This document shows positions 1-35,229 of a DNA stretch of 35,229 bases, in pieces (position 1 is the stretch's first letter; every line of letters starts with the position of its first letter). The notes beneath the pieces were generated by a model. That model did not search any database and was not told where the DNA came from. It saw nothing but the letters and a program-made list of their open reading frames with translations. The DNA comes from [Haemophilus] felis. GTDB taxonomy: Bacteria; Pseudomonadota; Gammaproteobacteria; Enterobacterales; Pasteurellaceae. The DNA is taken from contig MUYB01000049.1 in NCBI GenBank assembly GCA_002015125.1, positions 1 to 35,229 of the forward strand. Direction: 5' to 3'. The translations under genes were made by a program, and so were the position numbers.

Positions 1-4
1 TTAG

Positions 5-265
5 CAACTATTTTGTCCATTACACCCAAATTCAGCTACCTTAATTATCCGATTACTCAAAATAGAACCACATCGTTATTGGCGAGTTGAAGAAATTACA
101 AAAGAAATTCTCATTGCAGATAATCAACCTAATACCCCTGTAAATCGTACCTATATCAAGAATGTTCATGCGGCAATGGATAGGTTGCTCAAAAAGGGGA
201 TTGTAGAACGACAGTCAGACAAAGCTCACAAGATGGCTTTATGGCGATTAAAAACCGAGAAATAA
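5..265 (+). pseudogene. 3' fragment of an unidentified winged-helix-like gene
   Basis: An open frame of 86 codons runs from just after an in-frame TAG at 2-4 to TAA at 263-265. There is no ATG until codon ~57 and no convincing ribosome site, so this is either the end of a gene that begins outside the window and is interrupted by the TAG, or a decayed copy. The C-terminal part (RYWRVEEITKEIL, then AAMDRLLKKGIVER and a short basic tail) has the helix-helix-strand rhythm of a winged helix, as in DNA-binding domains that end recombinases or replication proteins. I do not recognise the family. It ends 5 bases before the A/T-rich DNA leading into the Mu-like remnant and may be a host gene at the prophage edge. 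Confidence 0.4.
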
Positions 266-358
266 CGGCTGTTAAAAACCATTAAAACTAAGAAAAAAAG
301 AAATAGGGATTTGGCGGAATTTTTCGGAACTTGGCGGACGGTTGAGCCGTTGAGAATT

Positions 359-386
359 GGGGCTTCGGGGCGGTAGCCCCTTTTTT
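359..386 (+). terminator. Intrinsic terminator
   Basis: GGGGCT (359-364) and AGCCCC (375-380) form a stem with a 10-base loop, followed by six T (381-386). It would end rightward transcription coming from the fragment at 5-265. Confidence 0.7.
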
Positions 387-421
387 ATGCCCAAAGAAAA
401 GGAAAAATAATGAATTGCGAA

Positions 422-480
422 AAATTTGGCGCAGGTGGGGAGTTGAACCGCTAGAACTGCGAAACGCTTGCGCCAAATTT
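422..480 (-). terminator. Long hairpin terminator after the repressor gene, with a T-arm-like loop
   Basis: Perfect 12-base arms AAATTTGGCGCA (422-433) and TGCGCCAAATTT (469-480) flank a 35-base loop. On the minus strand the distal arm runs into more T, so it can terminate the repressor transcript. The loop holds GGTTCAACTCC on the minus strand, like the T-arm of a tRNA, but flanking bases do not pair as a T stem. A 17-base dyad (TTTAAACG/CGTTTAAA, 488-504) sits between this hairpin and the repressor stop codon. Confidence 0.5.
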
Positions 481-504
481 AAGGGTGTTTAAACGGCGTT
501 TAAA

Positions 505-1059
505 TTAGGCTACTTGATAATTCTCAAGTGGCTCGCTCTCTTCTTTTTTCTCTTGCATCGCTGCCATTGTTTCGGCGATGTTCAGAATGGCTACGCGCCC
601 TTCTTCGCTAGCGGTGCGGAAACAACGCACAAGGTGGCGTTCGATGTTATTTAAGCCGTCATTTTGCGTGGGTGGCGGTGCTTTGCCGATTTGGGCTAAT
701 GCCTGTTCAATAAGCTGCACGGCTTGCAGTAGCTCGCCTGCGCCTGCGTTGCCGTTGTGTCGTTTGGCTTTGAGTTCTACGCCAATTTCTGCGCCTGATG
801 GCGTGGTAACAACGAAATCATCGTGGTTGTATTGGGGGCTGGCTGGAAGTGCTACGCTAAAGCCTAGGGCTTGCTGTACGCTGGTTGGCATATCGCCCAC
901 ATAGTATTCAAATGTTTTCCCTTTAACCCCTACTCTTTGCCGCTTTCCCCAGTTTTCCCTATCTGCTTTTTTACTGATCCCTTTATCTGTTTTGGGTAAC
1001 GTTTCCAGCTTTTTTTCTAAAAGTTCTGATACAGACCACCACTCTTTTGAGTTCCCCAT
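505..1059 (-). CDS. Mu-like c repressor (MuA-type DNA-binding N-terminus)
   Basis: 184 residues. Residues 1-65 (WWSVSELLE, then KADRENWGKRQRVGVKG) closely match the start of the transposase fragment at 1492, as expected because Mu repressor and MuA share a winged-helix domain and compete for the same DNA. The middle (residues ~75-115) is unlike MuA; the C-terminal third is helical and acidic, as for an oligomerisation and degradation tail. It is transcribed away from Ner, the Mu left-end arrangement, and the 197-base gap between them holds repeated GAACT/AGTTC boxes and a 13-base inverted repeat that are its likely operators. It appears intact although the rest of the prophage's early region is gone. 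A Mu-like repressor could still confer immunity to related phages (inference). Confidence 0.75.
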   Translation of the reverse strand: MGNSKEWWSVSELLEKKLETLPKTDKGISKKADRENWGKRQRVGVKGKTFEYYVGDMPTSVQQALGFSVALPASPQYNHDDFVVTTPSGAEIGVELKAKRHNGNAGAGELLQAVQLIEQALAQIGKAPPPTQNDGLNNIERHLVRCFRTASEEGRVAILNIAETMAAMQEKKEESEPLENYQVA

Positions 1060-1068
1060 AAATGCTCC

Positions 1069-1240
1069 TTGTAACGAACTCCGTTCTTTTTAAATTATTT
1101 CCAACTAACTATTTGATTTTAAAAGGAACTTAAAAAGAACTGAAATTTTCTTGAAAAGAACTATTGAGTTCGTTACAAAGTGGTGTTATAGTTCGTTTCA
1201 AGTTACTTAATCAAGTAAATTTTTCAAGTTAGTTAATTAT
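1069..1240. promoter_or_regulatory. Divergent operator/promoter region between repressor and ner
   Basis: An inverted repeat of 13 bases, TTGTAACGAACTC (1069-1081) and GAGTTCGTTACAA (1166-1178), brackets an A/T-rich stretch with more GAACT/AGTTC half-sites near 1126, 1137, 1157 and 1190. These resemble clustered Mu-type repressor operators. Nearer ner, the 13-mer CAAGTTA(C/G)TTAAT occurs at 1199-1211 and again at 1225-1237, 26 bases apart in the same orientation, candidate Ner sites. Confidence 0.6.
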
Positions 1241-1256
1241 TTAGGATACCACTCAA

Positions 1257-1472
1257 ATGGAAAAGATCAAAAAGGAAGATATGCACCGAGCCGATATTGT
1301 TGCTTTGGTGCGTAAATCTGGCACTTCGATCTCAGCCTTGTCGGTCAAGGCTGGATTACGTCCCACAACCTTAAATAATGCTTTAGAAAGACGTTATCCA
1401 AAAGGAGAAAAGATCATTGCAGAAGCCGTGGGTTTAACGCCTCAAGACATCTGGCCTACTCGCTACCCATAA
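1257..1472 (+). CDS. ner: Ner/Nlp-family DNA-binding protein
   Basis: 71 residues, nearly all one helix-turn-helix domain of the Ner/Nlp type: HRADIVALVRKSGTS, then SALSVKAGLRPTTLNNAL and the family's C-terminal GLTPQDIWPTRYP. In Mu, Ner binds the early operator and turns down both the early promoter and the repressor promoter. Two starts are possible: ATG 1257 (weak ribosome site) or ATG 1281, directly after AAGGAAG. It is followed 19 bases later by transposase A, as in Mu. The protein is complete, but its target operon no longer exists. Confidence 0.8.
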   Translation: MEKIKKEDMHRADIVALVRKSGTSISALSVKAGLRPTTLNNALERRYPKGEKIIAEAVGLTPQDIWPTRYP

Positions 1473-1491
1473 AAGATTAGGAGGAACTGAA

Positions 1492-1866
1492 ATGAAAGAA
1501 TGGTATTCAGTTCAGGAATTGTTAGGAACTCAAGGGCTACCAAGTTCGGATCGCGGAATAACTAAAAAAGCCGATAGAGAGAACTGGGAAAAGAGAACTA
1601 GAGAAGGGGTCAAAGGGCTGACCTATGAATACCACTTCTCCAGCCTTCCCCCTGAAACCCAGCAAGCGCTCAAAATGCGTGCGGCGTTAGAAGCTGTGCC
1701 AGCGGTGGAAGTGGTGGAGCGCAAGCCTGATGCGGAGCTGATGGCGCGATTTAATCAAACCACGGATGCAGCAAGGGAAAAAGCCAAGGCGAAAGCTGAA
1801 GCGGTGCTGAAATTGCAGGATTTCTTAATTAAACGCCTTTTCTTCTCGGCGAACAGTGTCGCCTGA
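1492..1866 (+). pseudogene. Mu-like transposase A, N-terminal fragment
   Basis: Begins at ATG 1492 after a strong AGGAGG. Residues 1-70 are the MuA N-terminal DNA-binding (HTH_Tnp_Mu_1) domain: WYSVQELLG, then KKADRENWEKRTREGVKG and the YEYH strand. MuA homologues run to about 650-700 residues; here phage-like sequence continues only to about codon 108 (near 1815-1825). It then enters DNA that on the opposite strand encodes a tail fibre assembly protein, giving 15 junk residues before the stop. The catalytic DDE core is absent, so it cannot transpose. The fragment could still bind the Mu end or enhancer and interfere with related phages (inference). Confidence 0.8.
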
Positions 1867-2090
1867 TTTTCTTCTGAAAGCACCCATTGCCCGTTTTCTA
1901 GCTGGTGATATTCGCTCGGCTGTGGCTCAATTAATATGGGCTTGCCATTTTCAGCGGTGTGAATTTGTTTTCCTGCCGCTTGCCCTTGCAGTAAAGCGGT
2001 GTAAGTTTCGTGGGAAATTTCAACCGCACTTTCAGGAATTGAGGTTAAGCCGTCATCGAAATAAAAGCCGTTTTTAAAGTAGATTTGCAT
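1820..2090 (-). pseudogene. Tail fibre assembly protein, N-terminal fragment
   Basis: Leftward frame from ATG at 2090. About 90 residues match the start of Haemophilus-type tail fibre assembly chaperones: IYFKNGFYFDD, then ENGKPILIEPQPSEYHQLENG and WVLSEENQ. After the codons for RRLIKK the frame runs into the antisense of the transposase fragment, so roughly the second half is missing (family members are usually about 150-200 residues). These chaperones fold and trimerise the tail fibre encoded just upstream on the same strand at 3581-5722, but three rightward modules have entered between the two genes. The junction near 1820 fuses an early Mu-like gene head-on to a late tail gene. Confidence 0.75.
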
Positions 2091-2156
2091 TTGTTTTCTC
2101 CGTTTACATTTGTTAACATTTCATTTATTATCCTGCCAAATCTCAGGAATTAGGTT

Positions 2157-2381
2157 ATGGCAAAACATCCCAATAAACACATTCAAGCCGCTCTCGATTA
2201 TGCCGTTTCGCACGGTTGGCAAATCGTGCCATCGGGCAAATCCGCCCATAGTTTTTGCCGTTTGCGTTGTTTGCGTGGGCATAGCGAACATCAAATGAGT
2301 GTGTGGAGTACGCCAAAATCCCCTGAAAATCACGCTAAACAGATTATCCGCAAGGTGAATGAATGTTCGGAGGACGAATGA
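2157..2381 (+). CDS. HicA-like small protein, candidate toxin
   Basis: 74 residues. The pattern of an N-terminal helix, then HGWQIVPSGKSAHSF with a serine-x-histidine near residue 30, then a strand and a C-terminal helix, resembles the small double-stranded-RNA-binding-like fold of HicA mRNA interferases, where that histidine is catalytic. The match is by pattern only. The gene overlaps the next by ATGA (2378-2381), which implies translational coupling, the usual layout of a toxin-antitoxin pair. It runs opposite to the tail operon, so it was probably added to the prophage as a passenger. Confidence 0.5.
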   Translation: MAKHPNKHIQAALDYAVSHGWQIVPSGKSAHSFCRLRCLRGHSEHQMSVWSTPKSPENHAKQIIRKVNECSEDE

Positions 2382-2821
2382 CCCTTTATCACTTTTCCAT
2401 ACTCATCCGTGACGCCAGTCGCCACACTGACAACCTTGAAGACCGCTTGTTTGAAGCAGGTTGTGATGATGCGTTGGTTTGCTTTCACAATAATGCGGTG
2501 TATTTGGAATTTGACCGCTCCGCCTCTGATGCCAAAACCGCTATTCACTCCGCTTTAGAGAACATCCGCACCGCAGGGTTCGCTGATTTAGTGGTGCAAG
2601 AAGCGGGGGTAAGTTCTTTAAGCGAAATTGCCGCTCGTGCTGGTTTAAGCCGTGCCGCCTTGTCCCAGTTTGCCAACGGCAAACGTGCAAAAGATTTTCC
2701 GTCACCTGTTTACGGTGTTGCCAGTGGCTCCGCTCTCTATTCTTGGCGTGAGGTGGCACAATGGCTACACGGTCGCAATTTGCTTTCTCAAGCACAATTT
2801 GAAGTGGCAAAAGCAGCGTAA
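2378..2821 (+). CDS. Helix-turn-helix protein, candidate antitoxin
   Basis: 147 residues from ATG 2378, which follows GGAGGA; an upstream in-frame ATG at 2363 is less well placed. Residues 1-75 are an alpha/beta domain (YHFSILIRDA, then VYLEFDRSA). Residues ~85-110 form a helix-turn-helix (SLSEIAARAGLSRAALSQF, then NGKRAKDFPSPV), and the end looks like the AlpA/MerR-type segment SWREVAQWL. It does not look like a standard HicB, so the pair may be a HicA-like toxin with an unusual regulator. Being coupled to the small basic protein upstream supports antitoxin or autoregulator duty (inference). Confidence 0.5.
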   Translation: MTLYHFSILIRDASRHTDNLEDRLFEAGCDDALVCFHNNAVYLEFDRSASDAKTAIHSALENIRTAGFADLVVQEAGVSSLSEIAARAGLSRAALSQFANGKRAKDFPSPVYGVASGSALYSWREVAQWLHGRNLLSQAQFEVAKAA

Positions 2822-2861
2822 GTAGCTAGCTCAGGATTTCCAATATCAATCTCCATCGTAC

Positions 2862-2951
2862 GGACGCAATGCGTTGCGTCCCTACAAAATATCCCTTATT
2901 GTTACCGCCAGCGTCTCGCTGGTTGTTCTCAATAATCACAAGCGAGACGCT
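2862..2951. repeat. Intergenic dyad repeats
   Basis: Two separate inverted repeats lie between the HicA-like pair and yefM: GGACGCAA/TTGCGTCC (2862-2869, 2874-2881) and AGCGTCTCGCT/AGCGAGACGCT (2910-2920, 2941-2951, perfect 11-base arms). They look like small mobile or REP-type intergenic palindromes. Another dyad, GGTGGCT/AGCCCACC-like, follows yoeB at about 3557-3572 and may act as a terminator between the convergent yoeB and tail fibre genes. Confidence 0.5.
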
Positions 2952-2992
2952 TGCGATAGCGGAGTTAAAAATGGTTGATTTATCCTCCTTAT

Positions 2993-3014
2993 GTTGTACA
3001 ATATCCTGTACAAC
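2993..3014. promoter_or_regulatory. YefM operator
   Basis: GTTGTACA (2993-3000) and TGTACAAC (3007-3014) form a perfect palindrome with a 6-base centre, 22 bases before yefM. TGTACA is the core recognised by E. coli YefM, so this is the expected site of autorepression. Confidence 0.75.
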
Positions 3015-3035
3015 AAATAATAAAAAGGGAAATTT

Positions 3036-3287
3036 ATGCAATCCATTTCATATTCAAAAGCAAGATCTAATCTTGCCAACACAATGCTTACTGCGGTGGA
3101 AAATCACGAACCGATTTTAATCACTCGCAATAAAGGGGAAGATTGTGTTTTGCTCTCGCTTTCCCATTTTAATTCGTTACAAGAAACCGCCTATTTGCTC
3201 CGCTCGCCAGTAAATGCAAAGCGCTTGCTTGAAAGTGTTGCACAATTAGAAGCAGGTCAGGGCGTAATAAGAGAACTTGTCGAATGA
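3036..3287 (+). CDS. yefM: YefM antitoxin (Phd/YefM family)
   Basis: 83 residues. The N-terminus (SYSKARSNLANTM, then HEPILITRNKGEDCVLLSL) is the Phd/YefM DNA-binding fold; the C-terminal region (LRSPVNAKRLLESV) is the flexible tail that wraps the toxin. It neutralises YoeB and represses the operon through the TGTACA palindrome at 2993-3014. A GGGAAAT ribosome site precedes ATG 3036. It overlaps yoeB by ATGA, the normal arrangement. An upstream 83-residue frame in another phase at 2869 is only a shadow. Confidence 0.9.
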   Translation: MQSISYSKARSNLANTMLTAVENHEPILITRNKGEDCVLLSLSHFNSLQETAYLLRSPVNAKRLLESVAQLEAGQGVIRELVE

Positions 3288-3541
3288 ACCTGACCTTTTC
3301 TGATAACGCTTGGGCGGATTATCTTTTTTGGCAAGCCAATAACAAGGCATTGCTAAAACGCATTAATGCGTTAATTAAAGATATTCAGCGTTCTCCCTTT
3401 GAGGGTATCGGCAAGCCTGAACCCTTGAAATTTCATCTAAGCGGTTATTGGTCTCGTCGCATTGATGATGAACATCGCTTAGTCTATTCCGTTACCGATA
3501 ATGCAATTTTAATCGCTGCCTGTCGTTATCATTATGGGTAA
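3284..3541 (+). CDS. yoeB: YoeB ribosome-dependent mRNA interferase
   Basis: 85 residues, full length for YoeB (RelE superfamily). The conserved PFEGIGKPEPLK holds the catalytic glutamate; RRIDDEHRLVY and the C-terminal CRYHYG carry the catalytic arginine and the final histidine-tyrosine pair. YoeB binds the ribosomal A site and cuts mRNA when YefM is degraded. It ends 40 bases from the convergent tail fibre gene. The intact pair may explain why this dead prophage region has been retained, because losing it would free the toxin (inference). Confidence 0.9.
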   Translation: MNLTFSDNAWADYLFWQANNKALLKRINALIKDIQRSPFEGIGKPEPLKFHLSGYWSRRIDDEHRLVYSVTDNAILIAACRYHYG

Positions 3542-3580
3542 ATTCATCGATTTATCGGTGGCTAAAGCCCACCCTACGCG

Positions 3581-5722
3581 CTAATGACCAATAGCTACAT
3601 AATATGTCGTTCCAACCGCAATAGTGGCGTATGATGTAAAACCAGTTCTTGAGACATCACTAATTCTTGTATCTCGCCCTCCACCCGTTTTCGAGTGAGA
3701 TACAATAAAACATTCTTGAGGAAAGGCGCGTGGGAATAAAATATCATTTGTTGTCGCAACACCCCATTGAATCATTAATCCGTTAGGCAAAACCGTCCAG
3801 CCGTTTGTGCTTATATTCTGAGTAAACCCACTATGTTGATTAATTAATTTAACAACCTCAGGATTAAAATCCGTAATCTGGCTCACAGTATGCGTATGGT
3901 CAATATTGGCTTTTTCCGACCGCACTTGTTGCAAATCCTGTGCTAATCGGCTGGCGTCTAGCTGTCCTACGTTGACCACTTCGCCAAAGGCTTTAATCCA
4001 AAATTGCACATCATCAAAGCTGTTTTTGGCTTTAATACAGAGTTTGAAGATGATGGATTTGGGGCGGTTTTCATTAGCAGTTGGTACCACTTTTGATGCA
4101 TCAAAAATGGTGGTGTCTTTTTTTCCATGATGACCACCAGCACCAAATGAGTAATCCGCTTGTCTTCCTGTTACTTCAAATACCCCCGAGCCTGTGGTAT
4201 ATAGGGTGTATCGATCACTTCCAAAGATTGATTTAAGTTCTCCTCGTATATTTCGGATGGCATCTTCCTGCTTCTCCCCAACCCTTAACCCATTTCCTGC
4301 ATTGCGGATAAATCTATCTTCCGCAAGCGGTACATTAGAGATAGAACGATATTTACCAATAAGGTAGCGATAAAGTTCTGGATAGCTGGTCGCATTGACT
4401 GTGCTACGAATGCTATCGAAAGCAATCCAACCTTCAGGAATAGTATCTGTTGGAAAATAGGCTAATTGCCCTACATCTGAACGGGTTAAGTTCGGCAAGC
4501 GGTTTTTATTGCCTAACACCCGATATAAATCGGGATAAGTGTTTTGCGAAAAAGTCGTTCCGTCACAACGTAGAAAACCCTGAGGATTGGCGATTTCTTT
4601 TGGAAAGGCGACCACCGAGCCAATCGGCAAGCCGTCTTGATTATCGGTGCGTTTCCATTCCGACCAGCTGTTATTGTTGCTTGCGGTTTGCCAGCGTTCG
4701 TATGTTTCGCCTGAATAGTGCCGTCTGAAAATCTGATGACACCAGCTCTCATTGCCTGCTCCCCCTGTGATAACTTGCAGATTGCCTGTAAAGCCTTGCG
4801 ATTGTCGCACGCCCTCTGCAGGGCGGTTGTAGCTGTTGTGAATGGAATTAATGGAATAAATCCCTGCGGTGCGGTAGTCGTTTAGGTTGCCTGTGGCGGC
4901 TCTCAGTTGAAAATCCGTAATGCCGTAGCCTGCTAGGGTGGTCGCTGGGCTTTGTTTGCTGTTTGCGAGGTCGTAAGCCGTTTTCACCGCTCTTGAGGTG
5001 GCGACCGTGTCGGAGCTGTTGCTGTTGGTAGCGCTGGATTTTTTGCTATTGGGAATGCGTTCATTGAGACTGCGAGCATTGCTTTCCACTTTGTCATTGA
5101 CCTGTTTTACCGCCTTTGGTGTAGCGGCTCGGTCTTCTGCGTTTGAGTTTGTACTTGAGTCGAGTTGGGTAATGCCTGCTTGGGCTGTGCTGGCTTGGGC
5201 GATTTGGTGGCTGTGCCCCGTTTCGTCCACATTATTTTGCGAGCTAGCATTAATGGTTTTTGGGTTGAGTTGATGGCGTGATGCAAAAATAACCGAATTA
5301 TCCACAGTGAGTTGCACCGCTTCTGATGAACTCACGCGCAAAATCATTCTTATCACTTGGAGTTTGCCCGAGCCGCTTTGTTCGGTAGGTTTAAAACTTT
5401 CTGGGCTGTTGGCATACCCTACCAATTTATTCTGTGCGTCAAAGATCCCCATTTCACGAATATAAAAACCGCCTACATTTTCAGGAATGGTTAATTCAAA
5501 AATAATTTGTTGAGAGTTGCGAGGATCTCTCGATACCACACTGATATTCGCTCGATAGACTTCTTGTACTAATGCGGTATAACTCGGGTTTGGGGTAGTT
5601 TCTCGCCCATTGCCATCGCCTACGGCAAAATGGGTAATATTTAAAGGTTGTCTCGTGGCAATCGCTGTTGCCAATTTTTGTTCACCGTAATGGGTTAATA
5701 CTGCATAATATTGTTTTGTCAT
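3581..5722 (-). CDS. Phage tail fibre protein (P2 gpH-like)
   Basis: 713 residues. Residues 1-155 are the DUF3751-type attachment domain (YAVLTHYGEQKLA, then FAVGDGNG and GGFYIREMGIFD) that joins the fibre to the baseplate. A threonine/serine-rich shaft follows with repeated ATPKAVK/ATSRAVK units. There are two consecutive tail-collar-like segments (PIGSVVAFPKEIANPQGFLR near 375 and YFPTDTIPEGWIAFDS near 430), and a gp53-like C-terminal tip (GWTVLPNGLMIQWG, ending YYVAIGH) that should contact the host. The frame is open throughout. It starts 8 bases after gpI. In P2 the next gene encodes its assembly chaperone; here that gene survives only as a fragment 1.5 kb away. Confidence 0.85.
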   Translation of the reverse strand: MTKQYYAVLTHYGEQKLATAIATRQPLNITHFAVGDGNGRETTPNPSYTALVQEVYRANISVVSRDPRNSQQIIFELTIPENVGGFYIREMGIFDAQNKLVGYANSPESFKPTEQSGSGKLQVIRMILRVSSSEAVQLTVDNSVIFASRHQLNPKTINASSQNNVDETGHSHQIAQASTAQAGITQLDSSTNSNAEDRAATPKAVKQVNDKVESNARSLNERIPNSKKSSATNSNSSDTVATSRAVKTAYDLANSKQSPATTLAGYGITDFQLRAATGNLNDYRTAGIYSINSIHNSYNRPAEGVRQSQGFTGNLQVITGGAGNESWCHQIFRRHYSGETYERWQTASNNNSWSEWKRTDNQDGLPIGSVVAFPKEIANPQGFLRCDGTTFSQNTYPDLYRVLGNKNRLPNLTRSDVGQLAYFPTDTIPEGWIAFDSIRSTVNATSYPELYRYLIGKYRSISNVPLAEDRFIRNAGNGLRVGEKQEDAIRNIRGELKSIFGSDRYTLYTTGSGVFEVTGRQADYSFGAGGHHGKKDTTIFDASKVVPTANENRPKSIIFKLCIKAKNSFDDVQFWIKAFGEVVNVGQLDASRLAQDLQQVRSEKANIDHTHTVSQITDFNPEVVKLINQHSGFTQNISTNGWTVLPNGLMIQWGVATTNDILFPRAFPQECFIVSHSKTGGGRDTRISDVSRTGFTSYATIAVGTTYYVAIGH

Positions 5723-5730
5723 ATCATTTC

Positions 5731-6270
5731 CTACTGTGGATAAACCGTAATAATTTCACCTGTGTATTGGGCTAAAAACGCATTAGCATTGCCTGTTGGC
5801 GATATACTAATAGCAAGTTGTGTAAGATGGCGTGAGGCAGGTTTGACATCATTAATTAAGCGAACCAGTTCATTATAGGTTTGTTCATTTAAACCTGTTT
5901 CTGATACCTCTACAGTTAGGCTGAATGTACCAGCGATGCCTTGTGGTTGGGTGTTAAACCATTCTTTTAATTCCACTAAATAGCCAATTGGTTCAACCAC
6001 TCGCTTAACGGCTGCAATAGTGCCTTTGTGTTTATGGATAAAAAAGGCTTGTTCAATAGCAAGACGTTTAACCTCTTCACTCCAATTTTCGTCCCATTTA
6101 TCCACCGAAAACGCCCAAGCAAGATAAGGCAAAAGATGAACAGGGCAACGCTTGGGATTAATTAAGTCCGCAATAATAATCGGATTTTCTACCGCACTTT
6201 TTAAAATGGTTGCGGCACGCTTTTCTAAGGTTGATGAACCCGTAGGGAGTAAGGTTTGATTAGTAATCAT
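5731..6270 (-). CDS. Tail/baseplate protein I (P2 gpI)
   Basis: 179 residues, the usual size of P2 gpI. The conserved LPYLAWAFSVDKWDENWSEE, the helical HKHKGTIAAVKRV and the terminal strand region are all present. gpI sits at the baseplate edge and links it to the tail fibre. Its start overlaps the end of gpJ by 11 bases, as in a coupled late operon (V-W-J-I-H). It appears intact, but the J gene just upstream is interrupted, which may also reduce translation of I. Confidence 0.88.
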   Translation of the reverse strand: MITNQTLLPTGSSTLEKRAATILKSAVENPIIIADLINPKRCPVHLLPYLAWAFSVDKWDENWSEEVKRLAIEQAFFIHKHKGTIAAVKRVVEPIGYLVELKEWFNTQPQGIAGTFSLTVEVSETGLNEQTYNELVRLINDVKPASRHLTQLAISISPTGNANAFLAQYTGEIITVYPQ

Positions 6271-7174
6271 CAGAAGTTACCAGTTGTAAATCAATGTCTG
6301 TGCAAAATCCTGCTTTTTCGGGGGGTAGCACAATATCTTGAGCGGGTTCAATAAGTTCCACTCGTTGCACGCCCTCAATATGCAAAGCGGCATAAATGCC
6401 AGAAAGAGAAATATCACGCCCAAGGCGATGCTTTTCCTCACTGTATTGCTTGAGATTTTTTAACGCCGTTTGTTTAATGGGTTCGTATTCAGGACCACGA
6501 TAAATATGTAACTTCGCCTGAATTTGATATTCTTGAATTGTGGCACTCTGCACGGTTACACGATCACCAATGGGGCGAATATTTTCATCATTTAGCGTTT
6601 TTCGCACCGCACTTAACACTTCTTCACTTGCGATGCCTTGCCCTTCTCAGCTTAAAATAGTTACTGTGACATAAGCAGGCTGAGGGGAAGCAACAGCAAC
6701 ATCCGCCACTTGAGAATGAGCCGAAAGCGCATGAAAAATATAAGCACTGCGAGGACCTGCCACAGATAACCCTTCAAACGCTAGCTGCGCACGCAAGCGC
6801 AAGGCGGTGTCGTCTTCGTAAATGGCGGGGATTTTCGGCGTAACCTCATTGTTTTCTGCCTGAATTAATAGTCGCTTCACATTGAAATTGGCGGCAATCA
6901 CATCTAAGTCCGCCCCCGTTGCATACGCAAGCATCGTGGCGTGAGCGGCATTATTAATACGTTGACGTTCTAAGATTTGTAAATAACAGTTTTCTTGCAA
7001 TAGTTTGGTAATAGGTTCACTTTCTAGGTTTAAGCGAGCTTGCCAAAATGGACGTTCTTCTTCCGAATACAATGCGATAAAGGCTTGTTTGCGTTGCTCA
7101 AGCAAATTTTCAAAGTTCAGTTCCTCAATAACATTTGGCTTTTCTAATTTTGATAAATCCACTAATTCGCTCAT
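6260..7174 (-). pseudogene. Baseplate assembly protein J (P2 gpJ), split by one in-frame stop
   Basis: The first 175 codons (from ATG 7174) end at TGA 6649-6647. The same frame then continues with EGQGIASEEVLSAVRKTLND to the normal stop at 6260, so read-through would give about 304 residues, the length of P2 gpJ. No frameshift is needed: related J proteins have arginine here (an SREG-type sequence), so a single CGA to TGA change explains it. J is a wedge component essential for the baseplate, so the tail should not assemble unless the stop is suppressed. A GTG at 6619 could start the second half. J overlaps W by 4 bases. Confidence 0.9.
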
Positions 7175-7509
7175 TGTTTACCACCTAAAAAAATGCCGTT
7201 TAACTCAAATTGTTTTTCTGTGTCAATTCTTCGTGCGATAAGTGTCGCCGTGATTTTGCTTTCTTCCACTTTAGGCTTAAATGCTGTAATTTGTATGCGA
7301 GGTTCCCACTTGGTTAATGCCATTACTGCCGCACTTGAAATTTGCAACAATAGGGCGTGGCTCATTGGCTTTGCGAGCAATAGGGGTATTTGGCTACCAT
7401 AATCACGCCGTTGAATGCGTGAACCAATAGGCGTGATTAAAATATCACCGATAGATTGCTTAATATGCAATCCCTCATCTTTTAGTATTTCGCCTGTGTG
7501 TTTGTTCAT
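7171..7509 (-). CDS. Baseplate protein W (P2 gpW/T4 gp25-like)
   Basis: 112 residues. The gp25/gpW signature is visible: SIGDILITPIGSRIQRRDYG, then SQIPLLLAKPM and the later TKWEPRI. This protein sits in the baseplate wedge and starts sheath assembly. It begins on the last base of V (TAATG) and overlaps J by ATGA, so V-W-J-I are translationally coupled. No damage is seen. Confidence 0.9.
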   Translation of the reverse strand: MNKHTGEILKDEGLHIKQSIGDILITPIGSRIQRRDYGSQIPLLLAKPMSHALLLQISSAAVMALTKWEPRIQITAFKPKVEESKITATLIARRIDTEKQFELNGIFLGGKQ

Positions 7510-8078
7510 TAGCTTGGTGTTCCTGTGGATCCGCCACTGTCGCCCGGGTGGGTGTGGGTCACGAGAGAGACGCCTGAAGCAACCACATCAGCAGAACAAT
7601 CAACATTTCCTGTAATTTGCATATTCCCGTGAATTAAAACATTCCCACCGATTTCTAAATCCTGTGAGCAAATCACTTTCGGGGTTTCGGCGGTAACACT
7701 GGTTTTTGCGGTAATGTGTGCAGTATTAATACCGTTTACCGTTAATGCTGAACTTGCTTGATTGTATGTAATCGTTGCACCATCTGCGAATGTAATCACG
7801 TGTTCATCTGCACTATGGCTCGGGCTATTTTGTGTGTAAAGCCCTGTTAAAATGGCGGCGGTTGTCAGCTCTCCACTCATTGCAAGCACAACACATTGTT
7901 CCCCGACCGTTGGCGGCGACCAGGTTCTTGTTGTGCCAGTGCGTAGGGTTAAAAAGGGTAAAAAATCCGTGAGAATTTGACCGCTCTTTACTCGAGCTTT
8001 AGCGGCGTTGTGATCCACTTCAGCAATCACCCCAAAGCGGAGCAGGTTTTCTATTCTTCGGTTATTATCCGCACTCAT
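7509..8078 (-). CDS. Central spike/baseplate assembly protein V (P2 gpV)
   Basis: 189 residues. Residues 1-85 are the OB-fold (FGVIAEVDHNAAKARVKSG, then WSPPTVGEQCVVLAMSGE and TAAILTGLY). Repetitive beta-helix strands follow (GNVLIHGNMQITGNVDCSAD), and the tip has HTHPGDSGG, where the HxH motif coordinates iron in P2-type spikes. The spike pierces the outer membrane at infection. It starts 123 bases downstream of the tape measure stop, after a terminator-like hairpin made of two uptake sequences. Confidence 0.9.
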   Translation of the reverse strand: MSADNNRRIENLLRFGVIAEVDHNAAKARVKSGQILTDFLPFLTLRTGTTRTWSPPTVGEQCVVLAMSGELTTAAILTGLYTQNSPSHSADEHVITFADGATITYNQASSALTVNGINTAHITAKTSVTAETPKVICSQDLEIGGNVLIHGNMQITGNVDCSADVVASGVSLVTHTHPGDSGGSTGTPS

Positions 8079-8170
8079 AAAACACTCATCTATTCAACAT
8101 AAATACGCTTATTGTTGTTGGTTTTATCAATGTGTGCGAGAGTTTGAGATTGTGAAAAGTGAAGTAACAA

Positions 8171-8195
8171 AAAACCGCACGGGCAAAGTGCGGTT
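8171..8195 (-). terminator. Uptake-sequence hairpin after the tape measure gene
   Basis: AACCGCAC (8173-8180) and GTGCGGTT (8188-8195) pair around a 7-base loop, and the minus strand continues with T after the stem. This is an inverted uptake-sequence terminator six bases after the tape measure stop, as often seen in Haemophilus. It implies V-W-J-I-H has its own promoter in 8079-8170 or relies on read-through. Confidence 0.7.
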
Positions 8196-8200
8196 ATTTC

Positions 8201-10701
8201 CTAGTCCCAATCTCGCAATGAGGAACGCATTTTGACTTGGCGTTGTTGTTCTAACTTTGCAAGTTCTTGACGGACGGCTGTCGCAATATCAACCGCACTT
8301 TGTCCTTGTGAGGCATTAATATTAATGGTGATATGCATTGGGCTATTAACAACCGCCCCTGCGCCTGTGCTTAGTGCAGGTCGATTATCAATCTGAATCG
8401 GGCTTGCTGTTGCCATACTTGAGCTAAGTCCAGCAGCCAATATACCTGCACGGGCGGATTTGGCATTATGCAATGTGTTAAGAAAGCCCGTGCCAAGTCT
8501 TGCGGTTGCGGTTTTGTTAAACACGAACTCACCTCGGTGAACAATACCTGCAGGATCGTATTTTCCACCGTTGCCTGTGTAGCCACCGTGAGAAAAGCCT
8601 ACATAACCGTTCTCTTCTTCAATTTTTCGGCTTTTATCCCCTATCCCTAGCATATTTTTAACGCCGTTTTTTAAGCCTTTAAAAGAGAAGTTTTTCACGC
8701 TGTCGATTATGTCGGCAATTGTCTCTTTTATGCTTAAAATCGGACTTAATGCTTGCGTGATGCTGTCGGTGATCTTTCCCCAAATATTAGTGGCAAAATT
8801 CTTCAAAGACTGCCAAAGGGCAGTTATGTTATTGACAACCGCATCCCACATTTCCCCCACCGATTGAGTTAACGTCAGCCAACAGTCGCGAATAAACGCA
8901 CTCACCGCATCCCAATTTTTCCAAAGGAGATACAACGCCCCAATGATTGCCCCAATCACCAAAACAATCGGATTCGCCATTAAAAGCCCAAATAAAGCAG
9001 ATATTGCACCGCCTAATACACCCAACATAGGAATGAGAATAGAAAGAGAAAACAAGAGCGGGGCAAGTGCGGTTAAAATGCCCCCTAAAATCGCCCCCAT
9101 TTGATAAAAGACGCTATTAGCCCTTTATTTTCTCTGGAAAGATCGGCGAAAAATTTCACGCTTTTAACAACCAATAAAACAATGTCCCAAAGCCCTTTAG
9201 CAACGTCCTTTATTACCGCCCCCACATCTTCCGCCCATTTTTGCAATTCGCCGTTATTTTTCATTTCGTCTAGTTTATCTAATACGCCTTTTAGCTTGGT
9301 TTTTATCCAATCAAACGCCCCCGAACTCATTACGAGCATTTGAAAATTGATCCAATGATCCTCAAGGTTGGATAAAATGCCACCTAAGGTTTCGGATTGC
9401 TTTTTCATTGCTCCTGCGTATTTTTTGTTAAAAATAGCCGTTAGCGTTTTTTCAATTTTCGCTCGGTTGTTTTTGTTTACTTTTGCCACTTGCTGAATGC
9501 CATTTTTGTCGGTGTATTCATATTCAAAGTTATTGCCTACCGCTCGGGCTTTTATACCAAACTCTTTCAAGCGTTCATTTTCACCCGCTACCGCATCCGC
9601 TATTGCCTCAACCGCCTGCATAATTGGCTTACCCATTGCCGCCCCTGTATCCCCTAGGGTTTTCAGTAGCCCATTTGTCGGGTCTAGTCCGTATGCTCGC
9701 AACTTAACAAAGGAATCCATTACTTCTTCTAAATTAAAAGGCGTTTCAATTGAGAATTGTTTCACCCAATCCATAGATTTTTTTGCTTTTTCTGCACTGC
9801 CTTCCGTGACTTCTAGAATAGACTGAAATTTTTCAAATTGGCTTGCGGTTTTTGTCATATTCACAACACCGCCCCCCACCCTTGAGAGCTGGGCAAAAAT
9901 TGAACGACCAGCGAATGCCGCCCCTATTCCGTAATGTGCAAAACTTTGTGCACCTTGAAATTTATTTACAATATTGTTTTTTATACTGCTTAACTTGTTG
10001 ATTTTCTCAAGCCATATTTTTTGCTTAGATAACGCCGTATTTGTTTTATTAATGTCATTTTTTAACTGGGTTTGACTTTGTGAGAAGTGCGTAGTTTTAA
10101 AGCCTGCTTGCCGTAATTTCCCTTGTAGCTTTTTGAGTTCGCCTGTGCTTTGGCTATATTTTTCATTCAGTTTATTTAATGCATTTTTTTCACTCTCAAA
10201 AGACTGCGTTAAACTCTTGTTTGCTTGGTTTAGCCTCTTATATTCCGCTTTGTAGGCCTTTAAATTTGCACGCAATCCTTTTAATGCTGTTCTTGTTTCG
10301 GCAATCTTCGCTTTTGCTTGCCCTCTATCTACTTGGTTCGAACTCGTTTTATAAATCATCTTTAACGCACTTAATTCTGATTTATATTGTTCTACTTTCT
10401 TTGCGGCAGGTCCTAATCTTGCAAAACTTGATTTGAGTTGCGTTTCATTGTGTGTAAGTGCTTTTTGGAGTTGTTCTGTGTTGGCTTTTGCTGTGGTTAA
10501 AGATTTTGCAAATTCATTCGCATTTTTACGAGCCTGCGCGAACTTCTCGGCATTAACTTTTACTTTATTAAATCCCTCTAGTCGACCTTGCATTTTGCCT
10601 ATTTCTTGTGCAAGTCGGTTAGCCCCTTTGGTGATATTTTTTAAGGGGGCTGTGGCTTTATCTACGGTGTTTAATAATACTTTTAATTCTAGATTTTTCA
10701 T
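8201..10701 (-). pseudogene. Tail tape measure protein, frameshifted at a G run
   Basis: The first frame, ATG 10701 to 9085 (538 codons), is a tape measure N-terminus: long coiled coil (residues 1-230, many K/A/L/Q heptads), then the TP901/gpT-type core (FEKFQSILEVTEGSAEKAK, SIETPFNLEEVMDSFVKL). It ends ASFIKWGRF-stop. The next frame, 9100 to 8201, continues GAILGGILTALAPLLFSL with hydrophobic helices and a C-terminal tail. Five G at about 9092-9097 (minus strand) would be in register if there were six (TGG GGG GCG), so one missing G splits a protein of about 830 residues. The ATG at 9100 is probably fortuitous. Either the gene is dead, the tract is phase-variable, or it is an assembly error. 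Confidence 0.85.
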
Positions 10702-10769
10702 AAGCTGTCTCTTGGTTTGACAAAATTAAAAAAATAAATATGATTTTATTTATTTCATTTGGGGGTGTT

Positions 10770-11000
10770 ATGAAAAAAGCGACAAAAAAAACGACTTTCG
10801 ATCTGCTCTTTGATTTGTTTTTAATTGCCTTGCTTCTCGCCTTTTTAGCCGGTCCCTATGTGTATCTTTATTGTTATTTAGGGATGCCGGGGGAACTCTC
10901 TATTGTTTTTGGTTTGGCTATTCAGTTTTTATTGGCTTGTCTGTTATATGGCTTTTTCGGTTCTTCCTCTTACTCTTGTTCGAACGGTTGTAAAAAATAA
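10770..11000 (+). CDS. Small membrane protein, unknown
   Basis: 76 residues from ATG 10770, which follows GGGGGTG; an ATG at 10740 lacks a ribosome site. A basic start (KKATKKTTFD) precedes two hydrophobic segments, FLIALLLAFLAGPYVYLYCY and IVFGLAIQFLLACLLYGFF, and the end is cysteine- and serine-rich. It lies opposite to the tail genes, between S and the tape measure, where P2-like phages usually have sheath, tube and tape-chaperone genes. I do not recognise a family. Position and orientation suggest a passenger gene, perhaps acting at the membrane (inference). Confidence 0.5.
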   Translation: MKKATKKTTFDLLFDLFLIALLLAFLAGPYVYLYCYLGMPGELSIVFGLAIQFLLACLLYGFFGSSSYSCSNGCKK

Positions 11001-11021
11001 GACCTTTTTTAAGGAAATAGT

Positions 11022-11309
11022 ATGGCATTATTCCTGCTCTTATTCGCAGCACCCATTTTGATGCTGATTTCTGTTGCTTCCCTTGTTTTTGGTGCGATTT
11101 CTGACGCCTTGCCTGTTATGTTGTTACTCGCCCTTTTGTGCGTGTTGGGCGGTTTATTGTTGTTGCCTTTTCAACACAAAATCCAATATGCTCATCAACG
11201 CCTTAACGCCTTTCATCAATGGCTTGAAAAACATAATAAATGGGGTGTTTATTTCACTATTGTGGTGTTTACCCTAACATTGATTTATCACCTTTTGTTT
11301 GTGTGGTGA
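11022..11309 (+). CDS. Small membrane protein, unknown
   Basis: 95 residues. Three hydrophobic segments are visible: residues ~2-24, ~29-50 (LPVMLLLALLCVLGGLLLLPF) and ~76-94 (the C-terminus, ending in YHLLFVW). A basic, amphipathic stretch (HKIQYAHQRLNAFHQWLEKH) lies between the second and third. AAGGAAATAGT precedes the ATG. It is 21 bases after the previous small membrane gene and probably co-transcribed with it. No family is recognised. Membrane passengers of prophages often block superinfection, but nothing here proves that. Confidence 0.55.
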   Translation: MALFLLLFAAPILMLISVASLVFGAISDALPVMLLLALLCVLGGLLLLPFQHKIQYAHQRLNAFHQWLEKHNKWGVYFTIVVFTLTLIYHLLFVW

Positions 11310-11338
11310 TAATTGCAACACACCGCTACTACTGCTAT

Positions 11339-11780
11339 TCATACGCTTAACTGCTGAATAATCAACGCCTCTATCATTTCTTTATCTTGTTCCGTAAAAC
11401 CAAGTAATTCTCGCTTTGCATATTGTGCTTTGTAATTTCGCTTGCGGTGCACTCGGCTTTTTAAACCGTATTGATGCACAGAAGCAATATGTGCATCACT
11501 GCCCCAAAATCCGACACTTAACTGTTCGCCTTTTGTGTTGGTTTTTAAGAATTTGGCACGTCTTAATTTCACAAACATTCCTTTGCGTTTGATACGTCCC
11601 CTTTTTTGCGGTTTTCTTGGTGCAAAAGGTGTGCCATCAGGATTTTGTTGTTTTGCGATGCGTTGTCTTTGGCTTTGGGCGAGTTTTCGCCCAATATTTC
11701 TTTTCAGCTGTTTTAGTGCTTTAGGACTGAGATTAGCTAAAAGTGCGGTAAATTTTGCCTCAATGTCATCAACTGTCGCC
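11339..11780 (-). pseudogene. Tail completion protein S (P2 gpS), start lost to IS insertion
   Basis: The frame runs from the IS boundary (about 11780) to the stop at 11339. The protein begins KATVDDIEAKFTALLANLSP, then LAQSQRQRIAKQQNPDGTPF and APRKPQKRG, a good P2 gpS/virion morphogenesis match, with FVKLRRAKFL and a normal C-terminus. Only the first few residues and the start codon are missing; the in-frame DNA inside the IS reaches a TAG with no start. gpS caps the tail tube. An ATG at 11578 would give only the last 79 residues. Confidence 0.8.
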
Positions 11781-11784
11781 TTGA

Positions 11785-11922
11785 CATCCTCCCCTGCCTA
11801 AAGGCAGGGGATTCCTACTAGCTCCCACGCTTTGCGTGGGCTACTCTCGGTGGGTTCTTGTTGCTGACCGCTACTGCGGTTCACTTCACAAGCTCTGCGG
11901 CGATGTCCTCGCCTGATTTTCT
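11785..11922 (-). ncRNA. Candidate omega (right-end) guide RNA of TnpB
   Basis: In IS605 elements the RNA that guides TnpB overlaps the tnpB 3' end and the right end, and its guide is read from the flanking DNA. Here the 140 bases after the tnpB stop hold three hairpins (CCCACGC/GCGTGGG, CCCCTGCC/GGCAGGGG and a GACCGC/GCGGTT dyad near 11867-11881). A transcript leaving the element would take its guide from the gpS remnant below 11780. TnpB is frameshifted, so the RNA may have no partner. Confidence 0.45.
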
Positions 11923-13064
11923 TTACGCTTGGACGACGACCCGTCCACGTGCTAACACATTGATTGCACCAACCACATCAGCATTTTCTATGTAACCACA
12001 TTCAACACATTCAAAATGTGCTTGTGTTTCACGGTTTGCTTTTGCGGTATGACCACAGCAAGGGCAAGTTCGGCTCGTGTTTTGCGGAGGAACGGCTATC
12101 AAAAAGCCTCCTCGCCATTGTGTTTTGTAGTCTAGCTGACGGCGAAACTCAAACCAAGACTGGTCGAGTATCGCTCGGTTTAGCCCTGATTTCTGTTTCA
12201 CGTTTTTTCCGTGTGCCTCTAGCGTACCTTTCGCCGATTTGGACATATTCGCAATTTGTAAATCTTCAACGTAAATCATGGCGTGGTTTTTGCTGATTTT
12301 GCTTGAAGTTTGATGCAAGAAGTCTTTGCGACAGTTGGCTATTTTATGGTGCAACTTGGCGATTTTTGCCTTTAATTTCAGCCAGTTTTGGCTGAATTTT
12401 GTTTTATTTTTCAGTTTTCTTTGCAGTTTTGCCAATTTTCCCTGATAGGTTTTAAAGGCGTTCAATGGCTCAAAAAATTCACCATTGGAAAGTGTCGCAA
12501 AACGAGCAACCCCCATATCTATACCGATTTCTCCACCTTTGTGTGTGGGAATTTCGTGTTCAAATTCCGTTTGAATGCTCACAAAAAAGCGACCGCACTT
12601 TTGGCTGACGGTCACATTTTTGATTTCGCCTAGCACTTCGCGGCTATTGCGATAGCGAACCCAACCGATTTTCGGTAGATACAAGCGGTCATTTTCTTGC
12701 TCAATTTTGCAACCTTGCGGAAAACGAAAGCTCTCTTTTAAGCCTTTCTTCTTGAATTTTGGAAAATCTGACCGCTTGGAAAAGAAATGTTAAACGCACT
12801 TTCTAAATCTTTTAGCGACTGCTGAAGGACTTGGGAATGGCATTCTTTAAGCCACACAAGCTCTTTTTTCCACTGTGGAAGTAGGTTGGCGATTTTGGTG
12901 TAGCTGAATTTGAACGCATTGTCTTGCTCATACTGCTCATTTTGCCAAGCCAACGCTCGATTGAATACAAAACGAGAACAGCCACAGAACTGCTTAATTC
13001 TGCGGATTTGGCTGCCATTTGGCATTATCTCGAACTTAAAGGCTTTGCGTAGTTGCATTGACAA
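11923..13064 (-). pseudogene. tnpB: TnpB RNA-guided nuclease, single frameshift
   Basis: Frame one (13064-12738) gives the N-terminus (RKAFKFEIMPNGSQIRRIKQ, then FVFNRALAWQNEQY) to AFN; frame two (open from about 12770 to 11923) gives the rest. Adding one A in AACATTTC (near 12790) restores AFNNFFSKRSDFPKFKKKG, so one deleted base splits a ~380-residue protein. RuvC residues remain: D in GIDMGVARF, E in YVEDLQ, D in NADVVGAINV, and the zinc finger CPCCG/CVECG. TnpB cuts the donor-like site to favour retention of the IS. The damage is recent, because the rest is well kept. Confidence 0.88.
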
Positions 13065-13104
13065 GGTTTAGAATAGGATTTTCTATCCATTCTACACTTG
13101 GTCT

Positions 13105-13521
13105 ATGCAAAAAGAAACCGATATTCGACACGGCAGACATTGCGTTTTTTATATGCACGTTCATTTGGTTTTTGTGACTAAATACCGCCGTGATGTTTTT
13201 ACGAAAGCGATTTTAAATGAACTCAAATTGATTTTTGAAAGCGTCTGCCATGATTTTGAAGCGAAATTGGTGGAATTTGACGGCGAAGATGATCACGTTC
13301 ATTTGCTAGTGGAATATCCGCCTAAAATTGCCGTATCAACATTGGTAAACAGCCTAAAAGGCGTTTCAAGCCGTATGATTAGACGGAAAAACTATCCAAG
13401 TCTCCGCAAAAAACTTTGGGGTAATCAGCTTTGGTCACCGTCTTATTTTGCAGGTAGTTGTGGTGGTGCACCTATATCTATTATTCGTCAATACATCGAG
13501 CAACAACAAACACCTGATTAG
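13105..13521 (+). CDS. tnpA: IS200-type Y1 transposase TnpA
   Basis: 138 residues, typical for the single-strand HUH transposases of IS200/IS605. The VFYMHVHLVFVTKYRR start, the HUH metal site DDHVHLLVEYPPK and the catalytic tyrosine in IIRQYIEQQ are all present, together with the LWSPSYFAGSCGG segment. It excises and inserts the element as single-stranded circles during replication, using hairpins at each end. It starts 40 bases from tnpB in the opposite direction. No disruption is seen, so the element may still move even though TnpB is broken. Confidence 0.92.
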   Translation: MQKETDIRHGRHCVFYMHVHLVFVTKYRRDVFTKAILNELKLIFESVCHDFEAKLVEFDGEDDHVHLLVEYPPKIAVSTLVNSLKGVSSRMIRRKNYPSLRKKLWGNQLWSPSYFAGSCGGAPISIIRQYIEQQQTPD

Positions 13522-13683
13522 TTAGGTTTGAAACGGCTACGCCGTTTGTGCCTTATATTCACACCCTAAAGGACGTGGTTTTACGGCACGGAGCCGATAA
13601 AAAAAACACCTCAGAAAGTCACATAAATTTATTCGCTTTCCAAGGCGTTTGTTCTTTTAAAACGCTCTCAATAACTCAATAGA

Positions 13684-14571
13684 TTATTGGTTTGGCGCCT
13701 GCATAAAACGAAAGAAATTGCTATCTGGTTTTAAAATCATCATATTTTCAGAATTTGCAAAACTCGCTTCATAAGCTTTTAAACTACGCAAGAAACCATA
13801 GAATTGTGGCTCTTGGGCAAATGCTTCTGAAAAAACTTTTGCTGCACTAGCGTCGCCTGAACCTCGTAGTTCTTGCGCGGTTTTATTCGCATTTGCCAAA
13901 ATTAAGGTTACTTTGCGATCAACATCTGCTTGGATAAATGCTGCTTTTTCGCGTCCTTGAGAACGATGTTCACGGGCTACTGCATCACGTTCAGCACGCA
14001 TACGCTGATAGATAGAAGAAGAAACTTCATCTGGTAGATTAATTTGTTTTACACGCACATCAACCACTTCGATCCCCAATTCCGCAGTACTATCCGCACC
14101 TGTATTTAATGCCTTACGCGCACCGTCCATAAGTTCTCCACGCGTACCAGAAACAATATCTTTAATTGTTCTAGAACCAATTTCTGAACGCAAACGGTCA
14201 TTCACTTTACGACGCAAAAGATTAGAAGCTTGATTATAATCACCACCACCAGTTGCGGTATAAAAACGACCAAAATCGCTAATTTTCCATTTCACATAAG
14301 AATCAACTAAAAGATCTTTTTTCTCAACGGTGACAAAGCGATCTGCTTGTCCATCTAAAGTACGAATACGCGAATCTAAAATCTTAATAGAATCAATAAA
14401 TGGAATCTTAAAATGTAAACCTGGGTTATAAACAACCACTTTATTATCAGCATCACGATGTACTTTACTAAAGCGTAACATAATGCCTCTTGTACCTTCT
14501 GAGACGATAACGATGCTTGAATACAGCACAGAAGCAGCGAGGATAAGTGCAGGAACTAAAAATTTACGCAT
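13684..14571 (-). CDS. hflC: HflC, regulator of FtsH protease
   Basis: 295 residues. One N-terminal membrane anchor (FLVPALILAASVLYSSIVIV, residues 3-22) precedes a periplasmic SPFH/Band-7 domain (EGTRGIMLRFSKVHRD, FKIPFIDSIKILDSRIRT) and a charged coiled coil (YQRMRAERDAVAREHRSQG). HflC forms a large cage with HflK around the membrane protease FtsH and restrains its attack on membrane proteins; in E. coli this affects the lambda lysis-lysogeny decision. Its ATG shares a base with the hflK stop (TAATG), so the two are translated together. The IS and phage remnant end only about 85 bases downstream. Confidence 0.95.
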   Translation of the reverse strand: MRKFLVPALILAASVLYSSIVIVSEGTRGIMLRFSKVHRDADNKVVVYNPGLHFKIPFIDSIKILDSRIRTLDGQADRFVTVEKKDLLVDSYVKWKISDFGRFYTATGGGDYNQASNLLRRKVNDRLRSEIGSRTIKDIVSGTRGELMDGARKALNTGADSTAELGIEVVDVRVKQINLPDEVSSSIYQRMRAERDAVAREHRSQGREKAAFIQADVDRKVTLILANANKTAQELRGSGDASAAKVFSEAFAQEPQFYGFLRSLKAYEASFANSENMMILKPDSNFFRFMQAPNQ

Positions 14572-15785
14572 TAATTAAATCTCCCTTGACGAACAGGTTG
14601 AACTGGTTGTGAAACTTCTTTTTCAACTAAAACAGGCGGTAACACGGCTTTTTCTGTTGCTATTGAAGATTCTTCAGTAGTTTTTTTACCTTTTCCTTTA
14701 AGTAGCTGTTCAATAGGTAAAACAGTCAAATTATTACCGTTTTGAGCGTCTAGCATCACTTTTGGCGTATTCGCCATCACTTTTTCCATGGTTTGAATAT
14801 ATAAGCGTTCGCGCAGTAATTCTGGTGCAGCTTTAAATTCTGGTAATAAGCGTTGGAAACGCTCCACTTCCCCTTTAGCATCAAGCACAACACGATCTTT
14901 ATAAGCTGTTGCTTCTTCTAAGATACGTTGCGCTTCACCTCGAGCAATAGGTTCACGTTCACGAGCATAAGCCTCCGCTTCACGAATATAACGTTGTTCA
15001 TCTTCTTGTGCTTTAATTGCATCGTCAAAAGCATCTTTCACTTCTTCTGGTGGACGCGCAGATTGGAAGTTAACATCGACAACCTCAAGCCCCATATCGT
15101 AGGAAGCGATAATCGTATTTAACACTTTCCAAGTATCTTCACGCACCACAGAGCGACCAGTGGTTAAAATATCGTTCATTGACATATGCCCGATCACATA
15201 GCGTAATGCACTGTCGGTAGCTTGATTCAAACTGTCGTCGGCGTTAGTAACGCTAAACAAATATTTCGCTGGATTTTGCACACGATATTGCACAGTCATT
15301 TCCACTTTTACCATATTTTCATCCTGCGTGAGCATCGAGCCTTGCGTACGCAATTCCTTCACTCGCTCCACATTCACAGGAATAACACGATCAATAAAAG
15401 TCGGTTTCCAGTTTAAACCAGGTTGAACAATAGAATGCTGTTCACCAAAACGTAAAACAACGCCGCGTTCAGCTTCTTTAATCGTATAAAAACCACTAGC
15501 GCCCCATAAAATTGCGCCTGCAATAACGGCTACAGGCAACAATTTCCCAATATTTACAGGACGGCCATTATTTTGATTTCTTCCGTTATTTTTTTTGCTA
15601 TTTCCACCTAGTTTCTTTAACAAATTATTGAAAATTTCTTCAAGATCTGGCGGAGATTGTTGTTGATTATTTTGTTTGGAATTATCGTTCCAATTAGATT
15701 GTTGATCTTTACCGTTTGAATGATTATTTGATGATTGATTTCCTGGCTTGCCCCAAGGATCTTGATCAGAACCATTAATTGACAT
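14571..15785 (-). CDS. hflK: HflK, regulator of FtsH protease
   Basis: 404 residues. A long asparagine/glutamine-rich cytoplasmic start (SNNHSNGKDQQSNWNDNSK, then NSKKNNGRNQNNGRP) leads to one membrane segment (LLPVAVIAGAILWGASGFY, about 83-101). The SPFH domain follows (EAERGVVLRFGEQHSIVQPG, GLNWKPTFIDRVIPVNVE), then a coiled coil with ARGEAQRILEEATAYKDR and a variable tail. It pairs with HflC. A GGAGAAAAG ribosome site supports ATG 15785. The gene lies 138 bases downstream of accA on the same strand, separated by two hairpins. Confidence 0.95.
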   Translation of the reverse strand: MSINGSDQDPWGKPGNQSSNNHSNGKDQQSNWNDNSKQNNQQQSPPDLEEIFNNLLKKLGGNSKKNNGRNQNNGRPVNIGKLLPVAVIAGAILWGASGFYTIKEAERGVVLRFGEQHSIVQPGLNWKPTFIDRVIPVNVERVKELRTQGSMLTQDENMVKVEMTVQYRVQNPAKYLFSVTNADDSLNQATDSALRYVIGHMSMNDILTTGRSVVREDTWKVLNTIIASYDMGLEVVDVNFQSARPPEEVKDAFDDAIKAQEDEQRYIREAEAYAREREPIARGEAQRILEEATAYKDRVVLDAKGEVERFQRLLPEFKAAPELLRERLYIQTMEKVMANTPKVMLDAQNGNNLTVLPIEQLLKGKGKKTTEESSIATEKAVLPPVLVEKEVSQPVQPVRQGRFN

Positions 15786-15852
15786 TCTTTTCTCCGTTTG
15801 TAAAAAAATTGTTAAAAGTTAGACTTGCGGGACAGTCTAAACAAAATAAACA

Positions 15853-15886
15853 ATTAAGTCTAACGAAACTCGACGTTAGACTTAAT
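15853..15886. terminator. Perfect 13-base dyad between accA and hflK
   Basis: ATTAAGTCTAACG (15853-15865) and CGTTAGACTTAAT (15874-15886) pair exactly around 8 bases. A second, weaker hairpin, TTAGACT/AGTCTAA (about 15819-15840), repeats the same AGTCTAA core. The first lies 38 bases past the accA stop, so it may end accA mRNA, but neither arm is followed by a strong T run. The shared core could instead be a paired binding site upstream of hflK. Confidence 0.6.
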
Positions 15887-15923
15887 AGAAATCATTTCCT
15901 TAAAAGATGAAATATAAATAAGT

Positions 15924-16877
15924 TTAGCAATAGCCATAACTCATTAAACGTGCATAACGACGTTCAATAAGCTGCTCTGTATCTAGGCGAGTTAAATCAG
16001 CCAAATCTTTTAATAATCTCTCTTTTAAATTCTGAGCCATAAGCTCAATATTACGATGTGCACCACCTAAAGGTTCTTCGATGATATTATCAATTAACTT
16101 TAACTTTTTAAGACGGGCGGCTGTTAATCCCATAACATCAGCAGCGGTAGAGGCTTTCTCTGCGCTTTTCCACAAAATAGAAGCACAACCTTCAGGAGAA
16201 ATCACAGAATAAGTGCTGTATTGCAACATATTTACTTTATCGCCAACACCGATAGCTAAAGCGCCTCCAGAACCACCTTCGCCAATTACGGTACAAATAA
16301 CAGGTACTTTTAAAGTAGCCATTTCACGCAAATTACGCGCGATTGCTTCGGATTGACCGCGTTCTTCCGCGCCTACACCGGGATATGCCCCGGGCGTATC
16401 AATAAAAGTAATAATAGGTAAATTAAAACGCTCTGCCATTTGCATTAAACGTAATGCTTTGCGGTACCCTTCAGGCGCTGGCATACCGAAATTACGTTTT
16501 ACTTTGTCTTTCACAGAGCGGCCTTTTTGGTGGCCAATCACCATAACAGGTCTTCCATCTAAACGCGCTAGTCCACCAATAATGGCTTTATCGTCAGCAA
16601 AAGCACGATCCCCAGCAAGTTCTTCAAACTCCGTAAAAATATGCTGGATATAATCAAGTGTATAAGGACGACTTGGATGACGAGCCATTTTAGATACTTG
16701 CCAAGCATCTAAGTTCTCAAAGGTTTTTTGAGTCAGCTCTGCACTTTTCTTTTGTAAACGCGCAATCTCATCATCAAGATTTATCTTATCATCTTCGCTA
16801 GAAACTGCTCGTAAGGATTCGATCTTCGCTTCTAACTCAGCAATAGGTAATTCAAAATCTAAATACTCTTGGCTCAT
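15924..16877 (-). CDS. accA: Acetyl-CoA carboxylase, carboxyltransferase alpha subunit
   Basis: 317 residues, the normal length. An N-terminal coiled coil ([19 protein letters not shown]) precedes the crotonase-fold carboxyltransferase domain: [11 protein letters not shown], the RGRSVKDK-like phosphate segment [34 protein letters not shown] and [17 protein letters not shown], which form the oxyanion and biotin sites. With AccD it moves the carboxyl group from biotin to acetyl-CoA to make malonyl-CoA, the first step of fatty acid synthesis. In E. coli it is linked to dnaE; here it sits alone between ribA and hflK, all leftward. Confidence 0.96.
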
Positions 16878-16940
16878 CTTTTTTTCCTTATAATGTTGTA
16901 CTAGTTAGTACCTAATATAAATTGTTATGCAGAATCAGGG

Positions 16941-17594
16941 TTATTTATGAGGAATTTCCTCTGTACAATGCGGACAAGTTAATAAATGTTTTTCCTCGTT
17001 GTGCACAATAAAATGCCCCATTTTTTCTGCTTTAATAGACAAATATTCAGTATTATATCGGTTTTCCCCCACGTTCAGAGGAACTCGTTCAACAATATTA
17101 ATTCCAGCTTTTTTCATTGTTTCAATTTTATTGGGATTATTCGTCAATAAACGCACTTGATGAATACCTAATAATTCAAACATTTCAGCACAAACTTCAA
17201 AATTACGTTCATCTGCGGCAAAGCCTAAAGCTAGATTTGCTTCAATTGTATCTAATCCTTGATCTTGCAATGAATAAGCACGAATTTTGTTAATTAAGCC
17301 AATGCCGCGGCCTTCTTCTCGATGATAAATTAAAACACCACCACCTTCTTGACTGATTTGACGTAAAGCTGCCGCTAATTGAAATCCGCAATCACACTTT
17401 AAACTATACAAGGTATCGCCAGTAAGACATTCAGAGTGAATTCGCGCCAACACAGGTTTATCGCTGTTGCGCACATCACCAAACACCAACGCAATATGTT
17501 CTTTTTTAGTTTCAGGATATTCAAAGCCAACAATGCGAAACATACCAAATTCTGTCGGTAAATTAGCTTCTGTAACTAATTCAATTTTTGCCAT
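16941..17594 (-). CDS. ribA: GTP cyclohydrolase II
   Basis: 217 residues from ATG 17594, chosen because AAGGAT lies just upstream; a TTG two codons earlier could also be read. It opens GTP to 2,5-diamino-6-ribosylamino-pyrimidinone phosphate, the first step of riboflavin synthesis. The zinc site is visible as [19 protein letters not shown], then [18 protein letters not shown] (catalytic arginine region) and [17 protein letters not shown] (GTP-binding). It is a stand-alone RibA, not fused to RibB. The C-terminal [11 protein letters not shown] is an extra Cys pair not needed for catalysis. It diverges from pgpB across 70 bases, which must hold both promoters. I see no FMN riboswitch. Confidence 0.95.
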
Positions 17595-17664
17595 TCTCAA
17601 TCCTTATTTTTATTGACCGTTCTGCTAGAATAGCGCCTTTGAAATTTTATTTAAGGCACTAGAA

Positions 17665-18399
17665 ATGTTAAAAAGGCTCTCATTATATACTTTATTATTA
17701 TGCTTTGTACCTATTTTTACTTGGATTATTGGTTGGCAATGGCAAAACTCCGATCAGCTAAGCAAATGGGATTATGGGCTATATTTATTAACCGAAAGCG
17801 GTAGTACCCCTTATGCGTTAATAACCTGTGGTGTATTTCCACTATTACTTCTGCCTTTTTTCAAAAACAAAAAGCAATGGGTTTATGCGGTTCTCTTCAT
17901 GGCGCTAAGTGTCATTATTACTCAAGGCCTTAAATCTGGTTTAAAAAATGCCTTTAGCGAGCCTCGACCTTATGTTGTTTCTATGACAGAACAATTAAAA
18001 CAATCATCAGATCAATTTTATCAGCTCAATCGAAAAGCACGTTCCACTGTGGTTACAAACTTTTATCGAACACAAACCAATACTCCAGAATGGTTAAAAT
18101 CTCATTACCAAAAAGAAGTGGGATATTCATTTCCATCAGGACACAGTATCTTTGCCGCTGGCTGGTTAATGCTTGTGATAGGCGTTTTAACATTGTTAAA
18201 ACAAAAGGGAATCGGTGCCAACATTCTAATTAGCATAACCTTCCTCTGGGCTGTGTTAATGCTAATTAGTCGTTTACGCTTAGGGATGCACTATCCTATT
18301 GATTTATTGGTGAGTGTTTTATTGGCTTGGTTAGTCAATAGTTTATTATTTGCGCTATTTACTAAATACTTAAACAGAACCAAATGGGTTCTGTTTTAG
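17665..18399 (+). CDS. pgpB: PAP2-family lipid phosphatase (PgpB)
   Basis: 244 residues with about six membrane helices, the first at residues 4-24. The three PAP2 motifs are visible: K-x6-RP in LKNAFSEPRPYV (near 100), YSFPSGHS (near 155) and SRLRLGMHYPIDLLV (near 205), where the histidines act in phosphoryl transfer. PgpB dephosphorylates phosphatidylglycerol phosphate and undecaprenyl diphosphate at the outer face of the inner membrane, recycling the peptidoglycan lipid carrier. Its last codons form half of a hairpin terminator shared with convergent mepM. Confidence 0.92.
   Translation: MLKRLSLYTLLLCFVPIFTWIIGWQWQNSDQLSKWDYGLYLLTESGSTPYALITCGVFPLLLLPFFKNKKQWVYAVLFMALSVIITQGLKSGLKNAFSEPRPYVVSMTEQLKQSSDQFYQLNRKARSTVVTNFYRTQTNTPEWLKSHYQKEVGYSFPSGHSIFAAGWLMLVIGVLTLLKQKGIGANILISITFLWAVLMLISRLRLGMHYPIDLLVSVLLAWLVNSLLFALFTKYLNRTKWVLF
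18372..18398. terminator. Bidirectional terminator inside the pgpB coding end
   Basis: AAACAGAACC (18372-18381) and GGTTCTGTTT (18387-18396) pair with a 5-base loop; T continues rightward up to the TAG at 18397, and the reverse strand also runs to T. The stem encodes the last residues of PgpB and lies 2-30 bases past the stop of convergent mepM, so one hairpin serves both genes. Confidence 0.8.
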
Positions 18400-18400
18400 A

Positions 18401-19837
18401 TTAAGGTGTAATCTTTAATTTACGTTCGATTTCTTTCGCGCGGACTAAGAATTGCTTACGTTCCGCATTAGCTAAACCACGACTTGAATTTGGTAATTTA
18501 ACTGTCATTGGATTCACAGGGCGACCATTAATATGAAATTCATAGTGCAGATGCGGCCCGGTAGAACGCCCTGTATTACCAGAAAACGCTATGCGTTGAC
18601 CTTTTTTAATTGTTTGCCCTGCTTTAACTAATGACTTACTCAAGTGCATATAAACTGTTTGATACTCTTTGCTATGGCGAACAATAATATAACGCCCAGC
18701 GCCACTTGCTTGATAAGCCACTTTCTCAACAGTACCGTCCGCAGGCGCTATCACTGGAGAACCAACTGGTAAAGAAAAATCGACACCTTTATGTGGCGAA
18801 ATACGCCCTGTAATAGGGTGTTTTCGTCTTGGATTAAATGGCGAAGAAATTCGACCTTGACGTTGTAAAGGATAACGAGCGAATCCTTTACTTAAAGTTT
18901 CTCCTTGATTGTTATAAAAACGCCCATTACTTGCTTGAATAGCGTAGTAACTTTTACCGCCTGTAACAATATGAATCGCTTCAACATTACCCTGCCCTGT
19001 TAATTTATCCTCTATATATTCTCGAGAAATATAAAGTGCGAATTTATCGCCTTTTTTCAATTTTTTAAGGTTAGTTTGCCACTGCAAAGCGCTACTTAAT
19101 TGGTTAATTTGGCGACTCTGCAATCCTAAGCTATGCAAACTAGAATTAAAAGATCCCTCGATTTTTCCTTTCAATATCTCTCTTTTCCAAACGCTTTGCT
19201 TCTTGATTATTCGATGTTTAAATTTTCGATTTTCATCTCTTTCATAAATACGTTCTTCCCTTTCTGAAACCAACCAGTTTAGATACTCTAATTCATTTTG
19301 ATTATCCGTAATCCAATAAATTTGCTGCCCAGCACGCAGTTTTTTCAATTCTGGGTATTCATCTAATAATGGCAAATAAGCATCAGGCTCAAGCCCCGAT
19401 AACTCTAAAATATCTTTTAATGTATCGCCATTGACCACAGTATGCGCAAATTGATTTTTAATTTTGATTGCTTGTTCCAAACCATCAAACAAACTTAACA
19501 AAGCATCTCTTGCATTTTCAGGCAACCCTGTTAAATCTATTTTAGGCTCGGCTTCAATTTCATCTGATTCATCATCTTTTACATTAGGATCATAGAAAGA
19601 TGTTGCATCAATAGAAGATGAAGCACTGGATTCAGTCTGATTAGATTGAGAAGCCTCCGTCATAGTGTTGACAGATGGGGTTTGAGGTGAATTTGAACTT
19701 GGAGTGAGTACAGGATCTTTAGATGAATAATGAAGCCAAACACCTAGCATAATAGATAATGCTGCAAAAAACACAATTGCTATCTTAATGCGCAATTTCT
19801 GCTTTCTTCTATCTCTGGCTAACTTAATATGCTGCAC
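18401..19837 (-). CDS. mepM: Murein DD-endopeptidase (M23, MepM-like)
   Basis: 478 residues. A basic start and one membrane anchor ([20 protein letters not shown], about 18-37) are followed by a serine-rich linker. A LysM/OapA-like region ([18 protein letters not shown], about 137) and a C-terminal LytM/M23 zinc peptidase complete it: [20 protein letters not shown] supplies the first His and Asp, and [20 protein letters not shown] the last pair. MepM cleaves D-Ala-mDAP crosslinks to let the cell wall expand. It is divergent from znuCB, as in E. coli, where znuA lies between; znuA is absent here. Confidence 0.93.
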
Positions 19838-20042
19838 TCAAAAAATCCTTAAAAAATATTGTAATAATGATGACGCCCTATTATGACCAAATTCACAGAA
19901 AAAAATTCATCTTTTTTCACAAGAACAGGAATAACCGAAGAAATTATATACAGAATTTGCTTTTTCACTCCCTAAACTTGTATAACTAAATAAAATAAGC
20001 TATTTTTAGCCATCTTTTTAATATTTTCAAAACCAATCAATA
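19838..20042. promoter_or_regulatory. Divergent mepM/znuC promoter region
   Basis: 205 A/T-rich bases without a gene. TATTGTAATAATGATGA (about 19856-19872) is loosely palindromic, and TTGTATAACTAAATA near 19979 resembles half of a gammaproteobacterial Zur site, but I see no full Zur palindrome. The promoters of both flanking genes must lie here; none is clear enough to place. Confidence 0.35.
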
Positions 20043-20804
20043 ATGCAGATTAACGCTATTCATTTGCCCCTTGTAGAGCTAAAAAATATCAATGTATCTT
20101 TTGAGCAAAAAAATGCGTTACGCCAAATTAATCTCGCTATTTATCCAAACCAAATTATCACTATTGTTGGACCCAACGGCGGTGGTAAGTCCACTTTATT
20201 AAAGGTTCTGCTCAAATTACAAACACCCACCTCGGGCAAAGTGATATATCACCCCAAAGTGAAGATTGGATATGTTCCTCAAAAAATCTATTTAGATCCT
20301 AGCTTACCAATCACAGTTGAACGTTTTCTAAAACTCAAAGAAAATGTCAGTTCAAAGGAAATCAGCGATACCCTAGATTTGCTTTCGATTCAGCATCTAC
20401 GTCAAAACAATATGCAAAAACTCTCAGGAGGGGAAATGCAGCGGGTTTTATTAGCAAGAGCAATTTTGAATAAACCCAACCTATTAGTGCTAGATGAACC
20501 AACTCAAGGGGTCGATATGAATGGGCAAGCAGAACTTTATCAATTAATACATCAAACACAAAAACAGTTGAACTGTGCCATTTTAATGGTTTCCCATGAC
20601 CTACATATAGTAATGGCAAATACAAATGAAGTGTTATGCGTCAATCAACATATTTGTTGTGCGGGTAAACCTGAAATCATTTCGCAAGACCCGACCTTTA
20701 TTCATTTATTTGGCGATCAATTTGCGAAAAATGTGGCTTTTTACACGCATAATCACAATCACCGACACAACATACATGGCGATGTTTGCCATACTAGTAA
20801 ATAA
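20043..20804 (+). CDS. znuC: Zinc ABC transporter ATP-binding protein
   Basis: 253 residues. Walker [10 protein letters not shown] (43-51), Q-loop near 80, signature LSGGE (127-131), Walker B LLVLDEP (147-153) and the switch histidine in VSHDL (185) are all in place. The C-terminus is unusually histidine-rich ([16 protein letters not shown]), a metal-binding tail seen in ZnuC of this group. It powers zinc uptake through ZnuB with a periplasmic ZnuA that is not encoded here. znuB follows 14 bases later. Confidence 0.95.
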
Positions 20805-20818
20805 TCAATGAAATTATT

Positions 20819-21601
20819 ATGTTAGAAATTCTTTTACCCGCTTGGCTCTGTGGAATCATTCTCTCCCTAGTTACCGCGCCTTTAGGTGCTTTTATAGTAT
20901 GGCGTAAAATGGCTTATTTCGGCGACACTCTCGCTCATTCGGCGCTACTTGGAGTCGCCTTAGGCATCTTCCTTGAAATTAATCCCTATATCGCAATTGT
21001 AGGTTTAACTTTAGTGTTGGCGGTAGTCATGGTCTGGTTAGAAGGTAAGACACAATTTTCTGTAGATACCTTATTAGGCATAATCGCGCATAGCTGCTTA
21101 TCACTCGGTATTGTTACCGTCGCCCTACTACAAAATGTAAGGGTTGATCTCATGGCATACCTATTCGGTGATTTATTAGCGATTAATTATGAAGATCTAA
21201 CCTTAGTTAGCGCCGGCATTATCCTCACCACAGGCTGTTTAGGTTATTTTTGGAAATCTTTAATTTCAACTACAGTAAGCCCAGAATTAGCACAGGTAGA
21301 AGGAATAAATGTAAAAAAAATGCGATTTATTCTGATGCTACTCACCGCCTTAACCATCGCCCTTAGTATGAAATTTGTCGGGGCATTAATCATCACATCC
21401 CTTCTAATCATTCCTTCCGCCACCGCAAGACGCTTCGCAAAAACGCCAGAACAAATGGTCATTATCGCCATTGGTGTAAGTATGAGCGCGGTAACCATAG
21501 GACTACTTTTATCCGCACAATACGATACTCCAACTGGCCCTTCAGTCGTAATCAGCGCCGCATTTCTATTTGCGCTATCTTTGTTGAAAAAAGAGAAATG
21601 A
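20819..21601 (+). CDS. znuB: Zinc ABC transporter permease
   Basis: 260 residues, with about eight hydrophobic helices of the ABC-3 permease family. It starts LPAWLCGIILSLVTAPLGAF and contains the conserved GDTLAHSALLGVALGI (coupling region) and MKFVGALIITSLLIIPSATA. It forms the inner-membrane channel of ZnuABC. It is co-transcribed with znuC. The satellite begins about 80 bases after its stop; AAGCCT/AGGCTT (21715-21736) is a possible terminator just past the junction. Confidence 0.95.
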   Translation: MLEILLPAWLCGIILSLVTAPLGAFIVWRKMAYFGDTLAHSALLGVALGIFLEINPYIAIVGLTLVLAVVMVWLEGKTQFSVDTLLGIIAHSCLSLGIVTVALLQNVRVDLMAYLFGDLLAINYEDLTLVSAGIILTTGCLGYFWKSLISTTVSPELAQVEGINVKKMRFILMLLTALTIALSMKFVGALIITSLLIIPSATARRFAKTPEQMVIIAIGVSMSAVTIGLLLSAQYDTPTGPSVVISAAFLFALSLLKKEK

Positions 21602-21680
21602 ACAATCCCAGTATAATAAAAACTCAAGTAATACTTCAAAACCAAGATTTATAAGGATAAATATCGGTTGGAATGTGAAT

Positions 21681-21784
21681 TGGTGGGCTGGGGTCATCTG
21701 AATTAGTGGGCTTCAAGCCTTGTAAATAATAGGCTTTAGTCAATTTTATTTTTCTGCGTATAACTAAACGTATAACTAAAATCA
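21681..21784. other. Distal attachment-site region of the satellite
   Basis: TTGGTGGGCTGGGG at about 21680-21693 matches the ssrA 3' end (TTGGTGGAGCTGGGG, 32979-32993) with one base missing, so it is a plausible duplicated att core. A 27-base exact direct repeat follows at 21758-21784 and recurs at 32846-32872 near the integrase. It is built from two GTATAACTAAA units, the probable arm-type integrase sites. The exact crossover base is not fixed. Confidence 0.55.
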
Positions 21785-21984
21785 AAAGTCATTTCTTTTT
21801 CTGCTTGTTTTATATCCACTTTAAATAGCTTCACAACTTGATAATACTTTTTGCAATTCTTGCCCAAATTTTGATTGCGTTATAAGTCATTATACAAGCC
21901 TAATATAATTATATTTTCTAAAATGGTTTGGTGGTGGTTCTTTTTTACTGTGTGATTACCCTCTCAAGTCTTGCTATATCTCAC

Positions 21985-22023
21985 TTTCGGGGCGGTTCTC
22001 ACGCGCGCGTACTGATCCCGAAA
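21985..22023. other. Candidate packaging (cos-like) site
   Basis: A GC-rich island in A/T-rich DNA near the satellite's left end: arms TTTCGGG (21985-21991) and CCCGAAA (22017-22023) bracket CGGTTCTC and a CGCGCGCG-type core. CGGGGCGG followed by CTC-x-CGCG recalls the lambda-type cosN. The 21785-22065 stretch has no gene, fits a packaging-site location, and also holds AGGGCGA/TCGCCCT (22027-22045), a probable terminator for the leftward transcript. Confidence 0.35.
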
Positions 22024-22065
22024 TTAAGGGCGATTTTCTCGCCCTGTGGTGCTTTGAGTCTATTC

Positions 22066-22215
22066 TTAATGTTTAATCTCGCTTAATGCTTGCTTTAACT
22101 CGCTTTCTATGGCTTTTGCGTTTGGATCGTCTGAAATAACCGCTTGTGCCATTTGCTCAATGTCCCAATCTTTCGCCACTCGTTGCAATGCTTGACTAAT
22201 AACATCGCTTTTCAT
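22066..22215 (-). CDS. Small protein of 49 residues, unknown
   Basis: Starts at ATG 22215 after GAGCGGAAAA and ends at TAA 22068-22066. The product is helical and acidic (MKSDVISQALQRVAKDWDIE, then QMAQAVISDDPNAKAIESEL). It is the last gene of the leftward higBA transcript, 22 bases after higA, and is followed by a hairpin (22027-22045). Family unknown; the good ribosome site and helical composition suggest a real gene. Confidence 0.5.
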   Translation of the reverse strand: MKSDVISQALQRVAKDWDIEQMAQAVISDDPNAKAIESELKQALSEIKH

Positions 22216-22237
22216 TTTTCCGCTCTTATTGTATGAA

Positions 22238-22600
22238 TTAAATCGCTTGAATAAGTACGTCTGCCCCTATGCCTAAATGCTTATTCACATTTCGGATCAT
22301 ATTCAGCGATAGCGGTCTAGTTCGATTTAACACCTCATACACTCGGTTAGCTTTCCCGATAATTGGCTCAAGGTCTTTTACGGTTAGCTCGTCCTGTTCC
22401 ATTCTGAATTTTATCGCTTGAATTGGGTCAGGTAATTCAACGGGGTAATGCTTGCTTTCGTAGTTTTCAATAAGTGTTATCATCACATCAAAGAAATCTA
22501 GCTCTGATTGCGTTAGCTCGTCCTCACGGTCAAATAACGGCTCAACGGCTTGTAATGCTTGTTGATAGTCTTGCTCTGTTCTAATCGGTTTAATCTGCAT
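22238..22600 (-). CDS. higA: HigA antitoxin
   Basis: 120 residues. The N-terminal part (RTEQDYQQALQAVEPLFDRE) and the LPDPIQAIKFRMEQDELTVKD segment are typical of HigA; the HTH follows (DLEPIIGKANRVYEVLNRTR, then SLNMIRNVNKHLGI). HigA binds and inactivates HigB and represses their promoter. It lies 9 bases after higB, toxin first, the normal order for this family. It probably stabilises the satellite in the chromosome and may also respond to phage attack (inference). Confidence 0.9.
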   Translation of the reverse strand: MQIKPIRTEQDYQQALQAVEPLFDREDELTQSELDFFDVMITLIENYESKHYPVELPDPIQAIKFRMEQDELTVKDLEPIIGKANRVYEVLNRTRPLSLNMIRNVNKHLGIGADVLIQAI

Positions 22601-22609
22601 AATGCCCCC

Positions 22610-22909
22610 CTATAATTCCACATCGTCCGCATTGATTTTGTCATATTCGGAATGTGTGCCAATAAATTTAATGTAAACCGCCCCTAATCTAAACGCCACC
22701 GCCACAATTAGGCGGTAATCATTGCCCTTTATGTTGAAAACCACACGGCGATTTTTTAGTACGCTCGCATTTTTATATTGAGCTTTTATATCGTGCATTG
22801 TCTGCCAATTCGCCCGTTTTACTTCTGCAATCCACGCTTTAAGCGGTTGCTCTGTTTCGGGGTGTTGTTGGTAGTAATTGACTAAAGTCGATATGGCAAT
22901 AATTCGCAT
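22610..22909 (-). CDS. higB: HigB mRNA interferase toxin
   Basis: 99 residues of the HigB/RelE-like type that pairs with long HigA: IIAISTLVNYYQQHPETEQP, WIAEVKRANWQTMHDIKAQY and the basic NRRVVFNIKGNDYRLIVAV with the conserved FIGTHSEYDKINA. It cleaves mRNA on the ribosome. Its promoter is unusually clear (see 22938-22966). The module lies between the replication origin and the distal end of the island. Confidence 0.9.
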   Translation of the reverse strand: MRIIAISTLVNYYQQHPETEQPLKAWIAEVKRANWQTMHDIKAQYKNASVLKNRRVVFNIKGNDYRLIVAVAFRLGAVYIKFIGTHSEYDKINADDVEL

Positions 22910-22937
22910 AAATCCGCCCTGTTGGTTAAGTGGTTAC

Positions 22938-22966
22938 ATTATAGTCCCATTTTGGGACTGTTTCAA
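22938..22966 (-). promoter_or_regulatory. higBA promoter with operator in the spacer
   Basis: Minus strand: -35 TTGAAA (22966-22961), 17-base spacer, -10 TATAAT (22943-22938). The spacer is the palindrome AGTCCCA-ttt-TGGGACT (22943-22959), so HigA bound there would block RNA polymerase. TAGTCCCA differs by one base from the origin iteron TAGTCCAA next door. Confidence 0.85.
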
Positions 22967-23020
22967 GTCTGATCGCTGGTTTTTGCAAAATGTATCTTAA
23001 AGCTAAAAGGCTTTATTTGA

Positions 23021-23390
23021 AGTAGTTAAGAGTAGTTAAGAGTAGTTAAGAGTAGATTGCAAATAATGGTATTAAAAAAGTGTATATATAAAGCAAAAAG
23101 TGTAGTCCAATTAGTCCAATAGTCCAATTTCTTAAAAATCAATGAGTTACAAGCGATTTTTTGGACTACTGCTGTAGTCCAATTTTTAAAAAAGTAGTCC
23201 AATTTTAAAAAGTGATTTTTTGAGGGGTTAAAATTGTAGTCCAAAAAGTACTAATTTTAGTCCAAAAAGTACTAATTTTAGTCCAAAATCAAGGTAAATT
23301 AGTCCAATTTTTGATTAATATATATACTATTTTTTATATAACGTATTGATTTTATTATGACTATGTTTTTTATTGGACTAATTGGACTAC
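23021..23390. other. Iteron replication origin of the satellite
   Basis: Twelve copies of the 8-mer TAGTCCAA: nine forward (23103, 23112, 23120, 23175, 23195, 23237, 23258, 23279, 23300) and three reverse (23161, 23373, 23382). Four consecutive forward copies are spaced exactly 21 bases, two helical turns. Three tandem AGTAGTTAAG units (23021-23050) flank them, and 23310-23370 is almost pure A/T, a good unwinding element. It lies directly downstream of the replication gene, as in other PICIs, where Rep/Pri binds such repeats. Confidence 0.85.
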
Positions 23391-23438
23391 TTTTTTTAGG
23401 TGTTCTATATAGAAATTTTTTTCAAGAAGTGAAAGGGC

Positions 23439-23470
23439 AAAAAAAAGAGCGGTTATTTTTTCCGCTCTTT
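23439..23470 (-). terminator. Terminator of the replication operon
   Basis: Stem AAAGAGCGG (23444-23452) and CCGCTCTTT (23462-23470) followed on the minus strand by eight T. It ends the long leftward operon 20 bases after the replication gene, before the origin. Confidence 0.85.
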
Positions 23471-23490
23471 GTGGTTTGTGTTTTTGTTCG

Positions 23491-25716
23491 CTATGCTTCG
23501 CTTTCTTCTTCCTCTTTTTCGTTGATTGGATAAAGTAAAAAGCACCTTGTTCTCTTGGAATCTATTTTGTGTGGCAATCTTCGCAAAAACTTATAACGCC
23601 CCTCGCCCTTATCTAGTAACCCTTTTTCTGCCAAAATCTTACAGCTTTGTTCTTTGGGGTGTCCTTTGGTTGCTTCTTCAAACGCCAACGGGTAAAGATA
23701 AAAATGTTCATCTTCCCCCTTGTCGTTGCTTTCGGGAATTATTCTATACCCTGCGACATTGTGGACGGTCTGCCGTTGGAAAGGATCGAAAGGGTAGCGA
23801 ATAAAACGCCCCTCTGCGTTAGCTAATAGCCACCCATTAACCTGTTCTATAATCTGCCGTTCTTCTCGGCTATGGTAACCGAAAATATTGACCCATTCAC
23901 TAAACGCTTTACTAATTGCCGTTTCGCTTTCCTCTTTTTGCCAGCCTGTGAGGTTTTGACTTAGCAAAAGTGCGGTTTCTAACAGACTAAAACGGCTTAC
24001 TACTCGCTTAACTTGTGAATGTGCGTCATTGGGTAGGGTTTCCAGTCTTCGGCTTAATATGGCTTGATAAAGTGGCTTTATTTGGTCTTGTTGATGTAAA
24101 TCAATTAATTGACTGATCCACGCTCTACCCACTACACCATAATTCAAACGGCTTGCTTGGTTTAAATAATCGGCGTGTGTCTTGCCGTCTTGGTGTTGGT
24201 GGAATTGTTCCGCCCGTTGAATGGGAATATTAAGCAATCGCACCAACTGCCCCACATTGGTTTTTATCCCTGCGTTAGTAAGATAGGTTTCTAAATCGAT
24301 TTCTCCAGTGGAAAACGCCACCGTTCGCCAACGTGCTAAATCTCTATTTCCGCCCTCTTTTGCTCCTTGTAGCTTGCCTACGCCATTAAATAGGGTGTAG
24401 GCGGTATCTGCGACTTGTTTGCGGTTTGAGCCTTGTCCGATTTCATCTAAAGGCATAAAGCCGTCATTGCGTGCTTGTGCTTCATTGCTTAACCCAAGTG
24501 CGGTAGAAAACCAGCTGAGTCTAACTTCTTCAGGGTTGGCATAAATAGAACTAGCAATATTGGCTATCGTGGTTTTTCCTGTGGAGCTTCCCCCAAAAAT
24601 ATGAACGCCAAAACTTTCTGCATTAACAAGGTGAATTAATGGGGCGGACAACGCCACTGCCACCCCTAACATCATAAAATAATTTCCTTTCACATTGTCG
24701 GCTATTTCCCTTTGCCAGCTTTCAAGAGTGCCGCTTTGAGTATAAGCGGTTTTATTGGCGGATTGACCTACGAAAAAAACAGGGGTTTGCGGTTTTCCTA
24801 TGACTTCGCCATTTGGCAAGATGTACGCCCCTTTTTGCCAGCCTGTAGAATTGACAACATTATAAAAGCCCTTGCCTTGATAACGTTGCAAATAATCGGC
24901 TAAGTGCGGTCGCAATTTTTGGCTATTGGTAATATTTAGCCCATTTTTGCGGAGTAGTTGCCAGCCAGCCCGTTCGCCTACTTCTCGCAAGGGTAGGGCG
25001 ATAGTTTTCGCTTCTTCGCTCCCGTAGGGGGTAAATTTCAGCATAGTGTAGTAGTCGTCATCACTTCGACCCATTGCCACCACCTCCACCACATCGGACA
25101 ACCATTCTACTTTTTCGCTTAATAGTTCCCCTGTGTGATTGTCGTATTTTGGAGTAATGCGATATAAGCCCTTTATTTCGCCCTCTGTGCGGTTTTCGAT
25201 ATAGGGCTGGCGTTTATCTTGCCTTGTGTCTGTTTTTGTTTCTATGCGTCTTTCTGTGATGTTTTCGGCTAATTTCAACGCTTCGCTATTGGTGCGTAGC
25301 TTTTTGATGTAATCGCTTAGGTTTTCTTTTTCCTGTCCTAAGCTATCACATAGTAAAACGCTGTCCGCCTCTGTTCTTATAGCGATATTTTGACAAAGTG
25401 CTGTAACTTGTCTTTGTGGAAGTTCGCCAAACTGGACAATTTTAATAAATCGCTGTGTTGGTGGAGCGATTTTGAGATCCGCCACTTCCTCCAGTGCCTC
25501 ACTTGAAAGAATAACGGGCTTATTTGTTGGCTCGGCTGATATCACCTGACAAAGTAATAGCCATTCTTCCCCTTGTCCTTTGCGGCTGTTTCCTTTTCTG
25601 TCTGTGCCAGTTCCCCAAGCTTGCCACGCTCCACCACCAGCAAGAATTAACCAATCATCAAACGGGCTTGCTTGTTGTTGTTCTAAGTGCGGTGCTTTTT
25701 TGAGTTTATTTGCCAT
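23491..25716 (-). CDS. DUF927-family replication ATPase/helicase
   Basis: 741 residues. Residues 1-150 form a TOPRIM-like/primase-like region (WLILAGGGAWQAWG, then VLLCDSLGQEKENLSDYIKK). The centre and C-terminus are the DUF927 helicase domain: YRITPKYDNHTGELLS, Walker A GGSSTGKTT (375-383), Walker B FMPLDEIGQ (near 420-428), and WRTVAFSTGEIDLETYL, an RNA/DNA helicase sensor region. It is the likely Rep of the island, acting at the iterons just downstream. It begins where the upstream 67-residue gene ends, with an 11-base overlap. Cysteine-poor and full length. Confidence 0.85.
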   Translation of the reverse strand: MANKLKKAPHLEQQQASPFDDWLILAGGGAWQAWGTGTDRKGNSRKGQGEEWLLLCQVISAEPTNKPVILSSEALEEVADLKIAPPTQRFIKIVQFGELPQRQVTALCQNIAIRTEADSVLLCDSLGQEKENLSDYIKKLRTNSEALKLAENITERRIETKTDTRQDKRQPYIENRTEGEIKGLYRITPKYDNHTGELLSEKVEWLSDVVEVVAMGRSDDDYYTMLKFTPYGSEEAKTIALPLREVGERAGWQLLRKNGLNITNSQKLRPHLADYLQRYQGKGFYNVVNSTGWQKGAYILPNGEVIGKPQTPVFFVGQSANKTAYTQSGTLESWQREIADNVKGNYFMMLGVAVALSAPLIHLVNAESFGVHIFGGSSTGKTTIANIASSIYANPEEVRLSWFSTALGLSNEAQARNDGFMPLDEIGQGSNRKQVADTAYTLFNGVGKLQGAKEGGNRDLARWRTVAFSTGEIDLETYLTNAGIKTNVGQLVRLLNIPIQRAEQFHQHQDGKTHADYLNQASRLNYGVVGRAWISQLIDLHQQDQIKPLYQAILSRRLETLPNDAHSQVKRVVSRFSLLETALLLSQNLTGWQKEESETAISKAFSEWVNIFGYHSREERQIIEQVNGWLLANAEGRFIRYPFDPFQRQTVHNVAGYRIIPESNDKGEDEHFYLYPLAFEEATKGHPKEQSCKILAEKGLLDKGEGRYKFLRRLPHKIDSKRTRCFLLYPINEKEEEESEA

Positions 25717-25912
25717 TTTCCACCGCCTTAATAATCAATTTAAAAATGCCCCTGATTTCAAACAACTCCGCTAGTATTGACTGCGTAAGCTCTTCCCGTT
25801 GCGGTTCGGTTTTGCTGTGCGAAAGCTGAAAAACGCTATAATTTGCCTTACGCTGTAGCGTCTCGCCACGCTCACAAAGTGCCGTAATCTTTTCTTGAGT
25901 AAAGCTATTCAT
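25706..25912 (-). CDS. Small helical protein, unknown
   Basis: 68 residues from ATG 25912; the frame is open to 25957, but the upstream part (KWWWTMWQSYKG) is antisense-like overlap with the preceding gene. Sequence NSFTQEKITALCERGETLQR and ILAELFEIRGIFKLIIKAVE predicts two or three helices. It overlaps the start of the replication gene by 11 bases and the end of the previous gene by 8, so it is translationally coupled in the operon. Family unknown; a replication or packaging accessory is possible. Confidence 0.55.
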   Translation of the reverse strand: MNSFTQEKITALCERGETLQRKANYSVFQLSHSKTEPQREELTQSILAELFEIRGIFKLIIKAVENGK

Positions 25913-26396
25913 TTGCTCCCCCTTGTAGCTCTGCCACATTGTCCACCACCATTTCAAAGTGTCCCATTAGATAAAACACAGCGTGCTTAAAAGTCTTATA
26001 TTGCTTTAACTCTTGCTCGGTAAGCTCTTTTTCTGCTCGCCAGTGTTTCATCAGCTCATAGCCTTGAGATAATCGCCCTTTTAAATCCTCGCACTCTTTG
26101 GCTAGTTGTTGCTTGTGGTGGAAGTGGTCGGGAAATTCACGCAAGCAACGAGCATTGGCGTCTTTGATTAGCTCAAATTGACGGTTAAACTGCGGATAGA
26201 CAAAAAACGCCCATTGGAATTTTTCGCCTTTATTGCCTCGCTCTTTTAAAAAGCCATCTAAATTCGCTTTAAAAGGGTTTTTCTGTTTAGGTGTGTCATT
26301 TATCGGATTTTTCTTTAAATCCTCTCTATGGGCTTTATATTGCGTTTTTTGAGGGGTTTTAGCTCCCTTTTTCATTTCAGTGATCGGATTTAGCAT
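25905..26396 (-). CDS. Hypothetical protein, 163 residues
   Basis: A lysine-rich start (KKGAKTPQKTQYKAHREDLK) of about 45 residues looks disordered. A globular helical part follows: FQWAFFVYPQFNRQFELIK, HFHHKQQLAKECEDLKGRLS and LTEQELKQYKTFKHAVFYLM. No family recognised. It overlaps the neighbouring genes at both ends (ATG/stop overlaps), so it belongs to the replication operon. The basic tail and size would suit a nucleic-acid-binding accessory (inference). Confidence 0.6.
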   Translation of the reverse strand: MLNPITEMKKGAKTPQKTQYKAHREDLKKNPINDTPKQKNPFKANLDGFLKERGNKGEKFQWAFFVYPQFNRQFELIKDANARCLREFPDHFHHKQQLAKECEDLKGRLSQGYELMKHWRAEKELTEQELKQYKTFKHAVFYLMGHFEMVVDNVAELQGGANE

Positions 26397-26764
26397 TTTT
26401 TGCCCCCTAGCCAGTAAGCAGACAAAGCAAAATCATTCACGTGTTTAATCTCCACTTCAGAAAGGAAAGGGAAAAGGGTTTTAAAGTTCTTGATAACGCT
26501 CTTATCACTCAACCCCTTTATTTTTCCGCCTGTGAGCATTTGCCCTGTAAATCCGCCTTCTTGAAAGCGTAAAACAACAACGTAAGGCGAGATTTCATTG
26601 ATTAAAAATAATTGTCCTGTTTTGTGAAAATGCTCTTTAGCGAACTGTTCCGCCTCTGCTTTGCTATTGGCAAGGTGTTTAATCACTGCAAGGCTTTTCC
26701 CCTCTAGTAATCGCCCTGCGTCGCTTAGGTCTTGATAATCCATAATCGCAAATACGTTACTCAT
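26390..26764 (-). CDS. Hypothetical protein, 124 residues
   Basis: Start at ATG 26764 rather than the preceding ATG 26767. Mixed alpha/beta: FAIMDYQDLSDAGRLLEGKS, KAEAEQFAKEHFHKTGQLFL, ISPYVVVLRFQEGGFTGQML and a helical C-terminus. It overlaps its neighbours by 7-8 bases. No recognisable motif. Such small alpha/beta proteins are typical of satellite and phage early operons, where some act as anti-defence or host-takeover factors; nothing specific supports that here. Confidence 0.6.
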   Translation of the reverse strand: MSNVFAIMDYQDLSDAGRLLEGKSLAVIKHLANSKAEAEQFAKEHFHKTGQLFLINEISPYVVVLRFQEGGFTGQMLTGGKIKGLSDKSVIKNFKTLFPFLSEVEIKHVNDFALSAYWLGGKKC

Positions 26765-27098
26765 CATTTCCCCCTTTCACTATGCTGATAGTGCTAACAT
26801 TGAGATAACTAAAATCATTATTGGCTTGTGCTGCTCTGATGTCGCTTTTTATCCGCAAGGCTCTTGCAAGGGTTACGCCCTCCGCACAAATAAATTGACT
26901 GCCGTCTTGATAGACTAAAACAACGTTATAGCCTTGTGGCTTTGGCTCTGTGGTTTCGTATAGCTCCACTTTCAGCACATCAGGCTTTGATAACATTGCT
27001 TGCTTAACTTTCTCGGCCTGTTCAATGGTTGAATAGTCGCAAGTGTGTTCTAGTTCGTGGTCTGCATTAAAGACTTCTAGGCGGTAAACTTTAGACAT
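26757..27098 (-). CDS. Hypothetical protein with two similar halves
   Basis: 113 residues. Residues 4-50 (YRLEVFNADHELEHTCDYST, EQAEKVKQAML, VLKVELYET) and 57-105 (YNVVLVYQDGSQFICAEGVT, LARALRIKSDI, LNVSTISIV) follow the same strand-strand-helix-strand pattern, so the gene may be an internal duplication of a ~48-residue unit. It overlaps the next gene by 8 bases. No family recognised. Confidence 0.6.
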   Translation of the reverse strand: MSKVYRLEVFNADHELEHTCDYSTIEQAEKVKQAMLSKPDVLKVELYETTEPKPQGYNVVLVYQDGSQFICAEGVTLARALRIKSDIRAAQANNDFSYLNVSTISIVKGGNDE

Positions 27099-27195
27099 AA
27101 GCCACCCCCATAGTTTGAGGGTTGCCCAAAGTTGGGCAGTGGGCTTTAACTTCCCCCGTTGGGGTAAGTGCGGTGTGTTTTTGAAAGGTTTTCAT
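27091..27195 (-). CDS. 34-residue product of regulatory module C
   Basis: The frame is open from 27513 (140 codons), but its first 106 codons coincide with a CRP-like site, terminator and structured RNA, so translation more likely starts at ATG 27195 (MKTFQKHTALTPTGEVKAHC, 34 residues). It ends by overlapping the next gene by 8 bases, which suggests a leader-peptide or coupling role. The Icd-like C-terminal domain of the two sister modules is missing, so module C may be a shortened or Ash-type relative. Confidence 0.4.
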   Translation of the reverse strand: MKTFQKHTALTPTGEVKAHCPTLGNPQTMGVAYV

Positions 27196-27204
27196 TTTGA
27201 TAGT

Positions 27205-27333
27205 CTCGATAGTTTTGTTAGTAAAAAGATTTCCGCCCTGTAAAGGGTGTGAAATGGTCTCAACTACCGCTATCGAACGGCTAGCGTTATTCGTGCGACT
27301 AGTCGCCTTATTTCCGCTTATCAACCATTTCAC
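27205..27333 (-). ncRNA. Structured RNA of module C
   Basis: On the minus strand, UCGAUAG (27276-27270) can pair with CUAUCGA next to the gene (27212-27206) or with an identical CUAUCGA in the leader (27425-27419). GUGAAAUGG (27333-27325) and CCAUUUCAC (27257-27249) close a 9-base stem. A perfect 12-base dyad GCGACTAGTCGC lies at 27295-27306. The layout copies modules A and B, although the fold is different in detail. Confidence 0.5.
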
Positions 27334-27384
27334 AAATTCGGATATAGAACGGGTTAGTAGCCCATTGATAGGAATTTGAGAAAT

Positions 27385-27412
27385 AAAAAATGCACTTGAA
27401 TAAGGGTAGTGC
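27385..27412 (-). terminator. Leader terminator of module C
   Basis: GCACT/AGTGC (27392-27396, 27408-27412) then six T on the minus strand (27390-27385). It lies between the CUAUCGAG leader site (27425-27418) and the structured RNA, at the same place as in modules A and B. Confidence 0.6.
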
Positions 27413-27465
27413 TTGCCCTCGATAGTTGTAGTGCTTTCAATGATATTCGGTTTTATTAGGTTCTG

Positions 27466-27487
27466 TAAAGTGATTGAGATCACATTT
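27466..27487 (-). promoter_or_regulatory. CRP-like palindrome of module C
   Basis: Minus strand AAATGTGATCTCAATCACTT with TGTGA-N6-TCACT. The same 22-base box recurs at 27953-27974 and 29429-29450. AATATC or TAATAA about 30 bases downstream could be the -10 of a class II activated promoter. Confidence 0.6.
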
Positions 27488-27505
27488 TTGAATAAAGGGC
27501 AATTT

Positions 27506-27652
27506 TTACGCATAAACGCCCCCTTTTACTCTTGCATAGAAAACGGCTTGATTGCGGTCTAGGTTGAGAAGTTGGCGTGCTTCGGCTTCGCTGTTGGCAT
27601 AGGTGGCGATTTTTAGGCGTCTTTTGCCTAGTAAAATGAATTTGAATAGCAT
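27506..27652 (-). CDS. Icd-like (cell division inhibitor-like) protein, module A
   Basis: 48 residues from ATG 27652 (LFKFILLGKRRLKIATYANS, then EAEARQLLNLDRNQAVFYAR). This matches the C-terminal domain of phage Icd-like proteins, F-I-F-x-A-I-R-R then a strand and an S-E-x-E-A-R helix. The frame is open back to 28003, but those 117 codons overlap regulatory elements and yield the RAFFIRSTRTP and CNRKGSALCCV peptides that recur in database Icd-like entries; I think they reflect RNA conservation. The ribosome site GGAG (27667-27664) lies in the 3' strand of the C4-like outer stem and would be hidden when folded. Icd of phage P1 inhibits cell division; that activity here is inferred. Confidence 0.6.
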   Translation of the reverse strand: MLFKFILLGKRRLKIATYANSEAEARQLLNLDRNQAVFYARVKGGVYA

Positions 27653-27664
27653 TTTTGCGGTTGC

Positions 27665-27749
27665 TCCAATGTTAGATTTTAGGGCTACCGCTCGACTTCT
27701 CAGGGTTTGGCGGTAACGTGTAACAGGCTGAGAAACTGCGAACATTGGA
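27665..27749 (-). ncRNA. C4-like antisense RNA/pseudoknot, module A
   Basis: Outer stem TCCAATGTT/AACATTGGA (27665-27673, 27741-27749), inner stem TACCGC/GCGGTA (27686-27691, 27710-27715). The inner loop's TTCTCAG (27697-27703) is complementary to CTGAGAA (27728-27734) between the stems, making a pseudoknot. Both strands of the pairs recur in the leader at 27868-27894. Sequence and layout resemble the C4 antisense RNA of phages P1/P7 and P4-like elements. Transcribed with the minus-strand operon. Confidence 0.7.
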
Positions 27750-27835
27750 ACACAGCAAAGGGCGGAACCTTTCCTATTACACGCTACCATAGATAGACGC
27801 TCTAGGCGTGCTTTGGGTGTGCGTGTGCTACGAAT

Positions 27836-27859
27836 AAAAAAAGCACGGTTTGGCGTGCT
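27836..27859 (-). terminator. Leader terminator of module A
   Basis: AGCACG/CGTGCT (27842-27847, 27854-27859) with a 6-base loop and seven T on the minus strand. It overlaps codons for AFF in the long frame. A leader RNA of about 80-90 bases would end here. Confidence 0.8.
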
Positions 27860-27867
27860 ACTATTCG

Positions 27868-27894
27868 CCAATGTTTTATTATTCGAGTTCTCAG
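27868..27894 (-). promoter_or_regulatory. Leader antisense targets a'/b' of module A
   Basis: On the minus strand CUGAGAA (27894-27888) and AACAUUGG (27875-27868) are identical to the loop and ribosome-site strands of the C4-like RNA, and complementary to its 5' strands. They sit just before the terminator, where pairing could decide termination or trap the RNA. Confidence 0.7.
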
Positions 27895-27952
27895 GCTCGG
27901 CGGTCGTTTTTTGCGACTGCGCGAATAAAATACCGCACTTTTGGGCTTGTTG

Positions 27953-27974
27953 TAAAGTGATGGAGATCACATTT
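27953..27974 (-). promoter_or_regulatory. CRP-like palindrome of module A
   Basis: Minus strand TGTGATCTCCATCACT, in the same 22-base context as the other two boxes. TATTTT (27932-27927) is a suitable -10 with the box centred near -42. It falls inside the long open frame, which argues that transcription begins downstream. Confidence 0.6.
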
Positions 27975-28087
27975 CTACAAAAATCTCGTTTTCTTACTGT
28001 CATCTTGTTATAATCCTTTTGTTTATTGGTGCTAAATGATTGTCTATAACCCTGTCGGCTTGCTGGTGGGGTTTTTTATTTGGGTTG

Positions 28088-28486
28088 TTAGTGAAGTTCA
28101 TCTCCAAAATTCACATTTATTGAGGTAGGCAGCATATCTATATTTTTCAGCTCTATTTGTTGCTTATCAAAGCCTAAAATCTTTGCTTTTCCCATTGTTG
28201 CTGATACGGCTACGCTATAAGCCCCATTCTCTAACGCCCCTTTACGTGCGATTTCCAGTTCATCTAATAAATCATTTACTGTAATGTTGTGCCGTTTGGC
28301 GTGTTCTGTTTGTAGCTCGTTAATTCTTGCCGTTATCTTGCTGTTATCCATTAACTCTTTTGCTCTACGGTTTACGGTTTCAGGTTTCATATTCTCAGCG
28401 TTGTAAACTTGGCGATAGGCTTCACTAGCATTGCCTAGCTCGATATATTTCAAGCAGAAATTTTCTTGTTTCTGTGTTAATGTCAT
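28088..28486 (-). CDS. Terminase small subunit (TerS)
   Basis: 132 residues of the Terminase_2 family: LTQKQENFCLKYIELGNASE, AYRQVYNAENMKPETVNRRA, LMDNSKITARINELQ and a C-terminal segment (GKAKILGFDKQQIELKNI) that contacts the large subunit or portal. TerS recognises the packaging site. No TerL, portal or capsid gene exists in the island, so this protein should work with a helper phage's large subunit to package satellite DNA, as in PICIs. Its start overlaps the previous gene by 4 bases (ATGA). Confidence 0.88.
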   Translation of the reverse strand: MTLTQKQENFCLKYIELGNASEAYRQVYNAENMKPETVNRRAKELMDNSKITARINELQTEHAKRHNITVNDLLDELEIARKGALENGAYSVAVSATMGKAKILGFDKQQIELKNIDMLPTSINVNFGDELH

Positions 28487-28824
28487 TCCATCACCTCAAT
28501 TTTTTTATTATTATCGTTCGCCTTTTCTTGCCTTAACTTTTGAGCAAATAAATTCATCAATGAGGCAAAATAAATAAAGTCCAAAACGCTCTTCTTCTCT
28601 TGCTCGTATTGCTCATTAGGTAAATTCTCCGCCCCCTCTGAAAAGCCTTTTCCCCCTTTTAAAATGGACTTGTAGAACTGGTTTAATTCTCGCTGTAATG
28701 CTTTTCTGTCTTTGATTTCAATCCCTTTAAGTGCGTTGCTGGCAAAGTTAAAAACAAAGGTCAAATTTGGATAACGCTCTTTCATTTCATCAAGGGTCAA
28801 AAAAGGGCTTTTCTGTTCTTTCAT
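28483..28824 (-). CDS. Hypothetical protein upstream of terS
   Basis: 113 residues, helical: FLTLDEMKERYPNLTFVFNF, KALQRELNQFYKSILKGGKG and SVLDFIYFASLMNLFAQKLR. It overlaps the Icd-like gene and terS by 4 bases each, so it is made with TerS. No family recognised. A partner for TerS or a capsid-size or host factor is possible given the position, but unproven. Confidence 0.6.
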   Translation of the reverse strand: MKEQKSPFLTLDEMKERYPNLTFVFNFASNALKGIEIKDRKALQRELNQFYKSILKGGKGFSEGAENLPNEQYEQEKKSVLDFIYFASLMNLFAQKLRQEKANDNNKKIEVME

Positions 28825-29108
28825 TGTCTTTTCTCCAGTATCTTGTTTAGCTTAGTTAATGTTTGCCTTGCTCCTAGTGCTTGTTTTTGCAAAAAAGTCG
28901 CGTGGTGGTGCTTTCGGATTTTGGCTAATAATTCCTTGTCTTGGTAATCGCTTCCTTTTAGCTTGGCGTTATCGCTTAATAAAAATCGCTCAAAGTCTTT
29001 TGCTAGGCGTGAACGTGCTTCTTGCTCACTGTCGGCAATAATGCGGATTTTTTGAATAGTATTGGTTAAGTCGGTGCGTCTAATTGACGCAAAGATGAAT
29101 TGATACAT
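28821..29108 (-). CDS. Icd-like protein, module B
   Basis: 95 residues from ATG 29108 (YQFIFASIRRTDLTNTIQKI, RIIADSEQEARSRLAKDFER), a clear Icd-like core, with a helical lysine-rich extension (KLKGSDYQDKELLAKIRKHH to the end). The frame is open back to 29477, giving 218 residues, but the added part covers the leader, terminator and RNA (RSLRTPKE, GRNGQRLIVGCFPVEAVFHP). GGAG (29121-29118) is the ribosome site and belongs to the 3' strand of the outer stem. In P1 the related Icd blocks cell division; here expression should depend on escape from the RNA lock. Confidence 0.65.
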   Translation of the reverse strand: MYQFIFASIRRTDLTNTIQKIRIIADSEQEARSRLAKDFERFLLSDNAKLKGSDYQDKELLAKIRKHHHATFLQKQALGARQTLTKLNKILEKRQ

Positions 29109-29119
29109 TTGGGAAAGCT

Positions 29120-29201
29120 CCAGTAGTAGATTTTTAGTACCTACCGCAAGTTTCCACGCTTGGCGGTAGGACGTAACGGGGTGGAAAACTGCCTCTACTG
29201 G
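29120..29201 (-). ncRNA. C4-like antisense RNA/pseudoknot, module B
   Basis: Outer stem CCAGTAG/CTACTGG (29120-29126, 29195-29201), inner stem CCTACCGC/GCGGTAGG (29140-29147, 29163-29170), pseudoknot TTTCCAC (29151-29157) with GTGGAAA (29181-29187). The fold is that of module A, but outer stem and pseudoknot differ in sequence on both sides, so the pairings are supported by covariation within one element. Confidence 0.75.
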
Positions 29202-29309
29202 AAAACAGCCAACGATTAAACGTTGCCCATTACGCCCCACCATTGATAGAACTGAACGCCCCTGATTTTTCAGGATCGTTTTTTCTTTGGGTGTGCGTAA
29301 GCTACGAAC

Positions 29310-29336
29310 AAAAAAAGCACGAATTGAAGGCGTGCT
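29310..29336 (-). terminator. Leader terminator of module B
   Basis: AGCACG/CGTGCT (29316-29321, 29331-29336), 9-base loop, seven T on the minus strand. Same stem as module A with a different loop. Confidence 0.8.
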
Positions 29337-29344
29337 AGTGTTCG

Positions 29345-29371
29345 CCAGTAGTAAATTATTCGAGTTTCCAC
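29345..29371 (-). promoter_or_regulatory. Leader antisense targets a'/b' of module B
   Basis: Minus strand GUGGAAA (29371-29365) and CUACUGG (29351-29345) repeat exactly the module B pseudoknot loop and outer-stem strands. Spacing to each other and to the terminator matches module A. Confidence 0.75.
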
Positions 29372-29428
29372 GCTCGGTTCTAGATTTTGCTAGAACGTTT
29401 TTAAGATAAGCTAAAATGCTTGCTTGTG

Positions 29429-29450
29429 TAAAGTGATCTAAATCACATTT
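29429..29450 (-). promoter_or_regulatory. CRP-like palindrome of module B
   Basis: Minus strand AAATGTGATTTAGATCACTT, the closest of the three to the E. coli CRP consensus. TTATCT (about 29409-29404) fits a -10 with the box near -41.5. Confidence 0.65.
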
Positions 29451-29503
29451 TTGAAATAAAGTTAAAAATCTCTGCATAAATTGCCTCTAAAGTGCAGTTG
29501 TTT

Positions 29504-29638
29504 TTAGCTGTTTTTTAGTGTGATGATGAATCTTGCTATAGCGTTAATAAGATTGGGCGATTGCCAAAATAACAACGCTAAACCGCCACAAATTGCCATC
29601 GTTTTTAAAAAGAACTTAAAGCCTTTGTATAGCTCCAT
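29504..29638 (-). CDS. Small membrane protein, 44 residues
   Basis: ATG 29638 to TAA 29504. MELYKGFKFFLKTMAICGGL followed by ALLFWQSPNLINAIARFII gives one hydrophobic helix and a short basic/aromatic start. The ribosome site is weak (AGGGAG 13 bases upstream). It starts 26 bases after the HTH gene stop. Family unknown. Confidence 0.4.
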   Translation of the reverse strand: MELYKGFKFFLKTMAICGGLALLFWQSPNLINAIARFIITLKNS

Positions 29639-29663
29639 TTCTGCCGCATCGGCTCCCTGTTGC

Positions 29664-29927
29664 TCATTTGCCCCCTATTCCCTTAGTTTCAGGCTCTGCA
29701 ATCAACGTATAAACGCCTATTCGGTGCTTAACGCCTGCGGTGTCGGTTTCTTGTCGGTAGCTGGTGGAAATATCAAAGCCCCTTTCTCTTAGTTCTTTTA
29801 CTCGTGGAGCGGGGGAGCAAATCCCCATTTCTTCACGAAATTGAATAGTTGATTTACTGCCTAGCCTCAAGGCTTTGATTATTTCTTGGCGTTGTGTTGC
29901 CGTTGATGTGTCTTTTATGGTGTTCAT
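29664..29927 (-). CDS. Winged-helix/HTH protein
   Basis: 87 residues. QRQEIIKALRLGSKSTIQFR, EEMGICSPAPRVKELRERGF and DISTSYRQETDTAGVKHRIG form the helix-helix-recognition helix-wing of small phage/satellite DNA-binding proteins (helix-turn-helix_55-like). It is first in the operon after alpA, before the Icd-like genes, so it may regulate excision or the operon. Complete. Confidence 0.65.
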   Translation of the reverse strand: MNTIKDTSTATQRQEIIKALRLGSKSTIQFREEMGICSPAPRVKELRERGFDISTSYRQETDTAGVKHRIGVYTLIAEPETKGIGGK

Positions 29928-30102
29928 TGGGTTAATTCCTGTCTGTAAATGGTTTAAATGGTGCCGTAATGTTGCCGTTTTTCTGCAAAATCCTCCCCGT
30001 AATCTCCCCGTTGCGTTAGGGTAAAACTTGATCTAATCTTGATCTTGTTTGGCTAATCCTTACGGTAACCTTCCGCCCTTCAACATCGCCGCCAACTGCG
30101 TT

Positions 30103-30159
30103 TTATGCTCCATTTTGGGCGGCCCTGTGCTGTTTTAATTGAATGATTGGGTTTTGCAT
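30103..30159 (-). CDS. Very small frame with a strong ribosome site
   Basis: ATG 30159 to TAA 30103, 18 residues (MQNPIIQLKQHRAAQNGA), preceded by AGGAGG (30171-30166), among the best ribosome sites in the island. A second small frame, MEHKTQLAAMLKGGRLP, starts in another phase exactly at this stop, so a one-base frameshift may have split a ~35-residue protein. The rest of the 240-base gap between alpA and the HTH gene contains nothing else I can name. Confidence 0.3.
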   Translation of the reverse strand: MQNPIIQLKQHRAAQNGA

Positions 30160-30169
30160 TGGTTGCCTC

Positions 30170-30442
30170 CTAGATTTTGCGTGATTGCACGATTTTGGCT
30201 AAATAAGCATTGACCTCACTACTTAAAAAGCCAATTGAATTAGTTCCGATCTCAATTCGTTTAGGAAAATCAGGCTTGTAGCGTTTCGATTTTGGATTGA
30301 GCCAATCATCAAGGGTAGAACGTGCCACACTAAAAATCTGTGCCACTTCCTTTTTGCGTAAAATGCGATCTTGCTCTGCCACACTATGGCGAATGGTATC
30401 GGCTAGATTTTGCGATATTTGTGCGGTTTGGGTTGATGTCAT
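30170..30442 (-). CDS. alpA: AlpA-like transcriptional activator
   Basis: 90 residues from ATG 30442, which follows AAGGGGATTT; the open frame extends to 30565 without a ribosome site. The domain ILRKKEVAQIFSVARSTLDD, WLNPKSKRYKPDFPKRIEIG, GFLSSEVNAYLAKIV is the AlpA (Pfam) HTH that activates excision and the operon in P4-like satellites and PICIs. It is transcribed from its own promoter, with a pair of 16-base direct repeats upstream. Confidence 0.88.
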   Translation of the reverse strand: MTSTQTAQISQNLADTIRHSVAEQDRILRKKEVAQIFSVARSTLDDWLNPKSKRYKPDFPKRIEIGTNSIGFLSSEVNAYLAKIVQSRKI

Positions 30443-30480
30443 TGAGTAAATCCCCTTATTCTTTCGGTTTGTGGAATATT

Positions 30481-30572
30481 CGCCATAATTGGCGGATAGG
30501 GGTATTTTGAAGAGTAAAAAGCAGTTCAGGGGAAGAATGAACAAATGAACTGGTTCAATGAACAAATGAACT
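30481..30572 (-). promoter_or_regulatory. alpA control region with tandem operators
   Basis: AATGAACAAATGAACT occurs at 30536-30551 and 30557-30572 (21 bases apart, each containing two TGAAC-type half-sites), and CGCCA/TGGCG (30481-30494) lies nearer the gene. The exact repeat and two-turn spacing indicate cooperative protein binding, by AlpA itself or a repressor. Confidence 0.6.
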
Positions 30573-30594
30573 ATTTTAGGTGGGTAGAATAAAC

Positions 30595-30614
30595 AAAACC
30601 GCCAATAAAGGCGG
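30595..30614 (-). terminator. Terminator of the 225-residue gene
   Basis: CCGCC (30599-30603) and GGCGG (30610-30614), 6-base loop, then TTTT on the minus strand. It isolates that gene from alpA. Confidence 0.7.
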
Positions 30615-30622
30615 CTCGTTGA

Positions 30623-31300
30623 TTAAGGTTCTAGATATTTTTTCAGGGTGTTTTTAGCTGGCGTTGGTTCGTTTGGGTAAATACGATTTAGCATTGTGTG
30701 AAGTTGGCTATAAGTGGGGTATATGCCGCCATTCATCGCTATAAAATCGCTCTTTTGAATAATTAGCCTAAAAGTATTGGCTAGTTTGTCCTTGTCCGTT
30801 TTAAGTGGAATATCTCCATCATATTCTAAAAATTGCTCACTTGTTGATTTTTGGCTGTTGGCGGTTTCTAGCTCTTTTTCAAGCTCTGCGTTGCGTCGAT
30901 TAAATCCTAATAAGTCATAAATAAACTTCCTCTCAAAAATAAATTTCCTCCAATGTGTTCGCCATTGCTTAACCTTTAATTTAAGTTTTTCGCTTCCAGT
31001 CTTTTCTATAAAAAGTGCGTCTATAAAATCAAAAAATGCACTGTCGTTTAGATTTCGCTCTATTTCTTTTGTTGCGTCTGCTAAATCATCACAATAATAT
31101 GTCGGTAAAATACGCCCTTCATATTCAAAAGATTTAGGATTGAAAGCCCTTAATTTCAACAATAAAAAAGCTCTAATATGTTCTATGTTTATTCCTATTT
31201 TGTTTAATAGAAAAAAGGCTACCAGTAATTCAGAAAATGATATGTATTTCTTTTTCCTTTTGGTGATTTCATCATTAATGGTCTTTTCTATATCAAGCAT
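30623..31300 (-). CDS. Unknown protein, 225 residues, candidate cargo gene
   Basis: Lysine-rich, A/T-rich and unlike its neighbours. Parts: EKTINDEITKRKKKYISFSE, helical FLLLKLRAFNPKSFEYEGRI, a central basic/aromatic WRTHWRKFIFERKFIYDLLG, then FRLIIQKSDFIAMNGGIYPT with LHTMLNRIYPNEPTPAKNTL near the end, which has the look of a DNA-binding C-terminal domain. No family recognised. It stands alone between integrase and alpA, with its own promoter (31429-31456), a LexA box upstream and its own terminator. In PICIs this slot often carries accessory, sometimes anti-phage, genes; alternatively it is a regulator of induction. Confidence 0.6.
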   Translation of the reverse strand: MLDIEKTINDEITKRKKKYISFSELLVAFFLLNKIGINIEHIRAFLLLKLRAFNPKSFEYEGRILPTYYCDDLADATKEIERNLNDSAFFDFIDALFIEKTGSEKLKLKVKQWRTHWRKFIFERKFIYDLLGFNRRNAELEKELETANSQKSTSEQFLEYDGDIPLKTDKDKLANTFRLIIQKSDFIAMNGGIYPTYSQLHTMLNRIYPNEPTPAKNTLKKYLEP

Positions 31301-31320
31301 AAAAACACCCCTTTGCGTTG

Positions 31321-31357
31321 CCCTTTATCGTGAGAGTGCGGAAAGGGAAATAAAGGG
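31321..31357 (-). promoter_or_regulatory. Leader hairpin of the 225-residue gene
   Basis: CCCTTTAT (31321-31328) and ATAAAGGG (31350-31357) pair around 21 bases in the 5' untranslated region, close to the AAAGGGG ribosome site. Confidence 0.4.
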
Positions 31358-31428
31358 CTTTCCCCTTGTCGTGTCGGGTAATTAGTCCGCCACTATCCAC
31401 ACAAATTCAATAATTAATTCATAGGCTA

Positions 31429-31456
31429 ATTATGCCCAATCTTTCACAAAACGCAA
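31429..31456 (-). promoter_or_regulatory. Promoter of the 225-residue gene
   Basis: Minus strand -35 TTGCGT (31456-31451), 16 bases, -10 CATAAT (31434-31429), about 128 bases before the start codon. The LexA box lies 7 bases upstream of the -35. Confidence 0.5.
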
Positions 31457-31462
31457 CAATTT

Positions 31463-31482
31463 TACTGTATGAAAAAACAGTA
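31463..31482. promoter_or_regulatory. LexA (SOS) box
   Basis: TACTGTATGAAAAAACAGTA, CTGT-N8-ACAG with matching outer bases, ends one base before the integrase stop. It could also be read as a weak hairpin ending integrase mRNA, but without a T run. As an SOS box it would link the adjacent gene to DNA damage. Confidence 0.65.
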
Positions 31483-32742
31483 TTATTCATTCACTATCTT
31501 TAGATGAAATTGCGGTAATGCCCCTTGTGAACATTTATCCACAAAATCCGCCCACGCTTGCAATAATTCAAAGCGTTGTTTGATGTAATCCGCTCGGTTG
31601 TACGCCATTCTAATTCGGTCTTGATTGATATGTGATAATGCCACTTCGATTAGTTCAGGGTTGTAGCCTTTCTCGTTTAAGTAGGTGCTGGCGATACTTC
31701 GCAAACCGTGAGCCACTAACTTACCTTGATAGCCCATTCGCTTTATTGCTGCGTTGGCGGTCTGTGTATTAACGTGTGTTTGTGGATTTTTCACACTAGG
31801 GAATAAATACGTTTTACCGCCACTCAATTTTTTAATCTCTCGCAAAAGGGCTAAGGCTTGCCGTGATAGCGTGATTTTATGCTCTCGCCCGTTGTCGTCT
31901 TGCTTTATGCCCTTGTTGATGTAAATCGTCCAGATTTTCGCTTTCTCGTCTATATCGCAATATCGGGCGGTTGCCGCTTCGTTTGGGCGTGTCATCGTAA
32001 GCAACTGCCACAAAATCAAGTATCTGGTTTGTAGATGAATTTGAGCATTGTTCAGGCTGAATAAAAATTCGGTTAAGTCTTCGGGTTTTATCGTCTTAAA
32101 GTGTTCTACTTTTGGACTGTCGAACTCTTTCGATATGTTGGCGGTTGGGTTGCTTAAAATAATCTCCCTATGAAGAGCATAAGTCATTATCTCATTGAGC
32201 TTTTGAATTGCTCGTTTTAAGGTTTCCAGCGTGCCTTTATCTTGCAACGGCTTAAAGGCTTTTAATGCCATTGGGGCGGTTATCTGTGTGATAGGGTAGT
32301 TGCCAAAGGCTGGCAATAAAATACGCTCTAATAACCGCTTAACATCATTCGCATAACTTGCAGAAAAATTAGCTCTAGTCTGCCGATACTCGAACCACGC
32401 CCAAGCCACATTTTCAAAAGTGTTATTTAGCTCTTCTCGCTTGGCTTGCTCTGTTTGTTGGCGGTGGAGTTGTGGATCGATATTTTGAGCAAGCAAAGCA
32501 AGATAATCATCTCTAATCTTTCTTGCTTGTTGCAATGTAACATCAGGATATTTCCCCACGCCTAACAAAGCACGCTTTTTAGGGTGCGTGAATGGTTTAT
32601 AGTAATTGAACCGCCACAACTTCGCCCCACTGGGCTTAATTAGCAAATAAAGCCCCTTGCCGTCCGATAGGGTGTAATCCTTATCCTTTGGCTTTGCTTT
32701 ATCTACTTCGGTGTTTGTAAGCTGTTTAGTTATACGTGCCAT
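31483..32742 (-). CDS. int: P4-type tyrosine integrase
   Basis: 419 residues. An N-terminal DUF4102 arm-binding domain (LTNTEVDKAKPKDKDYTLSD, WRFNYYKPFTHPKKRALLGV) precedes a core-binding domain and the catalytic domain. The catalytic set is visible: R252 (MTRPNEAATARY), H345 and R348 (AHGLRSIAS), H371 (ALSHINQ) and Y381 (RMAYNRAD). It recombines the island with the ssrA 3' end. Its own first codons overlap an arm-type TTTAGTTATACG box, so integrase may repress itself. The gene points away from ssrA, 240 bases off. Complete. Confidence 0.93.
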   Translation of the reverse strand: MARITKQLTNTEVDKAKPKDKDYTLSDGKGLYLLIKPSGAKLWRFNYYKPFTHPKKRALLGVGKYPDVTLQQARKIRDDYLALLAQNIDPQLHRQQTEQAKREELNNTFENVAWAWFEYRQTRANFSASYANDVKRLLERILLPAFGNYPITQITAPMALKAFKPLQDKGTLETLKRAIQKLNEIMTYALHREIILSNPTANISKEFDSPKVEHFKTIKPEDLTEFLFSLNNAQIHLQTRYLILWQLLTMTRPNEAATARYCDIDEKAKIWTIYINKGIKQDDNGREHKITLSRQALALLREIKKLSGGKTYLFPSVKNPQTHVNTQTANAAIKRMGYQGKLVAHGLRSIASTYLNEKGYNPELIEVALSHINQDRIRMAYNRADYIKQRFELLQAWADFVDKCSQGALPQFHLKIVNE

Positions 32743-32872
32743 TTTTAGTTATACGGGGTAGTAAAAATAATGAAAGTCCGCCAAGCCTTGATTTACAAGG
32801 GTTTGTGCTATTTTTAGTTATACGGCTTTTGGCTATATGTGAGCAGTATAACTAAACGTATAACTAAAATCA
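32725..32872. repeat. Integrase arm-type sites at the proximal end
   Basis: Reverse copies of TTTAGTTATACG at 32725-32736, 32743-32755 and 32812-32824, and two forward copies (GTATAACTAAA units) within the 27-base repeat 32846-32872. Two more forward copies lie at the distal end (21758-21784). This asymmetric distribution is what lambda/P4-type integrases use to bridge arm and core sites. Confidence 0.7.
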
Positions 32873-32911
32873 TCAGTTTTTATTAGTCTATATCAGTCAG
32901 GATTAGGCAAT

Positions 32912-32945
32912 AAAAAAGCCTTGAAATGTTGATTTTCAAGGCTTT
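32912..32945 (-). terminator. ssrA terminator
   Basis: AAAGCCTTGAAA (32915-32926) and TTTCAAGGCTTT (32934-32945), 7-base loop, then six T on the minus strand. It lies 35 bases past the tmRNA 3' end on the satellite side of the junction, so the island seems to supply the terminator. Confidence 0.85.
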
Positions 32946-32979
32946 ATCAGTCTGTTTTAGTCTGTATTGTTTAATGATT

Positions 32980-33344
32980 TGGTGGAGCTGGGGGGAGTTG
33001 AACCCCCGTCCGAAATTACTCTACCTTCAGCACTACACGTTTAGTCAGTCTTTAATTTCGTCAATTGACTGCGGACAGACACGCCATCAAGAGACTAGCT
33101 TTATTCAATTTAGTGCTTCGATCCTAAAGCGGCGGCTTCAACACGATCTCGTTTGGGTTTGACTCCGCTGGATCCCCGTCTTACGAGCGGAAGCTGGGGA
33201 GCGAAGGCTTGCGCAGGTTATTAAGCTGCTAAAGCGTATTGTTCGTCGTTTGCGACTATTGTTTTGCGGTTTGTTTACGAGGCCTACCGCACCTCGACGT
33301 GCACCTTGGGCTTCGCTAATCCCGTCGAATCCAGAATCAGCCCC
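32980..33344 (-). rRNA. ssrA: tmRNA (10Sa RNA); type field has no tmRNA option
   Basis: 365 bases. The 5' end GGGGCUGAUUCUGGAUUCGA (from 33344) and 3' end CAACUCCCCCCAGCUCCACCA-type acceptor/T-arm (CCA at 32982-32980) pair as in all tmRNAs. The resume codon begins the tag ANDEQYALAA, with UAA UAA stops. tmRNA rescues stalled ribosomes and tags the peptide for proteolysis. The satellite uses its 3' end as the attachment site and keeps the sequence intact. It is an ncRNA, not ribosomal RNA. Confidence 0.97.
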
Positions 33345-33357
33345 AAAAGAACTGCGG

Positions 33358-33386
33358 ATTCTACTGAAAATTCAGTAGCTTTGCAA
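33358..33386 (-). promoter_or_regulatory. ssrA promoter with dyad in the spacer
   Basis: Minus strand -35 TTGCAA (33386-33381), 17 bases, -10 TAGAAT (33363-33358), giving a start a few bases before the mature 5' end. The spacer holds an 18-base dyad, CTACTGAA/TTCAGTAG (33361-33378). Confidence 0.75.
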
Positions 33387-33451
33387 AAAATTTTCTTTTT
33401 TGTGTTAAACTTGCCCCATTTTTGACTATCAATTCTCAGACCGACGCACTT

Positions 33452-34876
33452 ATGTCTCAATTTAGCTTCTTTATTTACGATTTCGAGAGTTTTGGTGTAG
33501 ATCCAGCACGAGATCGCCCTGCACAGTTTGCTGGCATTCGCACCGATGAAAATTTTAATATCATCGGCGAACCTGTGATGTTTTATTGCAAACAAACCAA
33601 TGATTATTTACCGTCCCCTGAGGCGGTGTTGGTCACGGGCATCACGCCACAAGAATGTAATGAAAAAGGGCTATCAGAACCCGAGTTTGCTGCACGGATT
33701 TTACAGGAATTTAGCCAGCCGAACACCTGCATCATGGGCTATAACAATATTCGTTATGATGATGAAATGACCCGTTACACTTTTTATCGCAACTTTATCG
33801 ATCCTTATGAATATAGCTGGCAGAATGGTAACTCTCGTTGGGATTTGTTAGACGTGGTGCGTGCTTGTTATGCCTTGCGTCCAGACGGAATTGAATGGCC
33901 CTTGGATGATGAAGGAATGCCTTCTTTTCGTTTGGAGAAGTTAACCAAAGCCAATGGCATTGCTCACGAAAACGCCCACGACGCAATGGCAGATGTGTAC
34001 GCTACCATTGAAATGGCGAAACTCATTAAACAAAAACAGCCACGATTATTTCAGTATTTTCTAGATCATCGAGGTAAAAAAGCCCTTGAGGAATTAGTGG
34101 ACGTGGGCGATATGGTGCCGTTGTTGCATGTATCAGGAATGTTGGGGAATTATCGCGGTAATGCTACTTGGGTGGCACCACTGGCTTGGCATCCGACGAA
34201 TAAAAATTCATTAATTGTGTGCGATTTAGATGCCGACGTAACGGATTTGCTACACAAAAGTGCGGAGGAATTGCGCGAGAATTTATTTACGCCAAAAGCA
34301 CAGTTATTAGCAGAGAACAAATTACCTGTGCCATTGAAGTTAGTGCATTTGAACAAATCCCCTATTCTGGCACCAGCGAAAACCTTACTACCCGAAAATG
34401 CACAGCGTTTAGGCATTAATCGAGAGCGTTGTTTGGCAAATTTACAATTGTTGAGACAGGATTTTTCCGTGCGTGATAAGGTGGAAAAAATATTTGAACA
34501 AAATCGCACTTTTGACAAAGATGACAATGTGGAAACGGCGTTATATGACGGCTTTTTTGGTCCTGCAGATAAAAATAATATGGCGATTTTACGCACACTT
34601 TCTGCGGAACAGTTAAGCAATGTTGATTTGCGTTTTCAAGACAGCCGCATTCCAGATTTGCTTTTTCATTACCGAGCCAGACATTATTTTTCCAGCCTCA
34701 CTCGAGGCGAGCAAATTAAGTGGCAGAAATACCGCCGCAAAAAATTAGAAAAAAGTGCGGCGCAATTTGAGCAATCTTTGCAACAACTCGGGGAGCAACA
34801 TCAACAGGATCCAAACAAATTAGAGTTATTACAAAAAGTGTATGAATACGGTGAAAAAGTATTGGCAGGGCTTTAA
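33452..34876 (+). CDS. sbcB: Exonuclease I
   Basis: 474 residues from ATG 33452; the frame is open 10 codons further but that start is a TTG. The N-terminal DEDDh nuclease shows YDFESFGVDPARDRPAQFAG (first Asp/Glu), GYNNIRYDDEMTRYTFYRNF (near 95-115) and AHENAHDAMADVYATIEMAK (His and Asp). The C-terminal SH3-like/helical region is full length. It degrades single-stranded DNA 3' to 5' in recombination and mismatch repair. Head-to-head with ssrA across ~107 bases. Confidence 0.96.
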   Translation: MSQFSFFIYDFESFGVDPARDRPAQFAGIRTDENFNIIGEPVMFYCKQTNDYLPSPEAVLVTGITPQECNEKGLSEPEFAARILQEFSQPNTCIMGYNNIRYDDEMTRYTFYRNFIDPYEYSWQNGNSRWDLLDVVRACYALRPDGIEWPLDDEGMPSFRLEKLTKANGIAHENAHDAMADVYATIEMAKLIKQKQPRLFQYFLDHRGKKALEELVDVGDMVPLLHVSGMLGNYRGNATWVAPLAWHPTNKNSLIVCDLDADVTDLLHKSAEELRENLFTPKAQLLAENKLPVPLKLVHLNKSPILAPAKTLLPENAQRLGINRERCLANLQLLRQDFSVRDKVEKIFEQNRTFDKDDNVETALYDGFFGPADKNNMAILRTLSAEQLSNVDLRFQDSRIPDLLFHYRARHYFSSLTRGEQIKWQKYRRKKLEKSAAQFEQSLQQLGEQHQQDPNKLELLQKVYEYGEKVLAGL

Positions 34877-34933
34877 TTTAGATAAACAAAATTTCTAGCT
34901 CTCTTTTATAAAATACCTGTGTGTTTTTAAATA

Positions 34934-35212
34934 ATGAAGAAATTAACGATTAATGACATAGCTAAACTAAGTGGGGTTGGAAAATCTACCGTTTCTCGTG
35001 TGCTCAATAACGATCCCAAGGTAAGTGCAACAACAAGAGAAAAAGTCAGAAAAATAATTCATTCCTTAGACTTTCAACCGTCAAAATCAGCCCGTGCTAT
35101 GCGTGGTATTAAACATCGTACCATCGGCATTATTGTTACTCGTTTGATCTTCTACATTTTATTTTTCAATGTAAAATTTTGCCAAAATCCACCGCACTTT
35201 TTAGAAATTTAG
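34934..35212 (+). pseudogene. treR: Trehalose-operon repressor (TreR) fragment
   Basis: ATG 34934. About 73 residues match the LacI-family TreR N-terminus: LTINDIAKLSGVGKSTVSRV, LNNDPKVSATTREKVRKII, SARAMRG and TIGIIVTRL. After IIVTRL the sequence changes to FYILFFNVKF, an uptake sequence (ACCGCACTT, about 35190) and stop at 35212, so the sugar-binding domain (some 240 residues) is gone. The next ATG at 35226 begins another gene off the window. The HTH alone could still be made, but not respond to trehalose-6-phosphate. Confidence 0.75.
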
Positions 35213-35229
35213 AGAAAAACAACAATGAA

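Follow-up and report, generated by a model that had tools for sequence, protein, structure and literature searches.

On the minus strand of a mobile element of [Haemophilus] felis, three modules lie in series at 27.2-29.5 kb of the window, the whole stretch of 35,229 nucleotides that was analysed. The element looks satellite-like. Profile matches in the window revealed an excisionase-type protein, a small terminase and a primase, together with an integrase scoring 418 bits against a model cut-off of 434. Its left edge could not be located: exact copies of the tmRNA 3' end at other places in the window measure 13 nt at most. Relatives were absent for the protein at 26757-27098 among the viral and genome contigs searched and for the module C frame among the viral contigs searched, and protein B had no match in named phages. 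Each of the three modules runs from promoter through leader, terminator and structured RNA to a start codon. All parts and words of this order, which an earlier note on this DNA had proposed, were present when the coordinates were re-read on the minus strand. The features, all on the minus strand, are:

29432..29447, minus: module B CRP-like box TGTGATTTAGATCACT, overlapping a -35-like TTTACA
29310..29396, minus: module B leader, isrK-type, with terminator (RF01394, 50.3 bits)
29159..29247, minus: module B C4 antisense RNA (RF01695, 64.8 bits, cut-off 45; C4-shaped fold)
29119..29157, minus: module B target words, GTGGAAA 29157-29151 and CTACTGGA 29126-29119
28821..29477, minus: nested frame B, 218 aa, its C-terminal part an Icd-like protein
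28088..28486, minus: small terminase subunit (PF03592, 7.9e-16; phrog_51)
27956..27971, minus: module A CRP-like box TGTGATCTCCATCACT
27836..27920, minus: module A leader, isrK-type under cut-off, with terminator (RF01394, 39.6 bits, cut-off 50)
27706..27794, minus: module A C4 antisense RNA (RF01695, 60.2 bits, cut-off 45; C4-shaped fold)
27665..27703, minus: module A target words, CTGAGAA 27703-27697 and AACATTGGA 27673-27665
27506..28003, minus: nested frame A, 165 aa, its C-terminal part a 48-aa Icd-like protein
27469..27484, minus: module C CRP-like box TGTGATCTCAATCACT
27385..27425, minus: module C leader word CTATCGA (27425-27419) and terminator, T-run 27390-27385
27249..27333, minus: module C structured RNA, sRNA-Xcc1-like, loop TCGATAG 27276-27270 (covariation, isolated fold, model R1)
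27206..27212, minus: module C target word CTATCGA, 10 nt before ATG 27195
27091..27513, minus: nested frame C, 140 aa, its C-terminal part a 34-aa peptide
23491..25716, minus: DUF927/primase-helicase, presumed replication gene, downstream of the array (PF06048, 8.2e-47; phrog_1139)

In module B the leader words GTGGAAA (29371-29365) and CTACTGG (29351-29345) have their complements in the C4 RNA as spacer word TTTCCAC (29187-29181) and loop word CCAGTAG (29201-29195). The isrK match of this leader is just over the cut-off of 50, and a c4-a1b1 match at 29357-29409 (34.1 bits) is under cut-off. Module A is built alike, with leader words CTGAGAA (27894-27888) and AACATTGG (27875-27868), loop word CCAATGTT (27748-27741) and spacer word TTCTCAG (27734-27728). 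The second target word of each module covers the Shine-Dalgarno sequence of its small gene, CTACTGGA in B (ATG 29108) and AACATTGGA in A (ATG 27652). Nested frame B matches Phage_ASH (45.5 bits) and phage_ICD_like (54.9 bits, cut-off 25); nested frame A matches Phage_ASH with 29.3 bits (cut-off 26), and its 17.7 bits for phage_ICD_like are under the cut-off of 25. C4 RNAs are typically processed by RNase P to an RNA of about 77 nt. Modules A and B both carry a GGU close to where the stem has its 5' side, a motif named in the available text of PMC5320573.

The pattern TGTGA-N6-TCAC-N-TTACA starts at 29447, 27971 and 27484 in modules B, A and C, which bears out the CRP-like palindromes that had been read at all three. 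CRP-dependent class II promoters have a TGTGA-N6-TCACA-like box overlapping the -35, and judged by this consensus both box and spacing to the -35 are present at all three module promoters. Among the loci scanned for it the CRP-type pattern gave 14 matches at 9 distinct promoters, all belonging to C4 or C modules, and outside the window the full pattern occurred at 6 promoters only. Nine of the ten CRP core bases were found in 11 modules, in two of which they do not occupy the promoter slot. These boxes suggest that the carbon status of the host may feed into the switches.

Pairing words and open frames across homologous loci

Within the window alone, dinucleotide shuffles equalled the ten observed word matches of 7-9 nt between 3 and 177 times in 1000. 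The evidence inside the window is modest, and weak for several words; the homologues decide. The C4 sample was drawn from 117 places among the listed matches, some near-identical copies being left out, so that the array counts below are lower bounds. Removal of duplicates and short flanks reduced 136 modules to 129; the searches of more than 40 genomes used stricter filters, by which weak matches were lost. In four tests the match of the own loop and spacer words to leader and downstream region exceeded all 5000 permutations. Words of at least 7 nt were found downstream for the loop in 124 and for the spacer in 128 of the 129 modules, the median gap from loop word to ATG being 9 nt, and the sample held 99 two-word codes. 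The own match equalled or beat that of all other loci for the loop in 49% (leader) and 66% (downstream) and for the spacer in 6% and 31%; the words of other loci often do as well because spacer words come from a small vocabulary. Codes also recur between loci, the loop word AACATTGG for example in several.

For module C, 26 loci less 4 duplicates left 22, and the own match was reached by none of 5000 permutations at either leader or downstream site. One word of at least 6 nt is common to leader, loop and start site in 21 of these 22; in locus L089 leader and target match different parts of the loop. Among C modules no other locus outdoes the own match in 68% and 91% of cases. Of the leader-loop pairs 95.5% are standard, with a covariation score of 0.839 against 0.231 after shuffling; in double-change pairs and further pair types, however, 98 and 101 of 500 shuffles did as well. 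Chance as the origin of the words was rejected on the permutations, none of 5000 reaching the observed match in C4, module C or sRNA-Xcc1 loci. Conservation of the pairings in homologues, on which the earlier note had staked its claim, is thus found in both the 129 C4 modules and the 22 module C loci.

Arrays of such modules were located, 32 in all, which are not a random draw. Own words of at least 7 nt are present at both sites in 58 of their 71 modules and missing in 13, and a neighbouring module's words are found at both sites in 1 of 94 comparisons. This agrees with the proposal that pairing is confined to the module, although with words of 6 nt 15 of the 94 cross comparisons also match. 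Arrays recur in Pasteurellaceae and reach four modules, at least five besides the window having three or more. The idea that several specificities are peculiar to this satellite therefore had to be abandoned. Single C4 modules were widespread in the genome search.

In all three window modules the small-gene frame continues through the RNA and leader from an upstream start. After 4 of the 129 C4 modules, which have no downstream frame, were left out, the small-gene frame extended uninterrupted across the antisense RNA as far as the leader in 99 of 125 (the other two frames in 2 and 1) and was closed in 26. The same held for 20 of 22 C modules, the other frames giving 0 and 0. The stop of frame A overlaps the upstream start of frame C at ATGCGTAA, 27513-27506; once A is opened, C would be expected to follow and after it the replication genes. 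A script scored 15 of 22 module C frames as 'coupled', some of them probably by chance, and eight were counted as true start/stop overlaps. Where independent and layered action had both been considered, the sequence favours a layered switch for A and C.

The RNA of module C

The proposal of three paralogous C4-type modules held for A and B, both over the RF01695 cut-off in the covariance search that had been recommended, and not for C. With an E limit of 1, no Rfam model matched module C of the window (C4, isrK and RF02221 included), and C4 was absent at E up to 10 from its counterparts in eight relatives, namely seven genome loci and Pmp8. The RF02221 model matched two of these eight weakly, with 24.6 and 23.4 bits (cut-off 53), and in the reverse search the module C model R1 retrieved RF02221 (sRNA-Xcc1) loci. 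Across the 22 loci the RNA forms four helices with 98.4% of positions paired and change on both sides in 15 of 23 pairs, and the layout of leader and terminator recurs; the pair-type measure of the helices was reached by 14 of 500 shuffles. Cut out alone, the RNA adopts the consensus fold in the window and in all 22 loci, but for the window copy in a longer context of 211 nt the minimum-energy fold takes a competing helix. On these matches and folds, the module C RNA is a distant relative of sRNA-Xcc1 and not a C4 RNA.

Module C might also be a C4 that has decayed and lost one word. The same position and order, the C4-like nested frame, the outer stem and the target-presenting hairpin speak for such an origin; the missing C4 match in window and relatives and the two-way affinity to sRNA-Xcc1 speak against it. 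The structure is conserved across 22 loci and therefore is not the product of decay, and the decayed C4, an improbable reading, was rejected on this conservation and on the sRNA-Xcc1 affinity.

In the literature sRNA-Xcc1 is discussed as a virulence-linked sRNA with many predicted targets, of which 212 were reported in Xylella (PMC12189769); the same paper reports five sRNA-Xcc1 copies in tandem on a Xylella island. Of 60 loci collected here, 2 at contig ends were dropped, leaving 58. Like module C, sRNA-Xcc1 loci carry a word in the leader that is complementary to a hairpin loop and recurs at a start site, and they lie ahead of SymE toxins, antirepressors or other genes. Among the 44 loci over cut-off, 30 have the loop word at both sites; 8 of the 58 fail any both-site match of 6 nt, and when one locus is compared with another, 22-31% show a 6-nt match at one site. 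Module C differs in being below the RF02221 cut-off and in having one variable word and a nested frame, whereas RF02221 loci have loop and spacer words, precede SymE, antirepressor or other genes and have no nested frame: such a frame was looked for and not found, 7, 4 and 6 of 50 being open for the three frames. It seems fairly likely that a single superfamily of antisense switches with hypervariable codes unites C4, module C and sRNA-Xcc1. On this view sRNA-Xcc1 would act locally, as an immunity or antitoxin RNA: it would shut off the start site of the following gene (SymE toxins, Bro-N/P22-type antirepressors), and a copy of its target in the leader would match it in turn. A widespread RNA whose role is unsettled would gain a concrete local target and a likely job.

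A proposed layered array and competing explanations

The order, words, conserved pairing, orthogonality, RNA structures and open frames seen in the DNA are best explained by a P4-type immunity region, in which three antisense-RNA switches form an array before the small terminase (the packaging gene) and the replication genes of an element resembling a satellite; to this reading we assign a probability of roughly three in four. In each module a short transcript would stop at the leader terminator. Read-through would yield the C4 or C4-like RNA, whose loop word is expected to pair with the Shine-Dalgarno region of the small gene and block translation; in modules A and B the spacer word would pair too. 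The leader copies may titrate the antisense RNA or tune termination, as the precedents of IsrK and P4 seqA suggest. The precedents differ in the sign of this leader effect: it serves immunity in P4, alongside eta/kil and CI RNA, according to the available text of PMC10111431, whereas the short IsrK of Gifsy-1 acts in trans as an activator in that of PMC4825925. All three small genes form the 3' ends of longer frames whose starts lie upstream of the module promoters, and ribosomes that arrive on an upstream transcript could pass through leader and antisense RNA and lift the block, as in P4 eta/kil. Opening of A would be passed to C and on to the replication genes, a layered switch with codes that do not cross.

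Three switches acquired separately, each governing its own small gene with no hierarchy, are a possible but doubtful reading. Each module does have its own promoter-like sequence, terminator and code, and single C4 modules are widespread. Among 25 module C loci scanned, one had no nearby C4 over cut-off, but 24 had a C4 within 1.5 kb, which lies upstream in 22 of the 24; this linkage, the overlap of A stop and C start and the direction of all three frames toward the replication gene argue against independence. P1/P7 heteroimmunity rests on C4 words, and with codes that recur between loci and arrays of up to four modules one might see a library in which extra codes guard against superinfecting relatives of the same code while one module controls the element. 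This is unlikely, as each of the three modules in the window is followed in cis by a target and a small gene of its own, and therefore none is a bare guard RNA. That the repeated words are a by-product of Ash/Icd-like coding or of recent duplication, and not of RNA pairing, is hardly credible, even though an open reading frame with a match to Phage_ASH covers the region. The antisense copies are reverse complements, a relation not predicted by coding repeats, and the words vary among loci with their complements following and with compensatory changes in the helices; coding repeats were rejected as the cause on these reverse complements and the covariation.

Comparison with known systems

With the array of switches as the preferred reading, RNA immunity of phages and satellites would appear modular and coded, with interchangeable words, serial stacking, little cross-talk and a protein frame overlaid, and the modules make up a natural set of orthogonal RNA regulators. 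Modules A and B share with P1/P7 C4 (RF01695) and c4-a1b1 (RF03163) the C4 fold, loop and spacer words, Shine-Dalgarno target and upstream copies. The window differs from P1/P7 in having several modules per element, an open frame through the RNA and CRP-like promoters. The Group 1 sRNAs of Acinetobacter baumannii likewise comprise numerous C4-like RNAs whose words differ within a single genome, and the available text makes no mention of an arrangement in tandem inside one element (PMC5320573). Gifsy-1 IsrK/STnc1160/orf45-anrP (RF01394) also has a terminated leader RNA complementary to a downstream structured RNA and small frame, but it is one module and controls an antirepressor-like gene. The satellite P4 (CI RNA, seqA/seqC, nested kil/eta) is like the window in its leader and downstream targets ahead of replication genes, and in the frame that runs from an upstream start through the immunity RNA. 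As far as the available account of P4 goes, it has one CI RNA, whereas the window has three codes in series.

The probable satellite and its C4 modules

The genes around the three modules were arranged as follows.

29.5 to 27.1 kb, minus strand: module B, a 113-aa frame, the small terminase gene, module A and module C, then small frames and a primase/helicase
Upstream of the module array: a winged-helix protein, an excisionase/AlpA-type protein and an integrase adjoining tmRNA

The element carrying modules A to C appears to be a satellite of the PICI/P4 type. A Pasteurellaceae host is suggested by the tmRNA tag, and all 19 relatives of B in genome_contigs came from this family. The left edge of the element was not found: elsewhere in the window the tmRNA 3' end is repeated exactly over 13 nt at most. 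We read the whole as a layered P4-type immunity array with CRP-like promoters, with a probability of about 0.77; our confidence is higher for the pairing itself and lower for CRP input and translation override. Judged by eye, the window also holds Mu-like prophage tail and baseplate genes, distinct from the satellite (505-11600), an IS200/IS605-like transposase with a TnpB-like frame in two pieces (11923-13521) and two toxin-antitoxin-like gene pairs (3036-3541 and 22238-22909).

On re-reading the sequence, every pairing word that the earlier note had claimed for the modules was found in its place. The C4-type assignment held for A and B, which matched the Rfam C4 family (RF01695) with 60.2 and 64.8 bits, but not for C, which had no Rfam match at E up to 1. 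Leaders of the isrK type were detected in B (50.3 bits) and, below the cut-off, in A (39.6 bits); module B also gave a c4-a1b1 match below the cut-off. Because the word matches in the window, taken singly, were only moderately unlikely (reached in 3 to 177 of 1000 shuffles), homologues were needed. C4 was above cut-off in at least 95 of 140 Pasteurellaceae genomes searched with the covariance model, and 136 C4 modules were assembled (117 places among the genome matches listed, 17 on viral contigs and the two of the window), 129 of them distinct and usable. The expected conservation of the pairings was borne out: leader and downstream region fitted the loop and spacer words of their own module better than those of other loci, the observed mean being reached by 0 of 5000 permutations in all four tests. 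A loop word of at least 7 nt was present downstream in 124 of the 129 modules and a spacer word in 128. Since words recur between loci (60 different words in the loop and 16 in the spacer, giving 99 two-word codes), the own match equalled or beat every other locus in a limited share only, namely 49% in the leader and 66% downstream for the loop, and 6% and 31% for the spacer. The loop word ended at a median of 9 nt before the ATG, a position from which the antisense loop would lie across the ribosome site of the downstream small gene. One genome (G091) contained at least 27 C4, 27 R1 (the covariance model built from the module C RNA) and at least 28 RF02221 (sRNA-Xcc1) matches across many contigs, reflecting either amplification or redundant assembly.

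Module C and sRNA-Xcc1

Module C was compared in 22 distinct loci, including matches from searches of the 140 genomes. A word of at least 6 nt was common to leader, loop and target in all but one (L089), and own words exceeded permuted words in leader and downstream region (0/5000 each). Pasteurella phage Pmp8, a DNA match to the window, has the same layout with a different word, CAAAAGA, at all three sites. The helices first identified by eye were recovered by RNAalifold, in whose prediction 13 of 21 pairs are double-changed. Under the named structure, pairing holds in 98.4% of cells (30-44% in slid controls) and 15 of 23 pairs were altered on both sides; one measure, that of further pair types, was reached by 14 of 500 shuffles. 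Scored as a pseudoknot, the leader-loop word pairs were 95.5% standard with a covariation of 0.839 versus 0.231 in shuffles (0/500); two other measures were reached by 98 and 101 of 500. Folded in isolation, all 22 RNAs formed the entire target hairpin and no fewer than 9 of the 10 outer pairs. Within a 211-nt stretch, the predicted fold of the window module favours a competing helix. This is the pairing of a CAAATTC after the leader terminator, conserved in the alignment of the 22 loci, with GAATTTG just before the RNA, and it is a possible second fold state.

The R1 search of the 140 genomes yielded 38 places of at least 93.9 bits in 25 genomes, plus a weaker band; R1 also matched 20 of 394 genomes sampled from the order, a sample partly overlapping the 140. 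In 24 of the 25 places scanned (L203-L227) a C4 above cut-off lay within 1.5 kb, upstream of module C in 22 of those 24. Among 14 weaker-band or order-level loci scanned, 10 matched RF02221, 8 above its cut-off; RF02221 weakly matched two of eight module C loci (24.6 and 23.4 bits), and R1 aligned to sRNA-Xcc1 loci, keeping most helices. From these cross-matches and shared helices, module C is best seen, as far as sequence goes, as an unregistered relative of sRNA-Xcc1 and not as a C4 RNA.

RF02221 itself was above cut-off in at least 66 of the 140 genomes and in 11 of 369 sampled from the class. In 58 usable loci (44 above cut-off), loop and spacer each matched their own leader and downstream region (0/5000 permutations in all four tests). 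Words of at least 6 nt occurred at both sites for the loop in 37 of 58, for the spacer in 40, for either in 48 and for any match in 50. The rate of matches of this length at a single site, comparing one locus with another, was 22-31%. Nine hand-picked proteins of 50 downstream comprised four SymE toxins, four with Bro-N and/or P22 antirepressor domains and one KilA-N. At four loci sRNA-Xcc1 lies immediately upstream of a SymE-type gene (L270:1255-1452, L245:411-608, L247:627-824 and L271:1053-1247), whose start site has words complementary to the adjoining RNA. Close-tandem copies occur in Pasteurellaceae at G070:C1:1351077 and 1351364, G033:C1:2338797 and 2339049, and G019:C2:1000834 and 1001043.

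Arrays, promoters and nested frames

Pairing confined to each module, as claimed for the window, was recovered in 32 already-located arrays with 71 modules: own words of at least 7 nt were at both sites in 58/71, versus 1/94 for words taken from the array's other modules. Relaxed to 6 nt, the counts were 64/71 and 15/94.

Arrays outside the window with three or more modules (genome:contig)
G072:C37: three C4 and C
G072:C12: two C4 and C
G135:C21: two C4 and C
G032:C2: two C4 and C
G040:C26: one C4 and two C

In the first of these (loci L092 and L148), with four serial modules, in-frame starts extend 1638 nt back from the module C ATG, spanning several modules.

The palindrome described for the promoters is present at all three window modules as TGTGA-N6-TCAC-N-TTACA, a CRP-like box over the -35. 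Across 2.44 million strand-bases of fetched loci (redundant), 14 matches were compared with module positions; they represent 9 distinct promoters once repeats are removed, all at C4 or C modules. With a looser score, 9 of 10 core bases were found in 11 of 136 modules, two of them outside this slot, whereas the two controls each gave 1 in 136. In one C4 promoter (G114:C1) an FNR-like box, TTGATTTATATCAA, occupies the slot held elsewhere by the CRP-like box; both labels follow the general CRP and FNR consensus. DNA uptake words of the Haemophilus type, namely AAGTGCGGT and its complement, sit within the module A promoter (27940-27932) and in the opening part of the small gene of module C (27174-27166).

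Of the 125 C4 modules that have a frame downstream, 99 keep this small-gene frame open back through the RNA into the leader (other two frames 2 and 1), as do 20 of 22 module C loci (0 and 0). No such pattern was seen in sRNA-Xcc1 loci, the three frames being open in 7, 4 and 6 of 50. The stop of frame A and the start of frame C overlap in the window, ATGCGTAA. A script picked up starts close to the end of an upstream frame in 15 of 22 module C loci, and eight of these were counted as true start/stop overlaps. Icd-like frames at 28821-29477 and in Pmp8 (Pmp8_0007, L039) are named 'transcriptional repressor' by profiles and annotation, names that may reflect overlap with the RNA switch.

Comparison with known systems

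The nested frames of the C4 and C modules have the P4 eta/kil arrangement. In P4, full-length Eta is reportedly produced only after the upstream late promoter is active, and its translation prevents termination; several Gram-negative PICIs are matched by C4 and isrK profiles (PMC10111431). For Gifsy-1, short IsrK is described as an activator of translation from its own read-through mRNA, and a parallel is drawn to P4 seqA and CI (PMC4825925). The architecture of one module is therefore already known; by sequence, the leader copies in the window modules could act with either sign. Published work links sRNA-Xcc1 to virulence and predicts many targets for it (PMC2996969; PMC12189769), 212 in Xylella, where one island has five tandem copies (PMC12189769). 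Its position in Xanthomonas integrons, upstream of symE, has been noted together with a mechanism described as unexplained (PMC12444791), and a limited literature search found no published proposal of a C4-type mechanism for it. Many C4-like RNAs have been reported within one A. baumannii genome (PMC5320573). C4/isrK modules are known singly, as is the nested frame of P4. Within the reach of these searches, three things are new: modules placed in series with separate codes, the RNA of module C, and the application of this logic to sRNA-Xcc1.
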